Shown here: positions 1 to 64,000 of the stretch, in pieces
Layout of the letters: the number at the start of each line of letters is the position of its first letter
Position numbering within the stretch: the stretch's first letter is position 1
Origin: Herbaspirillum rhizosphaerae
GTDB taxonomy: Bacteria; Pseudomonadota; Gammaproteobacteria; Burkholderiales; Burkholderiaceae_D
Assembly: GCF_001189965.1 (NCBI RefSeq)
Contig: NZ_LFLU01000001.1
Location: forward strand, 1-64,000
Reading direction: 5' to 3'
DNA: 64,000 nt
The notes under the pieces: generated by a model
What the model was told of the DNA's origin: nothing
The model's database searches: none
Seen by the model: only the letters and a program-made list of their open reading frames with translations
Program-made: the position numbers and the translations under genes

Positions 1-33
1 CAGGGTCGTCCGAAGAAAGACCAGCATCGGTAA
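1..33 (+). CDS. possible C-terminal end of an upstream gene (partial)
   Basis: The first 33 bases read through to a TAA as QGRPKKDQHR, a basic tail, and a strong hairpin terminator follows 40 bases later on the same strand. This fits the last codons of a gene that starts outside the window. Ten residues are too few to name a family. It could equally be a chance open frame. Confidence 0.3.
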   Translation, partial: QGRPKKDQHR

Positions 34-72
34 CAACAAACGCCAAGTCGGAACAAAACAAACAAAGACCAT

Positions 73-102
73 AAAAAAAGCCGCCAAAACAGGCGGCTTT
101 TT
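73..102. terminator. bidirectional rho-independent terminator
   Basis: AAAGCCGCC (77-85) pairs perfectly with GGCGGCTTT (92-100) around a 6-base loop. An A-run lies on the left and a T-run on the right, so it can stop transcription on both strands. It sits just past the 3' end of the minus-strand dehydrogenase gene and past the possible plus-strand gene end at 33. Confidence 0.85.
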
Positions 103-133
103 CATCATCCCAAGCAACAAGCGCTCGCAACGC

Positions 134-916
134 TCACTGCATAAACCACCCATGGCTAACCACCACCGACTGCCCCGTAAGCGCATTCGTCGGAAACGCC
201 GCCAAAAACACCGCCGTCTGCGCCACATCCGCAGTCGTGGTGAATTCGCCGTCAACCGTATCCTTCAGCATGACTTTCTTGATCACGTCGTCTTCGCTGA
301 TGTTCAGTTCCTTGGCCTGCTCAGGAATCTGCTTCTCCACCAGCGGCGTGCGAACAAAGCCCGGACAGATCACGTTCGAGCGGATCTTGTCCTTCGCGCC
401 TTCCTTGGCGACCACCTTGGCCAGGCCGATCAGGCCGTGCTTGGCGGTGACGTAGGGCGCCTTCAGCGGCGAGGCTTCGTGCGAGTGCACCGAACCCATG
501 TAGATGATGGAGCCGCCGTTGCCGGCCTTGATCATCGCACGCATTGCCGCGCGTGTGGTCAGGTAGGCGCCGTCGAGGTGGATCGCCAGCATCTTGCGCC
601 AGTTGTCCAGCGTGCTGTCGACGATCGGGGCGATGATCTGGATGCCGGCGTTGCTGATCAGGACGTCGAGCTTGCCGTAGGCGGCGACGGCGTCGGCGAT
701 GCCCTTGTCGACTTGCGCTTCGTCGACCACGTTCATGGCGACGGCCATGGCGGTGCCGCCGCTCTTGGTGATCTCTTCTGCAGTTGCTTTGGCGGCGTCG
801 AGAGCGAGGTCGGCGATGACGACCTTGGCGCCGGCCTTGGCGTATTCGATGGCGATTTCCTTGCCGATACCGCTGGCTGCACCTGTGATCAGGGCGACTT
901 TATCTTTGAGTTGCAT
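134..916 (-). CDS. bdhA: 3-hydroxybutyrate dehydrogenase (SDR family)
   Basis: This 260-residue short-chain dehydrogenase/reductase is the classical SDR size. The Rossmann glycine motif TGAASGIG is at residues 11-18, NAG at 89-91, and the catalytic set is Ser142, Tyr155 and Lys159 (YVTAK). The sequence and the C-terminal HGWFMQ tail resemble D-3-hydroxybutyrate dehydrogenases, which interconvert 3-hydroxybutyrate and acetoacetate with NAD, usually during polyhydroxybutyrate turnover in the cytoplasm. AAGGAACG precedes the ATG. The gene starts 9 bases after the acetoacetate decarboxylase stop, so the two are almost certainly co-transcribed and share acetoacetate as metabolite. Another SDR substrate cannot be excluded from sequence alone, but the neighbour supports this call. 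Confidence 0.85.
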
Positions 917-925
917 GACGTTCCT

Positions 926-1666
926 TTATTTAGCAAGATAATCATAAGCGACCGTGCCCAGGGGCAAGGTCAGGTCAGACAAAATGTGTACGGCAGATAT
1001 CACTTCCAGCACGGGCAGGTCGGCGATGGGCGCCAGCGCGTGCGGATGCAGATCCAATGCCCCGGGGCCGGTCCAGGCGCCCTTGATGGTGATGTCGGAC
1101 AGACTGTACTGTACCAGTTCGCAGATGCGCGGTGTACCGTCGACGTGGGGAATGATTTTCAGTAGGAAGCTGGGCGTCGACAGCGACTTCCTGACGGCTT
1201 CCGCGTCGAGCGCGCGATGCTTGAATCCCATGGTGCCGGTGGCAATGCGAAAGTCGCTGTAGTCGAGCGTGCCGACCAGAGTGTCGGTGTGCACGCGCAG
1301 TTCCGGATTGCCGAGTTTCTTGGGGAATCCCCACAGCTCGCGACCGCCCGCAATCGGGGGATGATCGTTGAGATACATGCTGTGCACATAGCCGCCGGCG
1401 ACGCCGTTGAGCGTGACCGGGATCACCTGTCCCGATTCGCAGTAATGGCCGAAGCCGGTCGAGTCCGGCATGTTGATGAATTCGAACTTGACGATGGGCT
1501 CGACGAATTGCAGCGGGGCGGGAATGATTTTTCTGAGCGCTTCCGGATCGGTGCGATACGTAATGATCAGAAACTCGCGGTCGACGAAGCGGTACGGACC
1601 GGGTGGAAATGCCGGATTGTGAATCGGCATGGCGAAAGCATTGCGACGGATTTCATCTTCAGTCAT
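926..1666 (-). CDS. adc: acetoacetate decarboxylase
   Basis: This 246-residue protein belongs to the acetoacetate decarboxylase family, about the family's usual length. The hallmark [14 protein letters not shown] carries the adjacent lysines Lys116 and Lys117; in the clostridial enzyme the first of this pair forms the Schiff base. The reaction yields acetone and CO2 from acetoacetate. It is the promoter-proximal gene of a two-gene unit with 3-hydroxybutyrate dehydrogenase, 9 bases apart. The pair could drain acetoacetate formed from polyhydroxybutyrate or butyrate. Some family members act on other beta-keto acids, so the exact substrate is inferred. Confidence 0.85.
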
Positions 1667-1825
1667 ATCTTCTTTCTTCCTTTTTGCAGGCCGGGGAAAT
1701 CGGCCGTCCGGGTTCGACGGAGACGCGTGTTATAAAGTTCACATCGTTTTCTTGCAAAACCCTGACAACATCAGCGTTGATGCGGCTGCAGCGCCAGTGT
1801 TGCAGCTTAGCCATGCGATGGCCAT

Positions 1826-1843
1826 GTGTCATTTCCCTGAAAT
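1826..1843 (+). promoter_or_regulatory. degenerate Pho-box candidate upstream of the lipid cassette
   Basis: GTGTCATTTCCCTGAAAT has an intact first half-site (TGTCAT) and a poor second half (CTGAAAT instead of CTGTCAT) at the expected 11-base spacing, matching about 11 of 16 defined positions of the enterobacterial Pho-box consensus. It lies about 50 bases before the start of the acyltransferase gene. It is much weaker than the two boxes near 14.0-14.2 kb and is offered only as a testable site. Confidence 0.25.
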
Positions 1844-1891
1844 AATCGACAGTTACGCTCTGCATCGTTGTCAACTGAAAAAGGACGATGC

Positions 1892-2659
1892 ATGAGACTG
1901 CTCACCACTCCAGCAGATGCTAACCTGAGTTCTTCCAAACTGTCACTGAGCCTTGCCAGCACGCCTGAAGAAGTGCGTGAAGTCCAACGACTGCGCTACA
2001 AAGTCTTCATCGAATCGATGAACCTGTCTGCCCTGGCCAATGCCGAAGGCCTGGACAAGGATGAGTTCGACGACTACTGCGACCACCTGATCGTACGCGA
2101 CAACAAGACCCTGAGCGTGGTCGGCACCTACCGCGTCATGAGCCCGCATGCTGCACGCCGCATGGGCAAATTCTACTCGGAACAGGAATTCGACCTGAGC
2201 CGCCTCGACAATATCCGCAACGCCATCTGCGAAGCCGGCCGCGCCTGCATCCATCCGGATTACCGCAGCGGCGCCGTCATCATGCTGCTGTGGGCCGGCA
2301 TTGCCGACTTCATGCGCAAGGAACGTTGCGACTACCTGATGGGTTGCGCCAGCGTCAGCCTGGCCGACGGCGGCCACAACGCAGCGGCGCTGTACCATGC
2401 CTTCCGCGAAAACAACATGGCGCCGCAGGAATACAGCGTCACGCCGCATACGGCATTTCCGATCGAAGAACGCGAAGCCGGCCACCAGCCGCAAGTGCCG
2501 CCGCTGCTGCGCGGCTACCTGCGCAGCGGCGCATGGGTCTGCGGCGAACCGGCCTGGGATCCTGATTTCCACTCTGCCGATTTCTTCCTGCTGCTGCCGC
2601 TGGCCAAGCTCGACGGCCGGTATGCCAAACACTACCTGAAAGAAACGAGAGCCGCATGA
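1892..2659 (+). CDS. OlsB-like N-acyltransferase (GNAT superfamily, Acetyltransf_5 type)
   Basis: The 255-residue product belongs to the OlsB/putative haemolysin branch of the GNAT superfamily. Typical features are an early VQRLRYKVF segment, the central EAGRACIHPDYR block, and the C-terminal PPLLRGYLRSGAWVCGEPAW block followed by DPDF. OlsB transfers a 3-hydroxyacyl chain from acyl carrier protein to the alpha-amino group of ornithine, making lyso-ornithine lipid. Start: an upstream in-frame TTG (1868) exists, but AAAGGA lies just before the ATG at 1892, which I prefer. The stop overlaps the next gene (ATGA), so translation is probably coupled. No OlsA partner is in the window, so the product may be a lyso-lipid or a different N-acyl amino acid. 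Confidence 0.75.
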   Translation: MRLLTTPADANLSSSKLSLSLASTPEEVREVQRLRYKVFIESMNLSALANAEGLDKDEFDDYCDHLIVRDNKTLSVVGTYRVMSPHAARRMGKFYSEQEFDLSRLDNIRNAICEAGRACIHPDYRSGAVIMLLWAGIADFMRKERCDYLMGCASVSLADGGHNAAALYHAFRENNMAPQEYSVTPHTAFPIEEREAGHQPQVPPLLRGYLRSGAWVCGEPAWDPDFHSADFFLLLPLAKLDGRYAKHYLKETRAA

Positions 2660-3516
2660 AACCACGCGATCAGTTTCTGGATGACGACGGCGTCGAAGCC
2701 GCTCTGGGAATGAAACGCGATCCCCTCCGTTTCAGGACGATCTGGATCTCCGACGTGCATCTCGGCACGACGGGGTGCCAGGCGCAAAGACTGCTTGAGT
2801 TTCTGCGCGCGACCGAATCGGAGACGCTCTATCTGGTGGGCGACATCATCGACGGCTGGCAGTTGAAGCGTCGCTGGTATTGGGAACAAAGCCACAACAA
2901 CGTCGTGCAGACGGTGCTCAAGAAAGCCAAGAAGGGCACCAACGTCATCTTCGTGCCGGGCAACCACGACGAAGTCATCCGTCAGTTCATCGACCTCGAC
3001 TTCGGCGGCATCAAGATCCGCGACGAACTGATCCATACCACCGCCAACGGCAAGCGCATGCTGGTGATCCATGGCGACCGTTTCGACGGCGTCATCGCCT
3101 GCGCCAAGTGGCTGGCCTATGTCGGCGACAACCTGTACACCATGATCCTCAAGTTCAACCAGTGGTTCAACAGCTGGCGTGCGCGTGCAGGATTGCCTTA
3201 CTGGTCCTTGTCGCAATACCTCAAGGGCAAGGTCAAGAACGCGGTCAATTACATCACCTCGTTCGAAGACGCACTGGCCGCCGAAGCCCACAAAAAGGGA
3301 CTCGACGGCGTGATCTGCGGACATATCCACAAACCGGAAATCCGCGACATCAACGGTATCAAGTATTGCAACGACGGCGATTGGGTGGAAAGCCTTTCGG
3401 CCCTGGTCGAAGATCCTTCGGGCGAATTGCGCCTGGTGACCTGGGGCGAAATCATGCAGTTGAAGAAAAGCTCGAAATTAGCCGGAGTAGAAGATTTATG
3501 CGCATTGCCATCGTAA
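2656..3516 (+). CDS. PlcP-like calcineurin-type metallophosphoesterase (usually labelled UDP-2,3-diacylglucosamine diphosphatase family)
   Basis: This 286-residue metallophosphoesterase shows the full metal-binding series: ISDVHLG (Asp33, His35), VGDIIDGW (Asp63), PGNHDE (Asn103, His104), IHGDRFD (His139) and CGHIHKPE (His223, His225). True LpxH enzymes carry GNRDF rather than GNHDE, and the segments WYWEQSHNNVVQ and CAKWLAYVGDN resemble the alphaproteobacterial PlcP group as I recall it. PlcP is a phospholipase C that releases diacylglycerol from phospholipids under phosphate starvation. The gene overlaps the acyltransferase by 4 bases and the glycosyltransferase by 19, so it works in the same pathway. 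LpxH-like lipid A function is the main alternative. Confidence 0.7.
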   Translation: MKPRDQFLDDDGVEAALGMKRDPLRFRTIWISDVHLGTTGCQAQRLLEFLRATESETLYLVGDIIDGWQLKRRWYWEQSHNNVVQTVLKKAKKGTNVIFVPGNHDEVIRQFIDLDFGGIKIRDELIHTTANGKRMLVIHGDRFDGVIACAKWLAYVGDNLYTMILKFNQWFNSWRARAGLPYWSLSQYLKGKVKNAVNYITSFEDALAAEAHKKGLDGVICGHIHKPEIRDINGIKYCNDGDWVESLSALVEDPSGELRLVTWGEIMQLKKSSKLAGVEDLCALPS

Positions 3517-4538
3517 GCGACGCGGGCGAGCCCCAAGTCAATGGCGTAGTCAACACCCTGCGGGCGACGCGTAAGTGCCTGCAAAATAAAGGACACGAAG
3601 TACTGATGCTGGCGCCGCGCGATTTCCGCACGTTCGCCTGCCCGACTTACCCCGAAATACGGCTGGCCTACAAGCCGTATGCCAAGATTGCCGCCGCGCT
3701 GGATGCCTTCAAGCCCGATTGCATCCACATCTCGACTGAAGGCCCGATGGGCCTCGCGGCGCGCCGTTACTGCCTCAGGAACAAGCTGGATTTCACCACC
3801 GCTTATCACACGCGTTTTCCGGAATACCTGAGCGCGCGCAAGCTGCTGCCCAAGGCGCTGACCTATCGCCTGATGCGCTGGTTCCACGGACCGTCCAAGG
3901 CCATCATGGTGCCGACGCCGAAGATGAAGGAAGCGCTGGAAGAACACGGCTTCCGCAACGTGGCGCTGTGGGGCCGCGGTGTCGACACCGAACACTTCAA
4001 GCCGGCCGCGGAGGATCACGCCTGCATCGTGCGCCCGCTGTTCCTGTACGTCGGTCGTGTGGCGGTGGAAAAGAACATCGAAGCCTTCCTCAAGCTGGAA
4101 TTGCCCGGTTCCAAATGGGTCATCGGCGACGGCCCGCAACGCGAAGAACTGGAACAGCGCTATCCGCATGTCCGCTTCCTCGGCGCCAAGGGCCATGACG
4201 AATTGCCAGCGTATTACAACTGCGCCGACGTGTTCGTCTTCCCGAGCCGCACCGATACCTTCGGCCTGGTGCTGGCCGAGGCCATGGCGTGCGGGGTGCC
4301 GGTTGCAGCCTATCCGGTCGAGGGGCCGATCGACGTGGTCTCCAACGGTTTTTCCGGCGCCTTGCACGACGATCTGGACGTGGCCTGCATGGATGCCTTG
4401 CATCTGTCGCGCGACGACGTGCGGGCCCATGCCATGACCTACTCGTGGGACGCCGCCACCCAGCAATTCCTGCAGCATCTGCATTACGCCCGCAGTGCCG
4501 CGCCGGCAGGTCTTGCGGATGTGGTGGATGCGGCCTGA
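3498..4538 (+). CDS. GT4-family glycosyltransferase (Agt/MgtA-like)
   Basis: The 346-residue protein has a two-domain GT-B fold: an N-terminal start MRIAIVSDAGEPQVNGVVNT with the glycine-rich acceptor loop, and a C-terminal donor domain with LFLYVGRVAVEKN and the E-x7-E-like segment DTFGLVLAEAMACGVP. This is typical of glycosyltransferases acting on diacylglycerol, phosphatidylinositol or similar lipids. The start chosen (ATG 3498) lies 19 bases inside the preceding phosphoesterase gene. Context suggests that diacylglycerol released by the PlcP-like enzyme is its acceptor, giving a glycolipid that replaces phospholipid. The sugar donor cannot be told. A strong terminator follows, closing a three-gene operon. 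Confidence 0.75.
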   Translation: MRIAIVSDAGEPQVNGVVNTLRATRKCLQNKGHEVLMLAPRDFRTFACPTYPEIRLAYKPYAKIAAALDAFKPDCIHISTEGPMGLAARRYCLRNKLDFTTAYHTRFPEYLSARKLLPKALTYRLMRWFHGPSKAIMVPTPKMKEALEEHGFRNVALWGRGVDTEHFKPAAEDHACIVRPLFLYVGRVAVEKNIEAFLKLELPGSKWVIGDGPQREELEQRYPHVRFLGAKGHDELPAYYNCADVFVFPSRTDTFGLVLAEAMACGVPVAAYPVEGPIDVVSNGFSGALHDDLDVACMDALHLSRDDVRAHAMTYSWDAATQQFLQHLHYARSAAPAGLADVVDAA

Positions 4539-4584
4539 TATCGGGGTGCTCACGGTGTTGTAAGCCGGATCCTTATTTCTCCGG

Positions 4585-4618
4585 GGACAGTATTGCGAGT
4601 GCAATACTGTCCTTTTTT
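4585..4618 (+). terminator. rho-independent terminator after the lipid cassette
   Basis: GGACAGTATTGC (4585-4596) pairs perfectly with GCAATACTGTCC (4601-4612) around a 4-base loop, followed directly by six T. It is one of the strongest hairpins in the window and ends the acyltransferase-phosphoesterase-glycosyltransferase operon. Confidence 0.92.
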
Positions 4619-4889
4619 CTGTGTTGTTTTACCAACGGCGGGAAAACTTCCAATTCCCCCGTCAACACCGTTTTTCTCCTCCTGTTTCCCTCTTGCGTTT
4701 CCTTGTCAAACCGCACGCCCCTGTCCGTATGCATCGGTATGGTTCTTGCGTCTTTTTACCCTGAGCAAATTTATTTGCAATAACGCCGTTCCGGTATAAA
4801 ACATGATGAGGGTTCGCCAATGCGCATGCGGTGCGCTGGCGCCTTGAGTTGCCGGCGCGGTGCCTTGGGGAAATGAAAAGGGGGAAGAA
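4619..4889 (+). other. intergenic region upstream of the first chemoreceptor
   Basis: About 270 non-coding bases. The notable features are a perfect small palindrome, GCAAAT-TT-ATTTGC (4765-4778), and a TATAAA (4795-4800) that could be a -10 element. No convincing -35 or sigma-28 motif was found, so promoter assignment is weak. Confidence 0.35.
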
Positions 4890-7019
4890 ATGAGAAACCT
4901 GTTTGCCAGTCTCCAACTGTGGAAAAAATTCGCCCTGCTGGGCGTGATCGGCATCGTGTTGTTCGGGGTGCCGACGGCGCTCTACATCAGCAGCGCAGAA
5001 GGCATCATTGCGCACAAGCAATTGGAAATCAAAGGCGTCAATCCGGCGCGCGCATTGTTGCGCACCATGCAGCTCATGCAACAGCACCGCGGCATGTCCG
5101 CCGTGCTGATCGGCGGCAATGCCGGCGTCGCCCCTCAACGCCAGGCCAAGGCGCAGGAGGTGGATAAAGCCTGGCAGGTCTTGTTTGACGAACTCAGGAA
5201 AAACGGCGTGCGCGATCCGGCGATCGAAAAGGGATTGACGGCGGTGCAGACTGCCTGGAACGGATTGCGCGACGGCGTCGCCGGCGGGCAAGTGACGGGA
5301 CCGCAGAGCTTCAATACGCACAGCGACCAGATCGCCAGGCTGTTCGAGATCAACGATCTGATACTGGACGATTTCAAACTCAGCCTGGATGCCGATCTGG
5401 ACAGCTCCAAGCTGATCACGGGGGCGTTTGTCGCGTTCCCCTTGCTGACCGAAGAGCTTGGCAAGATGCGTGCGCGCGGCTCCGCAATGCTCGCCAAAAA
5501 GGCGGTTACGCCGGACGACAAGCTGGCGATCATCCGCCCCAGTCAACGCGGGCAGGAACGATTGAGGCAGGCCGACAAACTGTTCCAGCAAGCCTTCCTG
5601 ATCAACGCCTCGCTCAGGGACAGCCTGGGCGGTACGGTGGACAATGCGCGCAAACTGGCGCTCGGCGCGATCGCGCTGGCGGATGAAAAAGTGCTGAAGC
5701 CGGAGGCATTGGAGTTTCCGCCGCAAGAGTATTTCGCCCGATTCACCGAAGCCATCGATGCGCAATTCAAAGTCGTCGATGTCGTGATCGGCAGCCTGGA
5801 AAGCACCCTCGGCCAGCAGACTGCGCAGATGCGCCGCAATGAAATCTGGGTGCTGGGCTGCATCAGTGCGCTGGCCTTGTTTGCCGCGTGGATCGGCACC
5901 ATGCTGTCGCGCTCGATCACGGTGCCGATGTCGGAATCGGTGAGCATGGCGCAACGCGTCGCCTCCTGCGACCTGACGTCGCGCGCCGTCGTGGTCGGCA
6001 GCGACGAATCGGCGCAGCTGTTGCACGCGCTCAACGACATGACCGGCAGCCTGGTGCATATCGTCGGCGATGTGCGCACCAGCATCGACGTGATTCACGT
6101 GGCGTCGAAAGAAATCGCCATGGGCAATGCCGACTTGTCCAATCGCACCGAGTCGCAGGCGTCGAGCCTGGAACAAACCGCCAGCTCGATGGAAGAGCTG
6201 ACTTCCACTGTACGGCAAAATGCCGACAACGCGCGCCAGGCCAACTCCCTGGTCACGACGGCATCGGAACTGGCGGTCAAGGGCGGCGAGGTCGTCGGCA
6301 ATGTGGTGCACACCATGGGCTCCATTAAAGAGAGTTCCAGCAAGATCGTCGACATCATCAGCGTGATCGACGGTATCGCGTTCCAGACCAATATCCTCGC
6401 GCTCAATGCTGCAGTGGAAGCGGCGCGTGCGGGTGAGCAGGGCAGAGGTTTCGCAGTCGTCGCCAGCGAGGTGCGCAGCCTGGCGCAACGCTCGGCATCG
6501 GCCGCCAAGGAGATCAAGGAACTCATCAGCGATTCGGTCGGCAAGGTCGATGCCGGCGGCAAGCTGGTCGACGAAGCCGGCGCGACCATGGGCGAAATCG
6601 TGACCTCGGTCAAGCACGTGGCCGACATCATGAGCGAGATCACCGCCGCCAGTCAGGAGCAAAGCGTCGGCATCGAAGAAGTCAATCGCGCCATCACGCA
6701 CATGGATGAAATCACGCAACAAAATGCGGCTTTGGTGGAGCAGGCCGCCGCCGCTGCCGAGAGCTTGCAGGAGCAGGCCGACATCCTTGCGCAGACGGTC
6801 AGCGTGTTCAAGATCACGCCGGCCGAGCGCCATGCAGCGACGCCGGGTATGCCTCTCCCACCGGTTCAAGCCGCCAGGCGCCTGAGCGTCGTCGGCAAAC
6901 CGGCGACGCAGAAAAAGGCCGCTGCGCCGGCCTTGAAAGTCTTGTCCAAGCCTGCCGCGAAAACCACCGTCAAGCCGGCGGAAAGCGCGGGCAATGCGAA
7001 TGACTGGGAAGAGTTCTGA
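4890..7019 (+). CDS. methyl-accepting chemotaxis protein with large periplasmic helical sensor
   Basis: This 709-residue chemoreceptor has a first membrane helix at about residues 13-34, a roughly 300-residue periplasmic region, a second helix near 320-340 ([16 protein letters not shown]), a HAMP domain and a C-terminal signalling domain. The hairpin tip [20 protein letters not shown] is canonical. The periplasmic segment [15 protein letters not shown] resembles the start of NIT-type (nitrate/nitrite-sensing) helical domains, but the ligand is unknown. The protein ends NDWEEF, a WxxF tail like the NWETF tether that binds the CheR methyltransferase in enteric receptors. The ATG at 4890 is preceded by AAAAGGGGGA; an upstream in-frame GTG has no such site. 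It is first of three tandem receptor genes. Confidence 0.9.
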
Positions 7020-7516
7020 GCGATCTCCGGTGTTGTTCGGCAACGGCATGCGCGAGGGAAGAATGATGTTGTTTCATCATCTTTCCTTGCGCTGTAATTG
7101 AGCGCCACACGGGCGTTTCGGAAGATTATGCGAAAACGGTATAGTTGCATGCGCACAAAGCATTAGCCTAGTGTTAGTCCCTTATCTAAGATTCGCCCAC
7201 GGGTCATTATTGAATGAAATGGTCAGTGGGCATTTGCCGCGAGCGGAGGTACGATCGCGCAATGTATATCCTCTCCAGCCATCCCAAAGAAGAGACGTGA
7301 GCGCATCGGCTGCCGCGTCTTTTTTCATTTCTTCAATCGATTTTAATTGCCCTGCAACAAGAAAAATAAGTGCGGAACACGTACAATCAAACGTATTGCG
7401 CGCAGGCACGAATCCTGCTGAGAATCACGTAACAGGGCATCCGCCGACGATGTGGATGGTCTGACAAGTTGCACCTTCAGGGACGGCAGTTTTTTATCAG
7501 GGGAAGTTGAGTGGTT
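7020..7516 (+). other. 497-base intergenic region between two chemoreceptor genes
   Basis: No gene is convincing here on either strand. There is an imperfect hairpin at 7057-7086 just past the first receptor gene (GGAAGAATGATG against CATCATCTTTCC, two mismatches, no T-run), and a separate terminator-like hairpin at 7293-7325. Between them, TTGCAT (about 7145) with TAGTGT 18 bases downstream could be a weak promoter, so a short independent transcript is possible but unproven. Confidence 0.4.
7293..7325 (+). terminator. orphan terminator-like hairpin
   Basis: AGACG (7293-7297) and CGTCT (7316-7320) close a stem that contains a second short AGC/GCT pairing, and it is followed by a run of T. 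It lies about 270 bases beyond the preceding gene and 190 bases before the next, so it ends either a long 3' tail or an unannotated small RNA. Confidence 0.45.
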
Positions 7517-9244
7517 ATGATCTCGAATATCAAAATTGGTGCGCGCCTTGCACTAGGATTCTGTCTCGTCTTGTTCTGTGCTGCGGCGATTTTGTTCAAT
7601 GGTCTGTGGCGCATGAGCGAAATGGGCGCCAGCAGCGAGTACATCATCAACCAGAAGGTCGCCAGCATGACGGCGGCGATGAGCATGCGCGAATCGGGCA
7701 GTGCTCTGGCGCTCGCGTTGCGCAAGGTGGTCACGCCGACCGACGCTGCTGAAGGCCAGCAGGAAAATCAACGCCTGACCAAGATCCTGCAAGCCTATGC
7801 CGGTTTCGAAGGACAACTCACCAAGCTGACATCGACGGACAAGGGCAAGGCCTTGCTCGCATCTTCGACGGCCGAGCGCAAGGTGCTGTTTCCCATCGTC
7901 GAGAAGATTCGCGAGATGGTCGGCGGCGGCAACTACTTCGATGCGGCGCAATTGCTTAAGAGCGATTTCCTGCCGGCCTATGATAAATGGATGGCCAGCG
8001 TCGGCGCGCTGGCGAGCTATCAGCAGGACGACATGTCGACCGCTTACGTTGCCTTTCAGGCAAGTTACCACACCGGTCAGGTCAGCATGGTCATCATCGG
8101 TATCGTGACCCTGGCGCTGGGCGCTTTCTTCACCTGGTCGATTACCCGCGCCATCACTGCACCATTGCAACGCGCCGGCAGAATCACCGAGACCATCGCC
8201 AGCGGCGACCTCACCACAACAGTGGAAGAGAAGAGCCACGATGAAGCAGGCCAACTGGTGCATTCGCTCAATGCCATGCAGACCAAGCTGGCCTCGACTG
8301 TGAACGAGATCAAGCAAAGCGCTGCGATCATCGCGGTGGCGTCGCAAGAGATCGCCACCGGCAACGCCGACTTGTCCAACCGCACCGAATCGCAGGCCTC
8401 CAGCCTGGAAGAAACCGCCAGCTCGATGGAACAACTGACATCGACCGTGAAGCAGAATGCCGAGAACGCGCATCAGGCCAATCAACTGGTCATGTCGGCG
8501 TCCGACTATGCGGTCAAGGGCGGCAAGGTGGTCGGCGACGTGGTGGCAACCATGGGTTCGATCAAGGCCAGTTCCAGCAAGATCGTCGACATCATCGGCG
8601 TGATCGATGGTATCGCCTTCCAGACCAACATCCTGGCGCTGAACGCCGCTGTCGAAGCAGCACGCGCTGGTGAACAAGGCCGCGGCTTTGCCGTGGTGGC
8701 GTCCGAAGTGCGCAGCCTGGCGCAGCGTTCCGCTTCCGCCGCCAAGGAAATCAAGATCCTCATCGGCGACTCCGTCAGCAAGGTTGATGCCGGCGGCAAG
8801 CTGGTCGACGAAGCCGGCGTGACCATGAGCGAAATCGTGACCTCGGTCAAGCACGTGGCCGATATCATGGGCGAGATCACCGCCGCCAGCAAAGAGCAGA
8901 GCGCCGGCATCGCCGAAGTCAACAACGCCATTTCGCAGATTGACGAAATCACGCAGCAGAACGCCGCGCTGGTGGAGCAGGCTGCCGCTGCCGCCGAAAG
9001 CCTGCAGGAGCAAGCCGATCTGCTGGCGCGCGCGGTTGCAGTGTTCAAGGTCGATGGCGCGGTAATCGCTGCGCAGGGCGCCCCGGCAACGGTAGTGCCG
9101 TCGATGCTGAAGACGGTCAATCCTCCGCTGGAGTTGCAGGCCGAGCCTGCGGCCAGGCCGGTTGCGGCGCGCAAGAAGATTGCGCCTGTCGCGCCGAAGA
9201 AAATGACCGCATCGCAAGACGAAGGAAGCTGGGAAGAATTCTGA
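7517..9244 (+). CDS. methyl-accepting chemotaxis protein (four-helix-bundle sensor)
   Basis: This 575-residue receptor begins [15 protein letters not shown] with the first membrane helix at about 8-30. A compact periplasmic domain of about 160 residues has the size of a 4HB sensor; the second membrane helix is near 190-210 ([17 protein letters not shown]), followed by HAMP ([13 protein letters not shown]) and the standard signalling domain with [20 protein letters not shown]. It ends GSWEEF, again a WxxF receptor-modification tether. Start choice: GTG at 7511 and ATG at 7517 are both in frame; GGGGAAG lies upstream and suits either, and I chose the ATG. A strong terminator follows at 9322. 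The ligand is unknown. Confidence 0.9.
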
Positions 9245-9321
9245 TGCCCGTCCTCGCGTAACGGCGAGGTCACAATCCTCATTTAATCTGCGTTTGTCGT
9301 CACTGTCATGGCGACGCAGGC

Positions 9322-9355
9322 AAAGCCCGCAGGCCTCCCGGCCTGCGGGCTTTTT
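9322..9355 (+). terminator. rho-independent terminator after the second chemoreceptor
   Basis: AAAGCCCGCAGGCC (9322-9335) pairs perfectly with GGCCTGCGGGCTTT (9340-9353) across a TCCC loop and runs into further T. It shows the third receptor gene needs its own promoter. Confidence 0.92.
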
Positions 9356-9443
9356 AACAAATTGCGCCGGTAATGTCCCATGGGCAATACCTCTGCACCG
9401 GATTCACCACATACAAGCCATAACTTTCTTCAAAGGTAGAAAC

Positions 9444-11246
9444 ATGTTCTTTTCCACTTTGCGTATGCGTCTGATCGCCCTGTGCGTATCGGTTGTCGTG
9501 CTGGCGATGCTTGCCATCATCGGCGCCAATTTCCTGACGAGCAAATCGCGCATGATGGACTCGCTCGACAGCCAGACGCGCCAGCTGTCGGACAGCCACG
9601 CCGCCACCATTGCAGAATGGGTGGCGTCGAAGAAATCGGTGGTGACGTCCATCAAGCTGGCGGTCGATGCGCCCGAGCCGCTGGCGTTCGTCAAGGCGGC
9701 GGAACAGGCCGGCGGCTTTGATCTGGCCTACATCGGTTATGCCGACAAGCACACTGTCTTCTCGCAGGAACGCACGCGTGCGCCGGATTATGATCCGACC
9801 AAGCGCTCCTGGTATACGCTGGCCTCGCAGGTGGCCGGTCCGGTGGTGACTTCGCCTTACACCAGCGCCAGCACCGGCCGGCTGCTGGTGACCTTTGCCG
9901 AAGCCATCGGCGCGACCGGGCAGACCACAGCCGTGGCGGCAGCGGACGTGTTGCTCGACACCGTGGTGCGCACCATCGTGGCGATCAAGCCGACGCCGGC
10001 GAGCTACGCCTTTCTGGTCGACAGCAAGGGCAAGATCATCGCCCATCCCGACACCAAGCTGACCCTCAAGCCGATCGCCGATCTGGACAAGGACCTGTCG
10101 GTGCAGACGCTGGCGGAAATCGAAAGCACGCGTCAGAGCAAGCAAATCCGCCTGAACGACCGCGACGGCATGCTCTATGTTTCCAAAGTTGCCGGCACCG
10201 ACTGGCTGCTGGTGGTGGTGCTCGATCGCGCCGACGCCACCTCGCCGCTCAAGGCCATGCTGGGATCCTCGGCCGCGACCGCACTGGTGGTGACGGCGCT
10301 GGTCTGCCTGCTGCTGAGCGTGCTGATCGCCAAGGCCTTGCAGCGCCTGGCGCTGGTGCGCAATGCGCTGGGTGAAATCGCGGTCGGCGACGGCGACCTG
10401 ACGCGGCGCCTGGATGCCAATGGCAAGGATGAACTGGCGCAGATCGGCCTGGCGTTCAATCAGTTCGTCGACAAGATCTCGGCGGTGCTGCTCGACATCC
10501 GCAAGGCCAGCGACACCATCAAGGACGCGTCGCGCGAGATCGCCGACGGCAACAGCGACTTGTCCGCGCGCACCGAAGCGCAAGCCGGCTCGCTGGAAGA
10601 AACCGCCTCCGCCATGGAAGAGCTGACTGCCGGCGTCAAGAACAATGCCGACAATGCGCACGAAGCCAATCTGCTGGTTGCCTCCGCCTCCGACATTGCG
10701 GTCCGCGGCGGCGACATGGTCGGCCAGGTGGTCGACACCATGGGTGCGATCAACGAGTCGTCGAAGAAGATTGTCGACATCATCAGCGTGATCGACGGCA
10801 TCGCTTTCCAGACCAATATCCTCGCCCTGAATGCGGCTGTGGAAGCGGCGCGCGCCGGTGAGCAGGGCCGCGGCTTTGCCGTGGTGGCGTCGGAAGTGCG
10901 CAGCCTGGCGCAGCGTTCGGCCACGGCCGCCAAGGAGATCAAGGTGCTGATCGGCGACTCGGTGGTGCAAGTCGAGCAGGGCAGCCAACTGGTGGAGCAG
11001 GCCGGTGCGACGATTCGCGAAGTGGTCGACAGCGTCAAGCGCGTGAGCGAAGTCGTGGCGGAAATCAGCGCCGCCAGCCGCGAGCAAAGCCAGGGCATCA
11101 ACCAGACTAACCAGGCAATCACGCAGATGGATGAAACCACGCAGCAGAACGCGGCGCTGGTGGAGCAAGCGGCAGCAGGTGCGCAATCCCTGCAGGAGCA
11201 GGCGATCCGCCTGGCCGGTGCGGTGAGTTCGTTCAGATTGAACTGA
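9444..11246 (+). CDS. methyl-accepting chemotaxis protein with dCache-type sensor
   Basis: This 600-residue receptor has a membrane helix at about 7-29, a periplasmic region of about 250 residues with double-Cache hallmarks ([13 protein letters not shown], then [20 protein letters not shown]), a second helix near 275-300, HAMP, and the conserved signalling domain. dCache_1 domains commonly bind amino acids, polyamines or organic acids directly in the periplasm. Unlike the neighbouring receptors it ends SSFRLN, without a WxxF tether, so it may depend on other receptors for efficient adaptation. AAAGGTAG precedes the ATG at 9444. A very strong bidirectional terminator separates it from the convergent sixA gene. 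Confidence 0.9.
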
Positions 11247-11304
11247 TGTCGTACGGATCCCGGTGCCGCCATGGTATGGCGGCATCGGCACAGGAGTAAA
11301 AAAA

Positions 11305-11345
11305 ACGCCGGGCTGCTGAGAACATCAGCAGCCCGGCGTCTTTTT
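11305..11345. terminator. strong bidirectional terminator between convergent genes
   Basis: ACGCCGGGCTGCTGA (11305-11319) pairs perfectly, 15 base pairs, with TCAGCAGCCCGGCGT (11325-11339) around a 5-base loop. It has an A-run on the left and a T-run on the right, so it serves the plus-strand chemoreceptor and the minus-strand sixA gene. A smaller hairpin, GCCGCCA/TGGCGGC, lies just upstream at 11265-11283. Confidence 0.95.
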
Positions 11346-11361
11346 ATCGTTCTCTCGCAGC

Positions 11362-11820
11362 TTACTTGGCGATCAGATCCGGCGCCATCACTGCGCGCAG
11401 ATAGTTGGTGGTGATGTCGCCACGCTCGCGTTGGGCAATCCACCAGACGTTGGCTTTGCGGATCGACCATTCTTGCGGCATGCCGCCGATGAGTTGCGCC
11501 GCGACCAGCCCCAGCGTCGGCTGATGGCCGATGACCAGCACCGGCTCGCGGCTGTCGGGCCAGTTGGCGGCGGCGAGCAGGTCTTCCGGCGATTTGTCCG
11601 GCGCCAGGTCGGCGTGGATCTTGAACTTGCGTCCCAGCGCTTCGGCCGTCTGCACGGTGCGGGTGGCCGGACTGACCAGGATGCGGCAGCTTTCCGGCAG
11701 GTTGCGATCGAGCCAGTCGGCCATCTTCCACGCCTGCTTGTGTCCCTTGCCGGTCAGGGCGCGACCTTCATCCGGCTCGCCCAACTCCGCTTCTGCATGA
11801 CGCCATAAAATCAGTTCCAT
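11362..11820 (-). CDS. sixA: SixA-like phosphohistidine phosphatase (histidine phosphatase superfamily)
   Basis: This 152-residue protein opens MELILWRHAEAE, the RHG/RHA catalytic motif of the phosphoglycerate-mutase-like histidine phosphatases (His8), has SPATRTVQTAEAL in mid-sequence and the second catalytic histidine in VIGHQPTLG. SixA enzymes of this length dephosphorylate phosphohistidine on phosphotransfer proteins, in E. coli the nitrogen-PTS protein. The ATG at 11820 has AGAGGCG about 8 bases upstream. It follows ppk1 by 47 bases on the same strand, so the two are probably co-transcribed. Ppk1 also works through a phosphohistidine, which makes the pairing interesting, but a direct link is inference. 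Confidence 0.8.
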   Translation of the reverse strand: MELILWRHAEAELGEPDEGRALTGKGHKQAWKMADWLDRNLPESCRILVSPATRTVQTAEALGRKFKIHADLAPDKSPEDLLAAANWPDSREPVLVIGHQPTLGLVAAQLIGGMPQEWSIRKANVWWIAQRERGDITTNYLRAVMAPDLIAK

Positions 11821-11867
11821 GGGGAATCGCCTCTGGTTGATTGGTGGATTCTGCTCAATTGGGACCG

Positions 11868-13979
11868 TCATTCCTCGACCAGCGGCGCGGCGATGCCGAG
11901 CGTATTCATCAGATAGGCCTGGGCGCTGAATGCGGCCTGGCGCGAGCTTGCCTTTTTGAGTACGTAAACGCCGTCGCAGTTCAAATGCCATGCATTGGTG
12001 TTGTCTTTCAGGTAAGGATCGAGTCCTTCGCTGATGATGCGCTTCTTGAGCGCCTTGTCCAGGATCGGGAAGGCGACTTCAATGCGGCGGAACAGATTGC
12101 GGTTCATCCAGTCGGCGCTCGACAGATAGACGTCGTGGGCCAGGTCGTTGCGGAAATAATAGATGCGCGAGTGTTCCAGATAGCGGCCGATCACCGAGCG
12201 CACGCGGATATTTTCCGACAGGCCTGCCACGCCGGGACGCAGCGCGCAGGCGCCGCGCACGATCAGGTCGATCTTCACGCCGTCGGCCGAAGCGGCATAC
12301 AGCGCGCGGATCACCGACTCGTCCAGCAGCGCGTTCATCTTGGCGATGATGCGGGCCGGGCGGCCTTCGCGCGCGATCAGCGCCTCGTTGCGGATGGCGC
12401 GGATGATTTCCTTTTGCAGCGAGAACGGCGCCAGCCACAGATGGTTCAGGGTGCGCGGCTTGGTCAGCGTGGTCAGGTGGATGAAGACCTCGTTGACTTC
12501 GGCGGTCAGTTCGCGGTGCGAGGTCAGCAGGCCGAAATCGGTATAGAACTTGGTCGTCGTCGGGTGATAGTTGCCGGTGCCGAGGTGGGCATAGAAGTGC
12601 AGGGCGTCGTCTTCGCGGCGGATCACCAGTGCGATCTTGGCGTGGGTCTTGAGGCCGACCACGCCGTACACGACTTGCGCGCCGGCCTGCTCCAGCTTCA
12701 CGGCCCAGTTGATGTTGGCTTCTTCGTCGAAGCGCGCCATCAGTTCGACGATGACGGTGACTTCCTTGCCGCGCTGGGCGGCATGGATCAGCGCTTCCAT
12801 CAGGTCGGAGTTCATGCCGGTGCGGTAAATCGTTTGCTTGATCGCCACCACGTTCGGGTCGTGCGCTGCGGTGCGGATGAAATCCACCACCGGCTGGAAC
12901 GACTGGAACGGATGATGCAGCAGCACGTCGCGCTTTTTCAGCACGGCGAAGATGTTTTCGTTCTGCAGGTTCGGCGGCAACGTCGGCGAAAACGGCGGGA
13001 AGCGCAGCGCCGGCACCGACGCCAGGTCGACCAGCTCGGACAGGCGCACCAGATTCACCGGACCCTTGACCGCATACAGGCGGTTGCGCTCGATGAAGAA
13101 CTGATTCAGCAGGAACTGCGCCAGATGCTCCGGGCAGTTGCTGGCCACTTCCAGACGCACGCCGACGCCGAACTGGCGGCTTTGCAATTCGGTCTGCAAG
13201 GCCTGGCGCAGGTTCTTGACTTCTTCTTCATCCACCCACAGGTCGCTGTTGCGCGTGACACGGAACTGCGAATAGGCGACGATCTCGCGGCCTGTAAATA
13301 ATTCCGCAATATGCGCGTGGATCACCGACGACAGCAGGCAGAACGACACGCCTTTCTGGTCCGACAGGCCGTCAGGCAGGCGGATCACGCGCGGCAGCAC
13401 ACGCGGCGCCTTGACGATGGCGATCGCCGTGCCGCGGCCGAAGGCGTCCTTGCCGGACAGCTCGATGATGAAGTTCAGACTCTTGTTCAGCACCTGCGGG
13501 AAAGGGTGGGCCGGATCGAGGCCGATCGGCGTCAGCAGCGGGCGCACGTTCTGTTCGAAATACTGCTTGACCCAGGCGCGCTGGGCGTCGTTGCGGTCTT
13601 CGTGACGCAGCAGGTGGATGCCTTTGTTGGCCAACTGCGGCAGGATTTCCTTGTTCAGCAATTCGTACTGACGCGCCACGATCTGGTGACATTCGATGCT
13701 GGTGCGTTCCAGCGCGGCGCTCAGTTCGGGCGGGTCGATGTGCTCGCCTTCGATGCGGTTGGCCAGCAGGCTGGCGATGCGGACTTCAAAGAATTCGTCG
13801 AGGTTGCTGCTGCAGATGCACAAATAGCGCAGGCGCTCGAGCAAGGGAATCTGCTTGTTTTCCGCCTGGGCCAGAACGCGGCGGTTGAACGCCAATTGTG
13901 ACAGTTCGCGGTTGAGATAAATGGCGGTCGGATTGATTTCTGTGTGAGCGCTATCTTCCGGCTTTGTTTTTCTGGTCAT
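11868..13979 (-). CDS. ppk1: polyphosphate kinase 1
   Basis: This 703-residue enzyme polymerises the gamma-phosphate of ATP into polyphosphate. It matches the usual Ppk1 length and order: N domain (YLNRELSQLAFNRRVLAQAE at about 21-40, CSSNLDEFFEVR), head domain, and phospholipase-D-like catalytic domains with the autophosphorylated histidine in GLKTHAK (His446). AGGAATAACGC precedes the ATG. Upstream, a Pho box on the minus strand (14029-14046) lies 10 bases from a TACACT -10 element, so expression should rise when PhoB is active. It is divergent from pstS, and sixA follows it. No exopolyphosphatase (ppx) is in the window. Confidence 0.95.
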   Translation of the reverse strand: MTRKTKPEDSAHTEINPTAIYLNRELSQLAFNRRVLAQAENKQIPLLERLRYLCICSSNLDEFFEVRIASLLANRIEGEHIDPPELSAALERTSIECHQIVARQYELLNKEILPQLANKGIHLLRHEDRNDAQRAWVKQYFEQNVRPLLTPIGLDPAHPFPQVLNKSLNFIIELSGKDAFGRGTAIAIVKAPRVLPRVIRLPDGLSDQKGVSFCLLSSVIHAHIAELFTGREIVAYSQFRVTRNSDLWVDEEEVKNLRQALQTELQSRQFGVGVRLEVASNCPEHLAQFLLNQFFIERNRLYAVKGPVNLVRLSELVDLASVPALRFPPFSPTLPPNLQNENIFAVLKKRDVLLHHPFQSFQPVVDFIRTAAHDPNVVAIKQTIYRTGMNSDLMEALIHAAQRGKEVTVIVELMARFDEEANINWAVKLEQAGAQVVYGVVGLKTHAKIALVIRREDDALHFYAHLGTGNYHPTTTKFYTDFGLLTSHRELTAEVNEVFIHLTTLTKPRTLNHLWLAPFSLQKEIIRAIRNEALIAREGRPARIIAKMNALLDESVIRALYAASADGVKIDLIVRGACALRPGVAGLSENIRVRSVIGRYLEHSRIYYFRNDLAHDVYLSSADWMNRNLFRRIEVAFPILDKALKKRIISEGLDPYLKDNTNAWHLNCDGVYVLKKASSRQAAFSAQAYLMNTLGIAAPLVEE

Positions 13980-14028
13980 GCGTTATTCCTGTATCCCTGG
14001 CAATTTTTTCGCAGTGTAGGGTGGCTGT

Positions 14029-14046
14029 ATGACAAGTTAATGACAA
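14029..14046 (-). promoter_or_regulatory. Pho box in the ppk1 promoter
   Basis: Read on the minus strand the site is TTGTCATTAACTTGTCAT: two GTCA half-sites at exactly 11-base spacing, close to the Pho-box consensus. A -10-like TACACT (14018-14013) follows 10 bases downstream, placing the box at the -35 position, as in PhoB-activated promoters. The implied leader to the ppk1 ATG is about 27 bases. Confidence 0.75.
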
Positions 14047-14200
14047 ACCGGCCGGGCCTTGTCATAAACGCGCGCACCCTTGATGCGACTGCATTTCCAT
14101 GCGGAAATTAATCTTCCGCATTCGATTCTACTGCAGGGCTGTGCACTCCGGCGGACGTTGTCAAAAAGAAATCGAATCCTTTTCCTCCATGACAAGTGTG

Positions 14201-14219
14201 GGTCATAAACTCGTCACAA
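14201..14219 (+). promoter_or_regulatory. Pho box upstream of pstS
   Basis: GGTCATAAACTCGTCACAA carries two GTCA half-sites at 11-base spacing on the plus strand. It is about 130 bases before the pstS start and faces the pst operon. A further single half-site (TTGTCATAA, about 14059-14067) lies between the two full boxes. The -10 element is not clear. Confidence 0.75.
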
Positions 14220-14351
14220 TTGCTGGTTAAAGTTCACCCCGTCCCTGGAACTCATTCCATAAGTACGTCACCCGGCTGGTCTGGCAAGTAAGACGACGAT
14301 TTATGAAATGGGTTCTTCGACAAACAATCTCGTCAAACATAGGAGCAAGAC

Positions 14352-15401
14352 ATGGGGTTTAATCACATTCTTAAATCTGTTGCGGTAGCAGTGTGCGGCA
14401 CGGTCGCGTTTTCTGCAGCAGCACATGCAGCAGAAATCACCGGCGCTGGCGCATCGTTCCCGTATCCGATTTACGCCAAATGGGCAGAATCGTACAAGGC
14501 TGCTACCGGTAACAGCCTGAACTACCAATCCATCGGTTCCGGTGGCGGCATCAAGCAAATCAAGGCAAAGACTGTTGACTTCGGCGCCTCCGATGCTCCG
14601 CTGTCGCAAGCTGAGCTCGACGCTGACGGCTTGACACAATTCCCGGCAGTGGTCGGCGGCGTTGTGCCAGTCATCAACCTCGACGGTACTACTCCAGGCC
14701 AGGTCAAGCTGTCCGGTCAAGTGCTGGGCGACATCTACTCGGGCAAGATCACCAAGTGGAATGCTCCTGAAATCGCAGCGCTGAACGCAGGCGTCAAGCT
14801 GCCGGCAGAAGACATCACCGTGGTCTACCGTTCCGACGGTTCGGGCACATCGTTCGTGTTCACCAGCTACCTGTCGAAGGCTAACGCCGACTTCAAGTCC
14901 AAGATCGGCGCAGGCACAGCAGTCAAGTGGCCGGTCGGCGTGGGCGGCAAGGGTAACGAAGGCGTTGCAGCCAACGTGCAAAAGGTCAAGGGCGCAATCG
15001 GCTACGTCGAATACGCTTACGTCAAGAAGAACAAGCTGAACTACACCCAGCTGAAGAACAAGGACGGCACTTTCGTGTCGCCTGACGACGCGACATTCAA
15101 GGCAGCGACTGCTGCTGCCGACTGGGCCAAGACGCCAGGTTTCGCAGTTGACTTCACTGATGCAGCCGGCAAGAACAGCTGGCCTATCAGCAGCGCAACC
15201 TTCATCCTGCTGCACAAGGCGCAAGCTGCCGACGGCGCCAAGGGCAAGGAAGTCCTGAAGTTCTTCGACTGGGCCTACAAGAACGGCGGCGCTGCTGCTG
15301 CCGATCTGGACTACGTGCCACTGCCAGCATCGGTCACCAAGCTGGTTGAAGATTCCTGGAAAGCCAATGTCAAGGACAGCTCCGGCAAGGCAATCTGGTA
15401 A
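14352..15401 (+). CDS. pstS: periplasmic phosphate-binding protein
   Basis: This 349-residue binding protein has a signal peptide ending AAAHA (cleavage after about residue 26), giving a mature start AEITGAGASFPYPIY. The phosphate-contact loops are visible: GAGASFP, GSGGGIKQIK, FGASDAPLS and YRSDGSGTSFVFTSYL. It captures inorganic phosphate in the periplasm and passes it to PstCA. AGGAGC precedes the ATG. It heads pstS-pstC-pstA-pstB-phoU-phoB-phoR, the arrangement usual in Burkholderiales, and an upstream Pho box supports PhoB control. Codons here appear strongly biased, fitting high expression under starvation. Confidence 0.97.
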   Translation: MGFNHILKSVAVAVCGTVAFSAAAHAAEITGAGASFPYPIYAKWAESYKAATGNSLNYQSIGSGGGIKQIKAKTVDFGASDAPLSQAELDADGLTQFPAVVGGVVPVINLDGTTPGQVKLSGQVLGDIYSGKITKWNAPEIAALNAGVKLPAEDITVVYRSDGSGTSFVFTSYLSKANADFKSKIGAGTAVKWPVGVGGKGNEGVAANVQKVKGAIGYVEYAYVKKNKLNYTQLKNKDGTFVSPDDATFKAATAAADWAKTPGFAVDFTDAAGKNSWPISSATFILLHKAQAADGAKGKEVLKFFDWAYKNGGAAAADLDYVPLPASVTKLVEDSWKANVKDSSGKAIW

Positions 15402-15422
15402 TCAGTATTCAGTACTGCCCCG

Positions 15423-15502
15423 GGTACGCCCAAGCGGCGTACCAAATGTGCAATAACTGAAACAAGGCAGGGCTGCGGCAGACCATCCGGTCTTCGCAGC
15501 CC
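15423..15502 (+). other. two intercistronic hairpins between pstS and pstC
   Basis: GGTACGCC (15423-15430) pairs with GGCGTACC (15436-15443), and GGGCTGCG (15470-15477) with CGCAGCCC (15495-15502); the second contains an inner GACC/GGTC stem. Neither has a T-run. Such structures often stabilise the upstream transcript or partly terminate it, which would let PstS be made in excess over the membrane components. The second ends only about 10 bases before the pstC ribosome-binding site. Confidence 0.6.
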
Positions 15503-15522
15503 GCTACTAAATGGTGAAAACA

Positions 15523-16557
15523 ATGAGCTCAAACATCTCTGCCACGACCATGTCGAACACCGATCTAGGTAAGCCTCCCGTAGATACGTCTGCGCAGCAA
15601 GCTCACGAAGAGCTGTTGGCAACGATGCGCAAGCAACGCATTCAAGATTTCCTCTTTCATAAAGTCACGCTGATCTTCGCATTGTCGGTATTGCTGATGC
15701 TCGGCGGGATTATTGTCTCCCTCTTTATCGGCGCCTGGCCGGCCTTCCACGAATTTGGCCCCGGCTTCATCACGCGCGTGGAGTGGGATCCGGTCAATGA
15801 CCAATACGGCGCAGCGATCGCCATCGTCGGTACGCTGTCCACTTCGCTGATCGCGCTGCTGATCGCTTTCCCGGTCAGCTTCGGCATCGCACTGTTCCTC
15901 ACTGAAATCTGCCCGAGCCGCCTGCGTCGTCCGCTCGGCACCGCAGTCGAACTGCTGGCCGGCGTGCCCAGCATCATCTACGGTATGTGGGGTTTGTTCG
16001 TGTTCGCGCCGCTGTTTGCGGAATACGGCCAGCCCCTCCTGAAAGCCACCATCGGCCAGCTGCCGGTGATCGGCGCCTTGTTCCAGGGCCCGACCATGGG
16101 TATCGGCATCATGACCGCCGGCCTGATTCTGTCGGTCATGATCATCCCGTTCATCGCGTCCGTGATGCGCGACGTGTTCGAAGTCGTGCCGGCCGTGTTG
16201 AAAGAATCCGCTTACGGCCTCGGCTGTACCCGTTGGGAAGTGGTGCGCAAGGTGGTGCTGCCTTACACCAAGACCGGCGTGGTCGGCGGCGTCATGCTCG
16301 GCCTCGGTCGCGCACTCGGTGAAACGATGGCGGTCACTTTCGTGATCGGCAACTCGCACCGTCTGTCGTGGTCGCTGTTCGCCGCCGGCAACAGTATCGC
16401 TTCCACACTCGCCAATGAAATCGCCGAAGCCTCGTCGAAGCTGCACGTTTCGTCGCTCTTCGCACTCGGTCTGATCCTGTTCGTGATCACCTTCATCGTG
16501 CTGTCCGCGGCGAAGATCATGTTGATGGGCATGACACGCAAGGAAGGTGCAAAATAA
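15523..16557 (+). CDS. pstC: phosphate ABC transporter permease PstC
   Basis: This 344-residue membrane protein has a roughly 60-residue cytoplasmic N-terminus, then six predicted helices (the first about [19 protein letters not shown]), and the ABC permease EAA loop [20 protein letters not shown]. Together with PstA it forms the inner-membrane channel of the high-affinity phosphate transporter. Two in-frame ATGs exist (15511 and 15523); GGTGA lies five bases before the second, which I prefer. The stop TAA shares its last base with the pstA ATG, so translation is coupled. Confidence 0.95.
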
Positions 16558-17483
16558 TGAATCAACCTGTCAATCAAAATGCCGCGCCGGCCCAGGCAAC
16601 ACAAGCAGCACACGCCAAGCCGGAAATCAATTCGCCGATGAACCCGGTGTATCGCCGCCGCCTGCTGCAACATCGCATCGGCATGCTGTTCTCTTTCCTG
16701 GCGATGGCAGCCGGCCTGGTGGTTCTGGCCTGGATTCTGCTGACGCTGGTGATCAAGGGTTTCAGCGCGATCAACATCGGCATGCTCACGCAAAACACCC
16801 CATCGCCAGGCGGCGACGGCGGCGGCCTGCTCAACCCTATCATCGGCAGTCTGATGATGGTCGGCGTCGGTACCCTGATCAGCACGCCGATCGGCATCCT
16901 GGCCGGCATCTACCTGGCTGAGTACGGCGAAGAGAGCAAGCTGGCGCAGACCACGCGTTTCGTTACCGACATCATGCTGTCGGCGCCATCGATCGTCATC
17001 GGTCTGTTCGTCTACGCGATCTACGTCGCCAACGTCGGCCACTTCTCCGGCTGGGCCGGCACCTTCGCGATCTCGCTGATTGCGATCCCGGTGGTGGTGC
17101 GTACGACCGACAACATGTTGAAGCTGGTGCCGAGCAGCCTGCGCGAAGCGGCATTCTCGCTCGGCGCGCCGCGCTGGAAGGTCGCCATGCTGGTGCGTCT
17201 GCGCGCGGTCAAGGCCGGCGTCGTGACCGGCGTGCTGCTGGCGGTGGCGCGTATTTCCGGTGAAACGGCGCCGCTGCTGTTCACTGCGCTCAACAACCAG
17301 TTCTTCAGCACCAACATGAATCAGCCGATCGCCAACTTGCCGGTGGTGATCAATCAGTTCGCCATGAGTCCTTACGACAACTGGGTCGCACTTGCATGGG
17401 GCGGCGCCTTGCTGATTACCTTCAGCGTGCTTGCCCTGAACATCCTGTCCCGAACCATGTTTAGCCAGCGCGTTCCAGGCTAA
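16557..17483 (+). CDS. pstA: phosphate ABC transporter permease PstA
   Basis: This 308-residue permease has a first helix at about 42-65, the PstA-specific GGDGGGLLNPIIGSL region, and the EAA loop REAAFSLGAPRWKVAMLVRL. It partners PstC in the inner membrane and docks on the PstB ATPase. The start overlaps the pstC stop by one base (TAATG). The order and spacing match the conserved pst operon. Confidence 0.95.
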   Translation: MNQPVNQNAAPAQATQAAHAKPEINSPMNPVYRRRLLQHRIGMLFSFLAMAAGLVVLAWILLTLVIKGFSAINIGMLTQNTPSPGGDGGGLLNPIIGSLMMVGVGTLISTPIGILAGIYLAEYGEESKLAQTTRFVTDIMLSAPSIVIGLFVYAIYVANVGHFSGWAGTFAISLIAIPVVVRTTDNMLKLVPSSLREAAFSLGAPRWKVAMLVRLRAVKAGVVTGVLLAVARISGETAPLLFTALNNQFFSTNMNQPIANLPVVINQFAMSPYDNWVALAWGGALLITFSVLALNILSRTMFSQRVPG

Positions 17484-17534
17484 GAAACAAGCGATCCCAG
17501 CGAATCCAGATAAGTGAATCGACAAGAGAACACT

Positions 17535-18320
17535 ATGACTACTCAGACATCCGCAACTGCAGACAAGAAATCGACCATTGAAATTTCTCAGCTGAATTTC
17601 TACTACGGCGGTTTTCACGGCCTGAAGAACATCAACATGAACATCTTCGAAGGCAAGGTCACCGCCTTCATCGGCCCGTCGGGCTGCGGCAAATCGACGC
17701 TGCTGCGCACCTTCAATCGCATGTATGACCTGTATCCGGGCCAGCGCGCCGAAGGCAAGATCATGTACGCCGGCAAGAACATCCTCGAGCCGGGCCAGGA
17801 CTTGAACATGCTGCGCGCCAAGGTCGGCATGGTGTTCCAGAAGCCGACACCGTTTCCGATGTCGGTCTACGACAATATCGCCTTCGGTATCCGTCTGTAT
17901 GAAAACCTGCCCAAGGGCGAAATGGACGAGCGCGTCGAATGGGCGCTCAACAAGGCGGCATTGTGGGGCGAAGTCAAGGACAAGCTGAACAAGAGCGGCC
18001 TGTCCCTCTCGGGCGGTCAGCAACAACGCCTGTGCATCGCCCGCGGCGTCGCGGTCAAGCCGGAAGTGCTGCTGCTGGACGAGCCGACATCGGCGCTGGA
18101 TCCGATCTCGACCGCCAAGGTGGAAGAGCTGATCGGCGAGCTGAAGAACGACTACACCATCGCCATCGTCACGCACAACATGCAACAAGCGGCGCGCTGC
18201 TCGGATTACACCGCCTATATGTACCTGGGCGAATTGATGGAATTCGGCGAGACCGACCAGATTTTCATGAATCCGGCGCGCAAGGAAACCCAAGACTACA
18301 TTACCGGTCGTTTCGGCTAA
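17535..18320 (+). CDS. pstB: phosphate ABC transporter ATP-binding protein
   Basis: This 261-residue ATPase shows Walker [10 protein letters not shown], the signature [14 protein letters not shown], Walker [14 protein letters not shown] and the switch histidine in IVTHNMQQ, as in PstB. It powers phosphate uptake by PstCA and relays transport status to PhoU/PhoR. An in-frame GTG at 17514 is possible, but the ATG at 17535 gives the usual N-terminus. It is followed not directly by phoU but by a 123-base palindrome, which is unusual in this tightly packed operon. Confidence 0.96.
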
Positions 18321-18443
18321 TTGAATCATTGTCTCGGCTACTGCGCGACGCGATTTTGCGTCTGCGATGCTCACCGTACCTCCGTACGGCTGCGCTTCTC
18401 GACGCAAACTCACGCCGCTCGCTACGCCGATACAACGATTCAA
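18321..18443. repeat. long imperfect palindrome inside the pst-pho operon
   Basis: The 123 bases directly after the pstB stop form a whole-length imperfect inverted repeat. The ends TTGAATC and GATTCAA match, then TTGT/ACAA and TCGGC/GCCGA, continuing inward to a perfect central hairpin CCGTAC-CTCC-GTACGG (18374-18389) centred on 18382, the centre of the whole element. It has no coding potential that I can support. It looks like a dispersed intergenic palindrome of a kind common in Oxalobacteraceae; it could trim expression of phoU-phoB-phoR relative to pst. Confidence 0.75.
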
Positions 18444-18514
18444 GGGCAGTTGATGAGTTCTCCTGCCACGGCTTTTGAAGTCATTTAATTTACAAAATTT
18501 TTTAAGGACGTGAC

Positions 18515-19225
18515 ATGACAGGCGATCACTCTTCCAAGCAATACGATGCTGATCTGGAAACCATCCGTTCCAACGTGCTGGCCATGGGCGGCATGGTGGA
18601 GCGTCAGTTCCAGGATGCGATTTCGGCTTTCCGCAACGGTAATCTGGAATTGGCGGCACGCGTGATGAAGGATGACGAGAGCGTCAATCGCCTCGAAGTC
18701 GAACTCGACGACGCCTGCAGCCACCTGATCGTGCGTCGCCAGCCGACCGCCAACGACCTGCGCACCGTGATGGCAACCATCAAGATCATCACCGATCTGG
18801 AACGCGTCGGCGACGAAGCGACCAAGATTGCGCGCAATGCGATCCATCTGCACAAGCGCGGCGTCGGTCCGATCAATCATTACGAAACCGTGCGCGTCAT
18901 CGCCGAAGAAGCATCGGAAATGCTGCGCAGCGCGCTGGATTCTTTCGCCCGTCTGGATACCGAGCAAGCGACTGCGCTGATTGCGCAGGACGCCAGCATC
19001 GACCATGGCTTCCGTTCGATCACACGCAGCCTGGCGACGTTCATGATGGAAGATCCGCGCACGATCTCGGCGTCGATCGACACGCTGTGGGTGGCCAAGG
19101 CCATCGAGCGTATCGGCGACCACGCCAAGAACATCGGCGAATACGTGATCTACGTCGTCGGCGGCAAGGATATCCGCCACACCGATTTCGGTTCGGCCCA
19201 GATCGCCGCAACGGACGAAGACTGA
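18515..19225 (+). CDS. phoU: phosphate signalling regulator PhoU
   Basis: This 236-residue protein has two PhoU repeats, each a three-helix bundle. The first includes MGGMVERQFQDAI and DLERVGDEATKIARNA; the second has the equivalent ERIGDHAKNIGEYVIY. These D/E-R-x-G-D-x-A-x-x-I motifs bind metal clusters. PhoU connects the Pst transporter with PhoR and holds the Pho regulon off when phosphate is plentiful. AAGGACG precedes the ATG. It lies between pstB (after the palindrome) and phoB, 38 bases ahead of the latter. Confidence 0.96.
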   Translation: MTGDHSSKQYDADLETIRSNVLAMGGMVERQFQDAISAFRNGNLELAARVMKDDESVNRLEVELDDACSHLIVRRQPTANDLRTVMATIKIITDLERVGDEATKIARNAIHLHKRGVGPINHYETVRVIAEEASEMLRSALDSFARLDTEQATALIAQDASIDHGFRSITRSLATFMMEDPRTISASIDTLWVAKAIERIGDHAKNIGEYVIYVVGGKDIRHTDFGSAQIAATDED

Positions 19226-19263
19226 GCCGGCGTTTCCTTGACAAATCCAGATAGCGCGACTCC

Positions 19264-19941
19264 ATGACTACCATCCTGATCGTTGAAGACGAACCGTCGA
19301 TTGCCGAACTGATTGCCTTCACGCTCAAAGAGGCAGGCTGGTCCAGCTTCGTGGTGTCGAACACGGCGGCGGCGTGGGAGTTCGTCCAGCGTCGTGCACC
19401 GCAACTGGTGCTGCTGGACTGGATGTTGCCGGATCGCAGCGGGCTGCATCTGCTGTCGCGCATACGCGGCGACCGCCAGTTGCAGCAGCTGTCGGTGATC
19501 ATGCTGACCGCCAAGAGCATGGAAGAAGACAAGATCGCCGGCCTCGACAACGGCGCCGACGATTACATCACCAAGCCATTCTCGCCACGCGAGCTGACCG
19601 CGCGCATCAAGGCGCTGCTGCGCCGCAAGAGCCCGGAATTCGCGCAGGAAGAAATGGTTGTCGGTCCGGTCACGCTGGATCCGGCCAGCTGTTCTGTCGC
19701 CTTGAATGGCGACAAGATCGACATCGGCCATGCCGAGTACAAGTTGTTGAAGTTCTTCATGGCGCATCCCGACCGGGTGTTTTCGCGCAGCCAGCTGCTC
19801 GACCGCGTCTGGGGCGACCACGTCGTCATCGAAGAACGTACCGTCGACGTGCACGTGCTGCGCCTGCGCAAAGCCTTGCGCGACGCGGAGCATCTGATCA
19901 AGACCGTGCGCAGCGTCGGCTACATGCTGTCTGCAAAATAA
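19264..19941 (+). CDS. phoB: phosphate-regulon response regulator PhoB
   Basis: This 225-residue OmpR-class regulator has a receiver domain with acidic pocket VEDE, phosphorylation site Asp52 (LLDWMLPDRSG) and the conserved lysine in ITKPFSPREL. A C-terminal winged-helix domain (SRSQLLDRVWGDHVVIEERT and VDVHVLRLRKAL) binds Pho boxes. It should activate the Pho boxes seen near 14.0-14.2 kb. It sits between phoU and phoR in the conserved order. The ribosome-binding site is weak. Confidence 0.95.
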   Translation: MTTILIVEDEPSIAELIAFTLKEAGWSSFVVSNTAAAWEFVQRRAPQLVLLDWMLPDRSGLHLLSRIRGDRQLQQLSVIMLTAKSMEEDKIAGLDNGADDYITKPFSPRELTARIKALLRRKSPEFAQEEMVVGPVTLDPASCSVALNGDKIDIGHAEYKLLKFFMAHPDRVFSRSQLLDRVWGDHVVIEERTVDVHVLRLRKALRDAEHLIKTVRSVGYMLSAK

Positions 19942-20069
19942 CAAAAAAGATACACGCAGGCAGGCGCGACCCCTCTGGAGACATTGGGAACCCCGAAAGA
20001 CCTCTATACTGGATGCTCAATTGTCGTCGCGACAATCGGGTCAACCTGATTCTGAATAATGAGTTTTAC

Positions 20070-21386
20070 ATGAGTCCACAGCTGCTGTTTTGGGTTCCGG
20101 CTGCCTTGCGCTTTCTGATTTGCCTGGCCGGCGTCGGTATTGTCTGGTTTTTCTTCGGCGCCACCGCCGGGCTGATCATCGCCCTGATCGGCATGGGGGC
20201 GTTGGCGTTTACCCAGCTGCACTATCTGTTCCGCCTCGGCAGCTGGCTCGACAATCCGCATCAATCCAAGCTGCCGGACGGCTGGGGCGCCTGGACCGAC
20301 ATCTTCGCCCGCCTGTACCGCATGCGCCGCGACGACGAAAAGAATCAGATCGAACTGGCGGAATGGCTGGCGCGTTTCCGTCAGGCCATGAGCCTGCTGC
20401 CGGACGGCGTGGTCATCATGGACGACGTGCTGTTCCTCGAATGGTGCAACCCGGCGGCGCAGGCCCATCTGGGCCTGAAGCTGGAGCGCGACAAGGGCAT
20501 GCGCGTCACCAACCTGATCCGCAATCCGGCTTTCATCGACTACATCATCCTCGGCCGCTACGAGCAGCCGCTGATCCTGAGCGTGCAGGAGCGCAAGCTG
20601 ATCGTGCAGATCATCCCGTTCGAAAACCGTCGCCAGATCCTGGTCACGCACGACGCCACGGAATCCGAACGCATCGACATGATGCGCCGCGACTTCATCG
20701 CCAACGCCTCGCACGAACTGCGCACGCCGCTGACGGTGATCAACGGCTTCCTCGAAATCGCACTGGCGCAACCCAACCTCGATCCGGATGTCCGCACCTC
20801 GCATCTCAAGCTCATGACCGAGCAGGGGCAGCGCATGCAAAACCTGATCGGCGACATGCTCACGCTGACGCGGCTGGAATCGGTCGACTACCCATTGCGT
20901 TCCGAGCGCGTGCATGTGCGTCCGCTGCTGGAAGGCATCCTGGAGGAAGCCAAGGCGCTCTCGTCAGGCAAGCACAAGATCACGCTGGAAGCCGACGGCC
21001 CGGATCTGCAAGGCAATGTCGACGAACTGCGCAGCGCCTTCAGCAATCTGGTGTCCAACGCGGTCCGCTACACCCCGCAAGACGGCGCCATCAAATTGGT
21101 CTGGGAGCGCAAGCCCGGCGGCGTGCAATTCATCGTCAAGGACAACGGCATCGGCATCAGCCAGGAACATATTTCGCGTCTGACCGAACGTTTCTACCGC
21201 GTCGACAAGAGCCGTTCCCGCGAAACCCAGGGCACCGGCCTCGGCCTAGCCATCGTCCGCCACGTCCTGCTGCGCCACCGCGCCACGCTGGGGGTGGAAT
21301 CGGTGCCGGACAAGGGCAGCACCTTCACGGTCTGCTTCCCGGCGAATCTGATCATTGAAGAGTTTGTGCCGGTGGAGAGTAATTGA
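20070..21386 (+). CDS. phoR: phosphate-regulon sensor histidine kinase PhoR
   Basis: This 438-residue kinase has two close N-terminal membrane segments (about 11-29 and 32-48) with almost no periplasmic part, typical of PhoR, which senses phosphate through PstB/PhoU. A PAS-like region follows (about 100-195), then the H box ANASHELRTPLTVINGF (His215), the N box NLVSNAVRYTP, and the G boxes DNGIGI and GTGLGLAIV. It phosphorylates PhoB. The ATG at 20070 gives a normal N-terminus; in-frame codons upstream lack support and the start has no strong ribosome-binding site, so the exact start is uncertain. Confidence 0.93.
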   Translation: MSPQLLFWVPAALRFLICLAGVGIVWFFFGATAGLIIALIGMGALAFTQLHYLFRLGSWLDNPHQSKLPDGWGAWTDIFARLYRMRRDDEKNQIELAEWLARFRQAMSLLPDGVVIMDDVLFLEWCNPAAQAHLGLKLERDKGMRVTNLIRNPAFIDYIILGRYEQPLILSVQERKLIVQIIPFENRRQILVTHDATESERIDMMRRDFIANASHELRTPLTVINGFLEIALAQPNLDPDVRTSHLKLMTEQGQRMQNLIGDMLTLTRLESVDYPLRSERVHVRPLLEGILEEAKALSSGKHKITLEADGPDLQGNVDELRSAFSNLVSNAVRYTPQDGAIKLVWERKPGGVQFIVKDNGIGISQEHISRLTERFYRVDKSRSRETQGTGLGLAIVRHVLLRHRATLGVESVPDKGSTFTVCFPANLIIEEFVPVESN

Positions 21387-21440
21387 GTTTGTCGGCGGCA
21401 GAATTGCTGTTTATTTGGCTAAACCCATTGAAGGCCGGAA

Positions 21441-21499
21441 CTCAGTGTCGTGACAACCGCCGATACGACGCTGGGTCCTGACTTTCGTCAGGACGACGG
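21441..21499. repeat. dispersed hairpin repeat, copy A
   Basis: This 59-base element ends with the hairpin GTCCTGAC-TTTC-GTCAGGAC. It is nearly identical to 34120-34178, both sharing CCGATACGACGCTGGGTCC and the whole hairpin. The two copies are 12.7 kb apart, both in gaps next to a minus-strand gene's 3' end. It resembles REP/BIME-type intergenic elements. Confidence 0.8.
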
Positions 21500-21596
21500 G
21501 CTTACATGCCTGGCGACAAGCAAGAATGTTTCGCGCTGACGGAGCAGCATGCCATCCATGATGAATCTTGCAGTTGGAAAATGTCATCATCAGCGC

Positions 21597-22370
21597 TCAT
21601 CTGCATAAACTTGCGTTCCGCACTATTGTCGTTCGCGCATATGAGGCGACGGAGCTCAGCGCAACCAAGGCAGGTCTGTCCAACTGGCTGGTCCAGGCCC
21701 GATAAGTTCGATCTGCAATCATGCGCAATGCCGCGATGCGATCATGCAATTCTTTCAGAATTTGCGTCTCGCTTTGAACGGCCGGTCCCTGTGCCAGAAG
21801 AAGTTCGGCTCGCCCGGCGGCACACCAGTTCCTGATGCTTTCCTCGGTGACTTCCAGATGACCTTGGAATGCCCAGTGGCGACCGCGGCTGAATCCCTTG
21901 TTCAGGCAATGGCTGCCGTACATCGTGCGGATCGCGCCCGCGGGAATTTCAAACGTGTCGTAATGCCAGTTGAAGATCGTCGCTTGTGCGGGCAGCGCCA
22001 TCAGCTGTTGCGCAGGAGGAGTGACCCATATCTGGCTCCAGCCGATATTCGGACAACTGTTGCGGCTGACTTTCGCTCCCATGGCGCGTGCAAGCATCTG
22101 CGCGCCGAAACAATGCCCGAGCACCGGAATGTCGCGCCGTATGGCATCTTCCAGTAATTTCCGCTCATCCTCGATCCACGGCGAGGTTTCATTCGCACAG
22201 TGATCGCTGCCCAACACGACAATGCCGCCGAACTTGCTTGCATCGACGGGAGCTTTCCCATCCGATGCAGGAGAAATGATCCGGTAGGGGATGTCGTTTT
22301 CATCCAGATGATCGCGCAGTACTCCCGGCCCTTGCGTTGATTCGTGTTGAAGAATGGCGACGGGTCTCAT
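21597..22370 (-). CDS. class I glutamine amidotransferase-like protein
   Basis: This 257-residue protein is of the stand-alone GATase1 type often labelled GMP-synthase-like. The nucleophile elbow is VLGHCFGAQML (Cys87) and the other triad residues are in GHLEVTEE (His171, Glu173). Such enzymes hydrolyse glutamine or gamma-glutamyl compounds; the group includes gamma-glutamyl-polyamine and gamma-glutamyl peptide hydrolases. No synthetase domain is fused and no obvious acceptor partner is nearby, so the substrate is unknown. A tail of about 35 residues after the core (LDRPALVALSSVASYA) is not part of the domain. Confidence 0.75.
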   Translation of the reverse strand: MRPVAILQHESTQGPGVLRDHLDENDIPYRIISPASDGKAPVDASKFGGIVVLGSDHCANETSPWIEDERKLLEDAIRRDIPVLGHCFGAQMLARAMGAKVSRNSCPNIGWSQIWVTPPAQQLMALPAQATIFNWHYDTFEIPAGAIRTMYGSHCLNKGFSRGRHWAFQGHLEVTEESIRNWCAAGRAELLLAQGPAVQSETQILKELHDRIAALRMIADRTYRAWTSQLDRPALVALSSVASYARTTIVRNASLCR

Positions 22371-22758
22371 AGAGTCAGGGCCTGCATCGGCAAGCCTGTA
22401 GTGATGGAGACCTCAATGTAGAAGCTTCGGCATAAAAACCGGATTCCATTTGATGCGATTTACGTAAAAAACGCGTAAAAAATATCCCTATCTGTCATCA
22501 GACAGGTGACCGTCTGTTGATTTTCTCGCAGAATTCACCCGCTCATAAGCTGACGCTCGCAGCTCCAGGTAGCGTTGCGTTAAGCTTCGACGCTATGTCC
22601 CAACCATGTTAACGGCGTCCGGTTGAAGATCGGCGCCACCCGTCGCCGGCTCGTCGAATCGGCGTCGTGCGGGCGGCGGCACAGTTTCTGTAGCCATTGC
22701 GACGGTAACTTGTTACAGTCTTTCGTACAAAAAAATAAATCTTCATCGGGGGAAGTCC
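22371..22758. other. 388-base intergenic region between divergent genes
   Basis: No gene is supported. Visible elements are a direct repeat CGTAAAAAA (22463-22471 and 22474-22482), a single CTGTCAT half-site (22491-22497) without a partner, and a 12-base palindrome GTAACTTGTTAC (22705-22716) about 40 bases before the MORN-protein start that could be an operator. Confidence 0.4.
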
Positions 22759-23724
22759 ATGAAACATCTCGCTGCCTTATGCAGTGCACCTGTCGTCTTG
22801 CTGATTTCGTCGATCGCCTGTGCGGCCGCACCCAGCGCGATGTTGCGCGTTGTCTGCGAAGACGGCGACAAGGGCGCGGAGGTCATGGTCGACGGTAAAT
22901 TCAAGGGTGAATGCCCGGTCGACATCATGCTCACCGAAGGATCGCATAAGTTGCGCGTGAGCAAGCCTGCAGGTGCAACGCAGGAGCAATTGTTCGAACA
23001 GGACGTTCGTCTTGGCGGCGGCACCAGCAAACGCATCGATGTCGTGCTGTCCGCGCCGCAGATGAATGCCGCCGCGCGACGTGCTGCGGATGCCGCAGTC
23101 AAGGAACGTCAGCGGAAGGCCGAAGCGGCGCTGGTGAAACTGATTCAGTCAGCGCCTGCGGATCCCAAGGCGGCAAAGGATCTTGCCAGGTTTTATTTTC
23201 GCGACGCCAGATCCTGTTACCTGTTCATGCCTATCCCCAGCGATTCCGTCTCCTGGACCGGACCGTGCCGCGACGGCATCGCCTCAGGCAGCGGTGAACT
23301 CAAGTTCGAGACCAACGGCGTGGTCACCATGCGCTATGTAGGCATGCTGGCTGCAGGCTGGGCGGATGGACAGGGCACGGCTTATTTCAAAGATGGCGAG
23401 CAATACGCGGGCGATTTTGCCGAGGGTTTCCGGCATGGACATGGCAAGCAATTGCTTGCTAACGGCACTTTCGAGGGCGAGTTCGTCAAAGGTCTGCGCA
23501 ACGGCAGAGGCGTCTACGTCTGGAACACCGGCGACCGTTACGACGGCAACTGGGTCGACGGCAAGCGCGAAGGCAAGGGCGATGTGCTGACCAAAGATGG
23601 TTATCGCTACATCGGTGACTTCGCCAATAACATGCGGCATGGCAACGGTGTGGTGATTGCTCCTGACGGTACACGTGTGGAAGGCCGGTTTGAAAACGAC
23701 GAAAGGGTCGGCGCGCCTCGATGA
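22759..23724 (+). CDS. exported PEGA-like domain / MORN-repeat protein
   Basis: This 321-residue protein has a signal peptide ending about IACAA. Residues 30-100 form a small beta domain (LRVVCEDGDKGAEVMVDGKF, KGECPVDIML) resembling a PEGA domain with two cysteines. A short charged helical region follows, then about five MORN repeats from residue 190 on, with the Y-x-G-x-x-x-x-G pattern (YVGMLAAGWADGQGTAYF, YDGNWVDGKREGKGDV, YIGDFANNMRHGNGVV). MORN repeats bind membranes or proteins. The N-terminal domain is clearly paralogous to that of the Sel1 protein at 25007. The precise role is unknown; a periplasmic or envelope scaffold is plausible. Confidence 0.75.
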   Translation: MKHLAALCSAPVVLLISSIACAAAPSAMLRVVCEDGDKGAEVMVDGKFKGECPVDIMLTEGSHKLRVSKPAGATQEQLFEQDVRLGGGTSKRIDVVLSAPQMNAAARRAADAAVKERQRKAEAALVKLIQSAPADPKAAKDLARFYFRDARSCYLFMPIPSDSVSWTGPCRDGIASGSGELKFETNGVVTMRYVGMLAAGWADGQGTAYFKDGEQYAGDFAEGFRHGHGKQLLANGTFEGEFVKGLRNGRGVYVWNTGDRYDGNWVDGKREGKGDVLTKDGYRYIGDFANNMRHGNGVVIAPDGTRVEGRFENDERVGAPR

Positions 23725-23796
23725 GCGAACGGCGTAGCCGGAAATTCCAGGGCGCGTGGTAGCGGGCTACAGCATGAGAATAAAAAGGGGAAAGTT

Positions 23797-24924
23797 TTGA
23801 ATGCAAAGAAAACGGCCGTGGGGACGGTCCGCATCGTTCATGTTCTGTGCGTGCTGATGCTGTCATGCGCCGGCCTGGCGATGACATCTGCGCAGGCTGG
23901 GCCACAAGACCTGCTGCGCATGAGCGAACAACTGGATCGCGTCGACAAAGGTGATTTTGACGAAGCGTTGTCCAAGGCATCGCAGTGCACGCGCGTGCGC
24001 GATTACACTTGCGCCGAGGCGCAGCTGAAAAACGCCAGGAAATTTTCTACCGATGCGAAATCGAAAAGCGCCCTGAAGCGAGCGGAAGAGGATTTGCTCG
24101 CCGAACGTGCCCGCGAAAAAGAAGAACAACGTCTGGCTGCACAGCGTCAGCGTGAACAGGAAAAACGGGAGACCGAGCTGCGCCAGGCCGAACAGCGTGC
24201 GCGCGATGCCGAACGGCAAGCGCAGGCAGAGGCTGAGGAGCGAGAGAATCTCAATAACCGCATCGCCGCCGCCGGCAACGCGTATTCGCAAACTATTCGT
24301 GCACAGGCCAATTCCAGAGCGGCGGAACAGGCGCGCAATCAGCAGTTCGCGCAGCAGCAGGCCGAGGCTGCCCGCAACGCGGCGAACGAACAGCGGCGGC
24401 AGGCGCAGGATCGCGCGCAACTTGATGCGCAACGTCTGCAACAGCAACGCCAGGCCGACGCACAGCGCATCCAACTGGCGCAAGCCCAGCAAGACAGCCA
24501 GCGTGCGCAAGCCGCTGCAGCGGCGGCAAAGAGCGCGCCTGTGAGCCAGCCGGCTCGCGACGTCGCACCTGCTGCCGCAACCGTGGCGCCAGCCAGGAAA
24601 TCCAATTCGATCAATACCGGGCGTGAGGCGATGCGCTGTGTCTCCGTCAGTCGCGAGAAAGAAGACCTGGGTTTCACCAACACCTGCAACATACAGATCT
24701 TCGTCGTCTGGTGCGGCGATCTGAAATACAGCAAGAAGCAATGCGGAGACGGTCCTGCGGGCAACAGCTTTTACACGCACTCGGTCAACGTCGGTCCGGG
24801 CGACAAACAATACGCGCGCGGCATCGGCGATTATCACTACGCAGCCTGCGAAGGCGGTATCGCCTTCGGCAAGGATGAAATTCAGGATCGTCCTGACGGC
24901 ACGTTTACCTGCGTTCCGAAGTGA
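23797..24924 (+). CDS. exported coiled-coil protein with cysteine-rich C-terminal domain
   Basis: This 375-residue protein starts at a TTG (23797) with AAAAGGGG just upstream; a nearby ATG is out of frame. It has a signal peptide to about SAQA, then a charged Glu/Arg/Gln-rich coiled coil (about residues 85-240, many EQRLAAQRQREQEKRE-type heptads) and an alanine-rich linker. A C-terminal domain of about 100 residues contains six cysteines (CVSVSREKEDLGFTNTCN, VVWCGDLKYSKKQCG, AACEGG, FTCVP). No family was recognised. It sits between the two PEGA-like paralogues and probably acts with them in the envelope. Confidence 0.65.
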   Translation: MNAKKTAVGTVRIVHVLCVLMLSCAGLAMTSAQAGPQDLLRMSEQLDRVDKGDFDEALSKASQCTRVRDYTCAEAQLKNARKFSTDAKSKSALKRAEEDLLAERAREKEEQRLAAQRQREQEKRETELRQAEQRARDAERQAQAEAEERENLNNRIAAAGNAYSQTIRAQANSRAAEQARNQQFAQQQAEAARNAANEQRRQAQDRAQLDAQRLQQQRQADAQRIQLAQAQQDSQRAQAAAAAAKSAPVSQPARDVAPAAATVAPARKSNSINTGREAMRCVSVSREKEDLGFTNTCNIQIFVVWCGDLKYSKKQCGDGPAGNSFYTHSVNVGPGDKQYARGIGDYHYAACEGGIAFGKDEIQDRPDGTFTCVPK

Positions 24925-25006
24925 ATTGCCATGAGCGCAACCACAGGCTTCGACGTGAATCTGCTGAAGTCACAACATGATCTGTATACCGTTAAGAGAA
25001 AAAAAG

Positions 25007-26239
25007 ATGAAGAAAATGCCTGATCGCCGCGATTTTTCGGTTGCCTTGTTGATCGCATTGTTGCCTGTCTGCGGTATGGCCAGCGGCGCTGAGACCTCGG
25101 CTTCCACGAAGGTTAAAGGAAACGGCGCATCGAAGCAGGCGCCGGTGGACATGGCCGTGATGCGAGTCATGTGCGAAGGGAAAACTGCAGATGCGCAGGT
25201 GAGCGTGAACGGCGTGCTGAAGGGCGAGTGTCCGCTGGACATGGAGGTCAAGGCCGGCCCGATCCAGATCAGAGCAACGAAAAAACGCGATGAATACTAC
25301 GATCAGGTATTCGAGCAAAGTTTCACGCTGGGTTCCGGTGTCGCCAAACGTGTTGAAGTTGTTTCCAACAAGCGGGCTCAGTTCCGGCCGGAGGCTATTG
25401 CGCGCATCGACAAGCTGGTTGACGCCAGCGAGAGCGCGATCGAAGCGAAGCGGCGCAATGAGATCCCGTCTCTGGAAACGGCAGCTGCGGCGGGGGATGG
25501 GGCGGCCATGGCGCGTCTCGGCCTGTTCTACAAGTACGGACTTGCCGGGGCGTCCGACGTCAAGAAGTCAGTTGACTGGTACAGGAAAGGCGCCGAGGCC
25601 GGCAATGCCGACGCCATGTATGAATACGCCCGGCTCCTGGAACGGGGCAATCTCGTTCCCAAAAACATGGGGCAGGCGATTGAGTTGTATCAAAAAAGCG
25701 CAGCATCGGGACAGCCGGAAGCGCTGCAGAGAATGGGACGATTCCTTGAAAAAGACGGCGACGGATTTCAGAAAAATCCCCGGCTGGCGGCAACGTACTA
25801 CATGAAATCGGCGGAGGCCGGCAGCAAGCTGTCTTCGCTTTTGTATTGGGGAGTGCTGCCTGAGGCCGAGAAGGATGCCGGTCTGGCGACCGAGGAAAAG
25901 CTGAGTGCGACGGCGACCGCGATCCAGCTTCGCAAAGCAGAAGCCGGCGAGGATTTCGAGGCGCTGACCGATGCCGCGGCAACCTATACCTTCGGCACCT
26001 ACGGCAATGCCGTCAATCACGAGCGCGCCCTGACCTATTATCGGATGGGCGTGCGGCAAAAGAAGAAGCTGGCCGCGGCCGGAGACGCCGATGCTAATTA
26101 TCAGCTCGGTTACTGGTATCAGGAAGGCGGTTTGGGTTTGCTGGTGGACAAGAAAGAAGCTGCGCGTTATTACAAACAGGCGCAACAACTCGGTTATCCG
26201 GAGGCAGCAGAGGCGTTGAGAAAATTGCAGGCGCAGTAG
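25007..26239 (+). CDS. exported PEGA-like domain / Sel1-repeat protein
   Basis: This 410-residue protein has a signal peptide (FSVALLIALLPVCGMASGA). Residues 45-115 match the N-terminal domain of the MORN protein: MRVMCEGKTADAQVSVNG, KGECPLDMEVK and the VFEQSFTLGSGVAKRVEVV segment, with both cysteines kept. Sel1/TPR-like helical repeats follow (AAAGDGAAMARLGLFYKYGL, GAEAGNADAMYEYARLLERG, AASGQPEALQRMGRFLEKDG, AGDADANYQLGYWYQEGG). Sel1 repeats usually mediate protein contacts. The ATG at 25007 is preferred to the in-frame 24977 because it directly begins the signal peptide. Function unknown. Confidence 0.7.
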   Translation: MKKMPDRRDFSVALLIALLPVCGMASGAETSASTKVKGNGASKQAPVDMAVMRVMCEGKTADAQVSVNGVLKGECPLDMEVKAGPIQIRATKKRDEYYDQVFEQSFTLGSGVAKRVEVVSNKRAQFRPEAIARIDKLVDASESAIEAKRRNEIPSLETAAAAGDGAAMARLGLFYKYGLAGASDVKKSVDWYRKGAEAGNADAMYEYARLLERGNLVPKNMGQAIELYQKSAASGQPEALQRMGRFLEKDGDGFQKNPRLAATYYMKSAEAGSKLSSLLYWGVLPEAEKDAGLATEEKLSATATAIQLRKAEAGEDFEALTDAAATYTFGTYGNAVNHERALTYYRMGVRQKKKLAAAGDADANYQLGYWYQEGGLGLLVDKKEAARYYKQAQQLGYPEAAEALRKLQAQ

Positions 26240-26266
26240 GCAGGACCGGCGCGCGCAATCAATCGT

Positions 26267-27157
26267 CTATCTTCCCTGAATCGAAATCACCCGCGCCGCC
26301 GACATCACCAGGTCGGCATGGCGGCGTTCATCCGCATCGCCCGACCAGCGCGCCGTGGTGATCGCCAGGTTGACGGCACCGACGGCGCGTCCAATGCGCG
26401 AGTCGGTAATCACGGCGGCGGTGGAGATGTCGCCGAAGAAATATTCTTCCCGGATGTGCGCATAACCCTGCTCGCGGAACTTCGCCAGGCGCTGCTTGAT
26501 CTTGTCGCGGTCGGCGATGGTGAAGGGCGTGTACATCTTGAGGTCGGTATGGTCGAGGATGTCGTCGACCTCGGCTTCGCTCAGGGTCGACATGATGGCC
26601 AGTCCCGATGCCGTGCAATAGGCGGGCAGGCGGGTGCCGGTGACGACGTTGGGATTGAGCACGTTGCGGCTGACGATACGCTGGACGAACACCACGTCGG
26701 GGCCGTCGAGGATGGTCAGGTTGGTGGTTTCCTCGGTTTCCTGGCTGAGCTGCTGCAGGTAGGGCGTCGCGCGGCGCACCAGTTCGCTGGAGGTCAGGTA
26801 GTGATAGGCGAAGTTGAGAACCTTGGGCGCCAGCTCGTACTTGCGGACTTCTTCGTCCTTGGTGAGATAGCCCAGCGTCATCAGCGTGTAGGTGAAGCGC
26901 TGCGCGGTGCTCAGGTCGAAGCCGGTCAGCGCGGCGATCTGCGACAGCGACAACTGGCGCTGCTGGCCGTCGAAGGCCATCAGCACGCGCATGGATTTCT
27001 CGACGGAGTTGACGTACAGCGGCGAGTCGACGCCGGTGTTGTCCGGTCGGGCAGGTTCGGCTGCGGTCGTTGTCGCTTCCGTCTTGACGGCCTTGGCTGT
27101 CTTGGAGGTGGTCGATGGCGCTTTTGCGCCTGCGCTGTCAGTGGTTTTTCTCATCAT
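26267..27157 (-). CDS. IclR-family transcriptional regulator
   Basis: This 296-residue regulator has an Ala/Thr-rich N-terminal extension of about 45 residues, a winged helix-turn-helix (SVEKSMRVLMAF, LSLSQIAALTGFDLSTAQR), and a C-terminal IclR effector domain (GTRLPAYCTASGLAIMSTLS and SAAVGAVNL-like end). IclR proteins bind small aromatic or organic acids. It is the last gene of a minus-strand unit with the CoA ligase and ABC transporter, and is the obvious candidate regulator of that operon, though its promoter-distal position means it may also have its own promoter. Confidence 0.85.
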   Translation of the reverse strand: MMRKTTDSAGAKAPSTTSKTAKAVKTEATTTAAEPARPDNTGVDSPLYVNSVEKSMRVLMAFDGQQRQLSLSQIAALTGFDLSTAQRFTYTLMTLGYLTKDEEVRKYELAPKVLNFAYHYLTSSELVRRATPYLQQLSQETEETTNLTILDGPDVVFVQRIVSRNVLNPNVVTGTRLPAYCTASGLAIMSTLSEAEVDDILDHTDLKMYTPFTIADRDKIKQRLAKFREQGYAHIREEYFFGDISTAAVITDSRIGRAVGAVNLAITTARWSGDADERRHADLVMSAARVISIQGR

Positions 27158-27279
27158 GGGTGGTTTTTGATCTGCCTGTTCTGGCTGTGCGGCGTATGCG
27201 ATTGTAAACCTTCCTGGCGCTTATTCCCGCATATCGCCCGGGATGGGCGATCCGGGCGATATGCAGAGCTCGTCTCCCC

Positions 27280-28860
27280 TCAGCTTCCGGTTTTGAGTGC
27301 GCGCCCGCCGGTGCGCTGCCGGTCCCACGCCGCGCCGATGTCGCGCTGGAGCAGATGCTTCTTGATGCGTTCGCTGAGCGTGGTTTCAAAACTGTCCGCC
27401 TGCAGGTAATAGCGCGGCGCCTGGTAACTGGCGAGTTTCGATTTCGCCCATTCCGCCAGTTCTGCGAAGCTGCTGCTCTGGCCTTCCTTGAACTGGACGT
27501 AGAGCAGGATTTCCTGTTCGCCGACTTCGCTTTCCACGCCGACTGCCGCGGCGGCGGCAATGGCGGGATGCATCACGAACACGCGCTCGATTTCCCAGGC
27601 GGAGACATTCTCGCCGCGTACGCGCATGCTGTCGGTCTTGCGGCCGACGAAGTAGAGGTCGCCGTCGGCATCCCTGCGCGCCAGGTCGCCGGTGTGGAGC
27701 TTGCCGTTTTGCAGCGCTTCCGCCGTCGCTTTCGGATTGTCGAGATAGCCGGGCAGGAAGCAGCCGTCGATGTCGCTCGACACCACGATCTGGCCGATCT
27801 CGCCGGTCGGCACGGCCGCGCCGCTGTCGTCCAGCAGTTCCACCTTCAGCCAGGGCAGGGCGCGGCCGATGGAGCCGCGCTTTCCGGTGGCGTTGACGGT
27901 GGCGAAGCTGGAGCCTTCGGTCATGCCGTAGCATTCGCGCAGCGTCAGTTGCAGGCGCTCCAGGATGCCGTCCCATGCCTTGGCTGAAACGCCTGCGCCC
28001 CAGGCCACGCGGATGCTGTGCCGGGCCGGCTGCACCTGCGGCGGCAGTTGCGCGAGGATGTCGAGGATGCCGCCCAGATAATGAAGATGCGTCGCCTGCG
28101 CGGTCTCGATCTGCTGCCAGAACTTGCTGGACGAGAAGCGTTCGACGATATGCAGTTCGGTCTGTTCTAGGAAGGGCACCAGCAGCATCTGCGCGCCGCC
28201 GATATGGCACAGCGGTTCCCACACGAACATGCGGTTGCCTGCCTTGACGTCGGAGACGATGCGCGTGGCTTCGCTGGCGATGCGCATCATGCGATGGGTG
28301 AACACCACGCCCTTGGGCGCGCCGGTGGTGCCGGAGGTGTAGATCAGGCAGAGCGGATGATCGGTGGCGACGGCGGCAGCCTGAGGCAGTCCTTGCACCG
28401 GGGATGTTTGCGTCGCCTCAATGAGGTCGTCCAGCCAGGCCAGCTTGCCGTCGAGATCGGCGAGTTCGCCCAGCGGTTCGGCAAACGTGCGCTGCGCGAT
28501 GAACAGGTCGGGCCTGCAGTGCCCCAGCAGATAGCTGATGCCTGGCGCCTTCAGCCGCGTATTGACCGGCACCCACACCACGCCGGTCAGCATCAGCGCA
28601 TAGATCAGCGCCATGTGGTCGAGGCCGTTTTCCAGCATCAGCGCAACGCGGTCGCCCTGTTTGACGTCGCGGCCGGCGAGCCAGCCTTGCATGGACGCCA
28701 CGCGCGCGGCCATGTCGCTGAACGAGGTTTTGACGCCGTTGAATTCGAGTAGCGTGCGCTCGCCGTTGCCGAGCAAGCCTTCATGCAGCAGCGGCACGAC
28801 ATCGAGCGCATCGTGTGCGGATCGGACGGGAAAGTAGTTGGTATAGCTGTGCATAGTCAT
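27280..28860 (-). CDS. acyl-CoA synthetase (AMP-dependent ligase, CaiC-like)
   Basis: This 526-residue member of the ANL superfamily has the P-loop YTSGTTGAPKGVVFTH, the adenylate motif YGMTEGSS, the hinge region LHTGDLARRDADGDLYFVGR and the late catalytic lysine region LSERIKKHLLQRD. It activates a carboxylic acid to its CoA thioester through an acyl-AMP. Overall it resembles crotonobetaine/carnitine-CoA ligase-type and medium-chain ligases; the actual acid is unknown. It sits 24 bases after the permease gene in an operon with an enoyl-CoA hydratase, suggesting uptake of an acid, CoA activation and hydration. Confidence 0.85.
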   Translation of the reverse strand: MTMHSYTNYFPVRSAHDALDVVPLLHEGLLGNGERTLLEFNGVKTSFSDMAARVASMQGWLAGRDVKQGDRVALMLENGLDHMALIYALMLTGVVWVPVNTRLKAPGISYLLGHCRPDLFIAQRTFAEPLGELADLDGKLAWLDDLIEATQTSPVQGLPQAAAVATDHPLCLIYTSGTTGAPKGVVFTHRMMRIASEATRIVSDVKAGNRMFVWEPLCHIGGAQMLLVPFLEQTELHIVERFSSSKFWQQIETAQATHLHYLGGILDILAQLPPQVQPARHSIRVAWGAGVSAKAWDGILERLQLTLRECYGMTEGSSFATVNATGKRGSIGRALPWLKVELLDDSGAAVPTGEIGQIVVSSDIDGCFLPGYLDNPKATAEALQNGKLHTGDLARRDADGDLYFVGRKTDSMRVRGENVSAWEIERVFVMHPAIAAAAAVGVESEVGEQEILLYVQFKEGQSSSFAELAEWAKSKLASYQAPRYYLQADSFETTLSERIKKHLLQRDIGAAWDRQRTGGRALKTGS

Positions 28861-28884
28861 CTGAAGTAAAAAATTGGCGCCCGA

Positions 28885-30654
28885 TCAGCGGCGGCGGAAA
28901 GTTTTGTAGAGCGAAGGCGCCAGCACCAGCAGCGCGATCACGATTACCATCACCAGCGATACCGCGGCCAGCGTCGGATTGACTTGCAGGATCATGTCGT
29001 CCCACATCTGCTTGGGCAGGGTGTTTTTCATGCCGCCGCTGACGAAGATGGCGATGGTCAGTTCGTCGAAGGAAATAATGAAGGCCATCTGCAAGGCCGC
29101 TGCGACGCTGCCGATCATCATCGGCAACTGGATGGTGCGCAGCCGTGCGAAGGCCGACGCGCCGAGGATCTTGGCCGCATCGTCGAGCCGCCAGTCGAAG
29201 CGCTTGAGCGCCGCCGCCATGGTCACCACCACATACGGGATCGCCAGCACGGTGTGGCCGATGGTCAGGCCGAGATCGGTGCCGACCAGTCCCATCCGCG
29301 AGAACAGATAGAACAAGCCGACCGCCACCACGATGCGCGGCACGATCAGCGGCGCCAGCAGGAAGGCGAACACCGGTTTGGTCCAGCGTCCAGGCAGGCG
29401 CGTCAGCGCCAATGCCGCGCCGACGCCCAGCGCGGTCGAGGCCAGCGCCGTCATGATCGCCACGCCGAACGAACGCAGGAAAGACGACTGCCATACCGGC
29501 GAGAACAGGAAGGCTTCAAACCAGCGCAGGCTGAAACCCTGCGGCGGAAACGACAGGAAGGGCGAATTGGTGAAGGCGATCGGAAACACCACGATGATCG
29601 GCAGCGACAGCAGCGCCACCGTCAGCACGCTGTACAGTTTCAACCCCTTCACCCGCGTCAGTACAGGCCCGCCCGCGCCATAGCCGGCGCCGCACACTCT
29701 GCCGATGGCGATCAGCGCGGTGGTCACGAAGGTGGAACTGTTACGTTTTGGCGCCGAACGGGTTTCGCCGCTGAGCGAGGACAGGCCGACCAGTTTGTCG
29801 TAGAGCATGAAGACCGCCACGGCGAAGATCAGCAAGACGGTCGACAGGGCGGCGGCATACGGCAGGTTGAACAGATCGTTGATCGCCGAGATGACCAGTT
29901 GCGCCACCATGGTTTCCTTCGGCGTGCCCAGCAGCGCCGGCAGGATGAAGAATCCCAGGCTGGTGATGAACACCAGCAGGCCCGCCGCCGCAATGCCCGG
30001 CCCAGCCATCGGCAGGAAGATCGAGAAGAAGGCGATGGAGCGATTGGCGCCCAGGGTTTCCGCCGCCTGCAGCAACTGCGCGTTGACGCCGCGCATGATC
30101 GGCAACATGTTGATCACCGCCAGCGGCAGCATCGCATGCACCATGCCGATCATCACGCCCAGCATGGACGGCGCCAGCGCCGACGGATCCTCGACCAGGC
30201 CGAGGCTGACCGCCAGCGTCAGCAGGATGCCGGTCTTGGACAGCACCAGGATCCAGGCAAAGGTTTTCACCAGATAGCTGGTCCAGAACGGCACCATGAT
30301 CCAGATCATCCAGCGTTCGCGAAACTTGTCGCTCAGCTGGCTCAGGAAATACGCGATGGGAAAGCCCAGCGCCACCGACAGCAGCGCTGTCAGACCGGAG
30401 ATCAGGAAGGTATTGCCCAGCACCTTGGCGAACACCAGATCGTTGGTCATGCGGCGGAACTGGTCCAGCGTGACGTGGCCGTCGGCGTTGACCATGCCGG
30501 TCTGCAGGATCTCGACTACCGGCACGCAGAAGAAGGCGATCAGGAACACGAAGCAAGGTATGGCGGGAAGCCAGGCGCGCAAAGACTTGCCGAACGTCGA
30601 CGTGCGACGGACCGCAAGGGCGGGGACGGAAATCCGGAGAGAGGAAGTCGACAT
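28885..30654 (-). CDS. ABC transporter permease, PotB and PotC modules fused
   Basis: This 589-residue protein contains two complete binding-protein-dependent permease units in one chain. The first (about residues 28-310) is PotB-like with EAA loop AAETLGANRSIAFFSIFLPM; the second (about 330-585) is PotC-like with EAA loop AAKILGASAFARLRTIQLPM. A cytoplasmic linker of about 45 residues (SGETRSAPKRNSSTFV and onward) joins them. Polyamine/opine-type transporters normally use two separate permeases of about 280 residues each. The gene lies between the ATPase (18-base gap) and the CoA ligase. Both EAA loops look intact, so a functional single-gene channel is likely. Confidence 0.88.
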   Translation of the reverse strand: MSTSSLRISVPALAVRRTSTFGKSLRAWLPAIPCFVFLIAFFCVPVVEILQTGMVNADGHVTLDQFRRMTNDLVFAKVLGNTFLISGLTALLSVALGFPIAYFLSQLSDKFRERWMIWIMVPFWTSYLVKTFAWILVLSKTGILLTLAVSLGLVEDPSALAPSMLGVMIGMVHAMLPLAVINMLPIMRGVNAQLLQAAETLGANRSIAFFSIFLPMAGPGIAAAGLLVFITSLGFFILPALLGTPKETMVAQLVISAINDLFNLPYAAALSTVLLIFAVAVFMLYDKLVGLSSLSGETRSAPKRNSSTFVTTALIAIGRVCGAGYGAGGPVLTRVKGLKLYSVLTVALLSLPIIVVFPIAFTNSPFLSFPPQGFSLRWFEAFLFSPVWQSSFLRSFGVAIMTALASTALGVGAALALTRLPGRWTKPVFAFLLAPLIVPRIVVAVGLFYLFSRMGLVGTDLGLTIGHTVLAIPYVVVTMAAALKRFDWRLDDAAKILGASAFARLRTIQLPMMIGSVAAALQMAFIISFDELTIAIFVSGGMKNTLPKQMWDDMILQVNPTLAAVSLVMVIVIALLVLAPSLYKTFRRR

Positions 30655-30671
30655 GGCGTGTCTCCGGTTGC

Positions 30672-31763
30672 TCAGCAGGTCACCACGGCGGTATGCGCCG
30701 GGTTCCACGTGACGCCGACGGTGTCGCCGGGCATCGGGGCGTCGCGGCGTCCGCAGCGCAACAGGAAGGGCTGGCTTTCGCCGATGTCGACCAGCACGCG
30801 GAAGTCCGATCCGGCGAAGACCACTTCGCGTACCGTTCCTTTGACGTAGGCATCGTCGGCGGACGCCAGGCGCGCTTCCTCCGGACGGATCACCAGCGAG
30901 ATGTCGTCGCTCCCGCCGGTCTTGCCGACGGGCAGCAGCGAGTGCACCGGCACATGCGCGGGGACATGAATCGGCACGCTGAAGCGCGCATTGCAGAGGC
31001 GGATATTGTCGTCGCCGGCATGTTTTTCCACGCGGCCCGACAACAGATTGGAGTAGCCGATGAACTGTGCCGAGAAGGCCGTCGCCGGACGGTCGTACAA
31101 GTCCTGCGGGGTGCCGATCTGCTCGATCTTCGACTGGTTCATCAGGCAGATGCGGTCGGACAGGTTGAGCGCTTCTTCCTGATCGTGGGTGACGTAGATG
31201 AAGGTTGCGCCGAGATCCTTGTGCAGGCTGCGGATCTCGGACTGCATGTGTTCGCGCAGCTTCTTGTCCAGCGCACCCAGCGGTTCGTCCAGCAAGATCA
31301 CCGAGGGTTTGTAGACGAAGCAGCGCGCCAGGGCGATGCGCTGTTGCTGGCCGCCGGACAGCTCGCGCGGCAAGCGATGCGCATAGCTTCCCATCTGCAC
31401 CATCTCCAGCGCATCCTTCACCGCCGCCGCCATGGCCGCCTTGTCCATCTTGCGCATGCGCAGCGGGTAGGCGATGTTTTCCCACACCGACAAATGCGGG
31501 AACAGGGCGTAGCTCTGGAACACCATGCCGATGCCGCGCTCGCCGGCGGCGGCATGGGTTGCATCCTTGCCGTTGATGAGCAACTGGCCGCCGCTGGGCT
31601 CGACCAGCCCGGCCAGGATTTGCAGCAGCGTGGTCTTGCCGGAACCGGACGGCCCCAGCAAGGTGAGGAACTCCCCGTCCCGCACTTCAAGATCGGTCGG
31701 GGAGAGCGCGGTGACGCTGTCGTAGTGCTTGCTGATCGCTATGGTTTGCAGTCTGGCAGTCAT
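30672..31763 (-). CDS. ABC transporter ATP-binding protein (PotA-like)
   Basis: This 363-residue ATPase has Walker A GPSGSGKTTLLQ, signature [15 protein letters not shown], Walker B VILLDEPLGALD, the switch YVTHDQEEAL, and a C-terminal TOBE region of about 110 residues as in the spermidine/putrescine and iron/opine family. It energises the fused permease encoded next. The order binding protein, ATPase, permease on the minus strand forms a complete importer. Substrate unknown; the neighbouring CoA ligase suggests a carboxylate. Confidence 0.92.
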   Translation of the reverse strand: MTARLQTIAISKHYDSVTALSPTDLEVRDGEFLTLLGPSGSGKTTLLQILAGLVEPSGGQLLINGKDATHAAAGERGIGMVFQSYALFPHLSVWENIAYPLRMRKMDKAAMAAAVKDALEMVQMGSYAHRLPRELSGGQQQRIALARCFVYKPSVILLDEPLGALDKKLREHMQSEIRSLHKDLGATFIYVTHDQEEALNLSDRICLMNQSKIEQIGTPQDLYDRPATAFSAQFIGYSNLLSGRVEKHAGDDNIRLCNARFSVPIHVPAHVPVHSLLPVGKTGGSDDISLVIRPEEARLASADDAYVKGTVREVVFAGSDFRVLVDIGESQPFLLRCGRRDAPMPGDTVGVTWNPAHTAVVTC

Positions 31764-31813
31764 GATGTCTTCGCGATTGAGAGTAACTTAAGAGGACAAT
31801 GCAAACGCGCAAC

Positions 31814-32881
31814 TCAGGACAGCAGCCAGGCGTTGAAGCGGTCCGACACGGCGTTGCGGTTCTTGTGCCACCACGGGCCGCTGGGCGGACGCATCAGCGC
31901 GATGTTGGCGGGCGCGGTCGGCAGGATTGCGGCGCGTGCCGCCGGGATGTCCTTGTAGGCTTCCAGCGCCGTCGGGCCGTAGGCCAGCGTGTCGGTGAAG
32001 CCGCTCTGGCGCTTGGCGTCGGCGCAGAACTTGACGAAGTCCTTGGCGATGGCCGCCCTGGGATTGCCCTTCGGTACGCCCCAGCCTTCCACCGAATAGA
32101 GACCCTGGTTCCAGTTGATGGCAACCGGCGCGCCGCCTTCGATGGCGGTCTGCGCGCGCGCGTTCCAGGTCGAGATCATGTCGACTTCGCCCGACTGGAT
32201 CAGCTGCATCGCCTGCGCGCCGCTGGTCCACCAGACCGAGATGTGTTTCTTGATGCGGTCCAGGCTCTTGAAGGCGCGGTCCAGGTCGAGCGGATAGAGT
32301 TTGTCCGCCGGTACGCCGTCGGCCATGAGCGCCTGCTCCAGCGTGTCGATGGCGTTGCGGCGCAGCGAGCGGCGGCCCGGGAATTTTTCCACGTTCCAGA
32401 AATCGGCCCAGGTCTTCGGCGGATTCTTGCCCAGCTTGTCGGTGCGGTAAGCGAGGATGGTGGCGTACACGTCGACGCCGACGAAGGTGGACGTGATCGA
32501 CCCCGGCAGCATGTTCTTGAAGTCGGTCGGCGCGATGCCCAGCGGTTCCAGCATGCCGGTTTCTTCCAGGATAGGCACGTCTTGCTGCAGCGTCAGCGTG
32601 GTCACGTCCCACACGAAATTCTTGGTCTGCACCATGGCGGTCAGCTGCGCCAGCGGTTGCGCTTCGCGCGCGACGTTGACGATCTTGACGCCGGTGGCTT
32701 TTTCAAACGGGTCGTAGAACGCCTTGCGATAGGCCGCAGTGTAAGGACCGCCCGGATCGGCGACCACCAGTTGCTTGGTTTGTGCGAACACCGCGGGCGC
32801 GGCGCCGACGCCGGCCGCTGCCGCCAGCCCGCCTGCCATCTTCAATACGGTGCGGCGTTGTTGATTGATTTGCTTAGTCAT
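31814..32881 (-). CDS. periplasmic substrate-binding protein (PotD-like)
   Basis: This 355-residue binding protein has a twin-arginine-like signal (QQRRTVLKMAGGLAAAAG, cleaved about AVFAQ). The mature protein begins TKQLVVADPGGPYTAAYRKAF and has the SBP_bac_8/polyamine-type fold. It sits directly before the ATPase and fused permease. Polyamine binders of this branch carry aspartates that clamp the amine; I could not verify them here, so a polyamine is not assumed. Confidence 0.88.
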   Translation of the reverse strand: MTKQINQQRRTVLKMAGGLAAAAGVGAAPAVFAQTKQLVVADPGGPYTAAYRKAFYDPFEKATGVKIVNVAREAQPLAQLTAMVQTKNFVWDVTTLTLQQDVPILEETGMLEPLGIAPTDFKNMLPGSITSTFVGVDVYATILAYRTDKLGKNPPKTWADFWNVEKFPGRRSLRRNAIDTLEQALMADGVPADKLYPLDLDRAFKSLDRIKKHISVWWTSGAQAMQLIQSGEVDMISTWNARAQTAIEGGAPVAINWNQGLYSVEGWGVPKGNPRAAIAKDFVKFCADAKRQSGFTDTLAYGPTALEAYKDIPAARAAILPTAPANIALMRPPSGPWWHKNRNAVSDRFNAWLLS

Positions 32882-32996
32882 ACTTACTCCCTTGAATAGT
32901 GAATTAGAGAACCATCAGACCTGCCATTGCTGAAACTGAAACCCGACATGCAAACACTGTGAAACCGGCGCCGCCGCAGGATCCGGCGACGCGCCG

Positions 32997-33770
32997 TCAG
33001 CCGGCGATGGTGCGACCGCGCTTCTTGAAGAACTCTTCCATCATGCGAGCCGGTTCGCCGGTGGCGTAGGCTTCGGACTGAATGCGGCGGCCGGCGGCGA
33101 TGGCGTCGACGAAACCGGCTTCGGTCATTTCGTAGAAGCGTTGCTTGTCCAGGCGCATGGCGACCGGCGGCTTGTTGGCGAGATCGCGCGCGATCGCCAG
33201 CGATTTGCTCATGACTTCCGCCTGCGGGACGAGGTGGTGGAGCAGGCCGAGGCGGTGCGTTTCTTCCGCTTCCATCAGGCGGCCGGTCAGGGTCAGTTCA
33301 ATGGTGCGCGACAGGCCCAGCATCTGGGTCATGATCCACGGGCCGGTCACGCTCGGGATGCCCGAATTGATTTCCGGCTGGCCCATGCGCGAACCTGCGT
33401 GGCCGACGCGGATGTCTCCCAGCAAGGCCACCTGGAACGCCGAGCCGGCGGCGGTGCCGTTGAGCGCCATGACCAGCGGCTTTTTCAAGGCGCGCAGCGT
33501 GCGGTAATAGTTTTCCCATTCCGTCATCCACTCGTCGGCGCGTGTTTCATCGAAGCCGTGCGCTTCTTCCAGATCCTGGCCGGCACAGAAAGCACGGTCG
33601 CCGGCGCCGGTCATGATGATGGCGCCGATCGCCGCTTCCTGATCGAAGCGCTTGAGCGCAGCGATGATCTCGTTGCGCATTTCCGTATTCCAGGCGTTGA
33701 GCTTTTCAGGGCGATTGAGCGTGATGATTGCAACGTTTCCATCGATTGCCAGTTTGATAAACTTTTCCAT
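32997..33770 (-). CDS. enoyl-CoA hydratase/isomerase family protein
   Basis: This 257-residue crotonase-fold enzyme has the CoA/oxyanion segments DRAFCAGQDLEE and GTAAGSAFQVALLGDIRVG, followed by GQPEINSGIPSVTGPWIM. It is the first gene of the minus-strand operon with the importer and the acyl-CoA ligase, and probably hydrates or isomerises the CoA ester formed by that ligase. Which crotonase reaction it performs cannot be fixed from sequence. A gap of 115 bases separates it from the binding-protein gene and contains GC-rich inverted repeats. Confidence 0.85.
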   Translation of the reverse strand: MEKFIKLAIDGNVAIITLNRPEKLNAWNTEMRNEIIAALKRFDQEAAIGAIIMTGAGDRAFCAGQDLEEAHGFDETRADEWMTEWENYYRTLRALKKPLVMALNGTAAGSAFQVALLGDIRVGHAGSRMGQPEINSGIPSVTGPWIMTQMLGLSRTIELTLTGRLMEAEETHRLGLLHHLVPQAEVMSKSLAIARDLANKPPVAMRLDKQRFYEMTEAGFVDAIAAGRRIQSEAYATGEPARMMEEFFKKRGRTIAG

Positions 33771-34030
33771 AATTATTCCTATGTAATAACTAATGTTTTA
33801 TAACGCTAGTAAGTGTTGCAGCAATAAATATGCCTGTCTATATGCAATGCAAAATGGCTGGTTAAGCTCTGTGGTGGTGCATTGAGGGATGCGATTACAT
33901 TGCGTTGCACTACAAAAGTTCGGCAGGATGGAAGGGCTTGGTGCGGGGAGAAGACGACTGTAGCGGTGTCATCGGAGGGGAAATGGGAGGGGAAGTCGGG
34001 GAAATGTCGTCGCACATCGATCGTGAGGCG
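33771..34030. other. AT-rich promoter side of a 454-base intergenic region
   Basis: The first 100 bases next to the enoyl-CoA hydratase start are AT-rich and must hold the operon's promoter. On the minus strand GTTATAAAAC and ATTTAT are visible, but no confident -35/-10 pair was chosen. Short plus-strand open frames in this gap have no family resemblance or ribosome-binding site. Confidence 0.35.
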
Positions 34031-34035
34031 TGCGG

Positions 34036-34063
34036 AAAAGAGAAGAGCCCCGAGAGGGGCTCT
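34036..34063 (-). terminator. rho-independent terminator for the minus-strand dehydrogenase
   Basis: AGAGCCCC (34044-34051) pairs with GGGGCTCT (34056-34063) around GAGA; read on the minus strand it is followed by TCTCTTTT. It lies about 160 bases beyond the end of the dehydrogenase gene at 34225 and after repeat copy B. Confidence 0.7.
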
Positions 34064-34119
34064 ATATAGTCCGGTGAAAGATCTTGCTACCTTTGCTGTC
34101 GGTCCGGCAAATGCTGGGC

Positions 34120-34178
34120 CTCAGTGCCGTGATCACGGCCGATACGACGCTGGGTCCTGACTTTCGTCAGGACGACGG
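34120..34178. repeat. dispersed hairpin repeat, copy B
   Basis: This is the second copy of the element at 21441-21499. Both contain CCGATACGACGCTGGGTCC and the perfect hairpin GTCCTGAC-TTTC-GTCAGGAC, differing in a few bases at the left end (GTGATCACGG against GTGACAACCG). It sits downstream of the minus-strand dehydrogenase gene. Confidence 0.8.
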
Positions 34179-34224
34179 CCCTGGTTATTAACAGAGGTGC
34201 GCACTCAATGAACGCACCGGCCGC

Positions 34225-35112
34225 CTACTTCTTCGCTGCCAGCCTGTCCTTGTGCGCTTTCACCATCGCGCCCAGCATCTGGTCGCCGAAGCCTTCTGTC
34301 ACGCTTTGCTGCAAGGTTGCAGCGACATGCGTGCCGATCATGGCCGGATTGGCGAATTGCGCCGTCATGTTGTTGTAATAGCCGAGATCCTTGCCGGCGT
34401 TGGCGATGCTGAACTTCATGCCGTCGGAGCGGCCTTCGAGGATGCCGCCGGCGATCATCTGGAAGATGCCGCTGTTGGCGCCGCCTTTGCTGATCACTTC
34501 AAAGAACTTGCGCTGGTCGACGCCGACCGCGTCGCACATGGCCAGCGCTTCGGTAGCCAGCGTGGCGATGCCGATGGCGATGAAGTTGTTGAGCAGCTTC
34601 AGTTTTTGCGCGCTGGTGGTGTCGCCGATGTGGAAGATGTTTTCGCAGAAGGCTTCCAGCACCGGCTTCACTTTTTCAAACGTCGCGGCGTCCGCGCCGA
34701 CCATGGTGTTGAGGCGGCCCTGCATGGCTTCCACCGGCGTGCGCGCCAGCGGCGCGTCGACGAACTTGACGCCCTTGGTCGCCAGTTGTTCGGCAATGCG
34801 GGCGCTCGACATCGGTTCGCTGGTGGAGCAGTCGATGATGATCTGGCCGCTGCGGCAATTTTCCAGAATGCCGCCGGCGCGGAACATCAGGTCTTCCACC
34901 TGCGGCGAACCGGTGACGCACAGGATGATGGCGTCGCTGCTTGCGACCAGGTCTTGCAGGCCGCCGGCTTCGCGCGCGCCTTCCGCGACCAGTTCTTCCA
35001 CCGGCTTGCGATTGCGGTTGCCCATCACGGTGACGTTGAAACCCTTGATGACGAGGTTGTGCGCCATGCCCTGGCCCATCATGCCGACGCCTATGAATCC
35101 GATATTTTTCAT
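34225..35112 (-). CDS. 3-hydroxyisobutyrate-dehydrogenase-like NAD(P)-binding enzyme
   Basis: This 295-residue beta-hydroxyacid dehydrogenase has an N-terminal Rossmann motif GFIGVGMMGQGMAHNL, the substrate loop DAPLARTPVEAMQGRLN and the helix KLLNNFIAIG bearing the catalytic lysine. Family members oxidise 3-hydroxyisobutyrate, tartronate semialdehyde or similar short hydroxyacids. The substrate loop reads ARTP rather than the common SGG, which points away from classical 3-hydroxyisobutyrate dehydrogenase. The start is ATG 35112; a longer in-frame reading to 35154 has no support. It stands alone, flanked by repeats. Confidence 0.8.
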   Translation of the reverse strand: MKNIGFIGVGMMGQGMAHNLVIKGFNVTVMGNRNRKPVEELVAEGAREAGGLQDLVASSDAIILCVTGSPQVEDLMFRAGGILENCRSGQIIIDCSTSEPMSSARIAEQLATKGVKFVDAPLARTPVEAMQGRLNTMVGADAATFEKVKPVLEAFCENIFHIGDTTSAQKLKLLNNFIAIGIATLATEALAMCDAVGVDQRKFFEVISKGGANSGIFQMIAGGILEGRSDGMKFSIANAGKDLGYYNNMTAQFANPAMIGTHVAATLQQSVTEGFGDQMLGAMVKAHKDRLAAKK

Positions 35113-35185
35113 GACTGGTGAATTGCTTTCTCTGAAGTGGAAAAGCCGGCGCATTTTAAATCGCGCCTTGGCGGGGTTGCTATCG

Positions 35186-35338
35186 AAACCTGCTTACGAT
35201 CTGTAGCGAGAGGCCATCAGCCGGTGGCGGGCGGAGCGGAGGAACCGGAATGTACTTGAGTACATGAGGATTCCGAGCACCGCCCAGCACTTGCCAATTC
35301 GCGGATCATGGCCTCGCAGTAAGATCGTGAGCAGGTTT
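35186..35338. repeat. long imperfect palindrome, about 150 bases
   Basis: The element begins AAACCTGCTTACGATCT and ends AGATCGTGAGCAGGTTT. Inward, GAGGCCAT pairs with ATGGCCTC, and GGGCGG with CCGCCC. The centre is a perfect TGTAC-TTGA-GTACA (35251-35264), flanked by GGAA and TTCC. It fills the gap between two minus-strand genes and may also act as the terminator of the binding-protein gene. It has the same design as the palindrome at 18321 but a different sequence. Confidence 0.75.
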
Positions 35339-36139
35339 TTACTTGGGCATGTATTGCGAAAGATCAGGAAGCGGCGCGCCGGCTGCTGCTTCATACGATT
35401 TGGCCAGATTGCCGTTCTTCATGTTGACGACCACCCAGTTGTTGATCCAGGCCAGCAGCGTAGTGTCTTCCTTGCGCACGCCGATGCCGTGCGGCACGAC
35501 CTTGACCGAGAATTTGGTTTCGATGTTGCGGCCCGGGTTCTTGCGCGCCGTTGTCGTCACCAGTTCCTTGGCGGTGCCGATGGCGTCGACCTGACCCGAC
35601 AGCAGTGCGGCGGCATTGGTGGAGTCGTCGTCGTAGCGCACCAGCGTCGTGCCCTTGGGGACGATGGGCGTCAGCAGGGTGTCCTGCAGGTTGCCGCGCA
35701 CCACGCCGACGCGTTTGCCGGCCAGGTCGGCGAGGCTCTTGATCTGCATCGAGTGCTCGGCGCCGACCACCGATTCCGACGCGCTGTAGGGCACGCTGAA
35801 GTTGATTACCTTGGCGCGCTCCGGCGTGATGCTGAAGGAGGCGATCACGATGTCGGCCTTGTTGGTCAGCAGGAAAGGCACGCGATTGGGACCGGTGACC
35901 TGGATGATTTCCATCTCGACGCCGAGGTCCTTTGCCAGCATCTTGGCGGCGCTGACGTCGGAACCGTAGGGTTGCAGCTTGTCGTCGGTCATGCCGAAGG
36001 GCGGCGAACCGAGGTCGATGGCGATGACGATCTTCTTGCGCTGGCGGATGTCGCTGAGCGTATCGGCGCTGACCGACTGGGCGAGGCAGACCAGGCCGAG
36101 GAAGGCGGCGGCCAGATATTTGATGTTGGTAAGTTTCAT
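35339..36139 (-). CDS. amino-acid-type ABC transporter substrate-binding protein (orphan)
   Basis: This 266-residue SBP_bac_3 protein has a signal peptide ending AQSVSA, followed by the typical IVIAIDLGSPPFGMTDD start, the DIVIASFSITPERAKVINFS motif and DAIGTAKELV. These proteins bind polar amino acids or related compounds. AGGAGA lies 5 bases before the ATG at 36139. No permease or ATPase gene is adjacent, so it either borrows another transporter or signals to a chemoreceptor or kinase. Confidence 0.88.
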   Translation of the reverse strand: MKLTNIKYLAAAFLGLVCLAQSVSADTLSDIRQRKKIVIAIDLGSPPFGMTDDKLQPYGSDVSAAKMLAKDLGVEMEIIQVTGPNRVPFLLTNKADIVIASFSITPERAKVINFSVPYSASESVVGAEHSMQIKSLADLAGKRVGVVRGNLQDTLLTPIVPKGTTLVRYDDDSTNAAALLSGQVDAIGTAKELVTTTARKNPGRNIETKFSVKVVPHGIGVRKEDTTLLAWINNWVVVNMKNGNLAKSYEAAAGAPLPDLSQYMPK

Positions 36140-36587
36140 GCAATCTCCTGGATATAAGAATTGTTGTGGTTTCACTGCTGGCGTTGCGATTACTGTACGT
36201 ATTGCACTTGCTGCGTTTGCTGTGGCTGCGGAAAACGATTCTGTGTTTCGGACGACGATTGCGAAAAACCGGGGAGGGAAGAAACGGCAGGCGCGCGTTC
36301 TCACTGCCATGGCTGCAGGCGTAGTTGCGCCGCCGGCAATGGCATGTTCTTGTCGCGTGAAAAATCCTGGTGTTGTCTCCGCCAATAGCGTGGCATGGCC
36401 CGCCGGCTTTTATGATTTGATTCTGTTGCGGCCCTGTTCTGCATGGAGCCCTCATGTGGGAAAGGACAGTACGCCCGGCCTCCGGCACTGTCCAATGAAA
36501 GTAATTCATCGCGTGATAACCGGCGGTGATGCCGCGATTTTTCTGATACATCGCCTGCATCGTCTGCGTGCCGGCGATTGAGACGGT
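36140..36587. other. 448-base gap between the binding-protein gene and the AraC gene
   Basis: I see no supported gene. A plus-strand open frame crosses the gap but only as an extension of the antisense strand of the binding-protein gene. The promoter for the binding protein must lie at the left end; TATATC is seen on the minus strand 14 bases before the ribosome-binding site. No clear terminator follows the AraC-type gene. Confidence 0.4.
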
Positions 36588-37406
36588 CTATGTCCTCGGC
36601 TTCAAGGCAGGTCGCAATGCCGGCCGGCCATGCGCGGCATATTGGCTCGGCGTCTTGCCCAGCACTTTGCGAAACATGCTGGTGAAGGCGCTGGCGCTCT
36701 TGTAGCCGAGCTTTTCTGCGATACGTTCCACCGCGTCTCCCTGCGCCAGCCGCAGCAGCGCCTCGGTGATGTGCACTTGCTGCACCCAATGACGGAACTG
36801 CAAGCCGGTCTCTTTGGGAAACAGGCGGATCACGGTGCGCGCGCTGGCGCCGCCGAGCTCGGCCCATTGTTCCAGCGAATTCAGGCTGCCGGGATTGCCG
36901 AGGATGGCTTCGCAGATCGCTATCAGCCGGCGATCCGTCGGCCAGGGAATAGCGACGGGGATCGAGGTCGCGCCATGAATCTCGGACAGGATCAGTTGCG
37001 CCAGATGGCCGCCGCGCGCCTGGATGTCGTAGTCGGCGCTTTCCTTGAGCAGCGCGAGGATCAGCTCGCGCAAGAGCGGGCTGACTTCCAGCAGGCGGCA
37101 GGCGTCGCCGATCTGCTGCGATTGCTCCCGCCGGATGTAGAGCGTGCGCAGATGCACTTCACTGAGCATGCGGATTTCGTGTTCCAGTTCCGACGGCACC
37201 CACAGCGCGCGTTGCGGCGGAATGACCCACAAGCCGTGCGGCGTGCGCACCTGCATCACGCCCTCGGCCGCGTACAGCAATTGCCCGCGCGGATGCGAAT
37301 GCGGCGCCAGCAGCTGGCCGTTGTCGAAGTCGCGGCTGAAGGCGACGACGGCTTGCGGCAGTTGTTGGAGTTTGGCGGCCTTGGCGCTGGAATGGACGAT
37401 TTTCAT
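36588..37406 (-). CDS. AraC-family transcriptional regulator
   Basis: This 272-residue regulator has a cupin-like N-terminal sensor (HSHPRGQLLYAAEGVMQV, PPQRALWVPS) and a C-terminal double helix-turn-helix (ASARTVIRLFPKETGLQFRH, then AVERIAEKLGYKSASAFTSM). The sensor resembles the group that controls adjacent efflux pumps. It is transcribed divergently from the Fsr-like MFS gene, with a 120-base shared promoter gap, so regulation of that pump is the natural reading. Confidence 0.88.
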   Translation of the reverse strand: MKIVHSSAKAAKLQQLPQAVVAFSRDFDNGQLLAPHSHPRGQLLYAAEGVMQVRTPHGLWVIPPQRALWVPSELEHEIRMLSEVHLRTLYIRREQSQQIGDACRLLEVSPLLRELILALLKESADYDIQARGGHLAQLILSEIHGATSIPVAIPWPTDRRLIAICEAILGNPGSLNSLEQWAELGGASARTVIRLFPKETGLQFRHWVQQVHITEALLRLAQGDAVERIAEKLGYKSASAFTSMFRKVLGKTPSQYAAHGRPALRPALKPRT

Positions 37407-37526
37407 GATGCGGGCGTGTTGTCACTTAATCGATGGAAAATGGCATTACGGTTTTTAAATGCCAATATACCATTGACGTGTTCCTTGCAGGTTTCCTCTC
37501 CATTTCGCGTTCATTCATTTTTATCC

Positions 37527-38771
37527 ATGACAATCAACAGCTCATCTACGCTCGGTGCTGCGCTGGCCGATAAAGCTCCCGCGCCATCGGCCGCATCCGG
37601 CAACAACGGCTCCACGCCCCTGGTCTTGCGCATCGTCCTCGCAGTCGGCTTCGCGCACATGATCAACGACCTGATCCAGGCTTTGCTGCCGTCGATCTAT
37701 CCGATGCTCAAGCAAAACTACGGCCTGACTTTTACGCAGGTCGGACTGATCACTCTCACGTTCCAGGTAACGGCGTCGCTGATACAGCCGTGGATAGGCA
37801 TGTACACCGACAAGCATCCCAAGCCTTTGCTGCTTCCTTGCGGCGCGGTGTTCACGCTGATCGGCGTGGTGCTGCTGTCGATGGCCGGCAGCTTCGGCTG
37901 GTTTTTGTTCGCGGCGGCGCTGATCGGTATCGGTTCTTCAACCTTTCACCCGGAAGCGTCGCGCATTGCGCGCATGGCGTCCGGCGGCCGCTTCGGCCTG
38001 GCGCAGTCGACGTTTCAAGTCGGCGGCAACGCGGGCTCTGCGCTGGGTCCCTTGCTGGCGGCGGCGATCGTGGTGCCGTTCGGCCAGCCTAACATCGCGT
38101 GGTTCTGCATCATCGCCGTGGTGGCCATCGTCACGCTGTCGCGCGTGAGCAATTGGTATCGCCATCATCTGGCCGCCGGCGCGAAGAAGGGCAAGACGGT
38201 CGCGCATCACGACCTGGCTCCCGCAGCGGTGAAAAAGGCGCTGGTCGTGCTGGCCTTGCTGGTGTTTTCCAAGTACTTCTACATGGCGAGCTTCACCAGT
38301 TATTTCACTTTCTACCTGATCGACAAGTTTCATCTGGCGGTCGGCGATTCGCAGATCCTGCTGTTCCTGTTTCTCGGGGCGGTGGCGTTGGGTACCTTCT
38401 TCGGCGGTCCCATCGGCGACAAGATCGGACGCAAGCGCGTGATCTGGTTCTCCATCCTCGGCGCGGCGCCGTTTGCGCTGGCGCTGCCGCATGCCAACTT
38501 GTTCTGGACCGGTGTGCTGTGCGTGTGCGTCGGCTTTATCCTGGCGTCGGCGTTCTCGGCCATCGTGGTGTATGCGCAGGAGCTGGTGCCGGGCAAGGTG
38601 GGACTGGTGGCGGGTGTGTTCTTCGGATTGATGTTCGGCTTCGGCGGCATCGGCGCCGCGCTGCTGGGACATCTGGCGGACTTGTATGGCATCGCTGCGG
38701 TGTATGCCGTCTGTGCCTGGCTGCCGCTGGCCGGCGTGCTGACGGTGTTCCTGCCGAATCTGAAGCATTGA
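37527..38771 (+). CDS. fsr: MFS efflux transporter, fosmidomycin-resistance (Fsr) type
   Basis: This 414-residue major facilitator has twelve predicted helices. The N-terminal FAHMINDLIQALLPSIYPML, the loop IGMYTDKHPKP, and IGIGSSTFHPEASRIARMAS are characteristic of the Fsr group of drug exporters. The start ATG 37527 follows TTTTTATCC with a weak ribosome-binding site; a 28-residue cytoplasmic tail precedes the first helix. It is controlled probably by the divergent AraC regulator. A 14-base-pair hairpin follows the stop. The natural substrate is unknown. Confidence 0.85.
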   Translation: MTINSSSTLGAALADKAPAPSAASGNNGSTPLVLRIVLAVGFAHMINDLIQALLPSIYPMLKQNYGLTFTQVGLITLTFQVTASLIQPWIGMYTDKHPKPLLLPCGAVFTLIGVVLLSMAGSFGWFLFAAALIGIGSSTFHPEASRIARMASGGRFGLAQSTFQVGGNAGSALGPLLAAAIVVPFGQPNIAWFCIIAVVAIVTLSRVSNWYRHHLAAGAKKGKTVAHHDLAPAAVKKALVVLALLVFSKYFYMASFTSYFTFYLIDKFHLAVGDSQILLFLFLGAVALGTFFGGPIGDKIGRKRVIWFSILGAAPFALALPHANLFWTGVLCVCVGFILASAFSAIVVYAQELVPGKVGLVAGVFFGLMFGFGGIGAALLGHLADLYGIAAVYAVCAWLPLAGVLTVFLPNLKH

Positions 38772-38788
38772 TCCCGACATAAGGGCTG

Positions 38789-38820
38789 ACGACAATATCC
38801 GCTGCGGCGGATATTGTCGT
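38789..38820. terminator. hairpin between convergent genes
   Basis: ACGACAATATCCGC (38789-38802) pairs perfectly with GCGGATATTGTCGT (38807-38820) across a TGCG loop. There is no long T-run on either side, but its place between the convergent MFS and hydrolase genes suggests a shared terminator. Confidence 0.6.
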
Positions 38821-38831
38821 TGATGCCGGAA

Positions 38832-39866
38832 TTACAGTTTGGTCACTGCCAGCACCGCGTCGGCGAATGCCTGCGGCGCTTCCTGCGGCAGGTTGTGGCC
38901 GATGCCGCCGCTGAGGTTGCGGTGTTCATATTTCCCCGAGAACTTGTTGCGATACAAGGCCGGCGGCAGGAAGGGCGCGCCGTTGGCGTCGCCTTCCATG
39001 GTGATGGTCGGGATGCCGATCACGGGGAGGTCGGCGAGGCGGCGTTCCAGTGCGTCGTACTTGCGTTCGCCGTCAGCCAGGCCGAGACGCCAGCGGTAGT
39101 TGTGGACGACGATGGCGACGTAGTCCGGGTTGTCGAAGGACGCGGCGCTGCGATTGAAGGTGGCGGCGTCGAACTGCCATTTCGGCGAGGCGGTCTTCCA
39201 GATCAGTTCGGCGAACTCGCGGCGGTATTGCGTGTAGCCCGTCACGCCGCGCTCGGTGGTGAAGTAGAACTGATACCACCAGTCGAACTCCGCCTTGGGC
39301 GGCAGCGGCTTCTTGGCCGCGGCCAGGTTGGTCATCAGATAGCCGCTCACCGATACCAGCGCCTTGCAACGCTCGGGCCACAAGGCCGCCATGATGCACG
39401 CGGTGCGCGCACCCCAGTCGAAACCGGCGATGACCGCCGAAGGAATCCGCAAGGCATCCATCAGCGCGATGATGTCCTGCGCCACTGCCGATTGCTGGGC
39501 GTTGCGTAGCGCGTCCGCAGACAGGAAGCGCGTGCTGCCGTGGCCGCGCAGATGCGGGATGATCACGCGATGGCCGGCGGCCGCCAGCAAGGGCGCAACG
39601 TCGACGAAGCTGTGAATGTCGTAGGGCCAGCCGTGCAGCAGGATGACCGGTTGGCCATTGGCCGGGCCGACTTCCGCGTAGCCGATGTTGAGCACGCCGG
39701 CGTCGATTTGCCTGATGCCGGTAAAGCCTGCTGCGCTTGCCGACGAGGCGCCGGCGATCACGCTTTGTGCATGGGCAAGTGTGCTGAAGCTCAGCTGCGC
39801 GGTGGCGACGGTGGCTGCGGCGGCGCCGAAGAAACGGCGGCGGCGTTGGTTGATCTGATCGGACAT
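38832..39866 (-). CDS. Tat-exported alpha/beta hydrolase (epoxide hydrolase/dehalogenase-like)
   Basis: This 344-residue protein has a twin-arginine signal (NQRRRRFFGAAAA, cleaved about AHAQ). The oxyanion-hole motif is HGWP (from His79), the nucleophile elbow GFDWGA has Asp150 rather than Ser, and the late histidine is in GIGHNLPQEAP. An aspartate nucleophile marks epoxide hydrolases, haloalkane dehalogenases and fluoroacetate dehalogenases. It is exported folded to the periplasm and follows the thioredoxin-like gene by 62 bases, in the same direction. The substrate is unknown. Confidence 0.82.
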   Translation of the reverse strand: MSDQINQRRRRFFGAAAATVATAQLSFSTLAHAQSVIAGASSASAAGFTGIRQIDAGVLNIGYAEVGPANGQPVILLHGWPYDIHSFVDVAPLLAAAGHRVIIPHLRGHGSTRFLSADALRNAQQSAVAQDIIALMDALRIPSAVIAGFDWGARTACIMAALWPERCKALVSVSGYLMTNLAAAKKPLPPKAEFDWWYQFYFTTERGVTGYTQYRREFAELIWKTASPKWQFDAATFNRSAASFDNPDYVAIVVHNYRWRLGLADGERKYDALERRLADLPVIGIPTITMEGDANGAPFLPPALYRNKFSGKYEHRNLSGGIGHNLPQEAPQAFADAVLAVTKL

Positions 39867-39928
39867 GTTTTTCTCCTTGGATGTGATGGCAGTGAGCCGG
39901 GTTTGTTTTGTTGCGTGACGGAATGGCG

Positions 39929-40453
39929 TTACTGTGGCTGCGCCAACAAATTCTTGATGGCCGCTTCGGTCTGCGCGTACTGGCCTTCGCCGAAGTGCGT
40001 GTAGACCACTTGTCCCTTTTTGTCGATCAGGTAGAAGGCCGGCCAGTACTGGTTGTTGTAGGAAGTCCAGGTGGCGTAGTGGTTGTCCTGCGCCACCGGG
40101 TAGCTCAGGCCGAAGCGCTTGATAGCGGTCTTGACGTTGTCGGTGTTGCGCTCGAAGGGATACTCGGGCGTGTGCACGCCGACCACCACCAGGCCCTGGT
40201 CCTTGTACTTCTGGTACCAGGATTTGACGTAGGGCAGGGTGTTGATGCAGTTGATGCAGGTGTAGGTCCAGAAGTCGACCAGCACCACCTTGCCACGCAG
40301 TTGCTGCATGGTCAGCGGTTCGCTGTTGAGCCACTTGTCGATGCCGCTGAATTCCGGCGCGGCGACGCTTTTGCTGAGTGCGCCGGCGGAGGCGGTGGAG
40401 GTTGCAGCGGCCAGCACGGTCAGGGCGGCGAAAGTCTTGAGTCGGGAAAGCAT
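39929..40453 (-). CDS. periplasmic thioredoxin-like protein (TlpA/DipZ C-domain type)
   Basis: This 174-residue protein has a signal peptide (cleaved about TASAG) and a thioredoxin fold with active site YTCINCI (Cys66, Cys69). The sequence VDFWTYTCINCINTLPYVKS is typical of the DipZ/thiol-disulfide interchange branch rather than TlpA proper. It probably receives electrons from the CcdA-like membrane protein encoded 20 bases upstream in the operon. In DipZ proteins both modules are one polypeptide; here they are separate genes. Confidence 0.88.
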   Translation of the reverse strand: MLSRLKTFAALTVLAAATSTASAGALSKSVAAPEFSGIDKWLNSEPLTMQQLRGKVVLVDFWTYTCINCINTLPYVKSWYQKYKDQGLVVVGVHTPEYPFERNTDNVKTAIKRFGLSYPVAQDNHYATWTSYNNQYWPAFYLIDKKGQVVYTHFGEGQYAQTEAAIKNLLAQPQ

Positions 40454-40472
40454 GATGGATTCCTTTCAGAGG

Positions 40473-41210
40473 TCAGATGGAAGAAGAAAACAGGGAAGAC
40501 AGTGCGGCGGTAATAAGCACGTCGTATTGCAGATAGATGGCCAGCGCGGTCAGCACCACCAGCACGCCGAACAGCTGCTGCAGGCGTTGCGTGTGACGCG
40601 ACACCACACGCACATGGCGGGTGATGTATTGGCCGCCGTAGAGGATGGCGAGCATGGGGAGCGCTGCGCCGATGGCGTACATCAGCAGCAGCAAGGCCGA
40701 CCAGCCGAGGTCCTGGGCCTTGACCACCAGCACCAGGATCGAGGCCAGCACCGGCCCTGCGCATGGCGTCCAGACCGCGCCCAGCGACATGCCCAGTACA
40801 AAGCCGCCGGTGTTGCCGGCATGCACTTTGGGTTTGCTTGGCGCCGCGTGCATGCGTTGCAGCGGGGCTTGCAACTGCGCCACCAGCCATTCATAAGGAC
40901 GCGGCCACAGGCGCAGCAGGCCGGACAGCGCCAGCAGGGCGATGGCGGTATTGCGCAAGACCTCCTGCGCCACGTGGACGGTGCTGGAGACGGCGCCCAG
41001 CAGCATGGCGAAGGCGGAAAAGCTCAGGATGAAGCCGGCGATGATGAACAGCGGGCGGGTGCGGTCGGGTACTGTTTCTCCGGCGCCGGCGGTGCCGGAA
41101 GCGCTGACCGAGCTGCCGAGCAGAATCGGCAACACGGGCAACACGCAAGGCGAGGCGATGGTCAGCAGGCCGGCCAGCAGGGCGAATGGCGTTTCGAGGA
41201 AGCTGTGCAT
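40473..41210 (-). CDS. CcdA/DipZ-type membrane thiol-disulfide transporter
   Basis: This 245-residue integral membrane protein has about six helices. The two conserved cysteines that shuttle electrons are in IASPCVLPVLP (Cys22) and VWTPCAGPVLAS (Cys150). It carries reducing power from cytoplasmic thioredoxin to the periplasm. It leads a minus-strand operon with the thioredoxin-like protein and the Tat-exported hydrolase. The start chosen (41210) begins right at the first helix; longer in-frame readings lack support. Confidence 0.87.
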   Translation of the reverse strand: MHSFLETPFALLAGLLTIASPCVLPVLPILLGSSVSASGTAGAGETVPDRTRPLFIIAGFILSFSAFAMLLGAVSSTVHVAQEVLRNTAIALLALSGLLRLWPRPYEWLVAQLQAPLQRMHAAPSKPKVHAGNTGGFVLGMSLGAVWTPCAGPVLASILVLVVKAQDLGWSALLLLMYAIGAALPMLAILYGGQYITRHVRVVSRHTQRLQQLFGVLVVLTALAIYLQYDVLITAALSSLFSSSI

Positions 41211-41260
41211 GGTAGCGATTTCCAATGTTGGTTGCGATGACCGTATTGGAACGCCTGGAC

Positions 41261-41326
41261 GTATCTGGCTTGTGTCCGCAAAGCCGCCCGGGTGCAATGT
41301 TTTGTGTATGTGTACGAGCCAGATAC
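41261..41326. promoter_or_regulatory. inverted repeat in a divergent promoter gap
   Basis: GTATCTGGCT (41261-41270) recurs perfectly inverted as AGCCAGATAC (41317-41326), with a 46-base spacer, in the gap between the CcdA-like gene and the GFA gene. Spacing suits two binding sites for one regulator, each facing one gene. The regulator is unknown. Confidence 0.4.
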
Positions 41327-41413
41327 ATTGAGACACAAATCGTTTGCGGACTTGTTTTCGCATTGATTTATAAATGCAGTCATTGCCAACCACCTGACAT
41401 CGGGGAGAAGAAA

Positions 41414-41785
41414 ATGACCACAGAAACTTTCCAAGGATCCTGCCATTGCGGCGCCGTCCATTTTGAAGTCCGCACCGCGCTGACGCCGGCCGGACGTTGC
41501 AATTGCAGTTTGTGCCGCCGCAAGGGCGCGCTGATGACGCCGTTGTTTCCGGCGGAAGAACTCAAGATCCTGAGCGGCGAAGATGCACTCACGCTGTATC
41601 AGTTCAACACACGTACCGCGAAGCACTATTTCTGCAAGCACTGCGGCATCTATCCTTTTCATCAGACCCGCAAGGATCCGCTGCTCTGGCGCGTCAATAT
41701 CGGTTGCCTGGAAGGCGTCGATCCGTACGCGCTGGAAGCAGGCGTGGCCGACGGCGCCAGCCTGTCCGTGCTGGAGGACGCATGA
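41414..41785 (+). CDS. GFA/CENP-V domain protein (formaldehyde-activating-enzyme-like)
   Basis: This 123-residue protein has the zinc-binding cysteine pattern of the GFA family: GSCHCGAVHFE (Cys10, Cys12), CNCSLCRRKGA, and FCKHCGIYPFH. GFA was named for glutathione-dependent formaldehyde activation, but most small homologues have no proven activity. GGGAGAAG lies just before the ATG. The stop overlaps the ATG of a small open frame (ATGA). Confidence 0.85.
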   Translation: MTTETFQGSCHCGAVHFEVRTALTPAGRCNCSLCRRKGALMTPLFPAEELKILSGEDALTLYQFNTRTAKHYFCKHCGIYPFHQTRKDPLLWRVNIGCLEGVDPYALEAGVADGASLSVLEDA

Positions 41786-41925
41786 GGCAGCTGAGGCGAG
41801 TGCTGGCGATCTTCGCTTTCGTGGCGGGCGGTTTCGCGACCGAGATGGCCAGGCCGGTGTATTGCTCGCTGCTGAACGTGGCAAGTACGGAACCGACGCG
41901 CCGCCGCAAACGAGCTAAGGTATGA
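41782..41925 (+). CDS. possible small membrane or exported peptide (47 residues)
   Basis: The frame begins with an ATG overlapping the GFA stop (ATGA) and ends 7 bases before the response-regulator start. The peptide begins MRQLRRVLAIFAFVAGGFAT, a basic end followed by a hydrophobic stretch, and finishes with a basic RRRKRAK. No family recognised. The overlap suggests coupled translation, but the length is short enough to be chance. Confidence 0.35.
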   Translation: MRQLRRVLAIFAFVAGGFATEMARPVYCSLLNVASTEPTRRRKRAKV

Positions 41926-41932
41926 TCGCCGC

Positions 41933-42673
41933 ATGGAAAACCAAGACCACATCCTGATCGTCGACGACGACCGCGGCATCCGTGAATTGCTGGCTGCCTA
42001 TCTTGAAAAGAACGGCATGCGCGTATCGCTGGCGGCCAACGGGCGCCAGATGCGCGCCGTGCTGGAGCAGGGCGCGCCGGACCTGATCGTGCTCGATCTG
42101 ATGCTGCCCGGCGAAGACGGCCTGGTGCTGTGCCGCGAATTGCGCGTCGGCAAATTCAAGGCCGTGCCGGTGCTGATGCTCACCGCGCGCAGCGAAGAAA
42201 CCGACCGTATCGTCGGCCTGGAAATGGGCGCCGACGACTATCTCACCAAACCGTTCGCCGTGCGCGAGCTGATGGCGCGCATCCGCTCGGTGCTGCGGCG
42301 CGCGCGTATGCTGCCGCCCAACATGCAGGTGAGCGAAGCGGTGCAGTTGCTCGGCTTCGGCGACTGGCGTCTCGACACCACGGCGCGCCACCTGCTCGAT
42401 CAGGACGGCACCATGGTGGCGCTGAGCGGCGCCGAATACCGCCTGTTGCGCGTGTTCCTCGATCATCCCCAGCGCGTGCTCACGCGCGACCAGCTGCTCA
42501 ACCTGACGCAGGGACGGGCGGCGGATCCCTTCGACCGTTCCATCGATCTGCTGGTCAGCCGCCTGCGCCAGCGCTTGCAGGACGGCGCGCGCGAACCGCG
42601 CTATATCAAGACGCTGCGCAACGAGGGCTATGTATTTTCAGCGGCCGTCACCTTGATGGAAGGCGAACAATGA
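41933..42673 (+). CDS. OmpR-family response regulator
   Basis: This 246-residue regulator has a receiver domain with acidic pocket VDDD, phosphorylation site Asp55 (LIVLDLMLPGEDG) and the lysine in YLTKPFAVREL, followed by a winged-helix DNA-binding domain (RDQLLNLTQGR, FDRSIDLLVSRLRQRL). The sequence is close to the OmpR subgroup. It overlaps the histidine kinase gene by 4 bases (ATGA), a classic two-component pair. Its target is unknown. Confidence 0.93.
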   Translation: MENQDHILIVDDDRGIRELLAAYLEKNGMRVSLAANGRQMRAVLEQGAPDLIVLDLMLPGEDGLVLCRELRVGKFKAVPVLMLTARSEETDRIVGLEMGADDYLTKPFAVRELMARIRSVLRRARMLPPNMQVSEAVQLLGFGDWRLDTTARHLLDQDGTMVALSGAEYRLLRVFLDHPQRVLTRDQLLNLTQGRAADPFDRSIDLLVSRLRQRLQDGAREPRYIKTLRNEGYVFSAAVTLMEGEQ

Positions 42674-43989
42674 AATTGCCCTTCCTGCACTGGCCGCGCA
42701 CGCTGTTCGCCCGGCTGGCGCTGATCCTCTGCGTCGGGCTGGTGCTGGCGCAGACCTTGTCGTTCTGGCTCACGCTGACCGAGCGCGATCAGGCCACCAC
42801 CAATGTCATGATGGGGTATATCGAGCGCGAAGCGGCCAGCTCGGTGGCGCTGCTCGACCACCTGCCTCCCGCTGAACGCCCGCAATGGCTGCCGCGCCTG
42901 GCGCGCCGCAGCTATGAATTCATTCTCGGCCCCGGCATCACCGGCACGCCTCCCGATGCGCGCCTGTCGAAGATGGTGGCGAAATCGATCGCCGACGGCA
43001 TCGGCACCGACTATGCACTGACCGTCAACGCCGTGCCCGGCGACAAGGAGCGCATGCAGGTGCATCTGAAGCTGACCGACGGCACCCCGCTGACCATCGA
43101 CATGCGGCCGATGTCGGGCGTGCCGCTGTCGCCGTGGCTGCCGCTGGTGCTGGCGTTGCAACTAATCGTGCTGGCCGCCTGCTGCTGGCTGGCGGTGCGG
43201 CTGGCGACGCGTCCGCTGCACGCGCTGGCGACCGCGGCCGACGCGCTCGGCCCCGATCTCAAGGCGGCGCGCTTGCCGGAAGACGGCCCCTCGGAAGTGG
43301 CGCGCGCATCCAAAGCCTTCAACGCCATGCAGGACCGTATCGCCACTTACATGACCGAACGCATGCAAATCCTCGCCTCGATTTCGCACGACCTGCAGAC
43401 GCCGATCACGCGCATGCGTTTGCGCGTCGACGTGATGGACGAGGACCCGCAGCACGCCAGACTGCAACAGGATTTGCAGGAGATGGAAAACCTCGTCAAG
43501 GAAGGCGTGGCCTATGCGCGCACCTTGCACGGCGCCGCCGAGGCGCCCATCCGCATCGACCCGGATGCCTTGCTCGACAGCATGGTGTTGGACTATGTCG
43601 ATGGCGGCAGCGAGGTGTCCCTGGAGGGAAGCGTCGGCGCGACGCTGGTGACGCGTCCGCAGGCCTTGCGGCGCATCCTCGGCAACCTGGTCGACAATGC
43701 ATTGAAGTACGGCGGCAGCGCACGTATCGGGGTGGCTGCAATCGCGCCCGATGGTCCGGTGACGATCTCGGTGCGCGACGGCGGGCCGGGGATTCCGCCC
43801 GAGTTGCTGGAGGCGGTATTCCAGCCTTTCTACCGGGTGGAAGAATCGCGCAACCGGCAGACCGGCGGCACCGGATTGGGGCTGGCCATTGCGCGGCAAC
43901 TGGCGTTGGCGATGGACGCCTCGCTGTCCTTGCACAACCTGCCGCAAGGCGGGCTGGAGGCGCGGCTGACGTTGCCCAGGAGGCGCTGA
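42670..43989 (+). CDS. sensor histidine kinase (EnvZ/OmpR-type partner)
   Basis: This 439-residue membrane kinase has helices at about 12-35 and 155-178 flanking a periplasmic domain of about 120 residues, then HAMP (ATRPLHALATAADAL), the H box SISHDLQTPITRMRLR (His240), and ATP-binding boxes NLVDNALKYGG, DGGPGIP and GTGLGLAIAR. HDLQTPITR places it in the EnvZ-like group. The signal is unknown. It is translationally coupled to the response regulator and followed by a terminator. Confidence 0.93.
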   Translation: MKLPFLHWPRTLFARLALILCVGLVLAQTLSFWLTLTERDQATTNVMMGYIEREAASSVALLDHLPPAERPQWLPRLARRSYEFILGPGITGTPPDARLSKMVAKSIADGIGTDYALTVNAVPGDKERMQVHLKLTDGTPLTIDMRPMSGVPLSPWLPLVLALQLIVLAACCWLAVRLATRPLHALATAADALGPDLKAARLPEDGPSEVARASKAFNAMQDRIATYMTERMQILASISHDLQTPITRMRLRVDVMDEDPQHARLQQDLQEMENLVKEGVAYARTLHGAAEAPIRIDPDALLDSMVLDYVDGGSEVSLEGSVGATLVTRPQALRRILGNLVDNALKYGGSARIGVAAIAPDGPVTISVRDGGPGIPPELLEAVFQPFYRVEESRNRQTGGTGLGLAIARQLALAMDASLSLHNLPQGGLEARLTLPRRR

Positions 43990-44020
43990 ACGTTTTGCGC
44001 CGGTTGTGTATTGCATAGGA

Positions 44021-44061
44021 AAGGCCTGCCGTTATCGATGAGATAAGGGCAGGCCTTTTTC
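44021..44061. terminator. terminator between the kinase gene and ohr
   Basis: AAGGCCTGCC (44021-44030) pairs with GGCAGGCCTT (44048-44057), extended inward by TTAT/ATAA, and is followed by T. It lies between convergent genes and can serve both. Confidence 0.85.
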
Positions 44062-44084
44062 ATTCCAGCACAGGCAGATCAGTT

Positions 44085-44504
44085 TCAGACCAGATTGATT
44101 TCCACGCCGATGTTGCCGCGTGTGGCCTTGGAGTAGGGGCAGGTTGCATGGGCGGCATCGACCAGCGCCTGAGCGACCTCACGCTCCACGCCCGGCAGAC
44201 TGACATTGAGCCGCGCCTGCAGGAAGTAGGCGCCGTCGGTGGTGCCCAGATCGACTTCCGCATCCACGGCGAGGTCGGACGGCAGCGCGACTTTCATCTT
44301 GCCCGCAGCCAGGCCCATGGCGCCGATGAAGCAGGCCGACCAGCCGGCGGCGAACAATTGTTCCGGATTGGTGCCGGCGCCTGTGCTGCCGGGAGATGAC
44401 AGTTGAATGTCGAGACGGCCGTCCGAGCTGCGCGCAAAGCCGTCGCGGCCGCCCGAAGAGGTATGGGTTTTGCCTGTGTACAGTACTTTTTCCAGTTGGG
44501 TCAT
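44085..44504 (-). CDS. ohr: organic hydroperoxide resistance protein (OsmC/Ohr family)
   Basis: This 139-residue peroxidase has the two redox cysteines of Ohr: WSACFIGAM (Cys58) and ATCPYSKATRG (Cys122), plus the usual VLYTGKTHTSSGGRDG start. It reduces organic hydroperoxides in the cytoplasm, using lipoylated proteins as reductant in well-studied homologues. The ohrR repressor gene is divergent, with a consensus promoter and two operators between. ATG 44504 matches the usual Ohr N-terminus. Confidence 0.94.
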   Translation of the reverse strand: MTQLEKVLYTGKTHTSSGGRDGFARSSDGRLDIQLSSPGSTGAGTNPEQLFAAGWSACFIGAMGLAAGKMKVALPSDLAVDAEVDLGTTDGAYFLQARLNVSLPGVEREVAQALVDAAHATCPYSKATRGNIGVEINLV

Positions 44505-44578
44505 GATGAAATGCTCTCTGAGTAATAGGGGTGCCGGGACATTTTTCACGTACGGCAAGGGTTTTAAGTAATTTAAAT

Positions 44579-44601
44579 CGCATTCGATTTAATCGAATGC
44601 G
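44579..44601. promoter_or_regulatory. OhrR operator 1 (perfect palindrome)
   Basis: CGCATTCGATT-T-AATCGAATGCG is a perfect 23-base palindrome. It covers the predicted transcription start of ohr on the minus strand, where a bound MarR-type repressor would block initiation. A related site lies at 44634-44654. Confidence 0.75.
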
Positions 44602-44605
44602 TTGA

Positions 44606-44633
44606 ATTATATCGACAAATTTAAAGATGTCAA
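44606..44633 (-). promoter_or_regulatory. ohr promoter, consensus -35 and -10
   Basis: On the minus strand TTGACA (44633-44628) and TATAAT (44611-44606) are both exact consensus hexamers with a 16-base spacer. Start of transcription would fall near 44600, inside operator 1. Such a strong promoter needs tight repression, which the operator provides. Confidence 0.75.
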
Positions 44634-44654
44634 CGCATTCGATTAAATCGTGTC
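44634..44654. promoter_or_regulatory. OhrR operator 2 (half-conserved)
   Basis: CGCATTCGATTAAATCGTGTC keeps one full arm of operator 1 (CGCATTCGATT) and a partly degenerate second arm. It abuts the ohr -35 and overlaps the -35/spacer of a plus-strand promoter whose -10 is TATAAT (44660-44665), consistent with ohrR autorepression. Confidence 0.65.
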
Positions 44655-44710
44655 CGATATATAATGGAGAGCGTAAAACACGCCTTTGTGTTCCGAGGAG
44701 CTATAGCGCC

Positions 44711-45175
44711 ATGCCAAAAACCACCGATACCGCCGATCAAGCCAACCCGAAGCTTTCGGAATTCCTGTGCTTCGCCATCTACTCGGCCAATCTCGCCTTC
44801 GGCAAGGCGTACAAACCTATCCTGGAAGAACTGGGCCTGACCTACACCCAGTACATCGCCATCATCGCCTTGTGGGAGCAGGACAACCAGACCGTCGGCA
44901 GCCTCGGTGAAAAACTGTTTCTGGAATCGAACACGCTCACGCCCATCCTCAAGAAACTGGAGGCGATGGGATATCTGGTCCGCCAGCGCGATCCCGGCGA
45001 CGAACGTCAGGTGCTGATCAGCCTGACCGATGCCGGCCGGCGTTTGCGCGAAAAGGGAATGGGTATGGATCTGGTGGACGCCTGCGGTCTGACGTCGGCG
45101 GAGTTTTCGCGCGTCCAGGAATCGGTCGCCGCGTTGCGCGACAACCTGATCAAATCCACGCAGGCCAGGAACTGA
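44711..45175 (+). CDS. ohrR: organic-peroxide-sensing MarR-family repressor OhrR
   Basis: This 154-residue winged-helix repressor carries the reactive cysteine in FLCFAIYSAN (Cys20), as in all OhrR proteins, and a second cysteine in DACGLT (Cys125), the arrangement of the two-cysteine Xanthomonas-type group that forms an intersubunit disulfide on oxidation. Recognition helix region: LGEKLFLESNTLTPILKKL. Start ATG 44711 has GAGGAG about 12 bases upstream, a little far; the in-frame upstream extension to 44627 would run through operator 2 and is rejected. Confidence 0.93.
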   Translation: MPKTTDTADQANPKLSEFLCFAIYSANLAFGKAYKPILEELGLTYTQYIAIIALWEQDNQTVGSLGEKLFLESNTLTPILKKLEAMGYLVRQRDPGDERQVLISLTDAGRRLREKGMGMDLVDACGLTSAEFSRVQESVAALRDNLIKSTQARN

Positions 45176-45199
45176 GCTGCGTGGATTCGTGTTTCAAGC

Positions 45200-46567
45200 T
45201 TACTGCGGCCAAGACAATACCCTGACCAGCAAACCGACAATTGCGCACGCGATGATGACGTGAATCACATTGCGTTTGAAGCGGAGCAAGGCCACCACCG
45301 CGGCCAATGCAATGAGCGCTGCGATCCAGTCAAAACCTTGCATCCAACCTTTCGGCCACAACACATGCAAGCCGAAAAACGTCGCCAGATTCAGGATGAC
45401 GCCTACGACTGCGGCTGTAATGGCCGTGAGCGGCGCGGTGAAATTGATATCTTGATGGGTCGACTCCACGAGCGGTCCGCCGGCAAGAATAAACAGAAAA
45501 GACGGCAGGAAGGTAAACCAGGTCACCAATGCTGCTGCAATCGCGCCGGCCAGAAACAGATGATCCGGCCCCAATATGGCTTTCGCATAGCCGCCGACGA
45601 AACCGACGAAGGCCACTACCATGATGAGCGGCCCGGGCGTCGTTTCCCCTAACGCCAGTCCGTCTATCATCTGGGTCGGCGTCAGCCAGGAAAAATGAGC
45701 GACCGCGCCCTGGTAGACATACGGCAAGACGGCATAGGCGCCGCCGAAGGTCATGAGCGCCGCCTTGGTGAAGAACCATGCCATTTGCGTATAGGTGTGA
45801 TCCCAGCCATACCATGCGGTGAGCGCCCCCATCGGAATGATCCACAACAGCGCGCCTGTGAGGATGATCTTCAGCAATCCGGTCCAGCGAAATAAAGCAT
45901 GCGAAGGCGTTGGCGTATCGTCGTCAATCAGCGCTTTTCCGAACGACTGCTTTGCCGCAGCATGTCCGCCGCCGACGGCGAATTTTGATGGCGCCACTTT
46001 TCCGCCTGCATAGCCGATCAGCGCCGCCAGCGCGACAATCGCGGGAAACGGCACATTGAGCGCGAAAATGGCGACGAATGAAGCCGCCGCAATTGACCAG
46101 AGCACGCCGTTTTTGAGCGCCCGCGAACCGATCCGATACGCTGCCTGCAAGACGATCGCAGTCACAGCGGGTTTGATGCCGTAGAACAGGCCTTCGACTA
46201 CCGGCAGATTGCCGAATGCGATGTACAGCCATGACAAGACGATCAGGATCAGCAGCGAGGGCAGCACAAACAGCACACCGGCGACAACGCCTCCCGCCGT
46301 CCTGTGCATGAGCCAGCCGATATAGGTCGCCAGTTGTTGCGCTTCGGGGCCCGGCAATAGCATGCAATAGTTCAATGCATGCAAGAATCTCCGCTCCGAT
46401 ATCCAGCGGCGGTTTTCAACCAGCTCCTGATGCATGATAGCGATTTGCCCGGCGGGACCGCCGAAGCTGATGAACCCCAATTTCAGCCAGAACAGAAAAG
46501 CTTCTTTAAAGCTTGCTGATGGCGGAGCTTCCGCTTCGACGTTCGGGGCAGCGTCGGTCTTGCTCAT
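45200..46567 (-). CDS. chrA: chromate transporter ChrA (two-domain, long form)
   Basis: This 455-residue membrane protein has two homologous CHR domains with antiparallel topology. The first begins FWLKLGFISFGGPAGQIAIM and has NYCMLLPGPEAQQLATYIGW; the second has AALMTFGGAYAVLPYVYQGA and LGETTPGPLIMVVAFVGF. Long-form ChrA exports chromate from the cytoplasm using the proton-motive force. GAGGAT precedes the ATG at 46567. No chrB regulator is adjacent, so it is either constitutively expressed or controlled elsewhere. A small exported protein gene precedes it. Confidence 0.93.
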   Translation of the reverse strand: MSKTDAAPNVEAEAPPSASFKEAFLFWLKLGFISFGGPAGQIAIMHQELVENRRWISERRFLHALNYCMLLPGPEAQQLATYIGWLMHRTAGGVVAGVLFVLPSLLILIVLSWLYIAFGNLPVVEGLFYGIKPAVTAIVLQAAYRIGSRALKNGVLWSIAAASFVAIFALNVPFPAIVALAALIGYAGGKVAPSKFAVGGGHAAAKQSFGKALIDDDTPTPSHALFRWTGLLKIILTGALLWIIPMGALTAWYGWDHTYTQMAWFFTKAALMTFGGAYAVLPYVYQGAVAHFSWLTPTQMIDGLALGETTPGPLIMVVAFVGFVGGYAKAILGPDHLFLAGAIAAALVTWFTFLPSFLFILAGGPLVESTHQDINFTAPLTAITAAVVGVILNLATFFGLHVLWPKGWMQGFDWIAALIALAAVVALLRFKRNVIHVIIACAIVGLLVRVLSWPQ

Positions 46568-46640
46568 TGACAGAATCCTCGATGGCGCTTGATAAAAAGC
46601 CAATTTTGCCTGCAAACCGACGCGCCGCGTGAGGTATTTG

Positions 46641-46967
46641 CTACTCGACGATTTCCGCCTTGCCGTCCGGATAAGGATGCAGGCAATACACCTTGCCCGA
46701 TTTTCCCTTCATGTGTTTTTGCGGCCAGATGCCGCCGATGCGATAGAGCACCCGGTTGGAAAAAATGATCGGGCCTTCCAAGACTTTCGCTTGCTTGAAT
46801 CCGCTCTGGCTCAGGCATGCCGCACGCGTCTCGGCTTTCAATTTCGCCCATTCATCCGCACTGGATGCATGGACGCTTGCGGCCGGCATCAACGACATTG
46901 TGACAACCGCCATCTTCAAGGTGGAAATTCCGGTCAGTTGTAATGTGCGTTTCCAACTTTGCTGCAT
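46641..46967 (-). CDS. small exported protein of unknown function
   Basis: This 108-residue protein has a signal peptide (STLKMAVVTMSLMPAASVHA), then a basic domain with two cysteines (RAACLSQSGFKQAK and GKVYCLHPYPDG) that could form a disulfide. AAGGAAACAAT precedes the ATG. It is 73 bases ahead of chrA in the same direction and is probably co-transcribed. I do not recognise a family; a periplasmic role beside the chromate exporter is a guess from position. Confidence 0.6.
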   Translation of the reverse strand: MQQSWKRTLQLTGISTLKMAVVTMSLMPAASVHASSADEWAKLKAETRAACLSQSGFKQAKVLEGPIIFSNRVLYRIGGIWPQKHMKGKSGKVYCLHPYPDGKAEIVE

Positions 46968-47237
46968 ATTGTTTCCTTTTTCATTTGCCCGATCGACAAC
47001 ATTGTCTGATCGTCAAAGCGTTGTGCGGTTCGGGCCGAAAAAAATCATCGTTCATCAAGGCGACATTTTCGAATGTTATCAATAGCGGTTAGCCTTTAAA
47101 ACGAGAAATAGGTAGTAATACTTATATCTCTGAAACGGCCTTATTACCGACAATACGGGCGGTTTCGGGGCAGCAGCAATATGTTTTTATTTGCCGGAAG
47201 GGGTGCTTCCCGGATCGACATTCAAATAAGGATAACA

Positions 47238-48995
47238 ATGAATTTTTTCGCCAACATGAATATCGGCAAACGCCTGAATCTCGGCTTTGCCATCATCCTT
47301 TTTTCCGCCATCGGCGTCATCGCCGTGAGCATCTGGCGCCTGCATACCGTCGCCGAAACCACGCAGGCCATGATGGAAAAACCGCTGGCGAAAGAACGCC
47401 TGGTCTCCGACTGGTATCGCACCATTCATACCAGCGTGCGGCGCACGACTGCGATTGCCAAGAGTTCCGATCCCAGCCTCGGCGCTTTCTTCGCAGAGGA
47501 TGCAGCGACCTCCACCAAATTGTCCAACGAGCAGCAGAAGGCGCTGGAAGCGCTGCTCACCAGCGATCGGGAAAAAGAACTGTTCGCGCAATTGAGCGCG
47601 GTGCGCAAGCGCTACGTCGCGGCGCGCGACGCCATCACCAAAGCCAAGACCGATGGTCAGGTTGAAGAGGCTAATCGCATCCTCGAAAAAGTCTTCCCGG
47701 TGGAAGCCAAAGGCTATCTCGATTCGCTGCAACAGCTGCTCGATTTGCAGCGCTCCAGCATCGACCAGATCGCCGCCAGCATTCATGAACTCTACATGAC
47801 GAGCCGCAATCTCCTGATCGCGTTCGGCGTGCTGCTGTTTGTCGCCGGCTGGATGTTTGCCTGGCGTCTGGCGCTCAGTATCACACGTCCGCTCAACCAG
47901 GCCGTCGGCATCGCCGAGACCGTGGCGGCAGGCGATCTCACCTCGCGTATCGACACCAGCCGCAAGGATGAAACCGGCAAGCTGCTGCTGGCGCTGAAAA
48001 CCATGAACGACAATCTGCAGCGCATCGTCGGCCAGGTGCGCAGCGGCACCGACACCATCGCTACGGCATCGAGCGAAATCGCGACCGGCAATCTAGACCT
48101 GTCGTCGCGCACTGAACAGCAAGCCGGCTCGCTGGAAGAAACTGCCTCGGCGATGGAAGAACTCACTTCGACCGTCAAGCAGAACGCCGACAACGCACGC
48201 CAGGCCAACCAGCTGGCGGTCTCGGCGTCCGACGTGGCGGTCCAGGGCGGCAGCGTGGTCGCTCAGGTAATCGATACCATGGGCGCCATCAACGAGTCGT
48301 CGAAGAAGATTGTCGACATCATCAGCGTGATCGACGGCATCGCTTTCCAGACCAATATCCTGGCGTTGAATGCTGCGGTGGAAGCTGCGCGCGCCGGCGA
48401 ACAGGGCCGCGGCTTTGCGGTGGTCGCGTCGGAAGTGCGCAGCCTGGCGCAACGATCCGCCAGCGCCGCCAAGGAGATCAAGGAACTCATCGACAACTCG
48501 GTGCAGAAGGTCGACTCCGGCAGCAAGCTGGTTGAGCAGGCAGGCGCGACGATGACCGAAGTGGTCGCCAGCGTGCGCCGCGTGACCGACATCGTCGGCG
48601 AGATCAGTTCCGCCAGCCAGGAGCAGAGCGACGGCATCGAGCAAGTCAATCGCGCCATCGCACAGATGGACGAATCGACGCAGCAGAACGCGGCGCTGGT
48701 GGAGCAGGCCGCGGCCGCTGCGCAATCCTTGCAGGATCAGGCGCATACCCTGACCGAGGTGGTCAGCATTTTCAAGCTCGATGGCGCGGGCGGCGGTGCT
48801 TCGCTGCGCCATGCGGCAAGCCCGATGGCCGCGTCGGCAACGGCTGCTGCTCCTGCGATGAAGAGTCAACCGGTTGCAATGAGCGCAGCGCGCAAGCCTG
48901 CAGCGAAGCTGCCGGCGACGCCCGCCGTCGTCACGCAATCCAGACAGCCCAAGCTGCCGGCAGCATCCTCGGACGACGATTGGGAACAGTTCTAA
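47238..48995 (+). CDS. methyl-accepting chemotaxis protein (four-helix-bundle sensor)
   Basis: This 585-residue receptor has a membrane helix at about 12-33, a periplasmic 4HB domain of about 155 residues, a second helix near 190-212 ([17 protein letters not shown]), HAMP ([15 protein letters not shown]) and the standard signalling domain. It ends DDWEQF, a WxxF adaptation tether. The sensor ([38 protein letters not shown]) is closely related to that of the truncated receptor at 63442, so the two probably sense similar signals. AAGGATAACA precedes the ATG at 47238; the in-frame upstream extension is not favoured. Confidence 0.92.
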
Positions 48996-49007
48996 GCCGA
49001 GGCGTAT

Positions 49008-49877
49008 TCACAACGCCGGCGGCGACAGGAAGGTGTTGCACAGCCAGCTGCCGGCTTGTCCCAGTCCGCGATCGCGCGACCAGATCAGATGCACCTGGAT
49101 ATTTTTGGGCCAGCCGTTGACCTGCAGTTCCTTGAGGTCGGCGGCGCCGAAACGTTTGACTATCCAGCGCGGCAGCTCGGCCCAGCCGAATCCCAGTTCG
49201 GTCATTTCCAGCAAGATCAGATAGCTCGACGACGACCAGTGGAACCCCGAGCGCGGCGGTTTGACTTCGTCGCGATAGGTGTTCAGGCGCAGTTCGCGCA
49301 CCTCGCGCAGCATGTCGCCGGTGACTTGTGCGGCGCGCGCCAGCGGGTGTCTGGTGCTGACGTAGAGGCCGATTTCGGACTGATCGGCAATGGTCTCGAA
49401 ACCGATGTCGGGGGGATAGGAAGTCTGCGCCGCCACCAGCGCCATCTGCACGCGGCCGGACTGCACCAGGTCGACCGCATCTTCGTCTTCCGCGATCAGG
49501 CATTCCAGGCGCAGGTCGGGATAGCGTTGCTCCAGCTGCGACAAACTCTTTTCAAAGACGTCGGATTGATAGGTGTCGGACAGCGCAAAACTCAGCTGCG
49601 CTTCCAGGCCGCCGGCCAGGCGTTGCGCGGCGCGGCTCAGGCGATCGTTGGCGTCGAGCATCTGCTGTGCATGGGCCAGCAGGGCGTGCCCGTGTTCGGT
49701 CAGCGTCGGTTTGCGTGTGCTGCGGTCAAACAGCGTGACGCCGAGATCGATTTCCAGGTTGGCGATGGCCTCGCTGACGGTGGACTGCTGCTTGTCGAGC
49801 TTGCGCGCCGCCGCCGAAAAGGAGCCGAGGTTGGCGGATTCGATGAACATCAGCAGGGCGTCGACGGAATGGAGCAT
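49008..49877 (-). CDS. LysR-family regulator, likely controls the adjacent PACE efflux gene
   Basis: This 289-residue LysR protein has an N-terminal winged helix (LLMFIESANLGSFSAAARKL, QSTVSEAIANLEIDLGVTLF) and the co-inducer domain. It is divergent from the PACE-family gene with about 100 bases between; in Acinetobacter the PACE pump AceI is activated by a divergent LysR regulator (AceR), so the same logic is likely. It ends 12 bases from the convergent chemoreceptor stop with no terminator between them. Confidence 0.88.
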   Translation of the reverse strand: MLHSVDALLMFIESANLGSFSAAARKLDKQQSTVSEAIANLEIDLGVTLFDRSTRKPTLTEHGHALLAHAQQMLDANDRLSRAAQRLAGGLEAQLSFALSDTYQSDVFEKSLSQLEQRYPDLRLECLIAEDEDAVDLVQSGRVQMALVAAQTSYPPDIGFETIADQSEIGLYVSTRHPLARAAQVTGDMLREVRELRLNTYRDEVKPPRSGFHWSSSSYLILLEMTELGFGWAELPRWIVKRFGAADLKELQVNGWPKNIQVHLIWSRDRGLGQAGSWLCNTFLSPPAL

Positions 49878-49977
49878 GGATGCAGACCTCTTTATATCGG
49901 TTTTTCCGATGGTTAATGATTTTATCCTATCAGATTAAATGGGGATAATCTCCTTCATCAATTGGAAGGAGAGCACC

Positions 49978-50421
49978 GTGACTCTGGAAAAAACCTTGTA
50001 TGAACGCTTTTTGCACGCCGTCCTGTTCGAAGTGGTGGCGCTGTTGCTGTGCGCGCCGGTGATGTCCTGGCTGCTGGGCGTGTCGTTTGCCCACGCAGGT
50101 TTGCTGACGCTGATGATTTCGCTGGTGGCGATGGCGTGGAACGTGATCTTCAACAGCATCTTCGATCGCCTGGAGCGCCGCTGGAAGACCAAGGCGGCGC
50201 AGCCGCGCGGCTTTCCGGTCCGCATCGCGCACGCCGTGATCTTCGAAGCCGGTCTGATCCTCGCCGTGGTGCCGATGGCGGCATGGTGGCTGGGGATCGG
50301 TCTGATGGAAGCGTTCGTGCTGGATATCGGGCTGGTGTTGTTTTTTCTTCCTTACACCCTGGTGTTCAACTGGTGCTACGACAAGGTGCGCGCCGGCATG
50401 CTCAAGAATGCCGCTTGCTGA
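49978..50421 (+). CDS. PACE-family (AceI-like) efflux protein
   Basis: This 147-residue protein has four helices in two BTP repeats: RFLHAVLFEVVALLLCAPVM and RIAHAVIFEAGLILAVVPMA. Each has the family's R-x-x-H-A-V-x-F-E signature; Glu18 is equivalent to the essential Glu15 of AceI. PACE proteins export chlorhexidine, acriflavine and, natively, short diamines. The start is GTG 49978, backed by GGAAGGAGAG five bases upstream; the in-frame upstream ATG at 49939 has no site. It is divergent from a LysR gene. Confidence 0.9.
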   Translation: MTLEKTLYERFLHAVLFEVVALLLCAPVMSWLLGVSFAHAGLLTLMISLVAMAWNVIFNSIFDRLERRWKTKAAQPRGFPVRIAHAVIFEAGLILAVVPMAAWWLGIGLMEAFVLDIGLVLFFLPYTLVFNWCYDKVRAGMLKNAAC

Positions 50422-50445
50422 TTGCACTTGTTAATGTGATTTACA

Positions 50446-50482
50446 GCCCGCACTCCTGATCCGGGGGGATTGCGGGCCTTCT
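50446..50482 (+). terminator. weak terminator after the PACE gene
   Basis: AGCCCGCA-type arm GCCCGCA (50446-50452) pairs with TGCGGGC (50471-50477) across an 18-base loop with some internal pairing, followed by CTTCTT. The long loop makes it a moderate call. Confidence 0.5.
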
Positions 50483-50593
50483 TCCCTCATCCACGCCGGC
50501 GCATCGGCGATTGCAGAGAGCGATCGACTAGCGTAGATTCCTCGGCACACCCGGCTGCACAACGGTGCAGCTCATGCCGACAGGAACAAGCAC

Positions 50594-51805
50594 ATGAAAA
50601 TCATCAATCGCGTACGCAAGGCAAATGCCGGGCGCGATCCGGAACGGCTGGCCATGAAATATGCGGCGCTGCGCAGCGATCCTTTCGTCTTCCTGCGCGG
50701 AACCTGCCATCTTTTCTACGACCGCCTGCCCAAGAGCGGTATGTTCGCTTCATCGCCGCCGGTCTGGTGCTGCGGCGATCTGCATCTGGAAAATTTCGGC
50801 AGCTACAAAGGTGATAACCGGCTGGCCTATTTCGACGTCAACGATTTTGACGAAGCGGCCATGGCGCCGGCGACATGGGAATTGTCGCGCTTCATCGTCA
50901 GTATTCTGGTGGGGGCGCCTGCGCTGGGTTTGCCGTACGCCGACGCCGCAATGCTGGCCGAACATTTCATCGACGCCTACATTGCGGCTCTCGCGCTGGG
51001 CAAGGCGCGCTGGGTTGAACGCGAGACCAGTTCCGGCATGGTCGGCGCATTGCTGGAGCAGGTGAGACTGCGCTCGCGCATCGAGTTTCTCGACAAGCGC
51101 ACGCAGCAAAAAGGCCGCCGGCGCCGCCTTCGCATCGACGGCAAAAAACTGCTGCCGGTATCCGACGCGCAGCGCCACAAGATCCATACCTTCCTCGACA
51201 CCTTCGCATGCACCCAGACGCAGCCAGCGTTTTACCAGATCCTCGACGTGGCGCGCCGGGTGGCCGGCACCGGCAGCCTGGGCGTGGAGCGTTACGCCAT
51301 TCTGGTCGAGGGCAAAGGCTCGCCCGATCAAAACTATCTGCTGGATCTGAAGCAGGCTTTGCCGTCTTCGATTGCCGGCCATCTCGGACATCTTCAGCCG
51401 CACTGGCGCACTGAGGCAGAACGTGTGGTCGCTCTGCAGCGGCGCATGCAGGCGGTGTCGATCGCGTTCTTGCACGCCGTTGAAATCGGCGGGCAGTCCT
51501 ATGTGCTGCGCGCCTTGCAGCCGATTGAGGATCGCGTGCCGCTGGCCGGCCAGAAGCACCATATCGATCATCTGATCGGCGTGATCAAGGTCATGGGCCA
51601 ATGCGTCGCCTGGTCGCAATTGCGCAGCGGAGGCCGCGACGGTTCGGCCATTGCGGATGAACTCATCGCGTTTGCAGCACGCGGGAAATGGCGCAGCAAA
51701 CTGCTGCCGGCCTGCGCCGAACTGGCAGCCGAGGTGCAACAGGATTGGCGGACGTATTGCGAGGCTTACGACGACGGCGTGTTCCGGCCGGATCAGCCGG
51801 ATTGA
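50594..51805 (+). CDS. DUF2252 family protein (kinase-like fold)
   Basis: This 403-residue protein matches DUF2252: SDPFVFLRGTCHLFYDRL near the start, then CCGDLHLENFGSY and AYFDVNDFDEA, which look like the catalytic H-G-D-x-x-x-x-N and D-x-D motifs of aminoglycoside-phosphotransferase-like folds, and IGGQSYVLRALQP later. The biochemical activity is unknown. AGGAACAAGC precedes the ATG. A short hairpin GCTGCAC-AACG-GTGCAGC (50554-50571) lies in its leader. The next gene, mgtC-like, is 114 bases downstream and may be co-transcribed. Confidence 0.8.
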   Translation: MKIINRVRKANAGRDPERLAMKYAALRSDPFVFLRGTCHLFYDRLPKSGMFASSPPVWCCGDLHLENFGSYKGDNRLAYFDVNDFDEAAMAPATWELSRFIVSILVGAPALGLPYADAAMLAEHFIDAYIAALALGKARWVERETSSGMVGALLEQVRLRSRIEFLDKRTQQKGRRRRLRIDGKKLLPVSDAQRHKIHTFLDTFACTQTQPAFYQILDVARRVAGTGSLGVERYAILVEGKGSPDQNYLLDLKQALPSSIAGHLGHLQPHWRTEAERVVALQRRMQAVSIAFLHAVEIGGQSYVLRALQPIEDRVPLAGQKHHIDHLIGVIKVMGQCVAWSQLRSGGRDGSAIADELIAFAARGKWRSKLLPACAELAAEVQQDWRTYCEAYDDGVFRPDQPD

Positions 51806-51807
51806 CT

Positions 51808-51853
51808 CATGCAAGCTTGAATCCGGCAAGCTCGATTCATGCGAGATCGATAC
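51808..51853. repeat. three imperfect 16-base tandem repeats
   Basis: CATGCAAGCTTGAATC, then CGGCAAGCTCGATTC, then ATGCGAGATCGATACC follow one another directly after the DUF2252 stop. They share a G-C-A-A-G-C-T-Y-G-A core in two copies and a decayed third. It is short and may be chance or slippage. Confidence 0.3.
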
Positions 51854-51919
51854 CTGTGATATACACGGAGATTATTCCGATTGCCTGAGCACTCTTCCAT
51901 TCACATCCTCTGACAAGCC

Positions 51920-52669
51920 ATGACTTCATTCGATCATCTTTTTTCCCTGTACTGGTCCGGTCCGGCGCTTGATGCCAGCCTGCGGCTGGTGGGTGATCTG
52001 CTGGGGGCGCTGCTGCTGGGCGCACTGGTCGGGTATGAGCGCTTCTATCACGGGCACGCGGCGGGCATGCGTACCTATGGCGTCGTTTGCATGGCGTCTG
52101 CGGCGCTGGTCGCCATCGTCGGCCATCCCGATGTCTGGTTCGGCGGCCATGCCGGCCTGGCGACGGCAGTGCCCGATCCTACGCGCGTCATACAGGGCAT
52201 CGTTACCGGCATCGGCTTTCTCGGCGCCGGCGTGATCGTGCACGAGCAATACTCGACCCATGGACTGACCACCGCGGCTTCCATCTGGGCGTCGTCGGCG
52301 ATCGGCATCCTGGTTGGCCTTCAGCTCTATCCGGCGGCGATCGGCCTCGCCTTGTTGTCGAGCGCGTGCATGGCGCTGGGCGGCAAGATCGAGAATCGCC
52401 TGCCTTCGCAGGAAGGCATCGCGGTCATGCTGGAGTTCGACAAGGATGCGGTGCCGGACGCCGCCATGCTGGAACCGCTGGCCCGGGAGCAGGGATGCCG
52501 TATCGGCCGGCGTTCGTTCTCGGTGGTCAGGCGCGAGCAAAAGATCGAATGGCATTTCATCGCGGTCATCGTCAATCGCGCCGTCGAAGAACCGATTGTC
52601 GGTTTTTCCGAAAAACTCCAGTCTATGCCCGGCGTCACCGGGTTTCAGCTGACGCATGCGCGCGGCTAG
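51920..52669 (+). CDS. MgtC/SapB family membrane protein
   Basis: This 249-residue protein has about five helices with the MgtC signatures LLGALLLGALVGYERFY, GMRTYGVVCMASAALV, IVTGIGFLGAGVIV and GLTTAASIWASSAIGILVGL, then a cytoplasmic ACT-like C-terminal domain of about 85 residues. MgtC in Salmonella inhibits the F-ATPase and affects phosphate uptake and magnesium adaptation; the function of environmental homologues is less clear. It follows DUF2252 and converges on a LysR gene. Confidence 0.88.
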   Translation: MTSFDHLFSLYWSGPALDASLRLVGDLLGALLLGALVGYERFYHGHAAGMRTYGVVCMASAALVAIVGHPDVWFGGHAGLATAVPDPTRVIQGIVTGIGFLGAGVIVHEQYSTHGLTTAASIWASSAIGILVGLQLYPAAIGLALLSSACMALGGKIENRLPSQEGIAVMLEFDKDAVPDAAMLEPLAREQGCRIGRRSFSVVRREQKIEWHFIAVIVNRAVEEPIVGFSEKLQSMPGVTGFQLTHARG

Positions 52670-52691
52670 GTCCAGGCAGGGGATCGCCTTT

Positions 52692-53567
52692 TCACGACTG
52701 CTTCGGCTCGTTCTCGACTAGCGCAAAGAGCGCAATGATGGCATCGGCGACAGCACGGACGCGTGCAGTACGCCGGACATCTTCATGCAAGACTATCCAC
52801 AGTTTTCGTTTGACCGGGCAAGCCGGCGAGGCAATGCGGACCAGGCCGGAGGTGCGGCGCTCAAAATAATCCGGCAGGACGGCCACGCCTTCACCGGCAT
52901 TGGCCGCTTCGAACAGCACGCTGAGGTCGTTGCTGCGCAGCCGGTATCGCCGGTCTCCTTTGATGTCGTCGAGCCATTTTTGCTGCGGCGTATCCAGCAA
53001 TCCGTCGTTGTAGCCCAGGAATTCCCATGCGTCCGGCGACCGGTTCTTCAGATAACGGCGATGGGCGTACAAGCCGTAATTGATGGCCGCGACTGTTCGA
53101 ATCGCCAGACCCGGCGAGCTTGGCCGCTGGAATCTCAGGGCGATGTCGGCTTCCCGGCGCGTCAGGTCGACCAGGCGGGATTGCGCCAGCAGTTCGATCT
53201 CTATCTCCGGCAGGTGCCTGAGGGCTTTTTGCAGATGCGGCGCCAGCAGATACGTTGTGATCGCCGGCGGGGCCGATACGCGAACCACGCCTTGCAGGGC
53301 AACCGAGCCGGTCGTCGCGCGCATTAACGCGTGCATGTCCGCTTCCAGCTGGCGCGCATGGGGAACCATGCTTTCGCCGTCTGAAGTCAGCGCCCAGCCT
53401 TTCGGAAAACGATCGAAAAGCCGGACATTCAAGGCGCTTTCCAGCGTGTCGATGCGACGGGCGACGGTGGTGTGTTCCACGCCCAGTGCCCGCGCCGCGC
53501 CCGTGAGCGTAGCGGCGTCAACCAGCGCAAGAAAAAAACGGAAGTGGTCCCAGTCAGGCGATTTCAT
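52692..53567 (-). CDS. LysR-family transcriptional regulator
   Basis: This 291-residue LysR protein has the N-terminal winged helix (FRFFLALVDAATLTGAARAL, HTTVARRIDTLESALNVRLF) and a co-inducer domain (VRVSAPPAITTYLLAPHLQK, TRREADIALRF). The ATG at 53567 is the natural start (MKSPDWDHF); a longer in-frame reading is not supported. It is divergent from the lipocalin-like gene, with about 145 bases between, and probably regulates it or an unlinked target. Confidence 0.88.
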   Translation of the reverse strand: MKSPDWDHFRFFLALVDAATLTGAARALGVEHTTVARRIDTLESALNVRLFDRFPKGWALTSDGESMVPHARQLEADMHALMRATTGSVALQGVVRVSAPPAITTYLLAPHLQKALRHLPEIEIELLAQSRLVDLTRREADIALRFQRPSSPGLAIRTVAAINYGLYAHRRYLKNRSPDAWEFLGYNDGLLDTPQQKWLDDIKGDRRYRLRSNDLSVLFEAANAGEGVAVLPDYFERRTSGLVRIASPACPVKRKLWIVLHEDVRRTARVRAVADAIIALFALVENEPKQS

Positions 53568-53712
53568 CGTGCAATTATGCACTGATGATGTGCGACAGTC
53601 TCCAATTTCGCTCCGACAGGAAGATCGGTATCGTTGGCCGTCCTGCATGGCCGTCTCTCAAGACCAAGCTCATGCAGGGATGAAACCAACTTATCTTTCC
53701 GAGGAGTGCGAA

Positions 53713-54222
53713 GTGAAAACGAATATCAAACTCATGCTGGCCAGCGTCGCCGTCAGCCTGTATCCGCTCGGCGCCGTTGCCGGACAACTGATGGCGGCAG
53801 AGTTCGAGGGTGTCTGGTCCATGGCGTCCGCCTATGAAATCAAGGCCGACGGCACGCGCACCACCAACTATGGCGAGCATCCCGAGGGTTTGCTGATGAT
53901 CGACAAAAGCGGTCGCTATTCGCTGCAGATATTTCGGCCGGGTCGTCCGAAGTTTGCCACCGGCGACAAGACGCGCGGCACGCCGGAGGAATATCGCGAA
54001 GCGGTGCTGGGCTCCAGCACGCATACGGGCTGGATTGCCATCGACGCCGCCAGGCAACAACTGACGTTCAAGATTGAGGCGGCTTCCTATCCGAATTGGG
54101 AAGGCGCACAGCAAGTGCGGGACTATGTCTTCAAAGACGGTCTGCTTACTTATAGCGTGCCGGCCAGCGCTTCCGGCAACGGCACGGTCGCCTATTCAGT
54201 CTGGCGGCGCCTGCCGCGTTAG
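53713..54222 (+). CDS. exported lipocalin-like protein
   Basis: This 169-residue protein has a signal peptide (MLASVAVSLYPLGAVAG) and a lipocalin-like beta-barrel domain of the Lipocalin_5 kind: FEGVWSMASAYEIKADGTRT, GLLMIDKSGRYSLQIFRPGR, a central helix with GTPEEYREAVLG, and a final NGTVAYSVWRRL. The start is GTG 53713 with GAGGAG six bases upstream; the in-frame ATG at 53680 would bury the signal peptide. Ligand unknown. Confidence 0.75.
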   Translation: MKTNIKLMLASVAVSLYPLGAVAGQLMAAEFEGVWSMASAYEIKADGTRTTNYGEHPEGLLMIDKSGRYSLQIFRPGRPKFATGDKTRGTPEEYREAVLGSSTHTGWIAIDAARQQLTFKIEAASYPNWEGAQQVRDYVFKDGLLTYSVPASASGNGTVAYSVWRRLPR

Positions 54223-54340
54223 CTGCGATCCGGGCGGTTTTTTGCTGCCCGGCAGCGGCTATCAAGCAGCAGATGATGCGGCGTTGGTTCCGTGCAGCAA
54301 TCTAAGTCCTTGATTGTGTTGAAAAAAAGATACGCGAAAT

Positions 54341-54399
54341 CATTTTGTTATTCTTTTAACAAGTTATCTCGATATAATTGCACTATTGATAACAAAATG
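54341..54399 (+). promoter_or_regulatory. inverted repeat and -10 element upstream of bcsA
   Basis: CATTTTGTTAT (54341-54351) recurs inverted as ATAACAAAATG (54389-54399), an 11-base perfect match with a 37-base spacer. Between them is a perfect -10 hexamer TATAAT (54373-54378); the -35 is poor (TTCTTT, 16-base spacer). The arms would flank the RNA polymerase site, as for a looping or activating regulator. The surrounding DNA is unusually AT-rich for this genome. Confidence 0.5.
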
Positions 54400-54610
54400 T
54401 TTTAGATAAAAACAAACAATGCTTTATTTCAGTCTAGAAATAATTCATCCTAGTGCTCGGGGCAGGTAAGGGGAATAAGGGGGGAAACCTTCATTCGCCG
54501 TCAAACGCAGGGAGTCGAAAACTCCCCGGAATTTGCCCGGTACGCTGCCGCTTTGTCATGGATGGCGTGTTTCCAGATGTTCGGATTGTTTGTCACATCA
54601 CTCGTCAACG
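54400..54610 (+). other. long, potentially structured bcsA leader
   Basis: About 210 bases separate the predicted start of transcription from the bcsA ATG. The segment has a G-rich stretch (54459-54484), a hairpin GGGAGT-CGAAA-ACTCCC (54510-54526), and an outer pairing GGGCA (54460-54464) with TGCCC (54534-54538). No known riboswitch was matched. A role in post-transcriptional control of cellulose synthesis is possible. Confidence 0.4.
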
Positions 54611-56965
54611 ATGCCTGAGAACAAGATCGGAAACCTGAATGCTTTGAAGCGGCTCGGCGTATTCGCCGCCTGGGCCGTTGTGGTCGCCATCGTACTGGCG
54701 CTGGTTTCCGTGCGCGTCGACCTCTATGCGCAGTGCATTCTTGCCGGCGGCATCATCGTGCTGATGCAGGGCTTGCGCAAGTTCGGCTACGTCACGCGCT
54801 TCCGCGTGTTCTTCCTCATGTTGTCGGCGTTCCTGCTGCTGCGCTATATCTGGTGGCGCACCTTCTACACGTTGGGCTACAACGGACTGCCCGATTTCAT
54901 CTTCATGGTGCTGCTGTACGCGGCGGAAATTTACGGCGTCGTGATCGCGCTGCTGAGCTATTTCGTCAACGTGCATCCGCTGGACCGCGAGACGCTGCCG
55001 CTCGACATGAGCCCGGACAAGCTGCCGCACGTCGACGTGTTGATCCCGACCTATAACGAACCCACCGACCTGCTCGAAGTCACGCTGCGAGCGGCGCTCG
55101 ACATGCGCTATCCCGGATCGCATCTCAAGGTGTATCTGCTCGATGACGGCGGCACGCTGCAAAAACGCACGCAGGCTTCGCCCGAAAAAGCCGCCGAAGC
55201 GCGGCACCGCCATGAAGAGTTGCAGGCGCTGGCGGCGCGCCACGGCGGCATCTACCTGACGCGCGAAAAGAACCAGCACGCCAAGGCCGGCAACGTCAAC
55301 GAAGCGTTGGCGCATTGCCATGGCGACCTGGTGCTGATTCTTGACGCCGACCACGTGCCGACGGTGGACTTTCTCGAAAAGACGGTCGGCTTCTTCCAGC
55401 AGGACGAGAAGCTGTATCTGGTGCAGACGCCGCACTTTTTCATCAACCCTGATCCGGTGGAAAAGAATCTCAACATGTTCGGCCGCATGCCGCCCGAAAA
55501 CGAGATGTTCTACGCCGTCATCCAGCGCGGCCTGGATTTCTGGGACGGCGCCTACTTCTGCGGGTCGGCGGCAGTGCTGCGGCGCTCGCATCTGGATGAA
55601 GTCGGCGGCATCGGCGGCGTGTCGATCACCGAGGACGCCGAGACCGCCATGAAGCTGCATGCCTGCGGCTACCGCAGCGCCTATCTCAACGAGCCGCTGA
55701 TTTCGGGCTTGCAGCCGGAGACCTTCTCCAGCTTCATCGTGCAGCGGCTGCGCTGGGCGCAGGGCATGGTGCAGCTGTTCCTGCTCAAGAACGTGTTCCG
55801 CCTCAAGGGCCTGAGCATTCCACAAAAGCTGTGCTATTTCTCGAATACCTTTTACTGGTTCTTCAGCTATGCGCGCGTGATGCTGCTGCTGGCGCCGATG
55901 GCTTACCTGGTGTTCGGGCTACGCTTCTACAACGCCAATATTTCGGAGTTCTTCGCCTACGGCCTGCCGGCCATGCTGGGGGCGATTCTGACTTCCGATT
56001 ACCTGTTCGGGCGCTATCGCTGGACCCTGATCTCCGAGCTGTACGAGATGCTGCAATCCCTGTTTTCGCTGCAGGCGATCTTGCTGGTAATCCGCAGTCC
56101 GCGTGCGCCGAGTTTCAACGTGACGCCCAAGGGCGAACACATGGAAGAAGACACCATCTCGCAACTGGCGGGACCGTTCTATGTGGTGTACACGCTGGTG
56201 GTGGCGACGCTGATCATCGGCATCTGGAAATTCTTTCACGCCGACGAGCATCGCGACGTCATCCTGTCGGCCATCGGCTGGGACGTGCTCAACCTGATCA
56301 TTCTCAATGCCTGCATCGGCGTGCTGTACGAGCGCCGCCAGCGCCGCGCGACGCCGCGCGTGCCGACCGACATGGTGGGAGAGGTGGGCTTGAATGCGGA
56401 CGGCGCTATGCCGGCGATCACTGAAGCCGTCGCGCCGGAAGACCATTCCCTGATAGAGGAAAAACTGAGCGACCGCGTGCCGTGCCGGGTGATCGATATT
56501 TCCTCCGGCGGTGCGCAGCTGTCCTTCGACGCCGGACTAGCGCCGCGCATCCACAAGGAACTGAATTGCCTGCACGTCTTCAACCGTGCGCTCAATCACG
56601 ACAGCGCGGTGCCGATTGCGGTGCGCAATACCTTTCCTTCAGCAGACAGGAAATCGATTGTGGTGGGTGTGCAATTCATCGATCGCAGCGTCGCCGGTCT
56701 GTCGGAAACGGTGGCCCTGTCGTCAGGCGACAGCCGCCGCTGGGCCGACTATCGCGCGCATCGCAACCGCAGTCGCGGCATCGCCAGGAGCGTGCTGCTG
56801 ATCATCCAGCTCGGTACAGTGCATGCCGGCGGCCAATACGCTTTGTTTTTCAAGGGACTGGGCTCTTACGTGAAGCGCCGCCTGGTCGATCCTGTTGTGT
56901 CTTCTCGTTTCGTCGCATCTTTTCCCTACAAGATTAAAAAAATCTATGCCTACATCATCTCGTGA
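54611..56965 (+). CDS. bcsA: cellulose synthase catalytic subunit BcsA
   Basis: This 784-residue inner-membrane GT2 enzyme polymerises UDP-glucose into beta-1,4-glucan and threads it through the membrane. N-terminal helices precede the catalytic domain with DDG (about 178-180), DAD (245-247), TED (340-342) and QRLRW (378-382). After further helices the C-terminal PilZ domain has the c-di-GMP-binding RATPR (RxxxR, 579-583) and DISSGG (629-634). All residues needed for catalysis and c-di-GMP activation are present. Start ATG 54611 is favoured. The 3' end overlaps bcsB by 20 bases. Confidence 0.96.
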   Translation: MPENKIGNLNALKRLGVFAAWAVVVAIVLALVSVRVDLYAQCILAGGIIVLMQGLRKFGYVTRFRVFFLMLSAFLLLRYIWWRTFYTLGYNGLPDFIFMVLLYAAEIYGVVIALLSYFVNVHPLDRETLPLDMSPDKLPHVDVLIPTYNEPTDLLEVTLRAALDMRYPGSHLKVYLLDDGGTLQKRTQASPEKAAEARHRHEELQALAARHGGIYLTREKNQHAKAGNVNEALAHCHGDLVLILDADHVPTVDFLEKTVGFFQQDEKLYLVQTPHFFINPDPVEKNLNMFGRMPPENEMFYAVIQRGLDFWDGAYFCGSAAVLRRSHLDEVGGIGGVSITEDAETAMKLHACGYRSAYLNEPLISGLQPETFSSFIVQRLRWAQGMVQLFLLKNVFRLKGLSIPQKLCYFSNTFYWFFSYARVMLLLAPMAYLVFGLRFYNANISEFFAYGLPAMLGAILTSDYLFGRYRWTLISELYEMLQSLFSLQAILLVIRSPRAPSFNVTPKGEHMEEDTISQLAGPFYVVYTLVVATLIIGIWKFFHADEHRDVILSAIGWDVLNLIILNACIGVLYERRQRRATPRVPTDMVGEVGLNADGAMPAITEAVAPEDHSLIEEKLSDRVPCRVIDISSGGAQLSFDAGLAPRIHKELNCLHVFNRALNHDSAVPIAVRNTFPSADRKSIVVGVQFIDRSVAGLSETVALSSGDSRRWADYRAHRNRSRGIARSVLLIIQLGTVHAGGQYALFFKGLGSYVKRRLVDPVVSSRFVASFPYKIKKIYAYIIS

Positions 56966-59300
56966 ACTCGCTTTCCCCGGCAGCCGGATGAAGCTCGCCG
57001 CCATCGTCGCCGGTCTGTCGCTCATGTTCGGTTGGGCGCAGGCGCAACCGGTGTCTTCGCAGGCGCCGGTGAAAGCGCCTGCATCCGCCGTAGCAACACC
57101 TGCAACGCCTGCAGCGTCCGTCACCAAGGAAGCCCCCGGCAAGATCGTGCCGCTTTCCAATCTGAGCAGCCGCGTCGGACCGATCCGCCTGACGCGTGTG
57201 GAAAGCAGCGCCATGCTGAGCATTCCCGCCTCGCGCCGCGAGACCGTCAAGTCGGCTGTGCTGCATCTGGTGACGACCAATTCGATTTCCATCAACGACC
57301 GCTCGCAGCTGGTGGTGCGGGTCAACAACCGCACCGTCGCGCAATTGCAGTTGTCGGCCAGACAGCCGGAAATCACCGCCGACATTCGCCTGCCGGCCGA
57401 GCTGCTGCAACCTGGCTACAACCAGATGACTTTCCGCGTGGCGCAGCATAGCCAGGACAGTCAGTGCGAAGATCCGAATGCGCCGGAACTGTGGACCGAA
57501 ATCGACACCACGGCCTCGGTGCTGAAGCTGCAGACCGAGATGAAGCCGCTGACGCCGCAGACCTTGCAATTGTCCGATCTGAACGACATCTTCGATCCCA
57601 AGGTGCAGACGCTGCCAAAGATCAACATCGTCACCGCCGCCCATCCCGGCACCGATGCTGCGCTGAGTGCGGGCGGCATGCTGGCGCAAGGCATCGGCCT
57701 GAAGATGCGCTATCTGATGCCGGCCATCCGCCAGCTTGATGCGCAAGCGAGCAGCGGCGGCAACGGCGGTGGCGCCACGCCTGGCCTGGCATTGACCTCG
57801 CTGGCGGGCGCCGACAATCTGCTGGTGGGCACGGCGGCATCGCTCAAGCCTTTCCTCGATCCGAAGATCGCTGAACAGATCAAGGGCAGCTTCCTCGCGG
57901 TATATCCGATGCCGGACGGGCAGCACGTCATGCTGATCGTCTCCGGCCGCGACGACAAGGAAGTGCAGCGCGCGGCGGAAGTGTTCGCCTGGCAGCGTCT
58001 GGAGTTCCCGTCGCAGAGCCAGTGGAACATCGACAGCTTCACGCCGCCCAGGATGCCGGCCTATCTGCCGCAAGCCAACATCGCTGCGCAGGGCACCTAC
58101 AACTTCAAGCAACTCGGATTCAACACCGGCGCTTTCAGCGGCAATGCGCCGGCCGAAGTCAACGTCAACCTGCCGCCGGACGTCTATGCGCAGGAAGATG
58201 CGCAGATGGAGTTCCGTCTGAATTTCTCGCAGGGCGCGAAGATCAATTCGGAGTCGATGGTCAATCTGTATCTGAACGACGTATTCCAGCGTTCGATCAC
58301 GATCGATGAGCGTCAGGGCGGCTACTACGAAAACTATCGCCTGAGCCTGCCGCTGCGCAATTTCCGTCCGGGCGCCAATGTGCTGTCCTTCCGCCCGGTG
58401 GTGTTGCCGGACCGCCTGTGCTCGCAGACCGGTCCCCTGCTGATGACCCTGTTCGACAGTTCGTCGGTGAAGGTTCCCTACATCTATCGCTTCGCCGAAT
58501 TGCCCGACCTGGCGCGCTTCTCCAGCAACGCCTTTCCGTATGTGACGCAAAGCGACGGCAGTCATCTGAGCCTGCAAGTCGCGGACAAGGACAGCGCCAC
58601 CATCGGTGCGGCCTGGACCTTGCTCGCCAAGCTGGCGCAGAAACAGACCGTTCCGATGAGCGCCGCCCAAGTGACCTTCGGTGCGCCGGCGGCGGACCGC
58701 AGTGTGCTGGTGGTGGGCAATGCCGCTACGCTGCCGCGCGATGTGCTGGCCGATGCGCCGTGGAAGCTGGACGGCAATCTGACGTTCGCCGGCGCCTCGA
58801 TCCCGATGGCGACGCCGTCGCAGGAGTCGGGCTGGTTCCGCCAGCAGTTCCAGACCCTGGCCGGCACCAATCGCAGCAACACCGACGCCGATTACCTCAA
58901 CACGGTGGTCAGCGGCGACGCCAGGCTGGCGCATCAGTTGCTGGTGATGCAGTTCCGCTCGCAGAAACTGGGCGGCGCCACGACGACCGTATTCGCCTCG
59001 GCCAATCCGGCACAATTGCAAGAGGGCATGAGCCAGCTGGTGGCGTCGAACTACTGGAACAACATGGCCGGCGATGTGACGCTGCTGACGCTGGGCAAGC
59101 CGGACGTCGCGACCCAGCGTATCGGTGCGACCTATGAAGAAGGGCATATCGGCAAGGCCGAATATCTCGGCTACATCGGCTCCAAATATCCGTGGACGCT
59201 GTACGGCGTGAGCGTGGTTGCCCTGGCGATCCTGGCTTTGCTGTGCTGGCGTTTGCTGCGTGCGCATCTGCGTCGCCGCCGCAATCTCGACGGCGTATAA
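56946..59300 (+). CDS. bcsB: cellulose synthase periplasmic subunit BcsB
   Basis: This 784-residue protein has a signal peptide (MKLAAIVAGLSLMFGWAQA), a long periplasmic region with alternating carbohydrate-binding and flavodoxin-like domains (segments such as LTRVESSAMLSIPASRRETV and QSQWNIDSFTPPRMPAYLPQ), and a C-terminal membrane anchor (LYGVSVVALAILALLCWRLL) that contacts BcsA. It guides nascent glucan across the periplasm. Start: ATG 56946 overlaps bcsA; the in-frame ATG 56988 directly at the signal peptide is an equal candidate. Confidence 0.95.
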   Translation: MPTSSRELAFPGSRMKLAAIVAGLSLMFGWAQAQPVSSQAPVKAPASAVATPATPAASVTKEAPGKIVPLSNLSSRVGPIRLTRVESSAMLSIPASRRETVKSAVLHLVTTNSISINDRSQLVVRVNNRTVAQLQLSARQPEITADIRLPAELLQPGYNQMTFRVAQHSQDSQCEDPNAPELWTEIDTTASVLKLQTEMKPLTPQTLQLSDLNDIFDPKVQTLPKINIVTAAHPGTDAALSAGGMLAQGIGLKMRYLMPAIRQLDAQASSGGNGGGATPGLALTSLAGADNLLVGTAASLKPFLDPKIAEQIKGSFLAVYPMPDGQHVMLIVSGRDDKEVQRAAEVFAWQRLEFPSQSQWNIDSFTPPRMPAYLPQANIAAQGTYNFKQLGFNTGAFSGNAPAEVNVNLPPDVYAQEDAQMEFRLNFSQGAKINSESMVNLYLNDVFQRSITIDERQGGYYENYRLSLPLRNFRPGANVLSFRPVVLPDRLCSQTGPLLMTLFDSSSVKVPYIYRFAELPDLARFSSNAFPYVTQSDGSHLSLQVADKDSATIGAAWTLLAKLAQKQTVPMSAAQVTFGAPAADRSVLVVGNAATLPRDVLADAPWKLDGNLTFAGASIPMATPSQESGWFRQQFQTLAGTNRSNTDADYLNTVVSGDARLAHQLLVMQFRSQKLGGATTTVFASANPAQLQEGMSQLVASNYWNNMAGDVTLLTLGKPDVATQRIGATYEEGHIGKAEYLGYIGSKYPWTLYGVSVVALAILALLCWRLLRAHLRRRRNLDGV

Positions 59301-59313
59301 GGGAAGACGAGCG

Positions 59314-62094
59314 ATGCCGTTGAAGACGACTTCGGGCCGCTCCGCCGCAATCGTGCTGCTTGGCATGGGCGGCCTGATGCTGACGACGCCGGACAGCATG
59401 GCGCAGCAGGGCAATGTCGCCGCCGTTCAGCGCGCGCCGCAAAACCTTGTCCAGCAGCGCAGCGGCAGCGATGTCGTGGTCAGTCAGGGCAATGGCGCGC
59501 AGGTGCAGCGACGGACGCAACAGCAAGTACGGCAGGATGTGCAGCGACGCGAGCGCGATGCGCGATCGACGGCGCAGACCACGCGCCGGCAGGTGCAGCA
59601 AGCCCTGCAACGCGACGCGCAGGAACAGGCCAGGCCCGCCGCCGCGCCGGAAACCGCCAGCGGCGTCGACGACCGGCCCTTGTGGAACCTGTTGCGCGCC
59701 CGGCGCCTGATGCAGTTCGATCAGAACCTCGCTGCGCTGCGCAAACAACATCCCGACTGGACGCCGTCCGCTGCCTTGCTGGCGGAACGCGGCCGCCAGC
59801 AGCAGGATGCCGATATCGAGTCGGCGTTTTCCCGTGCGGATGCCGACGACATCGGACAGGCGCTGCAAAAATATCCCGAACAATTTTCCTGCGCCCGCAT
59901 CGATCGCTTGTGGCGCGCAGCGGAAGTACTGGCCCGGGCGGATCGCAAGGAACAGGCGCTGGCGCTGTACCGTTCCGTCTTCCCAGATTGCACGCCGGCC
60001 GCAAATCGCATCGTCACCCTGTACATGGCGCAGCAGAACCTGGGCGCGGACAGCGACGGCGTGACGCAATTGATTGCCGTCGAAGCGCAATCCGGCAAGC
60101 GGGACCCCGACAGCGACAGCAAATTCACCCGGCTGCAATACGACCGCGACCTGACACGCCTGGCCGCATTGGCGCCGGAGAGCGACGACGGCCTGCAACT
60201 GGCGCAACAGATGGCGCCGCAAATCGACGCTTATCGCGACAGTGCAGCGGCCACGCTGAGCGGCTGGATCATGCTGGCGCATCAGCGCAGCGAGGATGCC
60301 GAATCCTGGTTCCTGCGCGCACGCGACTGGTCGCCGAACAGCGTCGATGCGCAACTGGGTTTGCTGCAGATCCGTCTTGATAAAAAAGATCTTGCCGCTT
60401 CTGAAGCCATCCTGAAGCAAGTGCTGGTCGCCGCCGATCCGCGCGCCAAACCGCAGAGTGCGCGCTTGAGCATGTTGCGTGCCGATGCCCTGAATCAACA
60501 GAAGGATTTCGCCGCGAGCCTGCGCGCGCTGGATGATGCCGAACGGCTCGGTGCGAGCGCACAGCAGACTGCACAACTGCGGGGCTGGAATCTCTACGGC
60601 CTCGGCAAGTACGAACAATCGTCGGCGCTGTTCGCCGCGCAATACCGCAGCAAGCATGACGCCGCCAGCGCCGAAGGCTGGGCGCTCAGCGAAGGTGCAC
60701 GCGGCCGCCTGGTGGAATTGAGCAGCGCGCCGGAAGCGCAGGAGTCGCCGTTGCAGGACTACCTCACGGCGCTGCAAAGCCAGCAACTGTATTACCGCAA
60801 ACAATTTGTCGACGCCTACGTCTTGCAGCGCAAAACTGAACAAAGCGTGCAGCAACTGGAGAGCGGCAATCCCGCCATGGCAATCGATCTGAAGAAGAGT
60901 CTGCCGTCTTATCTGCCGCAGAATCTCAAGGGGATTGACGCGGCCTCGGTCACGAGCGGTTTCACTTTCTCGAATCACGCCGGCGCCGACGGTCAGGGAC
61001 ATCTGGAGACTTTCGCGCCATCGATACGCGGCGAGTGGATAGACGGCACGCGTCAATACAATCTGCGCTTCCGCAAGCTGATGCTGGATGCGGGAACGGT
61101 CGGCGCGCCACCGGTGGCGCAGGCGATCGGCGTGCCGGCGAACTATCGTGCGTCAGGTAAGGTCAGCGCACAGGATCTGTGGTTCGCTATCGATGACAGC
61201 ATCTGGCTGACCAGCCTCGGTCGCCTGAGCTGGCAGGCGGCGCTGGGCGCGACGGATGGCGGCGCAGGCGGCACCGATGTGCACGGCCAGTTCAGCATCG
61301 CGCAGCAAACCGCATGGGGCAGCTGGTCAACTTACGCCGGCAGCAATCCGGTGCGCGACTCCTTGTTGTCATGGCGCGGCATGCGCTTGCCCGGCAGCGA
61401 TCAGTGGTGGGGCGACGTGCGTCGCAACGCCATCGGCGCGCGCGCCTTGTGGCAGGCGACGCCGGATTGGAGCATCTCGGCCGGCGCCGAGCTGGCGCAG
61501 TTCAACGGCCGCAATGTGCAGAACAACAAGGCGGCGTCGCTCGACCTCGGCGCGGGCTACAACCTCAAGTGGCAAGGCTTCGACTACTTCAATGTCGGCC
61601 CGGCGCTGCATTACCTGCACTACGACAATAACCAGAACCACTACGACTGGGGGCTGGGCGGCTACTATAGCCCGCAGCGTTCAGTCAGCGCGGGTATCGC
61701 CTCGCAGTTCCTGACGCTGGAAGGACGCGATCGCCAATGGTCGGGCAATCTGGAACTCGGCTGGAACAGTTCGAGCGAATCGGCCTCATCGTGTTTGCCG
61801 CTTGCCTTGTCCACACCGTATGCGTCCGTCAACCGCAGCGCCATCAATTGCGGCTACAGCGGCAGCAGCGACAGCGGCATGTACGCACATCTGCAGCTGG
61901 CCGTGGTAAAACAGATCGGGACGCGCTGGCAGATCGGCGCACAGGGCGATCTCAACGTGACGCCGGGGCGCGATCGCCAATACGCGGCGATGCTGTTCCT
62001 GCGTTATTTCTTCTCGGATCGAGGCGCCGTGTTCAGCCGCGACTTGCCGAAGAACACGCGCGACTTTTACGGGCAACTGGATGACGGACGGTAA
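59314..62094 (+). CDS. bcsC: cellulose secretion outer-membrane protein BcsC
   Basis: This 926-residue protein has a signal peptide, then a Gln/Arg-rich segment (about 30-105, such as QQVRQDVQRRERDARSTAQT), TPR-like helical repeats (about 105-530) and a C-terminal BcsC-type beta-barrel domain (about 535-926) ending with an aromatic-rich strand and FYGQLDDGR. It exports cellulose across the outer membrane. It is shorter than the E. coli protein (about 1157), with fewer TPRs. AAGGGAAGA precedes the ATG, 13 bases after bcsB. The order bcsA-B-C-Z differs from the enteric bcsA-B-Z-C. Confidence 0.93.
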   Translation: MPLKTTSGRSAAIVLLGMGGLMLTTPDSMAQQGNVAAVQRAPQNLVQQRSGSDVVVSQGNGAQVQRRTQQQVRQDVQRRERDARSTAQTTRRQVQQALQRDAQEQARPAAAPETASGVDDRPLWNLLRARRLMQFDQNLAALRKQHPDWTPSAALLAERGRQQQDADIESAFSRADADDIGQALQKYPEQFSCARIDRLWRAAEVLARADRKEQALALYRSVFPDCTPAANRIVTLYMAQQNLGADSDGVTQLIAVEAQSGKRDPDSDSKFTRLQYDRDLTRLAALAPESDDGLQLAQQMAPQIDAYRDSAAATLSGWIMLAHQRSEDAESWFLRARDWSPNSVDAQLGLLQIRLDKKDLAASEAILKQVLVAADPRAKPQSARLSMLRADALNQQKDFAASLRALDDAERLGASAQQTAQLRGWNLYGLGKYEQSSALFAAQYRSKHDAASAEGWALSEGARGRLVELSSAPEAQESPLQDYLTALQSQQLYYRKQFVDAYVLQRKTEQSVQQLESGNPAMAIDLKKSLPSYLPQNLKGIDAASVTSGFTFSNHAGADGQGHLETFAPSIRGEWIDGTRQYNLRFRKLMLDAGTVGAPPVAQAIGVPANYRASGKVSAQDLWFAIDDSIWLTSLGRLSWQAALGATDGGAGGTDVHGQFSIAQQTAWGSWSTYAGSNPVRDSLLSWRGMRLPGSDQWWGDVRRNAIGARALWQATPDWSISAGAELAQFNGRNVQNNKAASLDLGAGYNLKWQGFDYFNVGPALHYLHYDNNQNHYDWGLGGYYSPQRSVSAGIASQFLTLEGRDRQWSGNLELGWNSSSESASSCLPLALSTPYASVNRSAINCGYSGSSDSGMYAHLQLAVVKQIGTRWQIGAQGDLNVTPGRDRQYAAMLFLRYFFSDRGAVFSRDLPKNTRDFYGQLDDGR

Positions 62095-63227
62095 TGATGT
62101 TGCGACGTGATTTTCTGGCGGCATCGGCTGCGCTGGCTTTATCGGCCACAGCCGGTCCGGCAATGGCGCAGAGTTGCAAGGCGTGGCCGCAATGGCAGGC
62201 GTTTGTGCAACATCACATCCAGAGCGACGGACGTGTCGTCGACCAGTCGGTAGCGAATCAGCAGAGCACTTCCGAAGGGCAGTCTTACGGCATGTTCTTT
62301 GCGCTGGTCGCCAACGACCGCGAGCAGTTCGCCCGGCTGTGGCGCTGGAGCCGCGACAACCTCGGCGCGGGAAGCGACAGGTTGCCGGCCTGGCAATGGG
62401 GCAAACGAGACAATGGCAGCTACGGCGTGCTCGATCCGAATTCCGCTTCCGACGCCGATCTGTGGTTCGCCTATGCCTTGCTGGAAGCCGGACGTCTGTG
62501 GCGCATGCTCGATTATCAGAAAGCCGGCATGGCCTTGCTGGCGCAAATCAAGGACAAGGAAATCACCGATTTGCCGAAGCTGGGAGCGATGCTGTTGCCG
62601 GGGCCGGAAGGCTTCGCCCTTGCCAACGAGACGTGGCGCCTGAATCCGAGTTATCTGCCGTTACCTCTGTTGCGCAAGCTGGCGCGCGTCGATGCGGCGG
62701 GGCCGTGGAATGCCTTGATCGGTACGGCGCAGCAATTGATCCGATCATCGTCGCCGCAAGGCTATGTTCCCGACTGGGCTGCCTATCAGGCGGTGCAAGG
62801 TTTCATGCCGGATGAGCAGACCAGAGGCATCGGCAGCTACGACGCCATTCGCACTTATCTGTGGGCCGGCATGACGGATGACGGCGATCCGCTGGCGCAG
62901 GCATGGCGCAACAGTTTGCAGGGTATGGCGCGTCACGTGGCGGCCAACGGTGCGCCGCCGGAAAAGGTCGACACCGTCAGCGGCGCGGCCGAGGGCAAGG
63001 GGCCGGTCGGTTTCTCGGCCGGCCTGCTGCCGTATCTGCGCAGCCTGAAACTGGATGCGGCGCTCAAGGGCCAGCAGCAGCTGGTGCAGGAGCAGTGGAG
63101 CAAGAGCAGCGACCAGGGCTATTACAACAGCGTGCTGATGCTGTTCGGCTGGGGCTGGGAGCAAGGACAGTATCGCTTCGCTGCGGATGGTGATCTGCAG
63201 CCGTCATGGTTGTCATGCATGAAATAA
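62094..63227 (+). CDS. bcsZ: periplasmic endo-1,4-beta-glucanase BcsZ (GH8)
   Basis: This 377-residue GH8 cellulase has a signal peptide (twin-arginine-like MMLRRDFLAASAALALSATA, cleaved about AMAQ). The proposed acid is Glu61 in STSEGQSYGM and the base Asp250 in GSYDAIRTYLW; the conserved SDADLW is at 119-124. BcsZ trims glucan in the periplasm and affects cellulose output. Its ATG overlaps the bcsC stop by one base. A terminator follows, so the operon ends here. Confidence 0.94.
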   Translation: MMLRRDFLAASAALALSATAGPAMAQSCKAWPQWQAFVQHHIQSDGRVVDQSVANQQSTSEGQSYGMFFALVANDREQFARLWRWSRDNLGAGSDRLPAWQWGKRDNGSYGVLDPNSASDADLWFAYALLEAGRLWRMLDYQKAGMALLAQIKDKEITDLPKLGAMLLPGPEGFALANETWRLNPSYLPLPLLRKLARVDAAGPWNALIGTAQQLIRSSSPQGYVPDWAAYQAVQGFMPDEQTRGIGSYDAIRTYLWAGMTDDGDPLAQAWRNSLQGMARHVAANGAPPEKVDTVSGAAEGKGPVGFSAGLLPYLRSLKLDAALKGQQQLVQEQWSKSSDQGYYNSVLMLFGWGWEQGQYRFAADGDLQPSWLSCMK

Positions 63228-63250
63228 AACACGTGAAGAGAAAACCAGAC

Positions 63251-63275
63251 AAGCCGGCGGCCCTGCCGGCTTTTT
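63251..63275 (+). terminator. rho-independent terminator of the bcs operon
   Basis: AAGCCGGC (63251-63258) pairs with GCCGGCTT (63265-63272) around a 6-base loop and runs into T. It is 23 bases after the bcsZ stop. Confidence 0.9.
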
Positions 63276-63441
63276 CTTTTCTGCCGCCAATTTCCCTCGT
63301 TGATCAAAGGAATGATGCAGTTGCGCCAAAGCTATACTGGCCCGCCATTTGCCGGGTATATCCATCAATCGGCAATCCATGTTGTCAATCTGGCTATCCG
63401 CTTTATTGTCAATCCATCATCTTATAAAAATAGAGACGTTC

Positions 63442-64000
63442 ATGAACATCATCGCCAATCTGAAAATCGGCAAACGGCTTGCGCTGGGATTCTCCGTTAT
63501 TTTGCTGCTGGCCATCACCATCATCTGCATCGGCATCTGGCGCCTGCAAAGCGTGACCGATGCGACCAAGGCCATGATGCAGCGGCCGCTGGAAAAAGAA
63601 CGCCTGATCAGCGACTGGTTTCCGATCGTGCAAACCTCCATCACGCGCGTGACTGCGATCGCCAAGAGCAGCGACCCGGCGTTGGCGCCGTTCTTCGCCA
63701 AGGAAGATGCGGCGTCGTCGAAGATCTCGACCGAGTTGCTCAAGAAGCTGCAACCGATCCTGGAAAGCGAGCAGGAGCTGACGCTGTTCAAGAAGATCGA
63801 GACGCAGCGTTCGCTGTACGTCGTGGCGCGCGACCAGATGCGCAAGGCCAAGGCCGCCGGCGATCTGGAAGAAGCGAACCGCCTGCTGGAAAACGCCTTC
63901 ATGCCGCGCGCCAATGACCTGAAGGATGCCTTGCAAAACCTGCTGACGATGCAGCGCAAGAGCATCGACGACACCGCCGCCGATATCGAACGCATGGCGC
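63442..64000 (+). CDS. methyl-accepting chemotaxis protein (5' part, cut by window end)
   Basis: The frame starts with ATG 63442 and is open to the window edge, giving 186 residues. It begins MNIIANLKIGKRLALGFSVI with a membrane helix at about 12-34, then a 4HB periplasmic sensor ([40 protein letters not shown]). It is closely paralogous to the sensor of the receptor at 47238. HAMP and signalling domains are beyond the window. It directly follows the cellulose operon but after a terminator. Confidence 0.9.
   Translation, partial: MNIIANLKIGKRLALGFSVILLLAITIICIGIWRLQSVTDATKAMMQRPLEKERLISDWFPIVQTSITRVTAIAKSSDPALAPFFAKEDAASSKISTELLKKLQPILESEQELTLFKKIETQRSLYVVARDQMRKAKAAGDLEEANRLLENAFMPRANDLKDALQNLLTMQRKSIDDTAADIERMA

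Follow-up and report, generated by a model that had tools for sequence, protein, structure and literature searches.

Three overlapping plus-strand genes at positions 1892 to 4538 of a 64,000-nucleotide stretch of Herbaspirillum rhizosphaerae DNA (the window) raise the question of what an acyltransferase, a metallophosphoesterase and a glycosyltransferase do together. The initial annotation, which saw a lipid-remodeling cassette, is supported by a tree separating PlcP from LpxH, by a separate lpxH in the genome and by the Agt and OlsB assignments. The genes belong to the OlsB family of N-acyltransferases, the PlcP-type phospholipases C and the Agt-type GT4 glycosyltransferases. As described earlier, they overlap by 4 bases (ATGA, 2656 to 2659) and then by 19 bases (3498 to 3516); they are probably coupled in translation. 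We consider it very likely that the cassette is a PhoB-controlled operon that exchanges membrane phospholipids for phosphorus-free lipids. The features of the locus are as follows.

1826 to 1843, plus strand: predicted PhoB box GTGTCATttccCTGAAAT, 66 bases upstream of the first start codon
1892 to 2659, plus strand: OlsB-family N-acyltransferase, for the initial step in making ornithine-type lipids (family models, alignment)
2656 to 3516, plus strand: PlcP-type phospholipase C, a calcineurin-like metallophosphoesterase with predicted release of diacylglycerol (alignment, tree)
3498 to 4538, plus strand: predicted Agt-type GT4 diacylglycerol glycosyltransferase (family models, Agt1 match)
11362 to 11835, minus strand: sixA-like histidine phosphatase, directly beside the cassette in some relatives
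11868 to 13979, minus strand: ppk1 polyphosphate kinase, which in some relatives follows sixA immediately, next to the cassette
14029 to 14046, minus strand: Pho-box-like site in the ppk1-pstS intergenic region, 12 of 14 positions (consensus scan)
14352 to 21386, plus strand: pstS-pstC-pstA-pstB-phoU-phoB-phoR (Pfam on all seven)

At low phosphate, PhoB would turn the operon on. OlsB would acylate an amino acid, in all likelihood ornithine, with a 3-hydroxy fatty acid, and OlsA, whose gene lies elsewhere in the genome behind pyrC, would attach a second acyl chain to complete the ornithine lipid. Judging from orthologues of proven function, PlcP would cleave the phosphate head group off phospholipids, yielding diacylglycerol and a salvageable phosphorylated head group, and the GT4 enzyme would place a sugar (glucose or glucuronate in known relatives) on the diacylglycerol to form a glycolipid.

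The first gene scores 124 bits on PF13444, and its best NCBIfam matches are two OlsB models, under whose curated cutoffs it stays (154 versus 320 bits for NF052555 and 152 versus 350 bits for NF052554). It shares 46% identity with a Kitasatospora OlsB encoded beside olsA, 47% with a Streptomyces relative and only 30% with S. meliloti OlsB, and in Oxalobacteraceae it does not lie beside olsA. The low model scores, the missing olsA neighbor and the distance from S. meliloti OlsB would all fit a pathway in which PlcP and the GT4 enzyme act as stated and the first gene makes a lysine, glutamine or glycine lipid, or a diffusible N-acyl amino acid. We regard this as unlikely. The curated models are narrow: among seven OlsBs scanned, those of S. 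meliloti and Paracoccus pass the cutoffs, and the other five, four of them with olsA adjacent, reach 128 to 186 bits, so that OlsBs of other olsBA loci score equally low. The Streptomyces relative is a protein of the SCO0921 type; SCO0921 of S. coelicolor itself stood outside the comparison and is required for ornithine lipid according to the available text of PMC4686642. Relatives with about 50% identity adjoin olsA in 9 of 16 OlsB-centered loci, from sister families. An OlsA orthologue also appears to have been kept in the genome:

G000:C14:45785-46591: OlsA candidate L098, behind pyrC

Its best match is the olsB-adjacent olsA in all nine genomes of olsBA loci, and among the four PF01553 acyltransferases of this genome it scores best on the OlsA models, with 122 and 108 bits, against a model cutoff of 300 and at most 55 bits for the others. 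By these matches, the predicted OlsA partner of the first gene is present. Reciprocal matches, gene context and a tree back the earlier prediction of an OlsB-type enzyme. The tree had 108 rows, with four same-genus loci kept and most Janthinobacterium, Duganella, Massilia, Rugamonas and Undibacterium rows and some metagenome-assembled genomes (MAGs) removed, and was built by a quick search with SH-aLRT supports, without bootstrap and with a midpoint root only. A PDB search by sequence gave weak matches, the best being an acyl-homoserine-lactone synthase.

Regulation was examined with the Pho-box consensus CTGTCATNNNNCTGTCAT (14 fixed positions), taken from the available text of PMC8528852. The degenerate Pho box reported upstream of the cassette was found again, GTGTCATttccCTGAAAT matching 11 of the 14 positions. 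Only five sites in the whole window, both strands included, score at least 11, and dinucleotide shuffles of the 200 upstream bases (300 shuffles, plus strand) reach this score with P = 0.007. The position of the box, -65 to -71, is kept in 18 of 30 same-genus loci (score of at least 10, window included), with 12 loci lacking a good box there. We further compared 33 olsB upstream regions, hand-picked for genus spread from 81 loci (the window plus 80); four of them (the window, L141, L143 and L148) had effectively been seen in the earlier same-genus scan. The shuffle P was 0.05 or lower in 25 of the 33 and missed this value in 8, two Herbaspirillum loci among them. Stronger Pho-box repeats stand upstream of olsB in other genera. 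Membership in the Pho regulon is supported by this predicted box, conserved with exceptions. By eye, a weaker third half-site (about CGACAG) follows the box at 1826 in an 11-base register.

The cassette is physically linked to sixA-ppk1, ppx and pst-pho. The distance of about 10 kb first given for ppk1/pst-pho is roughly right for pstS, which starts 9.8 kb away on the plus strand, but ppk1 is nearer, ending 7.3 kb away at 11868. Pfam identified BPD_transp_1, ABC_tran, PhoU, response regulator and PhoR in pstA, pstB, phoU, phoB and phoR. Ornithine lipids respond to further stresses too. This, together with the absence of the box from some same-genus loci, would suit an operon for adapting the envelope in general (to acid, salt or temperature) in which phosphate has no chief role; the presence of the box across genera and the linkage to sixA-ppk1, ppx and pst-pho make such an operon very improbable.

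The window GT4 protein is 52% identical (E = 1.5e-106) to P. aeruginosa Agt1, a proven diacylglycerol glycosyltransferase according to the available text of PMC8528852. It adjoins plcP and is the sole match to Agt1 in the genome at E ≤ 0.001, and a search at E ≤ 1e-20 reported no second Agt-like gene, whereas P. aeruginosa has a second glycosyltransferase, Agt2. Reciprocal matches and gene context argue for the Agt-type enzyme proposed at the outset. The GT4 family is broad, however, the window protein weakly matches many GT4 models, and one genome (G034) has olsB adjoining GT4 with no PlcP match in the genome, as might be expected if the enzyme acted on another substrate, such as an aminolipid or a polysaccharide precursor, and its neighbors were coincidental. 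We give this little credence in view of the match to Agt1, of the GT28 enzymes that fill the same position in sister genera and of a recurring diacylglycerol kinase. In sister genera of the Oxalobacteraceae the place of the GT4 can be taken by a GT28 enzyme of the diacylglycerol glucosyltransferase type (MGDG synthase/UgtP), a family different from GT4 and absent from the window. A GT28 motif adjoins plcP in 8 loci, with Pfam MGDG_synth in all five tested; by tblastn, GT28 lies beside plcP in 10 of 80 named loci, in partly the same genomes. Other lineages add diacylglycerol kinase, dgkA sitting between agt and olsB in six loci (Pfam-confirmed in the three tested). The glycosyltransferase is sometimes absent: Undibacterium and Glaciimonas carry olsB-plcP without a recognized one alongside, and an Agt search of seven such genomes found no clear orthologue elsewhere (best partial match, 38% over 167 residues).

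The middle protein carries GNHDE and not GNRDF, as had been read from the sequence. In an 18-row alignment GNHD occurs in all 16 PlcP-type rows and GNRD in both LpxH rows, with D33 nearly invariant and H35, D63, N103, H139, H223 and H225 invariant; these we take to be the metal ligands of the metallophosphoesterase site. In local alignments the protein is 54% identical to P. aeruginosa PlcP (PA3219-type locus, plasmid-borne copy), 47% to S. meliloti PlcP and 21% to E. coli LpxH. The phylogeny that had been proposed as a check places it among functionally proven PlcPs and away from LpxH: in a 75-row tree, one branch with an SH-aLRT of 100 splits 62 PlcP rows from 13 LpxH rows (quick search, SH-aLRT supports without bootstrap, including 5 of the 29 further PlcP loci from the genus). 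A separate lpxH, the second proposed check, is also present, L009 scoring 262 bits on TIGR01854 (cutoff, 190). The window protein reaches 46.5 bits, short of the curated LpxH score, and the reference PlcPs are equally weak (P. aeruginosa, 44.5 bits; S. meliloti, 38.9 bits). Used as queries, P. aeruginosa PlcP leads to the window gene (E = 2e-92) and E. coli LpxH to L009 (E = 5e-61). By family, judged from its sequence, the middle gene is a PlcP and not an LpxH. That the middle gene is LpxH, in a cassette for lipid A or another envelope glycan, is almost certainly wrong: relatives are automatically annotated as UDP-2,3-diacylglucosamine diphosphatase, LpxH models give the protein weak scores and the solved structures closest in sequence are LpxH, but the tree, the full-scoring lpxH elsewhere and the equally weak TIGR01854 scores of the P. 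aeruginosa and S. meliloti PlcPs led us to reject an LpxH identity.

As anticipated, annotation hides the system, the P. aeruginosa and S. meliloti PlcP genes themselves being recorded as UDP-2,3-diacylglucosamine diphosphatase. We take the S. meliloti locus (L040) to be plcP (SMc00171) from neighbors annotated as AHL synthase and LuxR regulator (presumably sinI/sinR, by locus-tag order), and the P. aeruginosa locus (L041) to be PA3219-PA3218 from gene order and a neighboring adenylate/guanylate cyclase (presumably PA3217, cyaB). The latter assignment rests also on a comparison of the two PlcPs, which are 46.6% identical, in agreement with the 46% that the available text of PMC8528852 gives for PA3219.

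All three genes occur together in 31 of 34 same-genus genomes, far beyond chance, with the OlsB match split in two in one of the 31 (G006). As for the others, G017 has a PlcP fragment at a contig end with GT4 behind it, G003 has a broken GT4 fragment only, and no cassette gene was found in G027, a genome 63% complete. In a family survey (E ≤ 1e-30), PlcP was found in 76 of 145 genomes. OlsB lies immediately upstream in 48 of these, within 10 kb in 13 more, and far off or on another contig in a further 13; two have no OlsB match. This split and the counts for the 80 named loci were made by hand, and gene maps of relatives' loci are based on tblastn. The named loci and genome-survey sets share members (L143 is G035, for example), so their counts are not to be added. 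Janthinobacterium, Duganella and Massilia loci carry olsB with no PlcP in the stretch examined; because of these and G034, the parts are not strictly in need of one another.

A tentative extension, possible at best, is that a modular, PhoB-controlled island for phosphorus-free lipids is built in betaproteobacteria on the olsB-plcP pair, with GT4, GT28 or nothing in the glycosyltransferase slot and diacylglycerol kinase optional. Just as tentatively, and jointly with it, PlcP and OlsB alone in Undibacterium and Glaciimonas might be a distinct mode, in which PlcP would harvest phosphorylated head groups, diacylglycerol would be recycled and ornithine lipid would be the sole replacement. A shared transcript would set the proportion between lipid breakdown and lipid synthesis. 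With natural variants that exchange GT4 for GT28 or that lack the glycosyltransferase or PlcP, the rule by which one lipid substitutes for another can be tested directly, and with glycolipid and ornithine-lipid synthesis in the same operon, both can be addressed through one promoter and a single deletion.

Enzymes of all three kinds are known; what is new, as far as our searches show, is an arrangement that joins the ornithine-lipid branch and the glycolipid branch in one Pho operon. In the open-access literature we found no description of olsB, plcP and agt united in one operon and no paper on PlcP remodeling in Oxalobacteraceae, Polynucleobacter or Herbaspirillum. PlcP-driven remodeling has been described for marine and rhizobial Alphaproteobacteria, for Pseudomonas and for methanotrophs. 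If our reading is true, a large group of betaproteobacteria from soil, plants and fresh water can cut its phosphorus need by lipid replacement, and one of its genes is misannotated as a second enzyme of lipid A synthesis.

The window shares the OlsB family (PF13444) and an OlsA candidate with the OlsBA pathway of S. meliloti, Streptomyces and Rhodobacter, but its olsB stands apart from olsA and is joined to plcP. Enzymes and pathway are the same as in plcP-agt of Methylosinus trichosporium and marine Alphaproteobacteria, going by the available text of PMC9239053 and PMC4796936; in M. trichosporium, however, olsA and olsB are named separately from plcP-agt, and the word olsB is absent from the main text of PMC4796936 as available. 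In P. aeruginosa, the available text of PMC9804370 describes olsBA as an operon, unlike the window, where the plcP-agt operon begins with olsB. The P. aeruginosa lipid renovation operon PA3219-PA3218 (PlcP-Agt1), whose plasmid-borne copy supplied the 54% (PlcP) and 52% (GT4) identities above, is like the window in having PlcP and GT4 adjacent, overlapping and in the same order, with a Pho box upstream according to the available text of PMC8528852.

The cassette consists of three genes on the forward strand, and their coordinates give the overlaps of 4 and 19 bases claimed in the initial annotation.

1892-2659, + strand: gene 1, OlsB family, with a Pfam Acetyltransf_5 domain
2656-3516, + strand: gene 2, PlcP type, a Pfam calcineurin-like phosphoesterase
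3498-4538, + strand: gene 3, Agt type, a Pfam GT4/GT1 glycosyltransferase

A 3-hydroxybutyrate dehydrogenase gene and an acetoacetate-decarboxylase-family gene (134-1666, - strand) are transcribed divergently from it.

The middle enzyme had been read as PlcP-like rather than LpxH, and it is a predicted PlcP. In the alignment, it has the motif GNHDE and keeps the residues which we take to be the metal site. Its local identity is 54% to Pseudomonas aeruginosa PlcP and 47% to Sinorhizobium meliloti PlcP, versus 21% to Escherichia coli LpxH. With P. aeruginosa PlcP as query, the best match in the genome is the cassette gene (E value of 2.3e-92); with E. coli LpxH as query, it is another locus, lpxH (4.8e-61). 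Two NCBIfam LpxH models with cutoffs of 134 and 190 bits gave the cassette enzyme 53.0 and 46.5 bits, as low as the P. aeruginosa PA3219-type PlcP (55.1 and 44.5) and S. meliloti PlcP (38.1 and 38.9), while the genuine LpxH encoded at G000:C34 of the same genome scored 294 and 262 bits. A tree built from 62 PlcP-type rows and 13 LpxH rows has one branch that separates the two groups completely (SH-aLRT of 100), with the cassette enzyme on the PlcP side. The low model scores, the tree split, and the separate full-scoring lpxH make it very unlikely that gene 2 is LpxH.

The glycosyltransferase is a predicted Agt-type GT4, as the initial annotation had suggested. It shares 52% identity with the glycosyltransferase encoded 3' of plcP at the P. 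aeruginosa locus, and that enzyme has no other match in the genome (E value of ≤0.001). In a study of PA3219, PA3218, and PA0842, deletion of plcP, agt1, or agt2 is described as abolishing or lowering monoglucosyl- and/or glucuronosyl-diacylglycerol under phosphate stress (PMC8528852).

For gene 1, the top NCBIfam models are two OlsB models (154 and 152 bits, under their narrow cutoffs). Among seven other OlsBs, those of S. meliloti and Paracoccus score above the cutoff and five score 128 to 186 bits; four of these five have olsA adjacent. Gene 1 is 99% identical to OlsB of Herbaspirillum sp. CF444, 91% to its H. autotrophicum counterpart, 46% to a Kitasatospora OlsB, whose gene overlaps an olsA gene, and 47% to a Streptomyces relative similar in type to S. 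coelicolor SCO0921. Ornithine lipid formation in S. coelicolor depends on SCO0921 (PMC4686642); the 47% is for the relative and not for SCO0921 itself. olsA adjoins the OlsB relative in 9 of the 16 OlsB-centered loci fetched. By its models, relatives, and olsA-adjacent kin, gene 1 is assigned to the OlsB family, in line with the proposed role in N-acyl amino lipid synthesis. A same-genus genome, G009, has a second, divergent OlsB-like gene (L065, 36% identity).

The genome encodes four PF01553 acyltransferases. The OlsA models gave 122 and 108 bits to one of them, L098, located 15 bases 3' of a dihydroorotase gene, and ≤55 to the other three; the olsA adjoining olsB in genome G048 scored 133 and 124, like L098 under the cutoffs of 300 bits. 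L098 has the pair's olsA as its best match in all nine genomes with an olsBA pair, which together with the model scores argues that the second enzyme, OlsA, is present and encoded apart from olsB.

olsB, plcP, and the GT4 gene occur together in 31 of 34 same-genus genomes. The OlsB match is in two pieces in G006 (assembly error or decay), and the cassette is reduced to a broken GT4 fragment in G003. A family survey of 145 genomes (E value of ≤1e-30) found OlsB in 108 and PlcP in 76; in the latter, OlsB lies directly upstream in 48 (at most 100 bases between the two), up to 10 kb away in 13, and far away or on a different contig in 13, while the other 2 gave no OlsB match. In a set of 80 named loci, olsB is immediately followed by plcP in 24, and then by GT4 in 6 (Herbaspirillum, Collimonas, Oxalicibacterium, and a MAG), by an MGDG-synthase-type GT28 in 8 (Herminiimonas, Oxalobacteraceae or Burkholderiales genomes and MAGs), and by neither in the examined stretch in 10 (Undibacterium, Glaciimonas, and others; one ends at a contig end). 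A GT28 motif adjoins plcP in 8 loci of a second genome set, which partly overlaps the named one, with MGDG_synth found by Pfam in all five tested (83 to 92 bits). A GT28 gene occupies the GT4 slot in L113, L114, L078, L130, and L115; the genome of L115, G180, has both. In seven olsB-plcP genomes lacking an adjoining glycosyltransferase gene (six Undibacterium type and one Glaciimonas type), the cassette glycosyltransferase had no full-length match; partial matches were found in three at E values of 1e-14 to 5e-5 and in one at 5e-4, with none in three.

Other arrangements are plcP-GT4-dgkA-sixA-olsB in six loci of other family members (Pfam confirmed dgkA in 3/3 and sixA in 2/2 tested), plcP-GT4-dgkA-olsB in Polynucleobacter (dgkA by Pfam), and olsA-olsB-GT4-dgkA-GT4-plcP in 4 of the 80 named loci (L195, L202, L207, and L211; two Sulfuritalea and two other betaproteobacterial MAG loci), apparently a complete cluster for phosphorus-free lipids that includes two glycosyltransferases. 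Some observations weigh against the proposed lipid-replacement operon. G034 keeps olsB-GT4, and a search of its genome gave no hit for PlcP; in Janthinobacterium, Duganella, and Massilia loci, olsB has no PlcP gene close by. The olsB-plcP form with no glycosyltransferase gene and the same-genus promoters lacking a Pho box (below) fall on this side too. Diacylglycerol would be the common metabolite, as product of PlcP and substrate of either glycosyltransferase or the kinase, and of all the arguments from gene context, this shared metabolite speaks most strongly for the roles proposed. In the OlsB tree, one branch (support of 97) splits 35 plcP-adjacent from 25 olsA-adjacent rows, with 48 rows unlabeled, which would suit a single relocation of olsB within Oxalobacteraceae, away from olsA and next to plcP. 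Loci L121 to L126, of the plcP-GT4-dgkA-sixA-olsB type, fall in another part of the tree, so at least one other lineage gained or retained the olsB-plcP link.

The cassette abuts sixA-ppk1 in Oxalicibacterium (L149) and Undibacterium (L151 and L153 to L156) and lies <1.5 kb from it in Herminiimonas (L143). sixA or ppk1 matches occur in 20 of the 80 named loci, where ppx is frequent upstream of olsB, and both ppk1 and ppx adjoin plcP on a Mitsuaria plasmid. Three tandem chemoreceptor genes (sensor domains NIT, 4HB, and dCache), possibly for nutrient or phosphate taxis, separate the cassette from sixA-ppk1 and account for the gap noticed in the initial annotation.

4860-7019, + strand: first chemoreceptor gene
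7511-9244, + strand: second chemoreceptor gene
9294-11246, + strand: third chemoreceptor gene

In L127, an ORF that reads as chemoreceptor-like lies between plcP and olsB.

The predicted Pho box upstream of the cassette (1826-1843), also an earlier proposal, was scored with a 14-position consensus from PMC8528852. It recurs in position, with a counterpart at -65 to -71 and at least 10/14 matches in 18 of 30 same-genus loci including the window; 12 have no good box there. Random same-width stretches of window DNA reached at least 10/14 in 123 of 20,000 draws. Since the same-genus loci are kin, this conservation is not an independent test. Other genera (Herminiimonas, Oxalicibacterium, and Janthinobacterium) have boxes made of three half-sites in an 11-base register that match at up to 13/14 positions, and a wider test gave a shuffle P of ≤0.05 in 25 of 33 loci and a score of ≥11 in 21 of 33. 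A box also lies 5' of olsB where the locus lacks plcP (Janthinobacterium), so olsB alone appears to be Pho-linked. The adjacent olsB-GT4 of G034 (L050) has upstream matches of 12/14 and 11/14. The best match of the window (12/14; 14029-14046, - strand) is located between ppk1 and pstS, about 50 bases upstream of ppk1.

Each cassette enzyme falls in an established family. Earlier reports describe Pho-driven PlcP and OlsBA used in one organism, in P. aeruginosa and P. putida (PMC9804370, PMC5082522), and both lipid kinds produced by M. trichosporium under low phosphate (PMC9239053). Sebastian et al. described six plcP neighborhood types, in which btaAB or glycosyltransferases occur; their main text does not contain the word olsB (PMC4796936). 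In a largely open-access collection of journal papers, our searches turned up no account of an olsB-plcP-agt operon, nor of this lipid pathway in Oxalobacteraceae or Polynucleobacter. The novelty would be the operon architecture with its natural part swaps, the mechanism itself not being new.

Two sets of database records were noticed. The 3.7-Mb record CP090106.1 (L040 and L090), which bears the label S. meliloti plasmid pSymB, carries AHL synthase/LuxR, plcP, olsB, mutS, and lspA, and looks like a mislabeled chromosome. The plcP-agt1 stretch is on three P. aeruginosa plasmid records (NZ_CP137508.1, CP075839.1, and NZ_CP042268.1), and in the one inspected it looks chromosome derived.
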